Virus record (IMG/VR): IMGVR_UViG_3300046001_004127
Location: 1-37,073 of that record
Direction: 5' to 3' (one strand)
Source of the DNA: a virus
DNA: 37,073 bases
In this document: one piece after another, positions 1-37,073 of the stretch
How positions within the stretch are numbered: position 1 is the stretch's first letter
Layout of the letters: each line of letters begins with the position of its first letter
Program-made: the position numbers and the translations under genes
The notes under the pieces: generated by a model
Databases searched by the model: none
Seen by the model: only the letters and a program-made list of their open reading frames with translations
Told to the model about the DNA's origin: nothing

Positions 1-2
1 GG

Positions 3-1667
3 CTGTCAGGTGCTCGGCAAAAAATGTCTGCAGAACAACAAGCAGTGGCAGCGGCCGCCTACATCAAAGAAACAGATTTATTAGCAAAAATTACCGGCAA
101 GAACAGAGAACAACAGGAACAGTCACGCGAAAGTGCATTGGCAGAAGAACGCTATGCTGCCTACAAAGCAGAATTAGAGCAACGTGCTGCCATGGGAGAC
201 ACAGCGGCTGCAGAACAACTCAAACAAGCTGAAGCCACACAGATCATGCTGGACAAAGTGGCTCCTGAAACACGCAAGGGTTTCTTGAACATATTGTCAG
301 GTAGTTTGAATACTCCAGAAGCGCAGAAGTTGCTGTTGACAATGCCCAACGCGGCCGCAGTTGCAGGAAAAGAAACGTTTACGCAGGCTGAATTCATGGC
401 AGCCGCACAGAAAGATGCAGCAGCAAATGTAACAGGTTACGCCAAAGATTTGGCCAAAATGGGTGTTAACAATGAGACGTTTATAGGCTTCCAAGAACAA
501 AACAAACTGGTGGCCATGAAAGCAACCGGCACAGTTGAAGAGCAGTTGGCGGCAGCTAAAGAACAACAAAACGTTACAGACAAAACCACGCAGAACATGA
601 CAGATCTGCAGGATGCCAATCGCGCATCGCGTGATAAATTGCAAGATTTAATCAACGCTGGTATAACTCCTGTTACAACTGGAATGAAAGGGCTGGCCAA
701 CGCCACTGATGCAACCATTGAAGCCATGACCAAGATGGCCAATGCGGCAGGCGTTACAACCAAAAAACGTGATGAACCTGGGGCTGCCGCGCAGGCCGCA
801 CCAAGACCAGGCACTTCGCCTACTGCGGGTGGTGGCAGCGGTGGTGGTGGGGTTGGCGGCTTCTTGAGTGGACTCTTTGGTGGTGGTGGTAAACAAGCAC
901 CTGCTGCTTCGGGCGGAGGTGCAGGCTCAACAGCAGTCAAGCCAGCGGCAGCCAAGCCAGCGGCAAGTGCAGGTGGAGGTGCAGGCGGAGCGACCCCGGC
1001 AAAACCTAGTCCTCGGCCTCCTGAAGGATCTGGCTCTGCTTCGGCCGCTGAAAAAGTTGATTTAACAAAAATATTAAAATTTACTGCTAAATCTGGCAGC
1101 CAACAAAACTTTGAAGCGTTAAATTCTACATTTAAAGATTCCGTCATTGCCGCTGCAACTGAATATAACAAATTGACCGGCGGTGTGTTACAGATCAACA
1201 GTGCCAAACGAGATCCTGAAGATCAACAAAGAATATGGGACGAATCAGTGGCAGCTGGCAGAACTGGTAAAACTGCCAGCGGCATGCCTATTGGTAAACC
1301 GGGACGAAGTTTACACGAACGAGGCGAAGCAGTTGATATTCAAAATTATCAAGATCCAGCGGCTGTGTCTGCTCTTGCAAAATACGGGTTAACGCAGAAA
1401 GTACCTCAAGATCCTGTGCATTTTCAAGCTGCCAACGGTGGCATAGTTCCTCCGTTGCCGGGTGGAGCAAATGTACTGGCAGGCGAAGCCGGGCAGTCTG
1501 AAGCAGTGGTTCCATTGCCGGATGGCAAGACAATACCAGTGCAAATGGTCGGCAATGAAGAACAAATGAGCATGATGACAGCACAACTTGATAGACTAGA
1601 CCAAATGGTACGCATAATGCAAGCTCAAGTGGGCGTGTCAGAGCAATTATTGAAGTATGCACAGTGA
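3..1667 (+). CDS. Tape-measure-like tail protein with C-terminal M15 peptidase domain (5' partial)
   Basis: The frame is open to the left edge, so the N terminus is probably outside; the first ATG in the window is at 24 and lacks a convincing ribosome site. Numbering from that Met, residues 1-250 are Ala/Gln/Lys-rich and helical, 255-345 are a Gly/Ala/Pro linker, and 345-475 carry an M15 (VanY/D-Ala-D-Ala peptidase type) signature SxHxxGxAxD: S429, H431, G434, A436, D438, with H466 in DPVHF as third zinc ligand. The end has GGIVPPLPGG and AGEAGQSEAVVPL, phrases typical of tape-measure C termini. Such domains cut stem peptides of peptidoglycan during DNA entry. The gene sits just upstream of the portal, where T4 has gp19, so gene order differs from T4. 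The peptidase call is firm; the tape-measure role is inferred. Confidence 0.72.
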   Translation: MSGARQKMSAEQQAVAAAAYIKETDLLAKITGKNREQQEQSRESALAEERYAAYKAELEQRAAMGDTAAAEQLKQAEATQIMLDKVAPETRKGFLNILSGSLNTPEAQKLLLTMPNAAAVAGKETFTQAEFMAAAQKDAAANVTGYAKDLAKMGVNNETFIGFQEQNKLVAMKATGTVEEQLAAAKEQQNVTDKTTQNMTDLQDANRASRDKLQDLINAGITPVTTGMKGLANATDATIEAMTKMANAAGVTTKKRDEPGAAAQAAPRPGTSPTAGGGSGGGGVGGFLSGLFGGGGKQAPAASGGGAGSTAVKPAAAKPAASAGGGAGGATPAKPSPRPPEGSGSASAAEKVDLTKILKFTAKSGSQQNFEALNSTFKDSVIAAATEYNKLTGGVLQINSAKRDPEDQQRIWDESVAAGRTGKTASGMPIGKPGRSLHERGEAVDIQNYQDPAAVSALAKYGLTQKVPQDPVHFQAANGGIVPPLPGGANVLAGEAGQSEAVVPLPDGKTIPVQMVGNEEQMSMMTAQLDRLDQMVRIMQAQVGVSEQLLKYAQ

Positions 1668-1671
1668 TCAC

Positions 1672-1679
1672 GGTAAATA
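1672..1679 (+). promoter_or_regulatory. Late-promoter-like motif GGTAAATA for gp20
   Basis: It lies in the short gap between the tape-measure-like gene and the portal gene, 26 bases before ATG 1706, with an AAAGGA ribosome site between. It matches the T4 gp55-dependent element TATAAATA at the TAAATA core. Confidence 0.6.
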
Positions 1680-1705
1680 TTGCTGTACGCAAAAGGAACA
1701 ATTAA

Positions 1706-3523
1706 ATGGCTGAAACAGAGAATGGTCGTAAACGCGGGTGGATGAAATATTTCAAAGTGGCCGCAGGTGACGCCAATGGCCAACTGAGTCCTATCTCTGG
1801 GCGCAATCAATCTGGCCTGCCGGGCTACGATCGCCAAAATGGCTACACTGGCAACGCCGGAACAGGTAATGATTTTGCATTCCGCAACTATGCCAGTAGA
1901 CTGCCTGAAGTGTATTCTGGTCACCCCAATCGTATTGAGCGTTATAATCAGTATGAAAACATGGATCTTGATTCGGAAGTCAATGCATGTTTGGACATCA
2001 TTGCAGAATTCAGCACACAGAACAACGAAGATAACAACACACCCTTTGATATCACATTCAAAGATACTCCCACTGATCACGAAGTAGAAATCATTAAAAA
2101 GCAGTTACAGCAATGGACCAAACTGAACAAGTTGGATCAGCGCATGTTCAAACTGTTCCGTAACACCATCAAGTATGGCGATCAGTTGTTTGTGCGTGAT
2201 CCAGAAACATTTGAAATGTACTGGGTTGACATGGTCAAAGTCAGTCGTGTGATTGTGAACGAATCAGAAGGCAAACGTCCTGAGCAGTACATTATTCGTG
2301 ACATTAACCCCAACTTTCAAAATTTAAGTATTGCACAAAAAACCACCAGCGACTACTATGTGAGCCGATCAACAGGTAGTACAGGACAAACCAACTACTC
2401 AAGTCCCAGTGGTGGATCTGGTGGTGGAGCCGGTGGCACTGTGGGCAACAGTAGATTTGCACAGGCCATGAATGAAACCTGTATTGATGCCAAGCACGTG
2501 GTGCACCTGAGCCTAAATGAAGGCTTGGATTACTTTTGGCCATTTGGACAAAGTATTTTAGAAAACATCTTCAAAGTTTACAAACAAAAAGAACTGCTGG
2601 AAGACTCTGTGCTGATCTATCGTGTGAGCCGTGCTCCAGAACGTAGAGTGTTTAAAATTGACGTGGGCAACATGCCCAGCCACATGGCCATGGCCTTTGT
2701 TGAGCGTGTTAAAAACGAAATGCACCAGCGTAGAATTCCCACTGTGAATGGCGGCGGCGCAAACTTGATGGATGCTAGTTACAATCCATTGAGTATCAAC
2801 GAAGATTACTTTTTCCCACAAACAGCAGACGGACGTGGTTCTAGTGTAGACACCCTACCCGGTGGTACAGGACTGGGCGAAATTGATGATTTAAAGTACT
2901 TTAACAACAAAATGGCCCGTGGCCTGCGTGTGCCATCAAGCTATTTGCCCACCGGACCCGACGACTCGGACCGTGCAATGAACGACGGAAAAGTAGGCAC
3001 AGCACTGATACAAGAGTATAGATTCAACCAGTATTGCGAACGTTTACAGCGTTTAATCATGCAAAAACTTGATGATGAATTCAAGATGTTCATGAAATGG
3101 CGTGGTTTTAACATCGATAACAGTATTTTTGATATTGTGCTAGGTCCGCCACAGAACTTTGCCAGTTATCGTCAAGCAGAAATGGACACCAGCCGTGTGA
3201 GCACATTTGGTGCACTAGAGCAATTGCCCTACATGAGTAAGCGTTTCTTGATGGAACGTTACTTGGGATTGAGTCAAGAAGAGATTGTAGAGAACGAAAA
3301 ACTCTGGCGTGAAGAACGTGATCAACCTGAGTTAAGTACTACACAAGGACAAGATCTACGCAGTATTGGCATCACTCCAGCAGGCATGGAAGCAGATATC
3401 AACACCGGTGAAGAACTGGCAGCAATGCCTCCTGCAGGCGCACCCGATGCAGGTGCCTTGCCAGGTGCACCAGCAGGTGCAGGAACAGCACCCACAGCAG
3501 TTCCACCACCACCGACAGCATAA
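1706..3523 (+). CDS. gp20: Portal vertex protein gp20
   Basis: T4-type portal protein, which forms the dodecameric DNA gate of the head and nucleates prohead assembly. At 605 aa it is longer than T4 gp20 (524). Recognisable parts are the N-terminal segment RLPEVYSGHPNRIERYNQY, the core with YGDQLFVRDPETFEMYWVD, and KYFNNKMARGLRVPSSYLP near residue 400. A Ser/Gly-rich insertion at about 225-247 and a Pro/Ala-rich tail after about 575 are probably disordered. Start ATG 1706 follows AAAGGA at a good distance. It opens the capsid operon and its TAA overlaps the next late-promoter-like motif. Confidence 0.95.
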   Translation: MAETENGRKRGWMKYFKVAAGDANGQLSPISGRNQSGLPGYDRQNGYTGNAGTGNDFAFRNYASRLPEVYSGHPNRIERYNQYENMDLDSEVNACLDIIAEFSTQNNEDNNTPFDITFKDTPTDHEVEIIKKQLQQWTKLNKLDQRMFKLFRNTIKYGDQLFVRDPETFEMYWVDMVKVSRVIVNESEGKRPEQYIIRDINPNFQNLSIAQKTTSDYYVSRSTGSTGQTNYSSPSGGSGGGAGGTVGNSRFAQAMNETCIDAKHVVHLSLNEGLDYFWPFGQSILENIFKVYKQKELLEDSVLIYRVSRAPERRVFKIDVGNMPSHMAMAFVERVKNEMHQRRIPTVNGGGANLMDASYNPLSINEDYFFPQTADGRGSSVDTLPGGTGLGEIDDLKYFNNKMARGLRVPSSYLPTGPDDSDRAMNDGKVGTALIQEYRFNQYCERLQRLIMQKLDDEFKMFMKWRGFNIDNSIFDIVLGPPQNFASYRQAEMDTSRVSTFGALEQLPYMSKRFLMERYLGLSQEEIVENEKLWREERDQPELSTTQGQDLRSIGITPAGMEADINTGEELAAMPPAGAPDAGALPGAPAGAGTAPTAVPPPPTA

Positions 3524-3526
3524 ATA
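3519..3526 (+). promoter_or_regulatory. Late-promoter-like motif CATAAATA before the 73-aa gene
   Basis: It overlaps the gp20 stop codon and ends only 7 bases before ATG 3534, with no ribosome site between. If used like a T4 late promoter, the mRNA would start at or next to the start codon. Confidence 0.45.
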
Positions 3527-3533
3527 AAAGATC

Positions 3534-3755
3534 ATGATCTTAAACGAACTTTACCACCGTGAACCTGAAGGCTACCAAGATGTTGCTCAAGACAACAGTC
3601 AGCCTCAAAAGAATCAGCTGCGTAAGACTCGTTTGACATTGCGACAATTGAGCAAGCTACGTCAGATGCAAGATGTTCGTAGCTTTGAATACAAAGAAAA
3701 GCTCAAAGATGTCCGTAAGCAGTATGCCCCACCAGCCGCTCCTGCCGGCTTATAA
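3534..3755 (+). CDS. Small basic protein between portal and core genes (73 aa)
   Basis: I do not recognise a named family. The protein is charged and probably helical, with a basic middle (residues 28-60, motif RKTRLTLRQLSKLRQM) and a Pro/Ala tail YAPPAAPAGL. Its place between gp20 and the gp67-like core gene suggests a head-assembly or core component, as small genes hold this slot in T4-like phages. There is no other Met near the N terminus, so ATG 3534 is the likely start despite the lack of a ribosome site. The last ten codons plus stop recur in recoded form at the end of the next gene, an HNH endonuclease. Confidence 0.75.
   Translation: MILNELYHREPEGYQDVAQDNSQPQKNQLRKTRLTLRQLSKLRQMQDVRSFEYKEKLKDVRKQYAPPAAPAGL
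3723..3755 (+). repeat. Recoded gene-end repeat, copy 1 (tail of the 73-aa gene)
   Basis: Ten codons plus TAA encoding YAPPAAPAGL. It pairs with 4485-4517, which encodes YAPPAAPPGL plus TAA. By hand count 25 of 33 bases match, and most differences are at third codon positions, so the protein is kept while the DNA differs. Confidence 0.85.
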
Positions 3756-3776
3756 TATATATTCGTTATAGCATAC

Positions 3777-3801
3777 GTCGCATAAATAACATTTATGCGA
3801 C
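3777..3801 (+). promoter_or_regulatory. Perfect 11-bp inverted repeat covering the HNH start codon
   Basis: The arms are GTCGCATAAAT (3777-3787) and ATTTATGCGAC (3791-3801), with loop AAC. The ATG at 3795 lies inside the 3' arm. On read-through mRNA from upstream, the hairpin would bury the start codon. The 5' arm holds most of the CATAAATA motif. As DNA, the dyad could also be an operator. There is no U tract, so it is not a standard terminator. Confidence 0.8.
3781..3788 (+). promoter_or_regulatory. Late-promoter-like motif CATAAATA of the HNH gene
   Basis: It lies in the 5' arm of the hairpin, 6 bases before ATG 3795. By T4 spacing, transcription would start near 3794, so the mRNA would lack the 5' arm and be free of the hairpin. 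Confidence 0.55.
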
Positions 3802-4517
3802 TACCAACACCAGTGAATGAGTTGTATCTTAACAGATATAAATCATTATTAGAACATTACACATACACATCAGATTACCCTGAGATACATCATATCTGTC
3901 CTAAGTCGCTGGGCGGTAGAGATTCTCCTGATAACTTAATATCAATCCCATCAAGAGTGCATTTTGTTGCCCATTGGATGCTATGGAAAGCATATCAAAC
4001 AGACGAGTTAGCCTATGCGTTCTGGGCAATGTGCCACCAAAAGAAGCGCGGACAAGAAAACCGCTACACAAAAATAAACAGCAAAACTTACGAGATACTT
4101 AAGAAAAGACGAAGTATAGTTATTAGCAATAGTAACACTAATCGCTGGAAAAACAAAGAGTGGGCTGAAAAAATGAAAGCCACTATGCGCAAGGCAGCAA
4201 CAACACCTGTTGAAAAAGAAAGAAGAAGTAAACAGGCAATACTAACAAATAATAAACACAAGACTGCTAACAGTAATAGTATGAAAACGTTGTGGGCCAA
4301 TGACGCCTGGGCATCAGAACAAAGAAAAAAATTCTCACTGGGTGCCGTAGCAAAAATTAAGCCTGTTATAGTTGATGGAATAGAATACCCACTGGTGTTA
4401 GACGTTGCTAAAAAATATCGCATAAGTATATCAACTGTAAGACAGCGAATACGAAGTAATACACCACAGTTCAGTGGATGGATGTATGCTCCCCCGGCCG
4501 CCCCTCCAGGCCTTTAA
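3795..4517 (+). CDS. HNH homing endonuclease with HTH-like C-terminal repeat and borrowed tail
   Basis: Free-standing homing endonuclease, expected to cut DNA of phages lacking it and spread by repair. The HNH core is at residues 29-60: EIHHICPKSLGG with H32/H33, N47, H56 and H60. The middle is Lys/Arg-rich. Residues about 188-230 resemble an intron-nuclease repeat (NUMOD1/IENR1-like HTH): VDGIEYPLVLDVAKKYRIS, then STVRQRIRSN, ending FSGW. Directly after it comes YAPPAAPPGL, matching the end of the upstream 73-aa protein. It is related to the HNH at 27888-28595: with the starts chosen here, H33, N47 and H56 fall at the same residue numbers. There is no ribosome site; the start is set by the hairpin and motif. 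It interrupts the capsid operon between the 73-aa gene and the core gene. Confidence 0.9.
   Translation: MRLPTPVNELYLNRYKSLLEHYTYTSDYPEIHHICPKSLGGRDSPDNLISIPSRVHFVAHWMLWKAYQTDELAYAFWAMCHQKKRGQENRYTKINSKTYEILKKRRSIVISNSNTNRWKNKEWAEKMKATMRKAATTPVEKERRSKQAILTNNKHKTANSNSMKTLWANDAWASEQRKKFSLGAVAKIKPVIVDGIEYPLVLDVAKKYRISISTVRQRIRSNTPQFSGWMYAPPAAPPGL
4485..4517 (+). repeat. Recoded gene-end repeat, copy 2 (end of the HNH gene)
   Basis: Encodes YAPPAAPPGL plus TAA in the HNH frame. Compare copy 1 at 3723-3755: the only amino-acid change is Ala to Pro at the eighth position. Confidence 0.85.
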
Positions 4518-4545
4518 AATCTAGTCAAATTCACCAGTTTTGACG

Positions 4546-4553
4546 TCTAAATA
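4546..4553 (+). promoter_or_regulatory. Late-promoter-like motif TCTAAATA for the core-capsid operon
   Basis: It lies 62 bases before the gp67-like ATG and just before a long hairpin. It probably drives gp67-gp21-gp22-gp23. Confidence 0.55.
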
Positions 4554-4554
4554 T

Positions 4555-4593
4555 GCTCAGTTTACTACTTTTGTGTAAGTAGTAAACATGAGC
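4555..4593 (+). promoter_or_regulatory. Long 5' leader hairpin before the gp67-like gene
   Basis: The perfect stem TTTACTACTT/AAGTAGTAAA with loop TTGTGT extends outward through GCTCAG and TGAGC with one bulged A, about 16 pairs. There is no U tract. By T4 late-promoter spacing the transcript would begin about 4559, so the stem would sit at the 5' end and may protect the mRNA. GGAGGA at 4604-4609 stays free. Confidence 0.6.
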
Positions 4594-4615
4594 CATAACC
4601 TTTGGAGGAAACAAT

Positions 4616-5377
4616 ATGACATCAAAATTTGAACAGTTAATTGAATTCGTAATTAACGATGAAGAAGCAAAAGCTAAAGAACTTTTCCATGATATCGTTG
4701 TTGAGAAATCGCGCGAAATCTACGAAAGTCTAATGGAAGAAGAAGAAGAAGAATTAACTACTGAAGAAGTTGACGAAGGCATGGAAAACGACGGCGATGC
4801 TGCTGACGATTTGATCACCGACGTAGAAACTGAAGAAGAAGGTCTTAGCGAAGAAGACGACATGGATGCTGAGTTTGACGACGAAGCAGAAGAAGCCGGT
4901 GATGATTTAACAAAAGACATCGAAGGCGACCATGACAACGAAGGCGATATTGAAGATCGCGTAGTTGACCTAGAAGACAAATTAGACGAACTAATGGCTG
5001 AATTTGAAGCCATGATGGGCGGCGAAGGTGGCGAAGAAGAACAAGAATTTGACATGGATGCTGGCGGTGACGCTATTGAAATGGATGACACATCTGAAAT
5101 TATGCCAGAAATGGGCATGATGGAAGCTGTAAGTTTGTCCAAAGTAGCTCCTGCTAAAATGGGCGACGACGGTGCCAACACCAAAAGTGTAGTACCACAG
5201 AACTCAGGTGCCAAAGGTATGCAAGGTTCCCCAGTTAAGATGACTGGTGACACTGCACAAGGCCGTCCTGCTCCATCTGTAAAAGATATGGGCATGACAA
5301 CAAGTCCTAAACAAGGTGCCGCACCAAAGCCAGTGACAACACAGGCTGCAGGCGTAAACACTAAATCTCCAGTATAA
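4616..5377 (+). CDS. gp67: Prohead core protein, gp67-like, highly acidic
   Basis: Internal scaffold core component by position and by its N-terminal segment (residues 1-40, with EEAKAKELFHDIVVEKSREI), which resembles the opening of T4 gp67 followed by an acidic stretch. Residues 40-150 are very rich in Glu and Asp; residues 155-253 are a Lys/Pro/Gly/Met low-complexity tail. At 253 aa it is about three times T4 gp67 (80 aa). It may cover the roles of both gp67 and gp68, since no separate gp68 is visible. A strong GGAGGA ribosome site precedes ATG 4616. The gene is followed within 6 bases by the prohead protease, which would be expected to process core proteins. Confidence 0.8.
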   Translation: MTSKFEQLIEFVINDEEAKAKELFHDIVVEKSREIYESLMEEEEEELTTEEVDEGMENDGDAADDLITDVETEEEGLSEEDDMDAEFDDEAEEAGDDLTKDIEGDHDNEGDIEDRVVDLEDKLDELMAEFEAMMGGEGGEEEQEFDMDAGGDAIEMDDTSEIMPEMGMMEAVSLSKVAPAKMGDDGANTKSVVPQNSGAKGMQGSPVKMTGDTAQGRPAPSVKDMGMTTSPKQGAAPKPVTTQAAGVNTKSPV

Positions 5378-5383
5378 GAGATT

Positions 5384-6031
5384 ATGGCTCGTTACCTACA
5401 AGAACACTTGACATTCTCACAAGCGCAGGTCGAACTGCTGAGTGAGGATGCTCAGGATGGTTCTGGTAAAACCCTTTACATGCAAGGAATTTGCATTGAA
5501 GGTGATAAACGCAATGCTAATGAAAGAATATACCCTGCTCACGAAATTCGTAAAGCAGTTGGCACTATTAATGAACAACTTAAAAGTGGCAATTCGGTAT
5601 TGGGAGAAGTAGATCATCCAGATGATCTTAAGATTAACCTAGACCGTGTGAGTCACATGATTGATAAAATGTGGTGCGACGGTGCAATTGGTTATGGAAA
5701 ATTGAAGATATTACCAACGCCAATGGGACAACTGGTTAAAACCATGTTGGACAGCGGTGTTAGATTAGGTGTTTCAAGTCGTGGGTCAGGAAATGTCGAC
5801 GACAGAACAGGACATGTCAGTGATTTTGAAATCGTCACTGTAGATGTAGTTGCACAACCCAGTGCTCCAAATGCATATCCCACAGCAATCTATGCAGGAC
5901 TCATGACCATGAAGTATGGTCATAGACTGTTGGAAGTAGCACGTGAAGCCGGTGCGGACAACAAGGTACAAAGATATTTGAAAAGTGAAGTAGTAAAGCT
6001 GATCAAAGATCTTAAAATTAGGGAGGAATAA
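5384..6031 (+). CDS. gp21: Prohead protease gp21
   Basis: Serine protease of the T4 gp21 family, which matures the prohead by cutting core and capsid proteins at acidic sites. At 215 aa it is close to T4 gp21 (212). Visible catalytic candidates are H78 in GEVDHPDD, S131/S132 in GVSSRGSG and D154 in VTVDVVAQPS. RNANERIYP near residue 43 is also typical of the fold. It is tightly packed after the core gene and 2 bases before gp22. Confidence 0.95.
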   Translation: MARYLQEHLTFSQAQVELLSEDAQDGSGKTLYMQGICIEGDKRNANERIYPAHEIRKAVGTINEQLKSGNSVLGEVDHPDDLKINLDRVSHMIDKMWCDGAIGYGKLKILPTPMGQLVKTMLDSGVRLGVSSRGSGNVDDRTGHVSDFEIVTVDVVAQPSAPNAYPTAIYAGLMTMKYGHRLLEVAREAGADNKVQRYLKSEVVKLIKDLKIREE

Positions 6032-6033
6032 GC

Positions 6034-7134
6034 ATGTTAGATGCTATTAAACCGTTACTAGATAGCGACTTGATCACCGAGGAAACTCGCCAGGAGATCA
6101 ACGAAGCTTGGGAAGCCAAGCTGGTTGAAGCTCGTGAACAGGCTCGTGCAGAACTCCGCGAAGAGTTTGCACAACGCTATGAACATGACAAAACAGTGAT
6201 GGTGGAAGCCCTAGATCGTATGGTAACAGAAGGTCTCACTACGCAAATTCAAGCCGTTGCTGCCGAAAAAGCACAATTGGTAGAAGATCGCGTTAAGTTC
6301 CAAGGCAAGATGAATGAAAGTGCTACAAAGTTCAACAACTTTATGGTTACTAAACTTGCTGAAGAAATTAGCGAACTGCGTAAAGATCGTAAGCAGCACA
6401 ATGAAGGACTCCAGAAATTGGAAGGCTTTATTGTTCATGCATTGGCTCGCGAAATTCAAGAATTCGCAACTGACAAACGTGATGTTGTAGAAACAAAAGT
6501 TCGTCTAGTACGTGAAGCACGTGGCCAATTGGAAGCATTGAAAGCACGTTTCGTAACAGAATCTGCACAGAAAATGAGCCAATCTGTTAGCCGTCATCTA
6601 AAGGCTGAACTCAGTCAATTACAAGAAGACATTAAAGTTGCTCGCGAGAACAATTTTGGTCGTCGTATCTTTGAAGCATATGCAAGTGAATTTGGTGCTA
6701 CTCATCTCAATGAGAAGGCAGAAGTACGTAAATTACACGATACAATTGCAAACAAAGATGCAAAATTGGCAGAAGCCATCAAACTTATTAGGAATGCAAA
6801 AGTTCTTAATGAGTCAAAAGAGCGTGAAATACGAATGATCAAAGAGTCTAATGAGCGTGAAAGCACATTGGCCGATTTACTGGCTCCTCTTAACAAAGAG
6901 AAGCAAGATGTCATGCGTAATTTACTCGAAAGCGTCCAAACTCCACGTTTGAAAAACGCATTTGAAAAGTATCTACCGGCTGTTCTAACCGACCGCTCTG
7001 TAAAAGCCTCTAAAGTGATTACAGAATCCGTGTCAGCAGTCACCGGCGATAAATCTGCCCGTAGCCAAATTGAAGACGACAGTGCTGAATCTAGCAATGT
7101 TATCGACATCAAGCGTTTGGCAGGGTTAAATTAA
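6034..7134 (+). CDS. gp22: Major scaffold (core) protein gp22
   Basis: The sequence is almost entirely charged and helical with long coiled-coil stretches (about residues 20-330) and no catalytic motif, as expected for a T4 gp22 scaffold. It lies between gp21 and gp23 exactly as in T4. At 366 aa it is longer than T4 gp22 (269). GGGAGGA before ATG 6034 overlaps the end of gp21. The last 30 residues end DIKRLAGLN. Extensive cleavage by gp21 during maturation is inferred from T4. Confidence 0.92.
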   Translation: MLDAIKPLLDSDLITEETRQEINEAWEAKLVEAREQARAELREEFAQRYEHDKTVMVEALDRMVTEGLTTQIQAVAAEKAQLVEDRVKFQGKMNESATKFNNFMVTKLAEEISELRKDRKQHNEGLQKLEGFIVHALAREIQEFATDKRDVVETKVRLVREARGQLEALKARFVTESAQKMSQSVSRHLKAELSQLQEDIKVARENNFGRRIFEAYASEFGATHLNEKAEVRKLHDTIANKDAKLAEAIKLIRNAKVLNESKEREIRMIKESNERESTLADLLAPLNKEKQDVMRNLLESVQTPRLKNAFEKYLPAVLTDRSVKASKVITESVSAVTGDKSARSQIEDDSAESSNVIDIKRLAGLN

Positions 7135-7152
7135 TTTAAAAGGAGACATTAA

Positions 7153-8349
7153 ATGTCACAACAATTATTAGAAGGTCGCTGGGACGAGACCAAGGAAGCA
7201 TTGCTCGAAGGTCTAAATGGTTCTAAGCGCACTAGTATGAACGTTATTCTTGAGAATACACGTAAGTACTTGAAAGAAAACGCAAGTGCTGGTTCCACAG
7301 CATCTGGCAACATCGCCACACTAAACCGTGTGATTCTACCAGTTATCCGTCGTGTAATGCCAACAGTTATTGCTAACGAGTTGGTAGGCGTTCAGCCAAT
7401 GACAGGTCCAGTTGGTCAAATCCACACCTTGCGTGTGCGTTACGCCAACAGCTTGACTGACAACTCAGCTGCCGCAACTAGTGTTACAGCTGGTCAAGAA
7501 GCATTGAGTCCATTCACTATTGCTACTGCATACTCTACAGTTGGCAAAGATACAACATCAACATCAACTTACACAGGCGCTAACACAGCAACGCTTGAAG
7601 GTAACGGCGGCAAGCAAATTTCCGTTCAAATCTTGAAGCAAGCAGTTGAAGCCAAGACACGTAAGTTGCAAGCACGTTGGACATTTGAATCTGCACAAGA
7701 CGCACAAGCCATGCATGGTATTGACGTTGAAGCAGAAATCATGGCAGCTCTTGCACAAGAGATCACTGCTGAGATTGACCAAGAGATTCTCTTGAGTTTG
7801 AGCACATTGGCTGCTGTTGAGTACACATACAACCAAGCTACCGTTTCTGGTACTGCTACGTTCGTAGGTGACGAACACGCTGCTTTGGCAGTGTTGATCA
7901 ACCGTACAGCTAACTTGATCGCCCAACGTACACGTCGTGGCGCAGGTAACTGGGCTGTTGTTTCACCAGCCGCATTGACAGTGTTGCAAAGTGCAACTAC
8001 TTCTGCGTTTGCTCGCACAACAGAAGGCACATTCGAAGCACCTACAAACACCAAGTTTGTTGGTACATTGAACGGTGCTATGCGTGTATTTGTTAACTCA
8101 TATGCTAGCGACACTGCTAACGTATTGGTTGGCTACAAAGGTACTAGTGAGGCAGATGCTGCCGCATTCTATTGCCCATACATTCCTCTAATGAGTTCTG
8201 GTGTGGTTCTTGACCCATCAACATTCGAACCAGTCGTGTCATTTATGACTCGTTATGGCTTCGTAGAGTTGACAAACACTGCAAGTTCTTTCGGTAACGC
8301 CGCTGACTATGTTGGCGAGATTGCTGTTCAAAACTTGTCATTCTCCTAA
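7153..8349 (+). CDS. gp23: Major capsid protein gp23
   Basis: HK97-fold capsid subunit of the T4 gp23 family. The clearest block is residues 60-100: LPVIRRVMPTVIANELVGVQ followed by PMTGPVGQIHTLRVRY. At 398 aa it is shorter than T4 gp23 (521), so some surface insertions may be missing. Candidate gp21-type cleavage sites in the N-terminal 50 residues are LLE/G at 19 and LKE/N at 42; which is used cannot be told. AAAGGAG precedes ATG 7153. A strong terminator follows. No gp24-like vertex paralogue is in the window. Confidence 0.97.
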   Translation: MSQQLLEGRWDETKEALLEGLNGSKRTSMNVILENTRKYLKENASAGSTASGNIATLNRVILPVIRRVMPTVIANELVGVQPMTGPVGQIHTLRVRYANSLTDNSAAATSVTAGQEALSPFTIATAYSTVGKDTTSTSTYTGANTATLEGNGGKQISVQILKQAVEAKTRKLQARWTFESAQDAQAMHGIDVEAEIMAALAQEITAEIDQEILLSLSTLAAVEYTYNQATVSGTATFVGDEHAALAVLINRTANLIAQRTRRGAGNWAVVSPAALTVLQSATTSAFARTTEGTFEAPTNTKFVGTLNGAMRVFVNSYASDTANVLVGYKGTSEADAAAFYCPYIPLMSSGVVLDPSTFEPVVSFMTRYGFVELTNTASSFGNAADYVGEIAVQNLSFS

Positions 8350-8378
8350 TCAGAGAATCCACCCCAGGGATGGGAAGG

Positions 8379-8408
8379 AAAAAAAGCACTCCTCGGAGTG
8401 CTTTTTTA
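8379..8408 (+). terminator. Rho-independent terminator after gp23
   Basis: Stem AAAAAGCACTC with GAGTGCTTTTT, loop within CCTCGG, followed by further T. It closes the capsid operon. Confidence 0.92.
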
Positions 8409-8413
8409 TTGGG

Positions 8414-8421
8414 TATAAATA
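8414..8421 (+). promoter_or_regulatory. TATAAATA, exact T4 late-promoter element
   Basis: It lies directly after the gp23 terminator and 5 bases before ATG 8427. It is the only exact match to the T4 consensus I noted. Confidence 0.6.
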
Positions 8422-8426
8422 TTGGT

Positions 8427-8561
8427 ATGATCAACCAAATAAAATATTCAGGCTTATTTCCTGAGAAACATGAGAGTCCAGTGGGAACAACCTTGGGTTT
8501 ACCACAACCTAAGCCTGTTGCTCCTGTTGTGCCTGTGCAAATGCAACCTGTTAAATCTTAA
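8427..8561 (+). CDS. Small Pro/Val-rich protein (44 aa), hypothetical
   Basis: The ORF runs from ATG 8427 to TAA 8561. An upstream in-frame ATG at 8370 would place the start before the terminator and the promoter-like motif, so 8427 is preferred. The product starts MINQIKYSGLFPEKHESP and ends with a Pro/Val/Gln tail. There is no ribosome site; an exact TATAAATA lies 5 bases upstream. It overlaps the convergent glycosyltransferase gene by 11 bases. I do not recognise it. Confidence 0.5.
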   Translation: MINQIKYSGLFPEKHESPVGTTLGLPQPKPVAPVVPVQMQPVKS

Positions 8562-9711
8562 ACAATTTCAAGTGTAACTTGATTCGTTCAACCACTGTGT
8601 CCCAGTCACCTATTTGGGGTTGACGGAACAATCTTGCAGTGGCATACCACGGCGTGTCGTCTCTGTTTAACAGCCAGCGCCAGCAAGGTGCATAGTTGTT
8701 CAGCATGATCCAAGTGGGCTTGCCTAATGCGGCAGCAAGATGTGCAGTGGCAGTGTCCACACTCACCACCACATCAAGATTTGTAACCAATGCGGCAGTG
8801 TCAGCAAACGAGTTCACACCACCTGGAAAACAGCGTACTCCTGCTGAGACTAGTTCTTTTTCTTCCTCAGTAGTACAGTCAGTTTGTAAATTATACCATT
8901 CGTAATCTGCATGTGATTGAATCAAGCTCAACATGGTCGCAAACGGCATGGCCTTGTGCTGATTGATCCAACTGTCACGTCGGCCTGACCAGGCAAAGCC
9001 CACTCGTAGACGATTCTTTACACCTAAATTCCTGCGCCAGTCTGCAACCAATGCAGGGTCAGGATTTAGATATTGAATCACAGTGGGCAAGTTGTCTACA
9101 CGAACGTTTAACTTGCCGGGCAAGCTCATTATGGGAAGCCAGTAATCAAATACATCACCTGGATTTTCGGCATAACCAATCACCCGAACTCCACGGCCAA
9201 TTTCACTGGATTGTATCAACGGAATCAATCCGTTGGTCACTTGCACTGTGACTGTGCCACCAATGTTTTTTAAGTTCTGTATGAATCTCACAAACTGAAT
9301 AATATCACCGTGGCCTTGTTCGCCACGAATAAAAATTGTTTTACCTGTTAAATCTTCACCGTTCCACACAGGCCAAGGATAGTTGGGAATTGTACCTTTT
9401 AAATGTTCAAAATTATGCCGTGCTTCATAGGCAGGCCAGCCACGTACATAGTCACCACTGAGTAAGTAAGCCACTGACAAATTAAAATGATGTGTTACAT
9501 TGGCTGGATCAAGTTGAATGGCACGTTGTAAAAACGGAACAGCACCCACAGGATCGCCTATCTCTCTTAACACATTGCCGTAGTTGTTGAACGCACCCGA
9601 TGAGCCTCTGTCCGTGGCCATTGCTGTTGCGTACTGTTGCAGTGCCTGTTCAGGCAGGTGTTGTTCTCTGTAGGTATTGCCTTGAGCAATAAGTTGTTCT
9701 GTGTTTTGCAT
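8551..9711 (-). CDS. TPR-repeat protein with glycosyltransferase (GT9/GT41-like) domain
   Basis: Residues 5-105 form about three TPR helices (phrases GAFNNYGNVLREIGD and VPFLQRAIQLDPANVTHHF). The rest matches the common TPR-linked glycosyltransferase-like family: TGKTIFIRGEQGHGDIIQF near 125, RVGFAWSGRRDSWINQHKA near 235, and the nucleotide-sugar-site-like VSVDTATAHLAAALGKPTW near 315. It could add sugar to a virion or host component. The substrate is unknown. It lies alone on the minus strand between capsid and fibre modules, with CGTAAATA 5 bases upstream of ATG and no ribosome site. Confidence 0.82.
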   Translation of the reverse strand: MQNTEQLIAQGNTYREQHLPEQALQQYATAMATDRGSSGAFNNYGNVLREIGDPVGAVPFLQRAIQLDPANVTHHFNLSVAYLLSGDYVRGWPAYEARHNFEHLKGTIPNYPWPVWNGEDLTGKTIFIRGEQGHGDIIQFVRFIQNLKNIGGTVTVQVTNGLIPLIQSSEIGRGVRVIGYAENPGDVFDYWLPIMSLPGKLNVRVDNLPTVIQYLNPDPALVADWRRNLGVKNRLRVGFAWSGRRDSWINQHKAMPFATMLSLIQSHADYEWYNLQTDCTTEEEKELVSAGVRCFPGGVNSFADTAALVTNLDVVVSVDTATAHLAAALGKPTWIMLNNYAPCWRWLLNRDDTPWYATARLFRQPQIGDWDTVVERIKLHLKLFKI

Positions 9712-9716
9712 GACAA

Positions 9717-9724
9717 TATTTACG
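9717..9724 (-). promoter_or_regulatory. Late-promoter-like motif CGTAAATA of the TPR-glycosyltransferase
   Basis: Minus-strand motif 5 bases before the ATG at 9711. Same close spacing as the HNH genes. Confidence 0.4.
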
Positions 9725-9757
9725 TGTTATGTTGACACTGCAAAAATATCAATCGCT

Positions 9758-9765
9758 CATAAATA
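9758..9765 (+). promoter_or_regulatory. Late-promoter-like motif CATAAATA
   Basis: It lies 90 bases before ATG 9856, divergent from the glycosyltransferase motif at 9717-9724. Confidence 0.6.
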
Positions 9766-9770
9766 CTTGT

Positions 9771-9855
9771 CAACGCAATCATGCGTTTTATGCAGGCTTA
9801 AGACCTCTGCGTAGCGGCTAGAACCCGCATCGGACTTCTTTAAGGAGAAAACAAA
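9771..9855 (+). promoter_or_regulatory. Structured 5' leader, about 85 bases
   Basis: This is longer than other leaders here. CTTAAGA near 9797 can pair with TCTTTAAG near 9838, partly covering the ribosome site TAAGGAG at 9841-9847. Between them TGCG and GCGG can pair with CGCA and CCGC in alternative stems. A regulatory fold is inferred from inspection only; I match no known riboswitch. Confidence 0.35.
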
Positions 9856-10680
9856 ATGGGTCGTCCTCTAAAAATACAAAAATATTCAACTGGCTCCAGT
9901 ATCACTGGTGGCGCAGTAGCAATTGATCAAGCATATCCTCCGTTTGACGCTCCAACGTCAATGGACACAAACACTGTTGTTTTGCCAACACCTGCAACTT
10001 CACCACTGCCATTCACCGGCGTGGTTGGTGGCCTACAAGGTGGCGCTGTCAGCACAACATATCCCATTGTTGAAGTGACTGGCAACATTCAGAACAGTTA
10101 TACAGGCAGTGCCAGCAGTGTGATTCTGCGCCAAAAAGGTGCTCATAAATTCCTAGTGGCCACTGCCGCTGGTATTGATCCTGCAAATGCAGTGATTGGT
10201 GCAACACCCACTGTGGCATTGCGTATTCTTACGCTGGGTGATACAGACTGGCAAGCCATGGGTGCTCCAGTAGGCGCTGACGTTGGCACAGTGTTCACAC
10301 CAACTGCTGCCTCCGGCGCAGGCACAACAGGAACAGCTCAAGAAATTGGTCAGTGCGTGTTGACCAGCGATTCAACTCCTGCTGGCGGCAACATGACCAT
10401 TACAATGGCAGTGGGTGGAGACAGTACTGCTGTGTACGTCAGTAAGTTGACCAACAAGTTTGTACAAGACTTCAACGGTGGTGAAACCGGCGGCAACGCT
10501 GACACTGGTGATGTTTGGAATCCTGATCAAGTTGTGAATGATATTGAATATGCAGCCAACTTCTTTACAGATGCAAGTACATTTGCCAAGAGTGGTGCCG
10601 AAACAGCCACCTGGGCCAGTACCAATCAAAACAGCGATGGTACACTTGACTTGGCACAGGTTGACAAACTCACATCTTAA
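9856..10680 (+). CDS. Putative virion structural/fibre-associated protein (274 aa)
   Basis: It begins MGRPLKIQKYSTGSS and is rich in Thr, Gly, Ala and Val, like small structural proteins of cyanomyovirus-type phages. Residues about 118-155 hold a module LTLGDTDWQAMGAP followed by GTVFTPTAASGAGTTGTA, a pattern seen in phage fibre and decoration proteins. No enzyme motif is seen. TAAGGAG precedes ATG 9856. It opens the fibre cluster and is followed by a terminator. Confidence 0.7.
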   Translation: MGRPLKIQKYSTGSSITGGAVAIDQAYPPFDAPTSMDTNTVVLPTPATSPLPFTGVVGGLQGGAVSTTYPIVEVTGNIQNSYTGSASSVILRQKGAHKFLVATAAGIDPANAVIGATPTVALRILTLGDTDWQAMGAPVGADVGTVFTPTAASGAGTTGTAQEIGQCVLTSDSTPAGGNMTITMAVGGDSTAVYVSKLTNKFVQDFNGGETGGNADTGDVWNPDQVVNDIEYAANFFTDASTFAKSGAETATWASTNQNSDGTLDLAQVDKLTS

Positions 10681-10693
10681 TTTTGTAACCCTG

Positions 10694-10725
10694 ATCCCCA
10701 CGGTTAAATATCGTGGGGATTTTTT
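10694..10725 (+). terminator. Terminator with a late-promoter motif in its loop
   Basis: Perfect 9-bp stem ATCCCCACG/CGTGGGGAT, loop GTTAAATAT, then TTTTT. The T tract runs up to the ATG of the next gene at 10726. Confidence 0.88.
10703..10710 (+). promoter_or_regulatory. Late-promoter-like motif GTTAAATA inside the terminator loop
   Basis: It lies 15 bases before ATG 10726. By T4 spacing, transcription would start about 10716, inside the 3' arm, so the new transcript would escape the terminator. GTGGGGA may then serve as the ribosome site. Confidence 0.45.
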
Positions 10726-11313
10726 ATGACTATAGCATTTGTGTTGGGCAACGGAGTCAGCAGGTCCGGACTGCCGTTGGAACACATCAAAACATTGGGA
10801 AAAGTATATGGCTGTAACGCTCTTTATAGAGAGTTTACACCAGACGTTCTTGTGGCAACAGATCGCCCAATTGCCCAACTGATACAAGAAACAGGCTATT
10901 CTGCACGACATCGATTCTACACAAGAAAACCCATTCCTGGTCTGGGTGCTGTGTCTGTTCCTAAAGAGTATTACGGATTTAGTTCTGGTCCAAATGCTGT
11001 GGGCATTGCGTCAAAAGACCAACACGGCAGGATCTACCTGATAGGATTTGATATGGGTCCCAATGTACACAACCAATTCAACAACATGTATGCTGGCACA
11101 GAGTTTTACAAACCCAATGATTCACGCCCAACTTTTACCGGAAATTGGGTAAAGCAACTGACAACTGTGGCCAAAGATTACCCTGATACCGAATTTATTC
11201 GCATCTGCGGCAATACCACAGCACGATTACCAGAGTTGGACCGGATTAAAAACTTAACTCACGAGGATTTGAGTACCTTTGTAATGCGGATAAATAATCA
11301 AAAGGATCTCTAA
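10726..11313 (+). CDS. Small Rossmann-like protein (DUF115/GT42-like opening), function unknown
   Basis: 195 aa. The opening IAFVLGNGVSRSGLPL, then YGCNALYREFTPDVLVATD, resembles the nucleotide-sugar-binding start of DUF115/MptE-like and GT42-like proteins, which begin with GNGPS-type loops and then a CN(A/Q)-type motif. Later phrases are IYLIGFDMG and FTGNWVKQLTTVAKDYPDTE. It may modify glycans on fibres or the host surface, but this is inferred from weak family resemblance. It sits between a terminator and the fibre genes. A gene of similar style is at 24105-24770. Confidence 0.65.
   Translation: MTIAFVLGNGVSRSGLPLEHIKTLGKVYGCNALYREFTPDVLVATDRPIAQLIQETGYSARHRFYTRKPIPGLGAVSVPKEYYGFSSGPNAVGIASKDQHGRIYLIGFDMGPNVHNQFNNMYAGTEFYKPNDSRPTFTGNWVKQLTTVAKDYPDTEFIRICGNTTARLPELDRIKNLTHEDLSTFVMRINNQKDL
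11289..11296 (+). promoter_or_regulatory. Late-promoter-like motif GATAAATA
   Basis: It lies inside the 3' end of the preceding gene, 17 bases before ATG 11314, with AAAAGGA between. Confidence 0.5.
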
Positions 11314-11925
11314 ATGGCTACAGTAAAAAACACCAGCGGCAACTATACCATCACAGTAGCAGATGGTCTTGGACTGCTGACCATCAACGCTGACCTAGAT
11401 GTGATTGGCAACATCACATACATTGATTCAAGTGAACTCAAAGTCACTGACCCATTCATCACAGTTGCAGCCAACAACAACGGTGCAATACAAAGCATGG
11501 GCCTGGTGGCTCAAAAAACAACCACAACCTTTGCAGGTTTGCGATTTAACACAGTGTCAGGCGATTGGGAAATCAGTGACAGTGTTGCTGCCAGTGGTGC
11601 ACCAATATCACCATATGTAACAATTGCTTCCGGTAATACAAGCACTACACCAGGTGCACCTGTTAACTCTGTACAGTTTAACGATGCTGGCACCTTTGGT
11701 GGTAACAGCAAATTTACATTTGATTCTACAAATACCAAAGTGGGCATAACAGGACAATTGGTTTTGGGCAACATAGCGTCAACCCCCACAGCAACAGCAA
11801 ACAGTGCCGCACTGTACAATGACACCGAAGGTGCAGGCGGTACTGGTGTTTATGTGCGAAGCACCACAGTGAGCGACGAATTAATTAGCAAACGCAAGGC
11901 TCTTGCATACAGTCTTGTACTTTAA
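11314..11925 (+). CDS. Fibre-like structural protein (203 aa)
   Basis: Beta-rich, Thr/Ala/Asn/Val-heavy sequence typical of short phage fibre proteins. Phrases DPFITVAANNNGA and GLVAQKTTTTFAGLRF resemble the N-terminal region of the 1621-aa fibre (DPVILLASTQTGAP, then IGFLGQRGTGNNIAFVW), so the two may share an attachment domain. It ends with SDELISKRKALAYSLVL. AAAAGGA precedes the ATG. No catalytic motif is seen. Confidence 0.72.
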   Translation: MATVKNTSGNYTITVADGLGLLTINADLDVIGNITYIDSSELKVTDPFITVAANNNGAIQSMGLVAQKTTTTFAGLRFNTVSGDWEISDSVAASGAPISPYVTIASGNTSTTPGAPVNSVQFNDAGTFGGNSKFTFDSTNTKVGITGQLVLGNIASTPTATANSAALYNDTEGAGGTGVYVRSTTVSDELISKRKALAYSLVL

Positions 11926-11934
11926 GGAATCAAA

Positions 11935-12267
11935 ATGGCAATCACCAATACACGATTAACAACAACTACACCAACTACAGTATTTGAAGCAGTTGGCCAA
12001 CAGGCAATCACCACAATATATTTGTGCAATACCACAGGAACAGATGTTTCAGTTAATGTATTTGCAATCAACAGTGATGACAGTGTTGGCGCTGCTTTTG
12101 AAAATATGATTTACAATCAGATTTTACTCACTGCTGGCAGTGGCAACATAGGTGACACCTATGTTATATCAACAGAAAGACTTATACTAGACAACGGCGA
12201 TCTCATTGATGTTGAAGCAAACATTGCAGATTGTGTTACTGTTACAGTGAGTTCGATCGCAGTGTAA
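11935..12267 (+). CDS. Small beta-rich structural protein (110 aa)
   Basis: Short Thr/Val-rich protein with TTIYLCNTTGTDVSVNVFA, a phrase type found in small structural proteins near phage fibres. TTAAGGA lies before ATG 11935. The gene sits 9 bases after the preceding one and 1 base before the next, so they are probably co-translated. Role inferred only from neighbours. Confidence 0.65.
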   Translation: MAITNTRLTTTTPTTVFEAVGQQAITTIYLCNTTGTDVSVNVFAINSDDSVGAAFENMIYNQILLTAGSGNIGDTYVISTERLILDNGDLIDVEANIADCVTVTVSSIAV

Positions 12268-12268
12268 T

Positions 12269-12667
12269 ATGGGAAACTGGGTTAAAAATCGCCGACTAGA
12301 ATCTGGCAGCACGTCGGTGGTCATGCCAACTGGAAGCTCAGCCACCCGCCCGGACGCACCTGTGTTTGGACAATTTAGATTCAACACCGACATAGGATTG
12401 ATTGAATTCTACAACGGAGCCATATGGTCAACCCTATCAGCCGGAGGATCTATTGCATACACAGTTGATGATTTTGTGGGTAACGGCGTTACCACAGTGT
12501 TCACAATGTCTGTGCAGGAAACAACAGCACAACAGATCATTGTGTTTGTTGGCAGTGTGTATCAAATACCAGTGACAAATTACACAGTGAATGGTGGGTT
12601 TGATATTACATTTACAAGCGCACCGCCATTGGGTCTTCCAATCAACGTGATACACAGTTCAACCTAA
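12269..12667 (+). CDS. Fibre-module protein (132 aa): RP-FNT module plus beta module
   Basis: Two modules are visible. Residues 18-55 hold PTGSSATRPDAPVFGQFRFN followed by LIEFYNGAIW. Residues 65-130 hold VGNGVTTVFTMS, then IIVFVGSVYQIPVTNY and ITFTSAPP. Both recur in the same order in the 439-aa and 1621-aa fibre proteins. This gene is therefore a stand-alone copy of a module pair used in longer fibres. Confidence 0.72.
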   Translation: MGNWVKNRRLESGSTSVVMPTGSSATRPDAPVFGQFRFNTDIGLIEFYNGAIWSTLSAGGSIAYTVDDFVGNGVTTVFTMSVQETTAQQIIVFVGSVYQIPVTNYTVNGGFDITFTSAPPLGLPINVIHSST

Positions 12668-12678
12668 GTATTGCATCA

Positions 12679-12686
12679 ACTAAATA
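12679..12686 (+). promoter_or_regulatory. Late-promoter-like motif ACTAAATA
   Basis: It lies 20 bases before ATG 12707. Between them is a small hairpin CCCT-ATA-AGGG whose 3' arm is the ribosome site. A transcript begun here would start near 12692 and lack the 5' arm, while read-through mRNA could fold. Confidence 0.5.
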
Positions 12687-12706
12687 CCCTATAAGGGAAA
12701 AAATCA

Positions 12707-15208
12707 ATGGCTATTAGCAAAATTGCAGGACAGATGTTGAAGAACACTCTCGAACGAGATGGTTCTAATCTGGCAATTTCTGATACAGTAGCCGACACTC
12801 CGGTCGTCTTTGTTGACGTTGTAAATTCCAGAGTTGGTGTTAACAACGCAACTCCTACTCAAGCACTTGACATTGTTGGCAATGTACTGGCCAATAATCT
12901 TTTTTCGTCTAGTACTGTAAGCGCAGTTGGCAACATCACAGGTGCTAATGTTAATACCGCAGGTGTGATGAGTGCCACAGGCAATATCACTGCTAATTTC
13001 TTCATTGGCAATGGCAGCCAACTGACCGGCATTGATGCCACTAGTATTCAAAACGGCAATAGCAATGTAAAAGTCTATGCCAATGCAAATGTGGCCACAA
13101 GTGTGGGCGGCAACGCCAATGTGTTTGTGGTCACAGGAACAGGTGCAGATGTCACAGGCACAGTGAGTGCCACAGGCAACATCACTGGCAACTTTTTCAT
13201 CGGCAATGGTAGTCAATTAACAGGAATTGATGCCACATCAATTCAAAACGGCAACAGCAATGTAAAAGTCTACGCAAATTCTAATGTTGCTACAAGTGTA
13301 GCAGGCACTGCCAATGTGTTATTAGTCACCAGCACTGGTGCAAACGTAGATGGCACGGTCAACGCCACTGGTAATCTTGTTGCCAATGGAGTAACGTTAT
13401 CTGGCAACGCTATATCGGCAGCATCTGGATTATTGTCACTGGGCTCAAATGCCAATATCACAATCACAGGCGGCACTGCAAATTATGTGTTGAGTACCAA
13501 TGGTTCTGGCAATTTGACATGGTCGTCAGCTGCTGACATTGGCGTAGTGGGCAATCTTATCCCAATGGGTACTAACACATTAGGCAACCTTGTTAGTAAT
13601 GCTGTTACCTTAACCACCACTACCACAGTGACTGATGGTATCACACAGTTAAACACAGTGCTGGGAAAATTGGTACCGCCGTCTCCTGCTAATTTTCCAG
13701 GTGGACAAACACTGTCACTTTCTGGCTTGGCCACATACAGAATGGCCAATATCACACAGGTAGATAATACACCTGCTGCCAACAAAGCAGTGGCCGCTGG
13801 CACTACTGTCACCACGGTTCTACGTGTTGCCACCTATGCTACCAACACTATCAGCACTGTTGGCCCGGGCGATTCCGGTACAATCACTGCGGTTCGCAAT
13901 GGTGCCAATGTAGGTACTGTAACTCTGAACACTGGTGCAAGCCCAACGGCCAACGGAACATACGGCGGCAATCTTGTGATCACCAACAACTTTGACTATC
14001 GCAACGCCAATGCCAACATTGCTGCCGGATTCTGGTATGTATTTTCATCGGCTGTTTCTGGAACTGCGGCACCTGCTGGATGGAACGAAGTTTACATATC
14101 TGATTCTGCCACAGGCAATACCAATACACCTGCCTGGTACTATGACAATTCAAGTCCGGCTACTCCCAGTTTCAGTGGCAGCACAATGACCCCTCCAGGG
14201 TCACCAACTCTGTTATACAGCAGTACCATTCCGCACTACACCAATGCCACACAATTTGCCATTGCCGCCAATGTGGCCAATGTCAGTGGCAACACATATC
14301 CAACATCAAACACCTTGGCTTCAGGATCAGCAGCCGGCAGTTTTGCGGCACCTGCGTCAGTTAACTACAGTGCCAGTAATATTGGCAGTAATGTGCTGGG
14401 ATCGTTTGCATCTGCATCATTCTCAACCACTGCGAACATAACCACAGGATTTGGCGGCAGTTCAACAGGCCCCAGCATCAGTGTCAACAACAGTTACTCA
14501 ACTGGCACGTTGACATTGACCTCGGCCCTGGGCAACATTGCATTGTACAAGTCTGGCTCTGCCACTGCCATTGACGAAGGCAACGTTGTTGTAACCAGCG
14601 TTGGCACAGGTTCAGGCAATGCTGTTCGTATCATCAATCCTGGGTCTGGAAACACGCCAGTTTTTACTGGCAGCGAAGCAAACTTCAACAGCCAAAGTTC
14701 AACGCTGGAAACATACGATGCCACAGTGGTAGGCTCAGGGGCACAAGGTGTACTCAAACACGATCAAACCAACTACTCAACTGGGTATTTGCCTGCAGGT
14801 CCTAACCTAAGTGCTGGACGTTCAGGAACACAGTATTTTACAATTAAATTTGTACGAACCAACGTGTCAAAATTTGATATTACCTATGCTGGCAATGTGG
14901 CCGGTATGTGGGTGGCACTGCCTGGGTCAGTGATTGACGCCAGTAGCGGTGCCAATGGCTGGATTGCCATGACCACTGCCTATGCTGGTGCTGGCTATCC
15001 TGGAGTTAACTCACCGGGTAACGGCTCAGACGGTTGCGCACTGGGCGGTGTGGTTGTGCCCAATGTAACCACAGCCAGCACAAACAAAACGTGTACTTTT
15101 GGAACTGTTTCAAGTTCCAGCACAGCAACAAACGAAATTTATGTGAGAATTGCTCTCACGTCAGGTCAGACAGTCACTGGCCTATCACTAAACACAGCGA
15201 GTAACTAA
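12707..15208 (+). CDS. Large tail-fibre/adhesin protein (833 aa)
   Basis: Residues 1-90 form an opening with VNSRVGVNNATPTQALDIVG, a common phage fibre phrase. Residues about 65-210 contain repeats of the type SATGNITGNFFIGNGSQLTG followed by IDATSIQNGNSNVKVYAN, present twice in tandem with clearly diverged DNA. From about 300 to 833 the sequence is non-repetitive and Ser/Thr/Asn/Gly-rich (PAGWNEVYISDSATGNTN near 460), a candidate receptor-binding region. No chaperone-type C terminus is seen here. ATG 12707 follows AAGGGAAA. The stop overlaps the next ATG by one base, implying translational coupling. Confidence 0.82.
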   Translation: MAISKIAGQMLKNTLERDGSNLAISDTVADTPVVFVDVVNSRVGVNNATPTQALDIVGNVLANNLFSSSTVSAVGNITGANVNTAGVMSATGNITANFFIGNGSQLTGIDATSIQNGNSNVKVYANANVATSVGGNANVFVVTGTGADVTGTVSATGNITGNFFIGNGSQLTGIDATSIQNGNSNVKVYANSNVATSVAGTANVLLVTSTGANVDGTVNATGNLVANGVTLSGNAISAASGLLSLGSNANITITGGTANYVLSTNGSGNLTWSSAADIGVVGNLIPMGTNTLGNLVSNAVTLTTTTTVTDGITQLNTVLGKLVPPSPANFPGGQTLSLSGLATYRMANITQVDNTPAANKAVAAGTTVTTVLRVATYATNTISTVGPGDSGTITAVRNGANVGTVTLNTGASPTANGTYGGNLVITNNFDYRNANANIAAGFWYVFSSAVSGTAAPAGWNEVYISDSATGNTNTPAWYYDNSSPATPSFSGSTMTPPGSPTLLYSSTIPHYTNATQFAIAANVANVSGNTYPTSNTLASGSAAGSFAAPASVNYSASNIGSNVLGSFASASFSTTANITTGFGGSSTGPSISVNNSYSTGTLTLTSALGNIALYKSGSATAIDEGNVVVTSVGTGSGNAVRIINPGSGNTPVFTGSEANFNSQSSTLETYDATVVGSGAQGVLKHDQTNYSTGYLPAGPNLSAGRSGTQYFTIKFVRTNVSKFDITYAGNVAGMWVALPGSVIDASSGANGWIAMTTAYAGAGYPGVNSPGNGSDGCALGGVVVPNVTTASTNKTCTFGTVSSSSTATNEIYVRIALTSGQTVTGLSLNTASN

Positions 15209-16527
15209 TGGCAGTCTCAATCGCACAATACGTTGACTTACTGTTTAAGAAACTGCAAGGTGTTGCAAAGACTGCCAATGCCGCGACTAAAAGTGCGTCA
15301 AACGAAAGCATAGCATCACCAGCGTTCATACGTGGCGACATTGTATGGATGCAGTCTGACCAAATCACTTCCTCTGCTGGTGCAATCACTGGCATCGCCA
15401 ATGCTCGAATAAACTCAAATTCTGTGCAGTGTGCACCTGATACCACTGTACCGCCCATTGGCGGCATACGGCCTACTTGGCTGAGTAATGTTTCATACTG
15501 GATTCCTCAAGAGTTTGGGGCCACCTGGTTGCCAAAGGTATATGTAGGACCCGCTGCCGCAGCCAATATTCAAGCCACTGGTACACAGATATTCTCCACC
15601 GGTATCAGTGGCGTAGGTGAATATTTCTTTGACACACAAGCCGGTGTACTCAACTTCATTGGCGAAACAATCCCCACTGTGCTGACAGCAGGAAATGTAG
15701 TTTATATTGCAGGATATGAATATGTTGGTGCTCTTGGGGTTACCAACAATCCCGGCAACGTGACAATTGGCAATTTAACTGTGGCCAACACCACTGTGTC
15801 AACCAACTTGGCCAACGGAAATATTACACTAACAGCCACAGGCAACGGGCTTGTGACCATAACTGGCACAGGTGGCATAACAATACCCTACGGCAACACC
15901 ACACAGCGTCCTGATCCTGCTGTGGAAGGCACAATTCGATATAATAATGCATTAAATCAAACTGAAATATATACAGGCTCAGACTGGGAAAGTATTGGCG
16001 GTGCAATAGCAAATATTACCAACCAAACTATCACGCCAGATGGATCAACTGCCACATACACTCTGGACCAGGCTGCTACTGCAACTGGAATTTTGGTCAC
16101 AATCAACGGTATCAGTCAAACACCCAACGTTGATTACACAGTGGCCTCGACCCAGATAACATTCACTGATGTTCCACTCACAACTGATATTATACAGATT
16201 CGATTTATTGCCACAGTTAGTACAGTAACTGCTTTGACAAATTCTGCAGGAACTGCAGAAGTAAACACCACAGCCAGCGGCAACATTGATTTTGATATAA
16301 ATTCTACAACTGTGGCACAAGTGACCAGCACCAGCATACTGAATATCAGTGCCGGTCACAGTTTACAACTGCCTGCATACACAGTGGCACAGGCCAACGG
16401 ACTAGGCAATGTGGCAACAGGACAGGTGATCTATGTTTCCAATGGCGCTGCTGGGTCTCCTTGTTTGGCAGTGTACTCAGGTGGTGCCTGGAAGCAAGTG
16501 GCCATCGGCAGCACCATCACAACATAA
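15208..16527 (+). CDS. Conserved virion structural/fibre protein (439 aa), cyanomyovirus type
   Basis: The N-terminal half is recognisable from T4-like cyanophage structural proteins: MAVSIAQYVDLLFKKLQG, NESIASPAFIRGDIVWMQ, SYWIPQEFGATWLPKVYV and GEYFFDTQAGVLNFIGETIP. Residues about 225-255 hold GNTTQRPDPAVEGTIRYN, then IYTGSDWESIG. Residues about 270-330 hold the beta module DGSTATYTLDQAAT with VTINGISQTPNVDYTV. A final module ends VYSGGAWKQVAIGS. Its start overlaps the preceding stop (TAATG). Confidence 0.8.
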   Translation: MAVSIAQYVDLLFKKLQGVAKTANAATKSASNESIASPAFIRGDIVWMQSDQITSSAGAITGIANARINSNSVQCAPDTTVPPIGGIRPTWLSNVSYWIPQEFGATWLPKVYVGPAAAANIQATGTQIFSTGISGVGEYFFDTQAGVLNFIGETIPTVLTAGNVVYIAGYEYVGALGVTNNPGNVTIGNLTVANTTVSTNLANGNITLTATGNGLVTITGTGGITIPYGNTTQRPDPAVEGTIRYNNALNQTEIYTGSDWESIGGAIANITNQTITPDGSTATYTLDQAATATGILVTINGISQTPNVDYTVASTQITFTDVPLTTDIIQIRFIATVSTVTALTNSAGTAEVNTTASGNIDFDINSTTVAQVTSTSILNISAGHSLQLPAYTVAQANGLGNVATGQVIYVSNGAAGSPCLAVYSGGAWKQVAIGSTITT

Positions 16528-16553
16528 TCTGCACTAAAATAGCACATATTGTT

Positions 16554-16590
16554 AGATGTTTTTACCAGGTTGGTAAATAATCGTACATCT
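16554..16590 (+). promoter_or_regulatory. Nested hairpin with late-promoter-like motif GGTAAATA
   Basis: The inner perfect stem TTTACCA-GGT-TGGTAAA (16561-16577) lies inside an outer pair AGATGT/ACATCT. GGTAAATA at 16572-16579 is in the 3' arm. The rest of the 209-base gap to the next gene holds a second motif and no ORF I can support. Confidence 0.5.
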
Positions 16591-16662
16591 GATAACCTTC
16601 CCGACTTGTAAATTTATTTCACACTGAAAAGTAAACTGCTCAGTGTACTTCGCCACGACTTT

Positions 16663-16670
16663 GGTAAATA
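16663..16670 (+). promoter_or_regulatory. Second late-promoter-like motif GGTAAATA before the giant fibre
   Basis: It lies 66 bases before ATG 16737 and shares TTGGTAAATAA-type flanks with the motif at 16572. Another AT-rich element TATAAAT lies at 16675-16681. Confidence 0.5.
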
Positions 16671-16736
16671 ACATATAAATTTAAATCTTTGACAAGGTTG
16701 TCAGCGATTTTTGAAGTTAAAACAGGGGAATTACAA

Positions 16737-19700
16737 ATGGCTGTAACCAGAATTAAGAATAATCAAATCACTGACGCAACCATTGTTGCCAGTTCAAAAT
16801 TAGTTGATTATTCGATCAGTGCCGCAAAAATCGCAAACAATTTAACCTACGGGTCAAATTTAACTGTTGCAGGAAACTTGACAGTTCAGGGCAATACCAC
16901 TGCGATTGATACCAACATTACCACCATTGAAGATCCAGTTATTTTACTGGCTTCTACTCAGACCGGTGCTCCAGCAGTGGACATTGGTTTCCTTGGTCAA
17001 CGCGGTACTGGCAACAACATTGCTTTTGTCTGGGACGAAAGCGCACAGACCTTTGTAACAGCATTCAGTAACACTGCAGAAACATCAACCACAATCAACA
17101 TTTTAGCGTATGCCAATCTTACCACATTGAACGCCAATGTAACTGCTGGATTAACTGTTGCTGGTCAAAGCAACATTGCCAACTTGACAGTGGCAGCCAA
17201 CTCTGTTGTGAGTTTTGGAAATGTTGTGATCAGCAATGTTGCTGATCCTGTTGCCAACACTGATGCTGCCACCAAAGCATATGTTTTAAGCACATTGGGC
17301 AACTCATCTTTTGCCATCTCTGACGGCACAACCACCGAAGCAGTCAACGGTGGCGACACAATTGACTTTGACGGAACAACCAATCAAATCACCGTTGCGG
17401 TGGCATCAGTTACTGGCAATGTAAGTAGTGTCACAGTGGCATTGGCCACTAATGTTTCAGTTGTTGGCAACGTCACAGTTGGCAACATCTTGACAGTCAC
17501 TGGAACAGTCAACAGCAACTTGGTTCCAACCGCATCTGCAACTTATAACTTGGGTGCTGTTGGTTCACTGTGGAAAGATTTATATTTGTCTGGCAACAGT
17601 ATCTACATTGGTACACAGACTATCACATCAAATGCCGAAGGTGTTGCACTTTCAAATACTGCGGTTGCTGGTAATTTTACTACAGCAGGCAATGTCAGTG
17701 CAACAGGAACAGGTACTTTTGGCAATGTAAACACAGGTGGTGCAGTAAGTGCTACCAGTACAATCACAGGTGGCAACTTGGCCACAGGTGGCACAGTAAG
17801 TGCCGCAGGAACAGGTACATTTGGTAATGTTGCCACAGGTGGAACAATTACTGCTACAGGAACTGCTACTCTGGGAAATGTTGATACAGGCGGCACGGTA
17901 AGTGCCACAGGTAACGGCACATTTGGCAATGTAAGTGCAGTTGGCGCAGTCAACAGTACAACAGCATCAGCAAGTGGAAACATCACAGGTGGCAACTTGG
18001 CCACAGGCGGAACAATCAGTTCAACTGGCATGGCCACCCTGGGCAACGTTGAGTCAGGTGGAACAATCAGCGGCACTGGCAACATCACTGGTGGTAACAT
18101 ATTAACTGGCGGCATTTCAAGTGCCGCAGGAAATGTATTTGGTGGCAACATCTTAACAGGTGGATTGATCAGTGCAACTGGCAACATCACTGGTTCTGGC
18201 TTAGGAACATTTGGCAATGTCAATGTAAATGGATTTGTTTCTGCTACCGGTAATGTCAATGGTGACTTTATAATTGCTAATGCTGGATTTGAAGCACCTT
18301 CGGTAACTATCACTTCTACATCTGCCAACAGTGGCATTAGTTTGGTAACAAATGGAACAGGCAACATCAATGTCAACACCAGTTTCATCAACGGTGTTAA
18401 AGATCCAGTACAGGCACAAGATGCCGCAACCAAGAGTTATGTTGATGCAGTGGCGCAAGGTCTTGATCTTAAAGCATCTGTACACGCAGCCACATATGTT
18501 TCACTGCCTGCTTATGTATACAACAACGGCACCAGCGGTGTTGGTGCAACACTGACAGGCAATGTTGCAGGTAACTTGACCATTGATGGTGAAATAGTTT
18601 CATCAGGTCAGCGAGTGCTGGTCAAGAACGAAACAGGCGCATTTGTCAACAATTCAACACCATCGGCTGCATTCAACGGTATCTACGTTGTAACCACAGC
18701 AGGTGCTCCTGGCACAGCATACGTGTTGACACGTGCTGTGGACTTTGACATTCCGGCCGAAATGTACGGTGCGTTTACATTTGTTGAAACTGGTAATGTA
18801 CTGGCTGATACAGGTTGGGTATGTACCAACAACAGTGCAAGTCCAATCACAGTTGGCGCAACAGAAATTATATGGGCACAGTTCTCTGGAGCAGGACAGT
18901 ACACAGCAGGCAATGCGCTGTCATTGAATGGCACACAGTTCAACGTCAACACTGATGGTTCTGCCAATGCCACAATTGGCATCAACGGCAGTAACCAGTT
19001 GATCATTCCGGCCAATGCTGTGCTGACAACACCAAACATTGGTGCGGCAACCGGCACAAGTTTAACTGCCACTGGCAACGTAGATGCTGGCAACGTATTA
19101 ACCAGCGGCATTGTAAGTTCAACTGGAACAGGTACATTTGGTAATGTCAACACAGGTGGACTTGTAAGTGCCACTGGCAACTTAACTGCTGGTAACATCA
19201 CATCCAATGGTAATTTTGACACAGTAAGCATCAGTGCTACTGGCAACATCAAAGGCGGCAATTTACAAACAGGTGGCACTGTGAGTTCCACAGGAACTGC
19301 CACACTGGGCAACATTAACACAGGCGGATTAATTAGTGCTACTGGCAACATCACCGGCGGCAATATCCTAACCAGTGGTGCAGGTGGTGACATTTCTGGC
19401 TCTGGCAACATCACAGGTGGCAACTTCTTAACTGGCGGAACAATCAGTTCAACAGGTACTGCTACCGTAGGCAATGTTGCCACAGGCGGTACAATAAGTT
19501 CTGTTGGTAACATCACTGCAGGTGCTGGTAGTTTCTTCATTGGTAACGGTTCACAATTGACCGGTGTGGATGCTAATAGTGCTATTGCATTAGTCAATGG
19601 CAACACCAATATCACAACTGCTACAAACGGCAATGCCAATGTTACAATTGGCGGCACAAGTAATGTGGTAGTGTTTACCACAGGTGGCATAGACGTAACA

Positions 19701-21602
19701 GGCACTGTGAGTGCAAACGGCACAATAACTGGTGGCAACTTGGCCACAGGTGGTACAGTAAGTGCCACAGGCAATGCCACAGCAGGCAATGTAAGTGCTG
19801 TTGGTAATGTAATTGGTGTAACATTCATTGGTAATGTAGAAGCCACTACTGTAAGTGCTACTGGTAACGTAACCGGTCAGACATTTATTGGTAATGTAGA
19901 AGCCACCACTGTCAGTGCTACTGCTAATGTAACAGGTGGAAACATAATAACAGGTGGTATTGTAAGTGCTACAGGTAATGTTACTGCTGGCAACGTGATT
20001 GCAACAAGTGGTAAGTTTGGCAACATTGTAATTTCAGGTGATGATATCACTGATGCAGGCGGCGGCGTTGTCAACATCAACTCTGCGCTGGCCGATGTAA
20101 ACTTTGCTGTGAATGGTGACACTGTTGCTAACTTGTTGTTTGTGGATGCAGGAACAGACACCGTCAGTATTGGCAGTGCAACACAGACTACTGGTGCTGT
20201 ACTGGCAATCAATACTACAAACTCCGTACTGTTCCCAGTTGGTAACACAGCACAGCGTCCAACAGGTGTTGTTGGTATGTTGCGTTACAACACATCAGTT
20301 GATAGTTTAGAACAATACGCCTCAACAGGATGGGAAACAGTTGGTACACCATCGTTTACAGTTATCACTGATAATCAGTTCAACGGTGATGGGTCAACTG
20401 TGGCATTTACCCTGACACAGGCCTCAACCACTGCTGGTGCTATTGTTGCAATCAACGGTGTTCAACAGATTCCAACCACCGCGTACTCAATCAGTACCAC
20501 TACATTGACGTTTACTGAAGCACCTGCCGCAGGCGACGTGATTGATGTGCGTATGTTTACTACCACTACCACTGTTGGCAGCATCTCAAATGCTGTCGGC
20601 AACGCGATTGTAGGAACAAGTGAAACTGCAAACGTAGTCAGCATCACTGGCGATTTATTACCAGTTGCTAACAATACACAATCTCTAGGCAGTGCAAGCA
20701 ATTACTGGAAATCATTGTATGTTAGTGGCAATACAATCTACCTGGGCAACTTGCAACTCAAAGAAGCCAGTGCAAATACATTTGCTGTTTACACAAGCGA
20801 CGGCGTAACCGAAGCCAACATTCAAGTGGGCAACATTGATGTTACATCAATCCAAAGTGGAACAAGTTCAATCAGTATTGCAGCACCAAATGGTAATGCT
20901 GTTCTAAATGTTGCTGGAAACAACACAGTGATTGCTACATCAACTGGTGCTAACATAACTGGTTATGTAAGTGCCACTGGCAACGTAACTGGTAGTAATG
21001 TACTAACCGGTGGATTGATCAGTGCAACTGGCACAGCAACGGTTGGTAACGTAGCAACCGGTGGTACTGTAAGTGCAACCGGTAACATCACAGGTGGTAA
21101 CTTAACAGTTGGAACAGGCACAATCACCGGTGGCAACATTGTTAATGCTAACGGCAACGGCGTAGGCAACATTGGTAGTTCTAGTGTGTATTTCAACACA
21201 GTGTTTGCCAAGGCAACAAGTGCGCAATACGCTGACTTGGCAGAGAAGTATGAAGCAGACGCCGAATATGCACCGGGTACTGTGTTGGCATTTGGTGGTG
21301 CCAAAGAAGTTACACTGTCCACTGAAGCAGGCTCAACTCGAGTAGCAGGTGTTGTGAGTACAAATCCAAGTTACATCATGAATGCCGGCTTAACTGCCGA
21401 ACACGTGGCCATGGTAGCACTGCAAGGTCGTGTACCATGTAGAGTTGTTGGCCAAGTTGCCAAAGGTGACATGATGGTGGCAGCCGGTAATGGTGCTGCC
21501 AGAGTTGACAATGCGGCACGTGCAGGTAGTATTATTGGTAAAGCCCTGGAGAACTTTGACGGTGCTGAAGGCACAATTGAAGTTGTAATTGGTCGCAACT
21601 AA
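16737..21602 (+). CDS. Giant repetitive tail fibre (1621 aa) with conserved C-terminal domain
   Basis: ATG 16737 is chosen because AGGGGAA lies before it; the frame extends to TTG 16689 but without support. Residues 1-130 are an attachment-like region (DPVILLASTQTGAP and WDESAQTFV). About 320-515 and 780-940 are arrays of 17-residue repeats such as TVSATGNGTFGNVSAVG and TISGTGNITGGNILTGG, probably a beta-helical or trimeric shaft. About 575-770 is a fibre domain (GQRVLVKNETGAF, GIYVVTTAGAPG). About 1175-1300 holds the RP-RYNT and INGVQQIP modules. The last 150 residues (ATSAQYADLAEKYEADAE, VAGVVSTNPSYIMNAG, GRVPCRVVGQVAKGD) resemble fibre C-terminal chaperone/G2-peptidase-like domains and match the end of the 577-aa fibre. 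Self-cleavage is not proven. Confidence 0.88.
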   Translation: MAVTRIKNNQITDATIVASSKLVDYSISAAKIANNLTYGSNLTVAGNLTVQGNTTAIDTNITTIEDPVILLASTQTGAPAVDIGFLGQRGTGNNIAFVWDESAQTFVTAFSNTAETSTTINILAYANLTTLNANVTAGLTVAGQSNIANLTVAANSVVSFGNVVISNVADPVANTDAATKAYVLSTLGNSSFAISDGTTTEAVNGGDTIDFDGTTNQITVAVASVTGNVSSVTVALATNVSVVGNVTVGNILTVTGTVNSNLVPTASATYNLGAVGSLWKDLYLSGNSIYIGTQTITSNAEGVALSNTAVAGNFTTAGNVSATGTGTFGNVNTGGAVSATSTITGGNLATGGTVSAAGTGTFGNVATGGTITATGTATLGNVDTGGTVSATGNGTFGNVSAVGAVNSTTASASGNITGGNLATGGTISSTGMATLGNVESGGTISGTGNITGGNILTGGISSAAGNVFGGNILTGGLISATGNITGSGLGTFGNVNVNGFVSATGNVNGDFIIANAGFEAPSVTITSTSANSGISLVTNGTGNINVNTSFINGVKDPVQAQDAATKSYVDAVAQGLDLKASVHAATYVSLPAYVYNNGTSGVGATLTGNVAGNLTIDGEIVSSGQRVLVKNETGAFVNNSTPSAAFNGIYVVTTAGAPGTAYVLTRAVDFDIPAEMYGAFTFVETGNVLADTGWVCTNNSASPITVGATEIIWAQFSGAGQYTAGNALSLNGTQFNVNTDGSANATIGINGSNQLIIPANAVLTTPNIGAATGTSLTATGNVDAGNVLTSGIVSSTGTGTFGNVNTGGLVSATGNLTAGNITSNGNFDTVSISATGNIKGGNLQTGGTVSSTGTATLGNINTGGLISATGNITGGNILTSGAGGDISGSGNITGGNFLTGGTISSTGTATVGNVATGGTISSVGNITAGAGSFFIGNGSQLTGVDANSAIALVNGNTNITTATNGNANVTIGGTSNVVVFTTGGIDVTGTVSANGTITGGNLATGGTVSATGNATAGNVSAVGNVIGVTFIGNVEATTVSATGNVTGQTFIGNVEATTVSATANVTGGNIITGGIVSATGNVTAGNVIATSGKFGNIVISGDDITDAGGGVVNINSALADVNFAVNGDTVANLLFVDAGTDTVSIGSATQTTGAVLAINTTNSVLFPVGNTAQRPTGVVGMLRYNTSVDSLEQYASTGWETVGTPSFTVITDNQFNGDGSTVAFTLTQASTTAGAIVAINGVQQIPTTAYSISTTTLTFTEAPAAGDVIDVRMFTTTTTVGSISNAVGNAIVGTSETANVVSITGDLLPVANNTQSLGSASNYWKSLYVSGNTIYLGNLQLKEASANTFAVYTSDGVTEANIQVGNIDVTSIQSGTSSISIAAPNGNAVLNVAGNNTVIATSTGANITGYVSATGNVTGSNVLTGGLISATGTATVGNVATGGTVSATGNITGGNLTVGTGTITGGNIVNANGNGVGNIGSSSVYFNTVFAKATSAQYADLAEKYEADAEYAPGTVLAFGGAKEVTLSTEAGSTRVAGVVSTNPSYIMNAGLTAEHVAMVALQGRVPCRVVGQVAKGDMMVAAGNGAARVDNAARAGSIIGKALENFDGAEGTIEVVIGRN
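17690..18255 (+). repeat. Array of degenerate 51-bp (17-residue) repeats in the giant fibre
   Basis: About ten units follow the pattern (T/L)(V/I)SATG....(G/L)GN(V/L)..GG. A 20-base string GGTGGCAACTTGGCCACAGG occurs exactly at 17769, 17988 and again at 19731. Further blocks lie at about 19085-19545 and 20955-21140. Recombination between units could change fibre length. Confidence 0.8.
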
Positions 21603-21622
21603 TCCAATAAGTAAGTGAACAA

Positions 21623-21650
21623 GATAGGGTCTTCGGGCCCTATCTTTTTA
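21623..21650 (+). terminator. Rho-independent terminator with UUCG loop after the giant fibre
   Basis: Stem GATAGGG/CCCTATC extended by a GU pair and closed by C(TTCG)G, then TTTTT. Confidence 0.93.
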
Positions 21651-21655
21651 TAGAC

Positions 21656-21694
21656 AAGGAATAAATCATGACAGTATCAGTAGGACCAGGATGG
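21656..21694 (+). repeat. 39-bp direct repeat, copy 1 (ribosome site and start of tandem gene 1)
   Basis: Begins AAGGAATAAATCATGACAGT and covers the ribosome site, ATG and first nine codons. Identical to 21978-22016. Confidence 0.95.
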
Positions 21695-21976
21695 TCAATA
21701 GGTCCAGGCTGGAGTCTTGGTGCCATTAGTGTTGGCGGATTAACCATCGCTACCAACAGCGTTGGCGGGTTAACAGGTTATTCCTCACAAGCAACAGCAG
21801 TAACTGCTAATCCCGTAATAATTAGCACATATGGACCTGGTAGCACAATCACTTTCCAAGACAGTACTACAGCAACCATTACACAGATTGATGATTACAC
21901 ACCTGATGATTACATTGAAATTTTTTGGGATACTCCCAAAGTTGGCGTTATATTTCCAATCACATTAACAATTTAA
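21668..21976 (+). CDS. Small structural protein, tandem copy A (102 aa)
   Basis: Starts MTVSVGPGWSIGPGWSLG; Gly/Thr/Ile-rich and beta-prone. The C-terminal half contains STITFQDSTTATITQ and YIEIFWDTPKVGVIFPITL, nearly repeated in the next gene; the middle (residues 20-50) differs. Together with copy B it is a clear tandem duplication. AAGGA lies 7 bases before ATG. Function is unknown; the setting between two large fibre genes suggests a minor virion or fibre-tip protein. Confidence 0.75.
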   Translation: MTVSVGPGWSIGPGWSLGAISVGGLTIATNSVGGLTGYSSQATAVTANPVIISTYGPGSTITFQDSTTATITQIDDYTPDDYIEIFWDTPKVGVIFPITLTI

Positions 21977-21977
21977 T

Positions 21978-22016
21978 AAGGAATAAATCATGACAGTATC
22001 AGTAGGACCAGGATGG
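21978..22016 (+). repeat. 39-bp direct repeat, copy 2
   Basis: Exact copy of 21656-21694, including ribosome site and start codon of the second tandem gene. Spacing between copies is 322 bases. Confidence 0.95.
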
Positions 22017-22295
22017 AGCATAGGAGCAGGAGTAACACTGGGTGGGGGCAACCCGGGTCCATTAGTCATTCCCCTTAGCGATACAGGTGGGGTAACAGGG
22101 TGGAATCCTCAAGCCGCAGGAATACCATACAGTGCCACAGTTATTGCCACATATCCTGTGGGCAGTACAATTACTTTCCAGGACAGCACCACAGCAACTA
22201 TTACACAGTGGGATGACTATGGTCCTACTTACATTGACATTTTTTGGGATACGCCCAAGGTTGGCACAATATTCCCAATCACATTAACAACCTAG
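21990..22295 (+). CDS. Small structural protein, tandem copy B (101 aa)
   Basis: Paralogue of the gene at 21668: identical first nine residues, near-identical last 40 (YIDIFWDTPKVGTIFPITL), diverged centre with GGGNPGPLVIPLSDTGG. A conserved frame around a variable centre suits a displayed or binding segment, but this is inference. Followed by a terminator. Confidence 0.75.
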   Translation: MTVSVGPGWSIGAGVTLGGGNPGPLVIPLSDTGGVTGWNPQAAGIPYSATVIATYPVGSTITFQDSTTATITQWDDYGPTYIDIFWDTPKVGTIFPITLTT

Positions 22296-22313
22296 TTTAC
22301 AAAATTTCACTAC

Positions 22314-22344
22314 AAAATAGGACTTTGACTAGTCCTATTTTTTT
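22314..22344 (+). terminator. Rho-independent terminator after the tandem pair
   Basis: Stem AAAATAGGACT/AGTCCTATTTT with loop TTGACT and continuing T tract. Confidence 0.92.
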
Positions 22345-22345
22345 G

Positions 22346-22353
22346 GCTAAATA
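22346..22353 (+). promoter_or_regulatory. Late-promoter-like motif GCTAAATA for the 577-aa fibre
   Basis: Directly after a terminator and 21 bases before ATG 22375, with GGAAG as ribosome site. Confidence 0.6.
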
Positions 22354-22374
22354 TTAGTCATTGATGGAAGAACC

Positions 22375-24108
22375 ATGGGATTAACCAAACCGCGTGCCTC
22401 GCAAATTTTTGATATAGACTATAAACAAGCAACTCGTGTGATCACAGTCGGCGATGTTACACTAGCCGGCGGAGCCCCAAGTCAAGTTGACGGAGTTAAC
22501 CTGGCCGAAGACGATCGAGTTTTGGTAACTGGACAGAGCACTGCCAGCCAAAATGGCCTGTATTTTGTATCCGCCGTGGGCACAGGTGCCAACGGCACAT
22601 GGGTTCGCACCAGTGACGGCAACGAAAACGGCGAAGTACAAGCCGGCATGATTGTGATGGTTACTGAAGGTTCTTTATATCACGACACCCAATGGAAATT
22701 AACCACAAATAATCCAATTGTTATTGGTACTACTGCATTGACTTTTGTAATTAACATACTGAGTCAAATTGGCGGCAGCAACACACAAATACAGTACAAC
22801 AATGCCGGAACCATGGGCGGCTCGGCAAATTTAACTTGGGACGGCACAACTCTTTATACAAACGGTGCTGTCAGTGCCACCGGTAACATCACTGGCAATT
22901 ACATTCTAGGCAATGGTAGTCAACTGAGTGGTATTATCACCACAGTTGACGCAAACACACTCACTGGCAATACATTATCATCTAATGTTGTAACGTCAAG
23001 TCTAACAGCAGTTGGCACATTGGGTTCATTAAGTGTTACTGGAAATGTTACTGCTGGCAATGTATCTGGTACTAATTTAACTGGCACACTGACAACAGCC
23101 AGTCAAACAAACATCACTTCAGTAGGTACACTTGGCGCATTAACAGTTACAGCCAACACAACTAGTGGTAACCTACTAACAGGTGGATTGATTTCAGCAA
23201 CAGGTAACATCACTGGCGGCAACATAAGCACCGCTGGACTAATTTCGTCAACAGGTACTGTCACAGGTGGTAACTTAACTACAAGCGGCAGTGTAGGTAT
23301 TGGGACAAGCTCACCAAGTGTTAAATTTCAAACGGTTCAAACTATTGCTGATTGGACAGGAGATTTTAAAAATTACACAGCAGGGGCTTATGGATTAAGA
23401 ATAGATTTATCAGGTTCGTCTGGCAGTCAAGCTGCTTTACAGGTGTACACTGCGATTGGTAATGGAATGATAGTCAGAAACGATGGTCTCGTTGGTATTG
23501 GTACTTTTTCCCTTGATCCATCGACACTATTAACGGTTGCAGGTGCAATTTCTGCTACTGGTGCAATTACTGGTGCTGGCATCACTGGCTCAAGTTTAAC
23601 AGTATCAACTGGTAACGTCAGTACTGGTAATATTGTTAACAATAATGCCAACGGTGTTGGTAACATTGGATCAGCAACAACATACTTCAACACTGTTTTT
23701 GCCAAGGCCACTTCGGCACAGTATGCTGACTTGGCAGAAAATTACGAAGCAGATGCTGACTACATACCTGGCACTGTGGTTGTGTTTGGTGGCCTCAAAG
23801 AAATCACAGTTACTGACAACAGTCACAACACTGCTGTAGCAGGTGTTATATCCACAAATCCAAGTTACTTAATGAATGCTGGCCAGTCAGGCGAATGGAT
23901 ATTACCTGTGGCATTAACTGGTCGTGTTCCTTGCCGAGTACAAGGACCAGTAAACAAAGGAACTGTGTTGGTAACAGGAGACATTCCTGGAACAGCCATG
24001 GCAATTGACACATCAAAGTTTAAACCTGGATGTGTGGTTGGCAAGTCATTGGAAATAATTAATTCCACTGATGTTGTGACCATCGAAGTAGCAGTAGGAC
24101 GATTATGA
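22375..24108 (+). CDS. Second tail fibre (577 aa), paralogous C-terminal domain
   Basis: Residues 1-125 are a widespread phage fibre N-terminal domain: GAPSQVDGVNLAEDDRVLVT, NGLYFVSAVGTGANGTWVR, VTEGSLYHDTQWKLTTN. Residues 135-320 contain SATGNITGNYILGNGSQLSG-type repeats and the phrase GSVGIGTSSPSVKF. The last 150 residues (ATSAQYADLAENYEADAD, AVAGVISTNPSYLMNAG, GRVPCRVQGPVNKG) are a clear paralogue of the end of the 1621-aa fibre. The two may be alternative fibres or separate layers of one fibre. The stop overlaps the next start (ATGA). Confidence 0.86.
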   Translation: MGLTKPRASQIFDIDYKQATRVITVGDVTLAGGAPSQVDGVNLAEDDRVLVTGQSTASQNGLYFVSAVGTGANGTWVRTSDGNENGEVQAGMIVMVTEGSLYHDTQWKLTTNNPIVIGTTALTFVINILSQIGGSNTQIQYNNAGTMGGSANLTWDGTTLYTNGAVSATGNITGNYILGNGSQLSGIITTVDANTLTGNTLSSNVVTSSLTAVGTLGSLSVTGNVTAGNVSGTNLTGTLTTASQTNITSVGTLGALTVTANTTSGNLLTGGLISATGNITGGNISTAGLISSTGTVTGGNLTTSGSVGIGTSSPSVKFQTVQTIADWTGDFKNYTAGAYGLRIDLSGSSGSQAALQVYTAIGNGMIVRNDGLVGIGTFSLDPSTLLTVAGAISATGAITGAGITGSSLTVSTGNVSTGNIVNNNANGVGNIGSATTYFNTVFAKATSAQYADLAENYEADADYIPGTVVVFGGLKEITVTDNSHNTAVAGVISTNPSYLMNAGQSGEWILPVALTGRVPCRVQGPVNKGTVLVTGDIPGTAMAIDTSKFKPGCVVGKSLEIINSTDVVTIEVAVGRL

Positions 24109-24770
24109 TACAAGAACGATATAGAGCAGACTACGAAGGTGAATTTGTAATCACTGAGAGTAAATGGAGTGGCGGCAAAAAAACACAAAACAGAGAATGG
24201 GTAGCCAACCCAATTGACAACCAGCATATCAGTGGCCGTGCAGCCTGTATTGGCAGCAATGTACACCGAGATCTATTTGACTATACTAGACTACAGCGTC
24301 ACAAAGGTGGATTATTAAGTTCAAAAAAGTTACAGACATACGGCACAGGCACCGTTGCCAAAGAAATGCGATTGAACTTTGCAGTGGAAATTGATAAAAC
24401 AATTATCAACGATCTTGTTGAGTCTGGATATGTTGACGATAACATTGCCTATGCCAGTACTCGCACCTGTTTGATGCATCCAGGACAATTTTATCTCATT
24501 CCTTACAACACACTCATGGCCTTGGAAGCTCTGGTGTTATGGATGGCAGCTTTTGACGGTCACAAAGAAATTTATGCACTAGGGTACAGTAATGACACAG
24601 TTGGCACTGTGAGTGAATGGTCAGCACATGTGAACGGAGTATTAACAGCGTATCCATCAACTAAGTTTACATTCATTGGCGAAGAGTCTAATGTGCCTAA
24701 AGAATGGCGTATGAACGCCAACGTTGCCTGCATGGACGTTCGTCCATTTATAAGTCACTGCGATATCTGA
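24105..24770 (+). CDS. Conserved phage protein of unknown function (221 aa), sugar/nucleotide-fold-like
   Basis: Starts in an ATGA overlap with the fibre stop. Phrases RAACIGSNVHRDLFDYTRL, KLQTYGTGTVAKEMRLNF, CLMHPGQFYLIPYNTLMA and DGHKEIYALGYSND are of a kind seen in unnamed proteins beside T4-like fibres. Alternating hydrophobic strands and GSN/GYSND loops suggest a Rossmann-like fold, as in the gene at 10726. Translational coupling to the fibre suggests a chaperone or modifying enzyme for that fibre, but no catalytic motif can be named. Its 3' end overlaps the convergent Nudix gene by 16 bases; an imperfect terminator-like hairpin CACTGTG-TTC-CACAGTG lies just beyond. Confidence 0.68.
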   Translation: MIQERYRADYEGEFVITESKWSGGKKTQNREWVANPIDNQHISGRAACIGSNVHRDLFDYTRLQRHKGGLLSSKKLQTYGTGTVAKEMRLNFAVEIDKTIINDLVESGYVDDNIAYASTRTCLMHPGQFYLIPYNTLMALEALVLWMAAFDGHKEIYALGYSNDTVGTVSEWSAHVNGVLTAYPSTKFTFIGEESNVPKEWRMNANVACMDVRPFISHCDI

Positions 24771-25195
24771 ACACTGTGTTCCACAGTGGCCATTTTGTCA
24801 CGAACAGCATCAAAGTTTACAGTTGACCACAGGCCAGGATGCATGGGTCTTGGCCATGTTCCGGATGTGATCCAGGCCCAGCCAATATGTTCATCGTTCA
24901 ACACAGGTGTAAATTCTTTAGCAACGCTACAGAAAAATGTGTGATAGGCAAATCCGCCATCGGCACTGGTGAACTTTTCTATGGGAACCAGTCGCAAATA
25001 CTCGGGCATGTGACCCAGTTCTTCGGTACACTCGCGTGTCATTGCTTCGATTAGTGTTTCATTGGCTTCAAATTTGCCGCCAGGCAAGCCCCACGAGTCT
25101 GGGTGACGTGAGTCGTTGCGCAACAGATACAGATATCGTTGTGTGCTCACACTGTAGAACCAAACGCCCACAGCATTTACAGTACTATTCTCCAT
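24755..25195 (-). CDS. Nudix hydrolase
   Basis: 146 aa from the ATG at 25195, chosen because CAGGAGG lies just upstream; the frame extends to 25249 without a better site. The Nudix box GX5EX7REUXEEXGU is intact at residues 40-62: G40, E46, R54, E55, E58, E59, G61. Nudix enzymes hydrolyse nucleoside diphosphate derivatives such as oxidised dNTPs, NDP-sugars, NADH or capped RNA. The substrate cannot be read here. It overlaps the 3' end of gp15 by 19 bases and so shares its operon, an unusual partner for neck genes. Confidence 0.9.
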   Translation of the reverse strand: MENSTVNAVGVWFYSVSTQRYLYLLRNDSRHPDSWGLPGGKFEANETLIEAMTRECTEELGHMPEYLRLVPIEKFTSADGGFAYHTFFCSVAKEFTPVLNDEHIGWAWITSGTWPRPMHPGLWSTVNFDAVRDKMATVEHSVQISQ

Positions 25196-26589
25196 TGGCC
25201 TCCTGGATATAGTCCTTGATAACTCTTGACCCATGTTGTGCCGGTCCATTTGTATTGAATTCCAGTTGTTATATTAGTTACGTATTGTAGGTTGTCAGGA
25301 CTAGAATTATTTTCAAAAACCACTTGCCAACGACCATCTAGGTATTCAATGATATCGTTCTTTTGAGCAATCAGCGGTTGTCCCAGTGTGCCTTGCCAGG
25401 CCACAGCGTAGCCATTGTCACTGCCAGTGTCTTCGGTTAACAAGTACCGTTGTCCTTCAACAGGCACAGGTAATCCTTCGTTTGGCCCACTGCGCAACGG
25501 ATCAATAACTGAACGTACAGGTGACAAGGTATTTTGTGGAACAGTGTCTTCATCTATAGTATACAGCATAAATCGGTCATCGGATGGGTCATAAGCAATG
25601 GTTCCGGCAACTTCAGTGCCGTCAGGTTGCTCTAAAAAGATCTGACTAATACCTGGCCGTAGCACTCCGTAGGCACCAACCAATGCTGTCCATAACAAGT
25701 TACTTGGTGGTGAATCTGGTGGTGTCAAACTGGCATTGGGTTCGTCAATCACAGCACTGGGACGCAGAGCCTGTAACTTGTTGCCAATCAACAAGGTTTG
25801 ATAATCCCAAGGAGTGATCACTATACGTGTGCCCAACAGCAAGTCGTTGTCAAGCACTGCATTTGACGCATCACCTTGGGCGTCATATATGTTGGCAATG
25901 ATACGTTCAACCACACCCAGTTTCTTGACCTTGGCCGGGCTACTGATCCAAATTGGCAGGGTAAATGTCATTGTACAAATGTCAATGGGATCTTCTGTGC
26001 CAACTGGAACTGACCGGCTGGTCCACTGTGTTGATTCTAGTTCAACAATGCTCAAACTGGTCCAGTCAAGATAGTTGTCTGTGCTTTGAATTTCCAACGC
26101 AGGGTTAAACAACACCACAATCTGTTCCAACAACTGCATCTTTTGATTGGTGTTGCTGGTCCATATGTCCAGCTTGAGTGTGAGTTTGTATGGCACAGGC
26201 ATCAAGCGTTCAATGGTAAACGCATTGCCCTGTGTGGTTTCGTAGGTGTCAGTGACATCATCGTAGGTGCGTTGACGCACAGCAATGTTGCTGACATAGT
26301 AGGGCTCTTGCATTCTGGGACGATCGTAGTCAAATCCAGAAATGTAAAAACTCATCATGGGCACAGATGTCATAAAACTAGCAGAGTTGTTCTGCATGAT
26401 GGTTTGTACTTGTCTACTTGAATCACCGTAGCGTATAGGCACACGTACCAGTGTGTGTGCTGTGCCTTCTTCGTTGCGTCCGTATTCTACTTGAAAGTTT
26501 GAAAAGATGCGGGTGAACTGTAGCAAAAAGCGACGTATTTGTTCGTCGTAAAAGAACATTGGATTTGCGGCTGAATTCTCTGTTGTCAT
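25177..26589 (-). CDS. gp15: Tail sheath stabiliser/terminator gp15 with long C-terminal extension
   Basis: Residues 8-250 follow T4 gp15: MFFYDEQIRRFLLQFTRIFS (T4 begins MFGYFYNSSFRRYATLMGDL), VRVPIRYGDSSRQ, LKLDIWTSNTNQKMQLLEQI and the strand pattern TFTLPIWISSPAKVKKL. gp15 caps the tail and joins it to the head. At 470 aa it is much longer than T4 gp15 (272). Residues about 290-470 form an extension with GQRYLLTEDTGSDNGYAVAW and NDIIEYLDGRWQVVFEN, a beta-rich domain of unknown role, perhaps a neck decoration. It begins 6 bases after the gp14 stop. Confidence 0.86.
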   Translation of the reverse strand: MTTENSAANPMFFYDEQIRRFLLQFTRIFSNFQVEYGRNEEGTAHTLVRVPIRYGDSSRQVQTIMQNNSASFMTSVPMMSFYISGFDYDRPRMQEPYYVSNIAVRQRTYDDVTDTYETTQGNAFTIERLMPVPYKLTLKLDIWTSNTNQKMQLLEQIVVLFNPALEIQSTDNYLDWTSLSIVELESTQWTSRSVPVGTEDPIDICTMTFTLPIWISSPAKVKKLGVVERIIANIYDAQGDASNAVLDNDLLLGTRIVITPWDYQTLLIGNKLQALRPSAVIDEPNASLTPPDSPPSNLLWTALVGAYGVLRPGISQIFLEQPDGTEVAGTIAYDPSDDRFMLYTIDEDTVPQNTLSPVRSVIDPLRSGPNEGLPVPVEGQRYLLTEDTGSDNGYAVAWQGTLGQPLIAQKNDIIEYLDGRWQVVFENNSSPDNLQYVTNITTGIQYKWTGTTWVKSYQGLYPGGQWRIVL

Positions 26590-26595
26590 TGTTGT

Positions 26596-27885
26596 TTAAC
26601 CACCGTTGTCTGCATTGGGTTTGAGGATCTCACTCAAACTCTGTCGGCTTGGAATAGCACCACGGTCAGTGGTCTGTACTGTGTTTCTATTGTTGACAAA
26701 ACTGGCTCGTTGTGACGCTGCCGGCCCTTCGGACTCAAACACAGGTTTGATACGAACACTGTCTTCAATCTTGACCCATGACGCACCATTGAACCGGAAC
26801 AGGCGGTTTGGAAAGTAATCCAATCGCAAGGCATAGTCGCCAACTGCTGGAGTTGCCGGAAAACTAACACCCGGAGTCACAGGCAATCCGTTTGGTGCAA
26901 TGCCGTCACCAGTCAAGTAGCCAATTGTGTAGCCATCTGACCGCGGTGTAGTACCCTCGCCGCCTTGTGTGCCATCCACTGTGGGCGGTGTCTCGTCTGC
27001 TGTCAGGCCTGATTGTGCAGGTTGTCCATCTTCTGCTGTGGGAAGAATATAAAACTTTACTGTATCGTAACCAGTGAGCGGAACTTCCACATCTGCTTGT
27101 ACTAAAATTGCATCGTTTAATTCTAGATCTTTTGTGCGAGTAGAAGTTTTTCCTGCAATGGTGTCTGGAGTCTTTTCGGTCCAGTACGTGGTGTTGGTTA
27201 TGTCTGTGCCAGGCGGAACATTGGTGTTGGCAGTGTAGTACTTGTTGCCATTGTTCACAACAGTGCCAGCAGGATAATAATTACCCGGATCCCAGATGTT
27301 GTTGGGTTCAAATGCCTGTTTGGTAATGCTGTTGTATTCTTGAGCATTGACCATTGGAGTGGCTTTGACCCGCCACAAGTGCGGCAGCCAAGTTTGACTG
27401 AAACCCTCACTAGCAAAGGCCGCATCTTGAATCACATACCAGCGCGGCAATGCTTTGGCTAGACTTTTGTCTAAGGGATGATAATCTTTTAGGTTGGGAA
27501 TCTCTATCACATCACCTGACATGAGTTTGCGCCCAATGGTGTCAATCATGTCATTGTAATGAAATGTGATGAATAAAGTGTCGTTGTTCAAAAACAAGCC
27601 AAATTGTGTAAGATCAAAGTCAACGTCTGCCACACGATACACACCGCGTTGTATATACACATCAGGATCGTATTGTCGATCACGGTTTTCTAGCAACAGT
27701 AAATCTTCAATGAATAACGGATTTGAAGTTTCGTAAACAGGAAGCGTAGCATCTGCATCACCGGGGTCGCCTGTGGCCGGACCCATGTACTTGTGGATGT
27801 AAATATCCAAACCGCCAACAGTGTATTGTTCACTTATAACTTGATCTAAGTATTTGTAATCATTTGTCCGGTTAGGCCGGTACAT
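26596..27885 (-). CDS. gp14: Neck protein gp14 with an inserted CBM5/12-like module
   Basis: Residues 1-190 follow the T4 gp14 outline: LDIYIHKYMG, PLFIEDLLLLENRDRQYDPD, GDVIEIPNLKDYHPLDK and RWYVIQDAAFASEGFSQTW. gp14 joins gp13 and gp15 in the neck. Residues about 196-240 contain WDPGNYYPAGTVVNNGNKYY and TTYWTEKTP, the W...Y..G..V...G..Y......YW layout of carbohydrate-binding module family 5/12. A later part (about 345-390) has GDYALRLDYFPNRLFRFNG. At 429 aa versus T4 256, the extra length is the module and linkers. No good ribosome site is near ATG; the start lies 2 bases after the HNH stop, so translation is probably coupled. Confidence 0.82.
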   Translation of the reverse strand: MYRPNRTNDYKYLDQVISEQYTVGGLDIYIHKYMGPATGDPGDADATLPVYETSNPLFIEDLLLLENRDRQYDPDVYIQRGVYRVADVDFDLTQFGLFLNNDTLFITFHYNDMIDTIGRKLMSGDVIEIPNLKDYHPLDKSLAKALPRWYVIQDAAFASEGFSQTWLPHLWRVKATPMVNAQEYNSITKQAFEPNNIWDPGNYYPAGTVVNNGNKYYTANTNVPPGTDITNTTYWTEKTPDTIAGKTSTRTKDLELNDAILVQADVEVPLTGYDTVKFYILPTAEDGQPAQSGLTADETPPTVDGTQGGEGTTPRSDGYTIGYLTGDGIAPNGLPVTPGVSFPATPAVGDYALRLDYFPNRLFRFNGASWVKIEDSVRIKPVFESEGPAASQRASFVNNRNTVQTTDRGAIPSRQSLSEILKPNADNGG

Positions 27886-27887
27886 GC

Positions 27888-28595
27888 TTAGGCGTGGAAT
27901 TTTAATTCTCCTTTAACTGCTTTGCAATTATCACCATGCCATCTGTCATAGTTAGATTTACCACCTATTAAAGCATTACAATTATTGCAATGATACTTAG
28001 TTTTTGGACCACGTAATTTTTTTAATGTTTCTTCTGTATGATGTTTGCCGTAAAAATGATTTTCTTCTCCAAAAAATCCTTTACCATAAAAATGATTATT
28101 ACTACCGGTACTTGCTAATCGTTTTTCGCCTTTACGAGCCTTGTTAACTTTAATCATTGTTTCTCTTCTAATTTGTTTAACTCTTTGGCTTTCGTTGGCT
28201 GCACGATTCTGGGCACTAATTTTTAATTTATTTTTCCACTCGTCAGTAAATTCTCTACCTTTAAGGATGATGTTTAAGTTTTGTTTTAATGTTTCGTATA
28301 TCCTCGAAGTAACACGATGTCGCTGTTGTCCTTTTCCGCGACTATGCATCATCATTTTACAGGCATAGGCCATCTTTTTTTGATTATTGCCATCCACCAT
28401 CTTAGTAAGTAACCAGTGTGCAATAAAATGCTCTCTGGCAGTTAACTCTACTAGGTTGCTAGAGTCGTTATTCCCGCCCAAGCATTTAGGCATAATATGA
28501 TGTATTTCTTTATACTCGCCGGTTAATAAACGGCATTTCGCCCGTTCTATAATTTGGTTGTACCATCGACTATACTTGTTATTATGGAAGATCAT
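27888..28595 (-). CDS. HNH homing endonuclease with NUMOD3-like repeats and zinc finger
   Basis: The frame allows starts at 28622 and 28595. With 28595 the HNH residues H33, N47 and H56 fall at the same numbers as in the HNH at 3795, and CATAAATA lies 4 bases upstream, so 28595 is preferred; 28622 has an AGGA ribosome site and remains possible. The core is EIHHIMPKCLGG through EHFIAHWLL. Residues about 165-200 hold two NUMOD3-like units NHFYGK. The C terminus has CNNC...H...C, a zinc finger. It is inserted between a late-promoter motif and gp14. A hairpin ATTTA-ATGGT/ACCATAAAT covers the upstream ATG and the motif. Confidence 0.88.
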   Translation of the reverse strand: MIFHNNKYSRWYNQIIERAKCRLLTGEYKEIHHIMPKCLGGNNDSSNLVELTAREHFIAHWLLTKMVDGNNQKKMAYACKMMMHSRGKGQQRHRVTSRIYETLKQNLNIILKGREFTDEWKNKLKISAQNRAANESQRVKQIRRETMIKVNKARKGEKRLASTGSNNHFYGKGFFGEENHFYGKHHTEETLKKLRGPKTKYHCNNCNALIGGKSNYDRWHGDNCKAVKGELKFHA

Positions 28596-28599
28596 TGTG

Positions 28600-28607
28600 T
28601 ATTTATG
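28600..28607 (-). promoter_or_regulatory. Late-promoter-like motif CATAAATA for HNH-gp14-gp15-Nudix
   Basis: Minus strand, 4 bases before ATG 28595. No other late-type motif was found for gp14 and gp15, so it probably serves the whole operon. Confidence 0.5.
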
Positions 28608-28614
28608 GTACCGG

Positions 28615-28643
28615 TTGACCATTAAATCCTAAACTGCTATAAT
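28615..28643 (+). promoter_or_regulatory. Strong sigma70-type promoter (TTGACC-17-TATAAT)
   Basis: -35 TTGACC at 28615-28620, 17-base spacer, -10 TATAAT at 28638-28643. It faces away from the late motif at 28600-28607, 7 bases off. It suits host-polymerase (early) expression of the two genes downstream. Confidence 0.85.
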
Positions 28644-28671
28644 ACACACTTAACCACTCTAGGAGTATGTT

Positions 28672-28959
28672 ATGAAAGCTGTTAACTTTTTAGCAAAGTA
28701 CACAGGCCCAAAAGGCAAGGGGTTTATACAGTCTTATGACAAGATAAAAGCCACAGAAAAATGGGTGGAGTATGCACTGGACATTGTGGACATGAGCCGC
28801 ATTATAATGTCTGCAGACTTTGACACTAAATGGCGACTGGCAGAAGCCTTGGAAACAGCAGAACGCAAAAAGGCCTGGATGTACAAACACAAAAATTTTG
28901 ACGTCGTTCGTGCCGCTAAACTTTTTGACGCTGTAAAACACTTGCCCAGAACTAAGTAA
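28672..28959 (+). CDS. Hypothetical helical protein (95 aa), likely early
   Basis: Not recognised. Lys/Ala-rich and mostly helical, opening MKAVNFLAKYTGPKGKGF and ending DAVKHLPRTK. AGGAG at 28661-28665 is well placed. It is driven by the sigma70-type promoter upstream, so it is probably made early by host polymerase, unlike the structural genes around it. It is 8 bases before the next gene, so they form an operon. Confidence 0.72.
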   Translation: MKAVNFLAKYTGPKGKGFIQSYDKIKATEKWVEYALDIVDMSRIIMSADFDTKWRLAEALETAERKKAWMYKHKNFDVVRAAKLFDAVKHLPRTK

Positions 28960-28967
28960 GGAATATT

Positions 28968-30104
28968 ATGATCGCAACTAAACCCGTTAAACCTCTAAAC
29001 CCACGCAGTGCAGATACCAATGCCATGGGCATGGAACCCACTTGGAAAACACAACCCACAGAAGGCCGCATCAGTGCCTTTAGTCATGCATTCTCCTGGT
29101 ACAATTACTTTTACGGCAAAAAAGATGCCCGTGACATGATTGTAAACTATTTGGAAGCACATGGTCGTAAAGACGATGTTCGAACACTTCGACGCATTCC
29201 AGACAGTTCAATTCGACTCACAACAGGCTGGTTGTGCCGCATGAGTCAGGTAGGACTGGAGCTCACAGATCACGAGCAGATCAAATTGGATAACTTGCTT
29301 CGAGAGATTTTGGAATCCAAACAAGATGAAGAGGTAGCAGAAGTACCTGTTGATGATTCAGTACCACGAATCACCATCCAGGACCGACTGCGTGAAAAGG
29401 TATCAGAATGCGCAGGTGAGTTGGACGGCTTGTTTGATGACTTCGTTGCGTCAGGAGCCAAACTCAACGCAGACTACAAGCCCGTGGTGCTGATGCGTAG
29501 CCTAAACATTGCCCCACAGATGGTAAACGACATTCGACAAATCTGGACACGCAAACAAGCAGAATTTGATGCGGCAGTAGAGGGCAAAGATGCTGACCTA
29601 GTACAAGGCTACAGTTTCTTGAGCAAGGTGCAGTTACGGAATTGCGTAAAGTTCTGTGAGTTGGTGATCTCGGACTGTGGTGCGTATGTACAGATTAAAA
29701 AGGTTGAGCGCAAACCACGCAAGGTCAAAGCAGTGCCTCCAGAAAAACGTGCCGCAAAGTTCAAGCATGTCATGGAATTTGCAGAACTCAAACTCAAAGG
29801 CTTACCTGCCGCAAGTTTGGTGGACAAAGCAGAAGCCTGGTTGTATGACACCAAAAAGCGTAAACTGATACATGTTGTAGCAGACAGCCACGCACAGGCG
29901 TTTACTGTAAAGAGCAACTCAATTATTGGGTTCAGTACAGTAGAGAGCCAGCAAAAAACTGTACGCAAGCCTGCAGATGTGCTTCGAGCATTAGGTGCCG
30001 CAGGCAAGCCAGCCGCTAGAAAGATCTACAAGGATCTGACCACAACAGAAACACCGTTTAACGGACGTGGCACAGAGAACCTGATCATCCTTAAATCCTG
30101 GTAA
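28968..30104 (+). CDS. Conserved T4-like phage protein of unknown function (378 aa)
   Basis: No named family. The N-terminal part (residues 30-120) has ISAFSHAFSWYNYFYGKKDA and IRLTTGWLCRMSQVGLELTD; the C-terminal half has KAEAWLYDTKKRKLIHVVAD, RKPADVLRALGAAGKPAARK and GRGTENLIILKSW, phrases I associate with unnamed cyanomyovirus proteins. The basic patch KVERKPRKVKAVPPEKR near 245 could bind nucleic acid or protein. TAAGGA lies before ATG 28968. Early expression is inferred from the promoter; its stop overlaps the late motif of gp13. Confidence 0.75.
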   Translation: MIATKPVKPLNPRSADTNAMGMEPTWKTQPTEGRISAFSHAFSWYNYFYGKKDARDMIVNYLEAHGRKDDVRTLRRIPDSSIRLTTGWLCRMSQVGLELTDHEQIKLDNLLREILESKQDEEVAEVPVDDSVPRITIQDRLREKVSECAGELDGLFDDFVASGAKLNADYKPVVLMRSLNIAPQMVNDIRQIWTRKQAEFDAAVEGKDADLVQGYSFLSKVQLRNCVKFCELVISDCGAYVQIKKVERKPRKVKAVPPEKRAAKFKHVMEFAELKLKGLPAASLVDKAEAWLYDTKKRKLIHVVADSHAQAFTVKSNSIIGFSTVESQQKTVRKPADVLRALGAAGKPAARKIYKDLTTTETPFNGRGTENLIILKSW

Positions 30105-30107
30105 ATA
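30100..30107 (+). promoter_or_regulatory. Late-promoter-like motif GGTAAATA for gp13
   Basis: Overlaps the stop codon of the preceding gene, 21 bases before ATG 30129, with GGAGC between. Confidence 0.6.
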
Positions 30108-30128
30108 ACTGGAACGGAGCTCTATACC

Positions 30129-30899
30129 ATGGCAATTGAAGAACAATCAAGCCTTAATACGCTAAAACAAAACCTTATTGAATATGTGCAGTTACAACTG
30201 GCTTCGCAGATCATTGACCTTGAACTAGATGCAGAGCATTACGAAGCCGCATACCAAAAAACAATTGGTGTGTATCGTCAACGTGCTCAGGGTGCGTATG
30301 AAGAAAGTTATACCTTTATGGAGTTGGTCAAGGATGTAAACATCTATACCTTGCCCCAAGAAACCATACAGGTTCGACAGATTTTCCGTAGAACGTTTGG
30401 CGATAGTGCAGGACCGTTTTCGTCAAACTTTGATCCGTTCTCACAAGCCAGTGTCAACGTTTACCTAATGAACTTCAACGTGGCTGGCGGCCTGGCCACT
30501 TATGACTTCTACAGCCAGTATGTTGAACTGGCCGCACGTATGTTTGGCGGCTACATGAACTACACTTGGAATCCTGTTACCAAGAAATTGCAGATTATCC
30601 GTGACCCAAAAGGCACTGGCGAGAATGTACTGCTTTGGACCTACAATCTAAAACCTGAATTCAACCTGCTGAGTGACTTCCAGATCAGTCAATGGATACG
30701 TGATTACATGGTGGCCAACTGCAAAATGATCATTGGTGAAGCACGTGAAAAGTTTGGTACCATTGCAGGCCCACAGGGTGGCGGAACCTTAAACGGTGCC
30801 GCAATGAAATCTGAAGCCACAGCGCAAATGGAAGCACTGCTGGTAGATCTCAAGAACTATGTGGATGGTTCACAGCCCCTGAGTTGGGTAATCGGCTAA
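30129..30899 (+). CDS. gp13: Neck protein gp13
   Basis: 256 aa, in the range of gp13 of cyanomyovirus-type phages (T4: 309). Typical parts are DAEHYEAAYQKTIGVYRQRA near residue 35, ESYTFMELVKDVNIYTLPQ near 60, ETIQVRQIFRRTFG, and a C-terminal helix with EATAQMEALLVDLKNY and GSQPLSWVIG. gp13 binds the portal and, with gp14, completes the neck so that tails can attach. It lies on the strand opposite to gp14 and gp15, separated by 2.2 kb, unlike the T4 order 13-14-15. Confidence 0.82.
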   Translation: MAIEEQSSLNTLKQNLIEYVQLQLASQIIDLELDAEHYEAAYQKTIGVYRQRAQGAYEESYTFMELVKDVNIYTLPQETIQVRQIFRRTFGDSAGPFSSNFDPFSQASVNVYLMNFNVAGGLATYDFYSQYVELAARMFGGYMNYTWNPVTKKLQIIRDPKGTGENVLLWTYNLKPEFNLLSDFQISQWIRDYMVANCKMIIGEAREKFGTIAGPQGGGTLNGAAMKSEATAQMEALLVDLKNYVDGSQPLSWVIG

Positions 30900-30906
30900 A
30901 CATCTG

Positions 30907-30935
30907 TTGCAAATCATACAGTTGTGTGTTATAAT
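30907..30935 (+). promoter_or_regulatory. Sigma70-type promoter (TTGCAA-17-TATAAT)
   Basis: -35 TTGCAA at 30907-30912 and -10 TATAAT at 30930-30935 with a 17-base spacer. The -10 ends 5 bases before ATG 30941, so the mRNA would be nearly leaderless. Confidence 0.75.
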
Positions 30936-30940
30936 AACAC

Positions 30941-31465
30941 ATGGCAGATTTAATGATTGACTTAGAAGGTTTGGGCACCGGCCCTGACACCACAATACTA
31001 ACCATTGCGGCCCAGAGTTTTGATCCGCTAGGCTCTGGATACAATGAGCGCAAATACTATGCTCGTATCGCACTAGAGAGCCAAGAAAATAGATCAATCC
31101 AACAAGGCACAATTGACTGGTGGGCAACTCAACCTGCGGCAGCACGTGATGAAGCATTTCACGAACAAGACCGAATTCCGTTAGACCAAGCACTGGATGA
31201 GTTGGGCCGGCTGATTTGGCAAAGCAATCGTGTTTGGGCACAAGGTCCCACATATGACATGAACATCCTGGAACATGCTTATAAAAGTTACGGAAAACCA
31301 ATTCCGTGGCAGTTTTATGCAGTTAGAGATTCGAGAACAGTGTTTGCTCTGTGGCCAGGCCTGCCCAAACCGCCTACAAGTCATCATGCGTTAGAAGACT
31401 GCCGTAGACAAATTGAGTTGTTGCAAACCACACTCAAACATTTAAATGTAACGGAATTATCATGA
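30941..31465 (+). CDS. DEDDh 3'-5' exonuclease (DexA/Rv2179c-like)
   Basis: 174 aa. Motif I MIDLEGLGTGPD gives D7 and E9; motif II WAQGPTYDMNIL gives D106; motif III SHHALEDC gives H148 and D153, the HxxxxD spacing of DEDDh exonucleases. It resembles the T4 DexA/Rv2179c-like group (T4 DexA opens MFDIETLGT). It would degrade single-stranded DNA or RNA during phage takeover or repair. A start at Met5 (30953) is also possible; neither ATG has a ribosome site. The stop overlaps the dNMP kinase start (ATGA). Confidence 0.88.
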   Translation: MADLMIDLEGLGTGPDTTILTIAAQSFDPLGSGYNERKYYARIALESQENRSIQQGTIDWWATQPAAARDEAFHEQDRIPLDQALDELGRLIWQSNRVWAQGPTYDMNILEHAYKSYGKPIPWQFYAVRDSRTVFALWPGLPKPPTSHHALEDCRRQIELLQTTLKHLNVTELS

Positions 31466-32118
31466 TCATTGGCGTATGCGGATTTATTGGATCTGGCAAA
31501 GATACTGTTGCAGACTACCTGGTGAATTTCCACGAGTACAGGCGTGAAAGTTTTGCCAACAGCCTTAAAGATGCAGTGGCACAGGTGTTTGGCTGGGATC
31601 GTACCCTGCTAGAAGGCCGCACAGCACAGGCCCGTGAATGGAGAGAACAGGTGGACTCCTGGTGGGCCAAACGTTTGAACATGCCTGAACTAACACCACG
31701 TTTAATGCTACAGTTATGGGGTACAGAAGTGTGCCGTTCTGGATTTCACGACGACATTTGGATTGCCAGTCTAGAAAACAAACTGCGTAACAGTGAAGAC
31801 AATGTTGTGATTAGTGACTGCCGTTTTCCCAACGAAATCAAATCCTTACGTGCCTCGGGCGGCATTATACTCCGTGTTGAGCGAGGTACTCAACCGCATT
31901 GGACTGACATTGCGGTTAGAGCAAATCAAGGGGATGTCAAAGCACAAGCCTGGTTAAAGAATGAAGGCATTCATGCTAGCGAAACAGCCTGGGTAGGTAC
32001 TGACTTTGATTTTGTGTTGCACAACAACTCCAGCATTGACTCGCTGTATACGCAGATACAAACTGTTATAAATCAGGCACCAGATCGCCTGGCTGCCAAG
32101 GCAAATCAGACTTCTTGA
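31462..32118 (+). CDS. gp1: Deoxynucleoside monophosphate kinase (T4 gp1-like)
   Basis: P-loop GFIGSGKDT at residues 7-15, then the T4 gp1-type layout: FANSLKDAVAQVFGWDRTLL, LMLQLWGTEVCRSGFHDDIW, VVISDCRFPNEIKSLRASGG. It phosphorylates dNMPs for phage DNA synthesis. At 218 aa it is close to T4 gp1 (241). It is coupled to the exonuclease by an ATGA overlap, so both serve nucleotide and DNA metabolism. Its 3' end overlaps the opposing HNH gene by 53 bases. Confidence 0.93.
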   Translation: MIIGVCGFIGSGKDTVADYLVNFHEYRRESFANSLKDAVAQVFGWDRTLLEGRTAQAREWREQVDSWWAKRLNMPELTPRLMLQLWGTEVCRSGFHDDIWIASLENKLRNSEDNVVISDCRFPNEIKSLRASGGIILRVERGTQPHWTDIAVRANQGDVKAQAWLKNEGIHASETAWVGTDFDFVLHNNSSIDSLYTQIQTVINQAPDRLAAKANQTS

Positions 32119-32413
32119 TCTCAATGGTGCAGTTTAAGCACACTGTTTTTAAATTGTTCACAGTGGTGTTGTGTAGATTGCCATCCACATGATACACTGA
32201 CATTTGCGCAGAGTACTTGGATTTAAAGCCACATCTATCACATGTGGCTTTTTTCTTATAGCCACTTGATTGCCAACGAGCCACCGGTGGTTTCACTCGA
32301 CGTTGTTTTTTGATACAGTGCTCACATCGTGTTCTATAGTGCGGCACACCATCACGGTGGTAGTTCACAGCACACAATCTTTGATTACAAGCAGGGCATA
32401 AAGGTCTTTGCAT
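32066..32413 (-). CDS. Cys-rich HNH endonuclease-like protein (115 aa)
   Basis: The N-terminal zinc knuckle CPACNQ...CEHC is followed by CDRCGF, then YHVDGNLHN and NNLKTVCLNC, the His-Asn and Cys pairs of the small zinc-bound HNH type found in T4-like phages. It probably nicks or cuts DNA as a free-standing mobile gene; activity is inferred. It sits between dNMP kinase and gp18 on the opposite strand. GCTAAATA lies 4 bases upstream of ATG with no ribosome site. Confidence 0.82.
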   Translation of the reverse strand: MQRPLCPACNQRLCAVNYHRDGVPHYRTRCEHCIKKQRRVKPPVARWQSSGYKKKATCDRCGFKSKYSAQMSVYHVDGNLHNTTVNNLKTVCLNCTIEIKKSDLPWQPGDLVPDL

Positions 32414-32417
32414 GGAG

Positions 32418-32425
32418 TATTTAGC
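32418..32425 (-). promoter_or_regulatory. Late-promoter-like motif GCTAAATA for the Cys-rich HNH gene
   Basis: Minus strand, 4 bases before the ATG at 32413; divergent from the gp18 motif 50 bases away. Confidence 0.45.
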
Positions 32426-32475
32426 GGAAAAAACCTTTGCAAAGGGTCGAATGATCGTGTTTTTTACGCATAGGT

Positions 32476-32483
32476 GCTAAATA
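32476..32483 (+). promoter_or_regulatory. Late-promoter-like motif GCTAAATA for gp18
   Basis: It lies 26 bases before ATG 32510, with AAAAAGGA between. Confidence 0.65.
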
Positions 32484-32509
32484 TTAAAACTTAGAAAAAG
32501 GATTTAACC

Positions 32510-35500
32510 ATGGCATTAGTATCCCCAGGCGTAGAAGTAACGATTATCGACGAAAGTCAATATATCCCTGCTGCTACCAATTCAGTACCATACATTTTAA
32601 TAGCAACGGCACAGAACAAAACCAGTGCCGCTGGAGTTGGCGTTGCACCAGGAACATTGGCAGCAAATGCTAACCGTGTTTATTTAATGACCAGTCAGCG
32701 AGATTTGGCCGCTACGTTTGGCAACCCATTCTTCTACAAGACCACTGCTGGTACTCCAATCAATGGGTACGAACTAAACGAATACGGCCTGTTGGCAGCA
32801 TACTCTGCACTGGGTGTAAGCAATCGTTGCTATGTTCAGCGTGTTGACATTGATTTAACAGAACTAACAGCATCATTGACACGCCCATTGGGTGCTCCAA
32901 CCAACAATACCTATTGGTTAGACACTGCAAACACTGAATGGGGCATCTTCCAGTGGAATATCACAACTGGTATCTTTACTGTTCAAACTCCTATTGTGAT
33001 CACCAACACTACACAGTTAGAAACAGGAACTTCAGTTCCACTGCAGACAGTTGGCAGCATTGGTGATTATGCTGTTACTGCAACCAGTACATTTAATCCA
33101 GGATACTACAAGCGTGGTGGCCCAACATCCGCACAGACCAGTGCTACTGCACTGTCAGATTTGTACAATACCTGGGTATTGATTGGTAGTGACGAATGGA
33201 AAACTGCCTGGCCAACTGTGTCAGGCACATTGGCTCCAACTACGTTGACTGCCGCACAAACTTTTTCTGTTAATGACGTAACAATCACAGTTCCTGCTGT
33301 GCCTAACAACACAGTGGATGGCATTGCTGATGCGATTAATGACGCAGCCATTACTGGAGTATATGCAGCCACAATTGGTGGCAAATTATACATGTATGCT
33401 GATTCCACTGCCACTAACGACGGCAGCACAGCCAACACTGGCATTATTTCAATAGCCAACATATCTGGCACTGCGCTGACAACATTGGGCATCACAGCAA
33501 CCGAGTATTTTGCTCCTACCTATCAAGTAAGTCCAAGTTATACAGTTCCACGTTGGGGTGCGACTCAAACACAGCCAGCACCAACTGGAAGTGTATGGCA
33601 AAAAATTACTGATGTGAATCAAGGAGCTCAGTTTGTTGTTAAAAAATACAGTACCATTCTAGGTGCATTTGTTGCACAAACATGTCCAATATATCTTACT
33701 GAAAATGAAGAGTTGTATACAACTGATCCCAGTGGCGGCGGAAAAAATATTCCAGCGGGATCTACATATGCTCATGCAAACATATTAAAAAATAACACAT
33801 CAAGTTTTACAATATTTGAAAGATATGCTACTGGTGCAACAGAAATCACAGGAAACGATACTACTCCGGGGCCATTTGTGTCTGGTAACTCATTTTCAAT
33901 TACAGCCAGCCAACCGGGCACTGCTATTAATACAACTGCCACAGTTACACTAGCAGGAACCACAGTTGAAGATTTCATTGCTGGAGTTAGTGGTGCCAAT
34001 ATTCCATACGTTAGTGCCACAGTCAACAGTGCAGGTGCTGTTGTGTTTACACACGCAGCCGGCGGAACAATAGCATTAATTAATATAACTGGTACACCAG
34101 TCACTACCGCTGGGTTTAGCACCAGCGTTCGTGGAGTAAGAAACAACTATGCAAATGGTGTTGCTACTGGGTTAATTTTGAGCAACTGGGTTGGTACACC
34201 TACATTCACATACACAGCAAGTGATGCCGCTCCTGATCAAGACCCAGCAGATGGTCGCTTATGGTACTACAGTGCAACTGATCAAGTTGACATCATGATT
34301 CAAGACAATGGCACATGGCAAGGTTATCAGAACGTGACAAACGATATTCGTGGTTACGATCTAAGTGCAACCAATGCTACCGGTCCTATTATCAGTGCCA
34401 CTGCACCAACAACACAGACAGACGAATCAGAATCACCATTGGTTTTTGGTGATCTATGGGTGGACACAAGTGATTTAGAAAACTATCCAAGACTGTATCG
34501 CTGGCAGCCAGTGAATGGAGTTGATCAGTGGGTGGCCATCGACAACACTGATCAAACTACAGAAAATGGTGTGTTATTTGCTGATGCACGTTGGGCACCA
34601 AACGGCACTACAGATCCTATCACAGCACCGTTCCCAACTATCACTAGTTTGTTGACCAGTGATTATTTAGATCTAGATGCTCCACAATCTACACTGTATC
34701 CACAAGGCATGTTGTTGTTCAACACACGTCGTTCAGGATTCAATGTCAAGAGTTTCCAAGTTGATTACTTCAATGCTGACACATTCCCAGATGACACACT
34801 GCCCACAGTGACCAATGCCTGGGTAACAGCCAGTGGACTAAAAGCCAATGGTGCTCCATACATGGGACGCCAAGCACAACGTGCCATGATTGTGGCTGCA
34901 CTGAAGTCGGGCATTGACACAAACACAGATATTCGTGAAGAACAACGTCAGTTCAACTTGATGGCAACTCCTGCATACCCAGAATTGATGCCAAACATGA
35001 TTGCACTCAACAACGAGCGCAACAACACAGGCTTTGTGATTGGTGATACACCGTTGCGCTTAGATCCACAAGACATCCTGCTGTGGGCCAGCAACAACAA
35101 CGGTCTAGGTCTAGACACAGGCGACGGCTTGACAGTGGGCAATCAATACATGGGCGTATTCTACCCAAGTTGCCAAACAACTGACTTGAGCGGTAGTCCA
35201 GTGGTGACAGCACCAAGTCACATGATGATTCGCACAATTATTCGCAGTGACGAAGTATCATTCCCTTGGTTTGCTCCAGCCGGAACACGTCGTGGTGTAA
35301 TTGACAACGCTGTACAACTTGGCTATGTCAATGCTACCACAGGCGAATTCACATCATTGGGTGTACGTCAAGGTCTGCGTGATGTCTTGTATGAAAATGC
35401 AATTAACCCAATCACATTCATTCCTGGTGTTGGTATCACTAACTTTGGTAACAAAACAACCACAAGCCTTACAACCGCTATGGATCGTATCAACGTGTCA

Positions 35501-35803
35501 CGTTTGGTTGCATTCATCCGTGGACGCTTGGACATCATCGGCAAGCAGTTCTTGTTTGAACCAAATGATCAGATCACACGCAATCAGATTAAAAACGCAA
35601 TTGACGGTCTAATGATTGACCTGGTTGCTAAACGTGGTATCTATGACTATCTAGTGGTGTGCGATGCATCAAACAACACTCCTGCACGTATAGATCGCAA
35701 CGAATTGTATGTTGATATTGCCATTGAGCCAGTCAAGGCTGTTGAGTTTATCTACATTCCAGTTCGTATCAAGAACACCGGAGAAATTGCTGCCGGAGGC
35801 TAA
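32510..35803 (+). CDS. gp18: Tail sheath protein gp18, enlarged
   Basis: Contractile sheath subunit. The N terminus ALVSPGVEVTIIDESQY and the C-terminal third (QRAMIVAALKSGIDTNTDIR, RRGVIDNAVQLGYV, TAMDRINVSRLVAFIRGRLD, PFKAV-like EPVKAVEFIYIPVRI) are typical of T4-like sheaths. At 1097 aa it is far larger than T4 gp18 (659). The extra mass lies in about residues 130-700: a Thr/Ala/Gly-rich beta region, where TLTAAQTFSVNDVTITVPAV and SGNSFSITASQPGTAINTTA suggest two related inserted domains, plus DPADGRLWYYSATDQVDIMI. The insertions presumably decorate the outer surface. It is preceded by AAAAAGGA and followed by a terminator. Confidence 0.95.
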   Translation: MALVSPGVEVTIIDESQYIPAATNSVPYILIATAQNKTSAAGVGVAPGTLAANANRVYLMTSQRDLAATFGNPFFYKTTAGTPINGYELNEYGLLAAYSALGVSNRCYVQRVDIDLTELTASLTRPLGAPTNNTYWLDTANTEWGIFQWNITTGIFTVQTPIVITNTTQLETGTSVPLQTVGSIGDYAVTATSTFNPGYYKRGGPTSAQTSATALSDLYNTWVLIGSDEWKTAWPTVSGTLAPTTLTAAQTFSVNDVTITVPAVPNNTVDGIADAINDAAITGVYAATIGGKLYMYADSTATNDGSTANTGIISIANISGTALTTLGITATEYFAPTYQVSPSYTVPRWGATQTQPAPTGSVWQKITDVNQGAQFVVKKYSTILGAFVAQTCPIYLTENEELYTTDPSGGGKNIPAGSTYAHANILKNNTSSFTIFERYATGATEITGNDTTPGPFVSGNSFSITASQPGTAINTTATVTLAGTTVEDFIAGVSGANIPYVSATVNSAGAVVFTHAAGGTIALINITGTPVTTAGFSTSVRGVRNNYANGVATGLILSNWVGTPTFTYTASDAAPDQDPADGRLWYYSATDQVDIMIQDNGTWQGYQNVTNDIRGYDLSATNATGPIISATAPTTQTDESESPLVFGDLWVDTSDLENYPRLYRWQPVNGVDQWVAIDNTDQTTENGVLFADARWAPNGTTDPITAPFPTITSLLTSDYLDLDAPQSTLYPQGMLLFNTRRSGFNVKSFQVDYFNADTFPDDTLPTVTNAWVTASGLKANGAPYMGRQAQRAMIVAALKSGIDTNTDIREEQRQFNLMATPAYPELMPNMIALNNERNNTGFVIGDTPLRLDPQDILLWASNNNGLGLDTGDGLTVGNQYMGVFYPSCQTTDLSGSPVVTAPSHMMIRTIIRSDEVSFPWFAPAGTRRGVIDNAVQLGYVNATTGEFTSLGVRQGLRDVLYENAINPITFIPGVGITNFGNKTTTSLTTAMDRINVSRLVAFIRGRLDIIGKQFLFEPNDQITRNQIKNAIDGLMIDLVAKRGIYDYLVVCDASNNTPARIDRNELYVDIAIEPVKAVEFIYIPVRIKNTGEIAAGG

Positions 35804-35804
35804 T

Positions 35805-35830
35805 AAAATAGGGACCCGGTCCCTATTTTT
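35805..35830 (+). terminator. Rho-independent terminator after gp18
   Basis: Perfect 11-bp stem AAAATAGGGAC/GTCCCTATTTT with loop CCG and a T tract. Confidence 0.92.
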
Positions 35831-35846
35831 AGTCACGTATAGATAA

Positions 35847-35854
35847 CATAAATA
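35847..35854 (+). promoter_or_regulatory. Late-promoter-like motif CATAAATA for gp19
   Basis: It lies 22 bases before ATG 35877, with AGAGGA as ribosome site; placed just after the gp18 terminator. Confidence 0.65.
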
Positions 35855-35876
35855 ACAGTAACAGAGGATAAAAATT

Positions 35877-36521
35877 ATGGCTTCAGCATCGTTAAACAAA
35901 ATGACAGTACCCTTGGCAAGTGACGCTAGCCAAGGCAGTACAGGTATATTAATGCCAAAATTAAAATATCGCTTCCGAGTGATATTTGAAAATTTTGGTG
36001 TGCAAGGTGGTCCGGTTACCGAGATGACCAAACAAGTCATTGACTTTACACGCCCAACAGTGACATTTGAAAATATAGATATTCCAATCTATAACTCCAC
36101 TCTTAAAATGGCTGGCAAGCACTCATGGGGTGATGTAAGTTGCAACTTGCGTGACGATGCCGGAGCCAATGTACAACAACTGGTTGGATCACAACTGCAG
36201 AAACAATTGGACTTCTTTGAAATGGCATCAGCGGCTGCAGGTGCAGATTACAAGTTCACAACCAAGTTTGAAGTACTTGACGGTGGCAATGGTGCTGTTG
36301 CTCCAACTGTGCTTGAATCATGGGAATTGTATGGCTGCTACTTGAAAGAAGTAAACTATGGTGATGCCAATTACGCAACCAGTGAAGCAATGACTATTGC
36401 ACTGAGTATTACCTTTGACAATGCCAACCAGGTTGTTGGTGGTGGTGTTGGCGAAACAGGCACCATCCTTGGCACTACACTAGGCACAGTAACTGGCTTG
36501 GGTGGCACGCAAGGCGCCTAA
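35877..36521 (+). CDS. gp19: Tail tube protein gp19
   Basis: 214 aa (T4: 163). Tube-fold phrases are KLKYRFRVIFENFGVQ, TEMTKQVIDFTRPTVTFENI, HSWGDVSCNLRDDAG, SWELYGCYLKEVNYGDANY and MTIALSITFDNA. It stacks as hexamers inside the sheath. Its place after gp18 matches T4, though gp20 does not follow here. The C terminus is Gly/Thr-rich. Gap of 8 bases to the next gene. Confidence 0.93.
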   Translation: MASASLNKMTVPLASDASQGSTGILMPKLKYRFRVIFENFGVQGGPVTEMTKQVIDFTRPTVTFENIDIPIYNSTLKMAGKHSWGDVSCNLRDDAGANVQQLVGSQLQKQLDFFEMASAAAGADYKFTTKFEVLDGGNGAVAPTVLESWELYGCYLKEVNYGDANYATSEAMTIALSITFDNANQVVGGGVGETGTILGTTLGTVTGLGGTQGA

Positions 36522-36529
36522 GTAGTCTA

Positions 36530-37073
36530 ATGAGTTTTGGACAAAACTTTCTAAAAGGTTTTATTGGCGACAACGGGTTAAGAGATTATACCCATGCCAG
36601 TAAAACCTTTCGTACAAATGGATACGAACTTGCACCACGACTCAAGTTTAACTTCCACACATTCTTCAATTTAAATTCTGGTGCAATCCCATTCTTGCAA
36701 GCCATGGTTGGCAACGGCGATGCTGCCAGCATTGGCCTGTCGGTTAAAACCATTGACTTGCCCAGTTATCAAATATCAGTTGACACAATGAATCAGTACA
36801 ATCGCAAGCGATTGGTACAGAGTAAAATTGAATATCAACCTGTTACCATAACATTCAATGATGATGGTGGTGATTTAATTCGCAACATGTGGTACAACTA
36901 CTTCAGTTACTACTATAAAGATCCTGTGCAACAGTATGAAGGTGTGCCAAACACCAACGGAACTTCGGGCAATCTACAAACCACGCCCACTGGCTTTGGC
37001 TACAACACACGCGACACCTACAGCAACGATAGATTTGTAAATGACTGGGGCTATGTGGGTGAAAGTTATACCG
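36530..37073 (+). CDS. Second tail-tube-like structural protein (3' partial)
   Basis: Open frame from ATG 36530 to the right edge, about 181 codons. Opening MSFGQNFLKGFIGDNGLRDY; then LAPRLKFNFHTFFNLN, SVKTIDLPSYQISVDTMNQY, KIEYQPVTITFNDDGGDLI and RNMWYNYFSYYYKDP. This layout (tube-fold strands, then IDLP and NQYNRK motifs, then a DD-containing strand and WYNYF helix) is that of gp19-like paralogues in cyanomyovirus-type phages. It may be a tube-end or baseplate-junction protein, comparable to the role of T4 gp54, which is inference. It follows gp19 closely and is probably co-expressed. Confidence 0.82.
   Translation, partial: MSFGQNFLKGFIGDNGLRDYTHASKTFRTNGYELAPRLKFNFHTFFNLNSGAIPFLQAMVGNGDAASIGLSVKTIDLPSYQISVDTMNQYNRKRLVQSKIEYQPVTITFNDDGGDLIRNMWYNYFSYYYKDPVQQYEGVPNTNGTSGNLQTTPTGFGYNTRDTYSNDRFVNDWGYVGESYT

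Follow-up and report, generated by a model that had tools for sequence, protein, structure and literature searches.

Two copies of one gene end in a head-gene cluster

The window, by which we mean the whole 37,073-nucleotide stretch of viral DNA that was analysed, holds a T4-like phage head-gene cluster in the order portal (phrog_213), a 73-amino-acid gene, an HNH gene, an acidic gp68-like gene and head protease (phrog_207), beyond which lie a protein of unknown function (phrog_10922) and the major head protein. The 73-aa gene (3534-3755, plus strand; phrog_13986, function unknown, E = 3e-5) sits where T4 has gp67, between the portal gene and the gp68-like gene, and is followed by an ORF encoding a 240-aa HNH homing-endonuclease-like protein (3795-4517, plus strand; phrog_655, E = 3.7e-37). 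The ORF of the gp68-like gene (4616-5377, plus strand) forms the downstream flank and adjoins the 73-aa gene in relatives in which the site is empty.

The 73-aa gene ends in YAPPAAPAGL followed by TAA, and the HNH gene ends in YAPPAAPPGL, written FSGWMYAPPAAPPGL and also followed by TAA. The terminal 33 bases of the two genes, copy 1 at 3723-3755 and copy 2 at 4485-4517 (both plus strand), are equal at 25 of 33 positions; six of the eight differences are synonymous and the other two fall within a single Ala/Pro codon. Direct comparison thus returned the same figure as the hand count of the first-pass annotation, and the coordinates, frames and peptide ends that it had given for the two ORFs agree with the ORF list. 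None of 300 shuffled neighbour C-termini scored as high as the tail peptide (49), and this, along with the match in DNA between copy 2 and the gene ends of HNH-free relatives, indicates that the likeness is not a compositional accident. The same arrangement was present at 99.5-99.95% identity (blastn; same phage) in four contigs, L001-L004, and since these come from four metagenomes, their agreement indicates that the arrangement is no assembly artefact.

Comparison with empty sites

A tblastn search of cultivated phages with the 73-aa protein gave no match, and relatives were therefore drawn from IMG/VR viral contigs, using one scan with the 73-aa protein and two scans with diverged versions of it. 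This yielded 250 loci with the 73-aa gene, in 248 of which the downstream gp68-like gene was also present. The spacing between the two genes was 50-150 bp in about 227 loci (empty) and 650-950 bp in the rest, a presence/absence polymorphism at one conserved site, with about 227 of 248 loci empty and a few lineages occupied. HNH-free relatives, including L005, L006, L010, L015 and L021, carry a single gene end that matches copy 2 at 30-32 of 33 positions and copy 1 at 23-25 (32 versus 24 in L005 and L015, 31 versus 24 in L010), copy 2 being 32/33 identical to the end in L021. This single end runs directly into the leader seen after the HNH stop, and L015 has in common with the window even the TAA stop and the bases AATCTAGTCAAATTCACCAGTTTTG. 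The first-pass annotation had set this outcome in advance as its test: one tail in HNH-free relatives, nearer copy 2 and joined directly to the leader. The opposite outcomes that it had named did not appear, as the most copy-1-like end among HNH-free relatives reaches only 26/33 (L025), and the likeness is local and at the DNA level rather than a Pro/Ala tail common to many phage proteins.

By blastn, the alignment of the window to L005, L006 and L010 breaks near 3742 and resumes at 4484. The junctions, placed by eye as the last bases matching empty sites on both sides, are two GTATGC motifs on the plus strand, one at 3722-3727, from the comparison with L005 and the blastn break, and one at 4484-4489, where the native gene end resumes in the alignments to L005, L006 and L010. 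The insert between them is 762 bp long and comprises a foreign gene end, the nuclease start region and the nuclease. It sits inside the coding sequence, 28 bases before the stop of the 73-aa gene, the end of which it replaces; its length is 3 × 254 bp and the HNH frame is that of the host gene. Copy 1 is thus the replacement tail of the 73-aa gene, while copy 2 is the displaced native 3′ end of that gene, now serving as C-terminus and stop of the nuclease. The nearest empty relative of copy 2 is only 91% identical in its flanks and so is not isogenic, and most of these comparisons rest on metagenomic contigs; nor do the lineages count as independent events. The comparison of occupied with empty alleles supports what had been proposed from the window alone, namely that a mobile unit entered near the 3′ end of the gene, kept the host gene whole and left the old tail fused to the nuclease.

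The native leader of the gp68-like gene (4518-4615, plus strand) is 97% identical to the leaders of L015 and L021 and contains a late-promoter-like TAAATA box at 4548, which the insertion left intact. Of 140 distinct empty intergenic regions separating the 73-aa and gp68-like genes, 136 contain TAAATA where 29.6 would be expected, and the box is likely a late promoter at this position; over the whole window the motif showed no enrichment (16 versus 19 expected).

The nuclease and its start region

The nuclease consists of an HNH domain, a helical linker, an I-TevI-type DNA-binding domain (residues 187-231) and the captured host tail. It matches the Pfam HNH model above cut-off, and residues E30, H32, H33, N47 and H56 are invariant in 12 nucleases. 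The Pfam I-TevI DNA-binding model (PF20987) aligns to residues 187-231 below its cut-off, and Foldseek returned the I-TevI DNA-binding domain (1i3j) with a probability of 1.00 and I-HmuI (1u3e) with 0.85, bearing out the HTH-like domain (FSGW) that had been recognized before the tail. In the AlphaFold model (mean pLDDT 85.6), the final strand covers residues 229-231, and the tail, residues 232-240, is predicted to be disordered and to lie outside the folded nuclease, with pLDDT below 50 at 237-240. Lacking a stop codon of its own, the nuclease ORF continues without a frame change into the displaced native end and terminates at the stop found there.

A perfect 11-bp inverted repeat spans the HNH start codon (3777-3801, plus strand; RNA fold -13.3 kcal/mol, z -6.3) and includes the T4-late-promoter-like sequence CATAAATA (3781-3788, plus strand). 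The motif [CTG]ATAAATA lies 5-6 nt 5′ of the ATG in all five site-specific HNH genes (those of the window, L085, L330, L086 and L087). The hairpin and CATAAATA resemble the control by hairpin and late promoter that a review of T4 mobile elements (PMC2988022) describes for I-TevI, segB and Aeh1 mobE, and may act in a similar way.

A second HNH gene of the window (L269; 28140-28562, minus strand) has a 246-aa frame with a zinc-finger-like end and is 37% identical to the 240-aa HNH protein over the nuclease part; a captured neighbour end was looked for in this gene and none was found.

Other nucleases at the same site

The domains of the five nucleases found at the 73-aa gene (window, L085, L330, L086 and L087) all end in WxY, and the proteins differ only beyond this point. 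In the window WxY is followed by APPAAPPGL and in L085 by KAAAEEAPGGF, the host tails of the L085 clade having the form QYKAPP.... L085 repeats the design of the window at the same site, with copy 1 reading QYKSPPEEGGGMM and the nuclease ending in WQYKAAAEEAPGGF. In L086 (KPTV) and L330 (KTSL) there is only a possible remnant of 3-4 codons, perhaps of host ends of the type ...PTV and ...PAL. The end of L087, TPPKVLKRRS, is read from displaced intergenic DNA, the element having joined just past the host stop. L087 and L104, a further nuclease, led to the rejection of a rule by which every element would insert just within the gene.

The gap between the 73-aa gene and the gp68-like gene is a hotspot for insertions of other kinds as well (L200, L226 and L231). 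L200 and L226 hold an unrelated insert (4232-4977), apparently with a reverse-strand ORF, and L231 (4238-4914) holds a GIY-YIG gene that seems to take its final codons, KNVKKA, from the displaced DNA of an intergenic terminator. A mirror image is seen between the gp68-like and protease genes, where a GIY-YIG gene (2029-2649 in L086/L362; at 2501 in L363 and L364 and at 1648 in L366) opens with the protease gene's own start, ATGGCTTTGTATCTC, with 15 of 15 nt in L086 equal to those of the empty L244, and the protease gene that follows has acquired another start; the pattern was absent from L367. HNH genes also directly follow the major capsid gene, some 4 kb beyond the 73-aa gene, in L008, L026-L033, L044 and L058, some of these relatives being contigs of about 340 kb (jumbo phages). 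A captured tail was looked for in the post-capsid HNH genes of L008, L026, L030, L044 and L058, and none was found.

Origin of the replacement end

Identity of the window to L010 and L015 is for the most part 93-100% over 3561-3668, falls to 70-81% over 3669-3722 and amounts to 24 of 33 positions in copy 1. The imported 3′ portion of the 73-aa gene, as delimited by this divergence, therefore covers 3669-3755 (plus strand), and the foreign tract, beginning near 3669, extends upstream of copy 1 and exceeds the duplicated part. A tract longer than the duplication argues for import from a diverged phage and against simple duplication. The first-pass annotation had described a recoded tail that keeps the host gene whole; the replacement end and the intact host gene stand, while the recoding is better read as import, and what was taken for it in copy 1 looks like the natural divergence of an imported end. 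A search of the 250 loci for a donor whose native end is copy 1 gave at best the 26/33 of L025.

The HNH-free L005 is identical to the window over 3669-3722, yet 83-94% identical per 100 bp elsewhere. The 3′ end of its 73-aa gene (5136-5222) carries the foreign tract, but the native tail resumes at the junction. L005 may once have been occupied and bear the scar of an element since lost, or it may be a recombinant whose break fell at this GTATGC.

Recurrence in unrelated genes

The same architecture was found in cultivated Acinetobacter phages. In Obolenskvirus members without the HNH gene (P711, fThrA and IME-AB2), a MazG-like pyrophosphatase ends in VFIKESDPVYAQVISEIEGNYNA (also given as FIKESDPVYAQVISEIEGNYNA). 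In the HNH-bearing A832.1, Ab59 and AB_NC1, MazG has a new end, GIFIKISDMTEIEREEYQKSINDRP, the HNH protein ends in GNLFIKESDPYYAALVKSIEENYSA (also given as FIKESDPYYAALVKSIEENYSA), and the gene downstream of the HNH gene is the same as in the HNH-free phages. The blastn alignment of A832.1 to P711 breaks at 1147|1194 and resumes at 1818|1234, and the right arm in the alignment to fThrA starts at 1772|1188, within the displaced tail. The new MazG end is a different sequence and not a drifted copy of the old one. A832.1 scored 24 in the tail test and proved real upon comparison with empty relatives. The AP2-type HNH proteins of the cultivated phages D3, LC3I3, Tiff81 and Vibrio 1.238 were also tested for a captured tail, and none was convincing.

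Another host gene is an ORF of 50-65 aa in the tail-fibre region, ending in YLKWLAEGNTPLPAD, which is occupied by two different HNH families. The occupied L103 aligns to the empty L278 up to 1641|2592 and again from 2157|2594, and the tail TPLPADK and the DNA beyond it are identical in the two. In a survey of one HNH family, 25 of 48 nucleases with distinct ends match the end of the upstream neighbour or the tail-region motif, 23 of them at the tail-region gene and the other two being those of the window and L085; nucleases at other loci showed no neighbour-end match. An unrelated AP2-type HNH family (L275) has made the same capture at the tail-region gene, with 10 further distinct ends containing the full motif. 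NUMOD3-type and AP2-type HNH proteins together include 33 nucleases with distinct ends that finish in the local gene's tail, these counts being of distinct sequences and not of independent events. In L273, L276 and L277, likewise at the tail-region gene, the new stop of the host gene and the start codon of the HNH gene overlap (AATGCCTAATCAACAT), which suggests translational coupling. As judged from these alignments, the architecture is present in at least three unrelated phage genes, including genes of cultivated phages.

Nucleases that are 97-99.5% identical occur beside unrelated downstream DNA; those of L371 and L373, for instance, are 99.5% identical, the DNA downstream of them is unrelated, and each ends in its own local tail. 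This indicates that the captured tail probably provides a stop codon and an in-gene right homology arm. Not every nuclease at these sites holds captured coding sequence, since L104 and L106 join at the stop codon or show no tail match, L087 joins past the stop and L086 and L330 have at most a possible remnant. Of the right junctions that fall in coding sequence, nearly all keep the displaced end in its native frame, the exception being L372, which is out of frame after EGNTP. The survey, being based on protein similarity, would miss out-of-frame captures, and for this reason no probability is attached to the frame of the captured ends. One ancestral fusion inherited by homologous recombination would be the simplest reason for the native frame.

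Proposed mechanism and alternative explanations

The comparison of occupied with empty alleles demonstrates, at the level of sequence, insertion inside a gene, a replacement end, a displaced end, its fusion to the nuclease, and recurrence. We consider it very probable that these features have a homing-based explanation, in which a free-standing 762-bp HNH element brought a replacement gene end and took the displaced end as its own tail. The nuclease would cut the empty allele near the end of the gene, and the break would be repaired from the occupied phage, with the body of the host gene as left homology arm and the captured tail as right arm. As both arms would then lie inside the host gene, transfer would be independent of the downstream DNA, and as the element supplies a diverged 3′ end, the host gene stays whole. 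We infer that divergence would also give immunity, the occupied allele being uncuttable because its new end is diverged and its old end is split from its left half; resistance of the occupied site to cutting, which had been proposed at the outset, is plausible.

Alternatively, the nuclease might have taken up the tail as a functional peptide, such as a signal for binding the prohead core, and retain it under selection. Tails of head genes can be interaction motifs, and the native frame of all coding-sequence junctions other than that of L372 would fit such a role. We regard this as very unlikely, however, given that continuity of the DNA with the native leader accounts for the tail without selection, that near-identical nucleases bear different local tails, that the L372 copy is out of frame, and that L087 and the GIY-YIG gene of L231 end in displaced intergenic DNA. 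The tail is also predicted to be disordered, and capture in the gene of a MazG-like enzyme and in a tail-region gene, for which no common target is expected, also speaks against such a role. The tail peptide is probably a passenger that supplies the stop codon.

An internal tandem duplication of the gene end around an existing intergenic HNH gene, with later divergence of copy 1 and no import, would account for the likeness of the two copies and for the presence of the HNH gene in a normally intergenic region. It would not explain why divergence begins at 3669, upstream of the duplicated part, or why L005 has the exact tract though it is less similar elsewhere, both of which point to import by recombination; nor would it produce the unrelated new MazG end of the Acinetobacter phages, and it too seems to us quite improbable. 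T4-like phages have introns and bypass elements, and the insert is in phase with the host gene, as might be expected if the HNH gene lay within a self-splicing intron, an intein or a translational-bypass element and copy 2 were an exon rejoined to the gene. Copy 1, however, already completes the gene, stop included, the two ORFs are separated by stop codons, no group I or II intron was found in Rfam over 3000-5300 of the window even at E values up to 1, and other sites restore the host gene in the same manner with unrelated inserts, all of which leaves this explanation with hardly any credibility.

Known systems and implications

Integrative elements whose attachment site lies in a tRNA or protein gene can rebuild the 3′ end of that gene, by means of an integrase and near-identical att repeats. 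They share with the element described here insertion at a gene end and a duplicate that restores that end, but the insert in the window holds the HNH gene alone and no integrase, its copies differ at 8 of 33 positions, and its gene is fused to the displaced end.

The closest precedent lies in fungal mitochondria, where mobile ORFs (mORFs) bring foreign C-termini to atp6, atp9, cox2 and nad3 and push the native C-terminus downstream, as in Allomyces macrogynus atp6, Rhizopus oryzae atp9, Mortierella verticillata cox2 and Glomus sp. atp6, atp9, cox2 and nad3 (PMC3630166 and references therein). In both systems the invading endonuclease ORF arrives close to the 3′ end of the gene and brings a diverged C-terminus as replacement, its parts match the phase of the host gene, and the displaced native C-terminus stays nearest to element-free relatives, which is shown here for the two copies against 250 relatives. 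The mORFs differ in being mitochondrial and of the LAGLIDADG or GIY-YIG type, as opposed to HNH in a T4-like phage head cluster, and in that their displaced end lies outside the endonuclease ORF and is sometimes untranscribed, whereas here it is the C-terminus and stop of the nuclease.

The free-standing seg and mob genes of T4-like phages, as treated in PMC2988022, likewise join an HNH or GIY-YIG nuclease to a separate DNA-binding domain, occur sporadically between conserved genes and carry, across their start, a hairpin and a sequence like a late promoter. Their flanks are described as being co-converted, and reported cleavage sites of free-standing endonucleases can be hundreds of bases or more away (PMC2988022). 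Their location is given there as intergenic, in contrast to the element of the window, which lies within coding sequence; in T4 mobE, the best-known HNH relative, a copy of the nrdA end was looked for and none was found. Free-standing HNH genes inside coding sequence are described in the same text for mobE in Aeh1 nrdA and mobA in T4 gene 60, but there the host gene is split into pieces, whereas that of the window is given a new end. The available parts of that review and of a survey of phage nucleases (PMC10448857) contain no description of a captured gene end in a phage, and no description of gene-end capture by a phage nuclease was found in the open literature searched. As subscription papers were outside this search, novelty in phages is likely but not proven, and the earlier view that such an element would be little described holds for phages within the literature covered and fails for fungal mORFs, which act alike.

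Free-standing homing endonucleases of phages have been thought of as intergenic passengers. The results presented here describe a recurrent class whose members insert into coding sequence yet leave the gene unbroken, give it a rewritten end and are themselves joined in translation to the end that was discarded. This would explain sharply diverged, odd C-termini of phage structural and metabolic genes, as well as many annotated HNH proteins whose final residues match the neighbouring gene. It also provides a sequence signature for the insertion sites, and hence the likely target sites, of many uncharacterised nucleases, and it links phage elements to mitochondrial mORFs. The pairs of cultivated Acinetobacter phages with and without the element make the mechanism directly testable.

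We lean towards a broader reading, in which phage homing endonucleases live quite generally by gene-end capture and, on insertion, bring a new end and appropriate the old one, at the 3′ side with its stop or, in mirror image, at the 5′ side with its start, the old end serving as both expression signal and in-gene homology arm. If this is true, homing would need homology to a single gene only, which suits mosaic genomes with unrelated neighbouring DNA, and the ends of phage genes would be repeatedly replaced as a by-product.

Follow-up and report, generated by a model that had tools for sequence, protein, structure and literature searches.

A 32-base hairpin in a T4-type phage fragment as a candidate terminator, ribosome-site lock and late promoter

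On the long upstream RNAs that reach T4 genes e (lysozyme), soc and 49, the Shine-Dalgarno sequence or the AUG is held in a helix; in the case of gene e, the DNA that encodes the 5' strand of this structure contains a late promoter, TATAAATA, and the late RNA, which is without that strand, is translated (PMC3014915, in the sections cited here). A stable hairpin also hides the ribosome site of I-TevI, segB and Aeh1 mobE on early and middle RNA, and for I-TevI a late promoter gives a hairpin-free RNA (PMC2988022, in the passages cited). The T4 late promoter itself is described, in the part of PMC1524935 that concerns us, as TATAAATA at positions −13 to −6, with TAAATA at −11 to −6 and no necessity for a −35 element; T4-type late promoters elsewhere include CTAAATA in Aeh1 and NATAAATA in S-PM2 (PMC2984593, again for the part concerned). 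We have analysed a hairpin in a 37,073-base virus record, the whole of which is referred to as the window throughout the text. The window has matches to a portal, a head protease and a major head protein; T4-like phages are found among the relatives of its major head protein, and it is a fragment of a T4-type phage.

Anatomy of the hairpin and its neighbours

The hairpin occupies positions 10694-10725 of the plus strand, and all the window features given below are on this strand unless noted otherwise. Its 5' arm, ATCCCCACG (10694-10702), and its 3' arm, CGTGGGGAT (10712-10720), form a 9-bp stem without mismatch around a 9-nt loop, GTTAAATAT (10703-10711), which contains the hexamer TAAATA (10705-10710) starting 21 nt upstream of the ATG at 10726. 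A tract of six Ts (10720-10725) adjoins this ATG without a gap. A sequence-only reading of the window had pointed out the stem, the T tract, the motif in the loop and the joint with the ATG, and the letters confirm all of them at these positions. In the folded RNA the stem grows to 12 pairs, by means of closing pairs inside the loop (G-U and U-A pairs are possible there) and of one pair outside, reaching −20.3 kcal/mol (z = −4.45), a stability equalled in 0 of 200 shuffles. A GC-rich stem followed directly by a T tract is what defines an intrinsic terminator; here the stem has 9-12 bp and the tract six Ts, and the hairpin was the top-ranked terminator-like site in a scan of positions 1-20000 of the window. 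At the hairpin no Rfam family scored above its gathering threshold, the best sub-threshold match being Yfr10 (23.7 against 43 bits).

The 3' arm includes a Shine-Dalgarno-like string, GGGGA (10715-10719), which is GGAGGA or GAGGA in many relatives, and the T tract doubles as the spacer between this string and the ATG. Such double use of the arm was absent from the sequence-only reading; with the arm serving as a Shine-Dalgarno sequence, the hairpin would also be a ribosome-site switch, to be placed beside the hairpins of T4 gene e and I-TevI.

Upstream of the hairpin lies a gene of 274 aa (9856-10680) without a PHROG or Pfam match, whose homologues precede the hairpin in two other loci, L084 and L092. 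Directly before this gene, at 9771-9858, Rfam places a freshwater-2 RNA (RF02980; 68.3 bits against a gathering score of 49.9); a literature search on RF02980 gave nothing. The downstream gene (10726-11313) encodes a protein of 195 aa with a CstII-like, Rossmann-type fold according to its structure model and to profile searches. A Pfam search with this protein gave no match, and it falls in phrog_30607, to which PHROG assigns no function. Its AlphaFold model (pLDDT 94.9) has the sialyltransferase CstII as the closest PDB match (E = 1.6e-4, TM 0.49), and the profile search returned weak matches to sialyltransferases (E = 0.002 at best) over the N-terminal 31-36 residues. The family label of this CstII-like fold we take to be GT42, and a glycosyltransferase-like function is our guess from the model. 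The named relatives are proteins of pelagiphage HTVC008M and of Mosig without assigned function, whose genes abut or overlap the preceding gene. The next late-promoter core, at 11291-11296, is located 23 nt upstream of the gene that starts at 11314.

Conservation of the junction and its link to one gene

A tblastn search over all loci returned 330 homologues of the 195-aa protein, with 121 distinct upstream regions of 45 bases. A hairpin with a T tract precedes the gene in 109/121 of these regions, and TANNTA forms the core of the loop in 107/109 hairpins (both counts include L040, whose hairpin falls below the score cut-off and was recognized by eye). The two exceptions, L068 and L069, have the hairpin without TANNTA in its loop; the 12 upstreams in which no hairpin was found all belong to distant homologues. 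The cores are TACATA (42), TAAGTA (29), TAACTA (16), TAAATA (13), TAATTA (4) and TATATA (3): at the two central positions we see AA or a single substitution of it, never a double one. The sequence-only reading had proposed to look for the same arrangement in relatives, with the loop kept alongside the stem. The arrangement is there, and the loop is kept as TANNTA; as exact TAAATA it is not, the window belonging to a minority (13/107) with this core, and the commonest variant, TACATA, having no promoter use elsewhere in the same phages.

A scan for the DNA geometry of the junction, blind to the protein and with the central bases left free, gave at least 120 stretches, which among the matches listed represent 70 distinct contexts. 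The CstII-like gene family follows in 68 of the 70, and all 68 have AA in the center of the motif or are one step away from it; the other two contexts are a true hairpin before a 16-aa ORF (L562) and a chance match (L610). In L562 the hairpin (at 7433) is joined to the short ORF, perhaps a broken copy of the CstII-like gene. The two arms of the stem covary: in 61 distinct hairpins the outer 8 pairs are 98.4% paired, whereas none of 500 shuffles, which ignore relatedness, exceeds 80.5%. A run of at least five Ts ends at the ATG in 64 of 73 CstII-like genes versus 2 of 1125 others, and one of these two (in L084) is a relic of the hairpin. Overall, hairpin, loop core and ATG junction are conserved among these sequences far beyond chance.

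In L003-L009, L278 and L285 the proteins are 92-98% identical to that of the window, but the upstream region is different and the hairpin is of the TAAGTA type; it seems that in these cases the junction was exchanged by recombination near the ATG.

As a control, we compared the terminators at the CstII-like gene with the other terminators of the same loci. TANNTA is found in 79/80 of the former, and a Shine-Dalgarno-like 3' arm in 78/80. Among the latter, TANNTA occurs in 1/167 once six rows are set aside (7/173 before), namely the misfiled target hairpins of L107, L344, L349 and L353 and their minus strand in L013 and L034; 21/173 have a Shine-Dalgarno-like 3' arm, and 157/173 have loops of 5 nt or less, mostly UUCG, CGAA, GAAA and GCAA. 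These numbers bear on a rival explanation, according to which the hairpin is an ordinary intrinsic terminator whose A/T-rich loop contains TAAATA by chance. A/T loops are in fact common in strong terminators of viral contigs: a scan of terminator loops in the collection gave at least 120 matches for TAAATA and at least 120 for the control TAATAA. Since the control, like TAAATA, gave at least 120 matches, an A/T-rich terminator loop is by itself nothing special in viral contigs, and we discarded the argument that TAAATA might be enriched among the terminator loops of the collection as a whole. Likewise, GTTAAATA as an 8-mer is found once in the window, with 1.35 occurrences expected; rarity was dropped as evidence, because a motif at chance level proves nothing alone, and it is the placement of TAAATA that carries the argument. 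Nevertheless, a loop core that is nearly always present at the CstII-like gene, nearly always absent from other terminators, and gone from both loci in which the gene is missing makes an explanation by chance most improbable.

The latter loci, L084 (4401-4600) and L092 (19729-19900), contain homologues of genes 9856 and 11314, and in neither did tblastn find a significant match to the CstII-like gene. Both retain a terminator with the GGGGATTTTTT arm, whose loops, TGCG and TTAAAAT, no longer contain TANNTA; shortly past the terminator a separate, ordinary TAAATA together with AAGGA serves the next gene. As the motif is lost with the gene while the terminator is retained, these two loci suggest that TANNTA is needed by the CstII-like gene and not by the terminator, a pattern that fits a promoter and an RNA element equally well.

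In the collection scan, ORFs of at least 100 aa start within 35 nt in 14/44 non-target TAAATA contexts versus 9/61 TAATAA contexts among the matches listed, a small difference, to which we give no weight, between contexts that are not independent, several being apparently pairs of related genes. Strong terminators with a TAAATA loop are also seen before other, apparently unrelated ORFs (L160 3889, L182 9083, L202 2784, L226 and others), and perhaps represent the same design elsewhere in viral contigs. Among the matches listed for named phages, inspection by eye gave no comparable case of a GC-rich hairpin that has TANNTA in the loop and a T tract running into an ATG; this comparison covered one stretch of 40-45 kb each of T4, KVP40 (largely outside the structural genes), Vibrio phage 2.275.O, Sinorhizobium phage Phosso, HTVC008M and Mosig.

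The late-promoter core in the loop

In a sample consisting of the window and of 80 loci around relatives of its major head protein, no hexamer is more enriched than TAAATA in the 60 bases that precede ORFs, with 197 occurrences in 358 upstreams, approximately 51-52 times the level in coding sequence. In the window, 12 of the 21 occurrences fall within the 10-45 nt that precede any of 31 gene starts selected by us from the ORF list; 10,000 random placements give 0.31 on average and never more than 4. A gp55-like protein was detected in 9 of the 10 relatives' contigs searched with the late sigma factor of HTVC008M (E = 1e-8 to 1e-13). In the register of T4 (PMC1524935) the TAAATA of the loop takes positions −11 to −6; enrichment and register together support the suggestion, made from the letters alone, that the loop may carry a late-promoter motif, in the form of a T4-type core. 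With respect to the T4 consensus, GTTAAATA in the window matches TATAAATA at 6/8 bases: the TAAATA core of a gp55-dependent late promoter is intact, but positions −13/−12 are GT, and T is the rarest base at −12 in other promoters (8% of 196 sites). In most relatives the loop differs from such a promoter at one of the two central bases of the core.

At other genes TAAATA is most frequent 22-45 nt and 10-11 nt from the start codon; the 21 nt of the hairpin has one counterpart among them, and a distance of 20 nt is seen twice. The second peak is sharp: of 1125 non-target ORF upstreams, 116 have TAAATA at precisely 10-11 nt from the ATG, where 3.0 occurrences are expected from the flanking positions, and only 12 of these 116 genes have a Shine-Dalgarno-like string, versus 145/214 genes with promoters farther upstream. 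If the core takes positions −11 to −6, a spacing of 10-11 nt would put the RNA start on or beside the A of the ATG, and leaderless late mRNAs are predicted in many gene families of the window and its relatives, a pattern that could exceed the hairpin in novelty. A TAAATA at this spacing is found in the window at 9711-9722 on the minus strand; none was found in the stretches of T4 (44 ORFs), Vibrio phage 2.275.O (45) and Phosso (50). Since the 10-11 nt peak agrees with the T4 register, it can be used as a ruler for the hairpin, where the predicted start is 10716, the sixth base past the motif, within the 3' arm and with a leader of 10 nt. A start inside the 3' arm had been part of the sequence-only reading, and as a prediction it is supported by this agreement.

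Evidence against a promoter comes from the relatives. Where the loop reads TACATA, TAAGTA or TAACTA, the enrichment of TAAATA at the other genes of the phage is 78x, 41x and 38x, respectively, and that of the phage's own loop variant there 1.2x, 2.7x and 4.2x; at the start-anchored position, TAAGTA is seen 9 times with 1.0 expected, TAACTA 4 times with 1.6 expected, and TACATA once with 1.2 expected. We reject the idea that each variant is the consensus promoter of the phage that carries it, as those phages use TAAATA elsewhere. Since the variants are hardly used at other genes, the loop of most relatives should act as a weak late promoter at best.

A core kept in 94/107 loops although off the promoter consensus, and consisting of variants that hardly serve as promoters elsewhere, would be accounted for if the element were a terminator and ribosome-site hairpin without a promoter, whose UA-N-N-UA loop is an RNA element bound by a phage protein or ligand that controls read-through or translation, in the manner of gp43, which binds the UAAC loop of its operator, or of an aptamer embedded in a terminator. 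The loss of the motif upon loss of the gene would agree with this explanation no less well, and the gp43 operators of T4, RB69 and RB49 have UAAC or UAAA loops (PMC3014915, in the sections cited). We consider it rather unlikely. The motif is 9 nt from the T tract in 51 of the 61 distinct hairpins (range 8-12), while its distance on the 5' side goes from 7 to 12 nt, even among hairpins with 9 nt on the 3' side (a distance of 16 in L278 is a mis-assignment, being 7 by eye). A 3' side that is fixed and a 5' side that grows and shrinks fit a series of promoter, start and Shine-Dalgarno sequence, and would be unexpected for a symmetric RNA loop. Furthermore, every change in the core is a single step from TAAATA; base −12 follows the preference of other promoters, with A or C in 47/61 hairpins (77%); exact TAAATA loops appear at three places of the tree that are apart from one another; and in most of the upstreams listed no second TAAATA was noticed (by eye, uncounted) from the upstream stop to the start of the stem. 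In 60/61 hairpins a purine stands at the predicted +1, a count that is partly given because the 3' arm is purine-rich.

That most relatives match the consensus poorly could also mean that TANNTA is a former promoter in decay, the junction being only a terminator and ribosome-site hairpin, with weak expression of the gene by read-through. In such a case the outer T, A, T, A should erode too, yet they are intact in 107/109 hairpins, over at least 20 loop-type changes across the tree (a quick one, in which 40 of 105 inner branches are open), and we regard a decaying promoter as quite improbable.

Proposed mechanism and comparison with described systems

We favor the reading in which terminator, Shine-Dalgarno lock and late promoter are combined in one hairpin, and assign to it a probability of roughly 0.6. 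In RNA derived from upstream, the GC stem and U6 would act as an intrinsic terminator and end the transcript of gene 9856-10680 before the next ATG. In RNA that reads through, the stem would lock the Shine-Dalgarno sequence, which is GGGGA in the window and GGAGGA in many relatives, and in our proposal the CstII-like gene is therefore left untranslated from upstream RNA; in the predicted fold of this RNA, GGGGAU is held in the hairpin with the AUG just outside. At the DNA level, the TAAATA of the loop would be the −11 to −6 core from which RNA polymerase, with a phage gp55-like sigma factor, starts at approximately 10716. The late RNA would begin with (G/A)GG(A/G)UUUUUUAUG and, having no 5' arm, could not fold the hairpin or terminate itself, leaving the ribosome site free; its first 24 nt, including GGGA and the AUG, are predicted to be unpaired.

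The sequences themselves show the anatomy, the covariation of the arms, the constraint on spacing, the double use of the 3' arm and the association of the motif with the presence of the gene; from these we infer that termination, initiation and translational switching take place at the junction. The terminator, which the sequence-only reading had already recognized, is well supported by the stem, the T tract, the folding and the conservation, and so is the Shine-Dalgarno role of the 3' arm. The promoter in the loop is plausible, being the best reading for the window and a less sure one in most relatives; its strength is probably modest, and weakened by one base in most relatives. On the whole, the earlier interpretation of this locus is partly supported. 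In a broader picture, to which we give about an even chance, one 32-bp segment would act at once as terminator, lock of the ribosome site and late promoter, and would be fixed at one gene throughout a large environmental clade of T4-like phages. With a promoter that in most members is kept one base short of the consensus, this gene would be shielded from late transcription arriving from upstream and expressed at a low level.

Termination, translational locking and initiation are normally arranged side by side; here all three apparently fit within 32 bases, and the new start apparently lies where self-termination of the new RNA is impossible. If this is true, the junction is a very compact natural insulator-promoter part, in which insulator, promoter and ribosome binding site overlap fully, and weak variants of the recognition site of the phage sigma factor could be read from evolution. 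At the level of titles and abstracts, our literature search gave no report of terminator loops that carry a late promoter, nor of leaderless late mRNAs, for T4-like phages.

A conserved element within a terminator hairpin, as is found here, is also described for the HMP-PP (thiS) terminator-embedded aptamer (PMC6478431), from which the present element differs in having just four fixed bases and a promoter-like spacing. A close likeness is to the T4 hairpins of genes e, soc and 49, in which the Shine-Dalgarno sequence is in a helix of the upstream RNA, as GGGGA is here in the 3' arm. Unlike these, the hairpin of the window, with its pure T tract joined to the ATG, should also terminate transcription. 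In the passages cited, the structures of e, soc and 49 (PMC3014915), like those of I-TevI, segB and mobE (PMC2988022), are described as sequestering hairpins and not as terminators. With respect to gene e, the promoter core is here exactly in the loop, and the product is a CstII-like protein rather than a lysis protein; with respect to I-TevI, segB and mobE, sequestration would be secondary, after termination, and the product is not a homing endonuclease. If correct, our reading extends the classic regulatory scheme of T4 to uncultured phages, with transcription termination added, and in our best reading the element is a variant of the T4 gene e and I-TevI arrangement fused to an intrinsic terminator.
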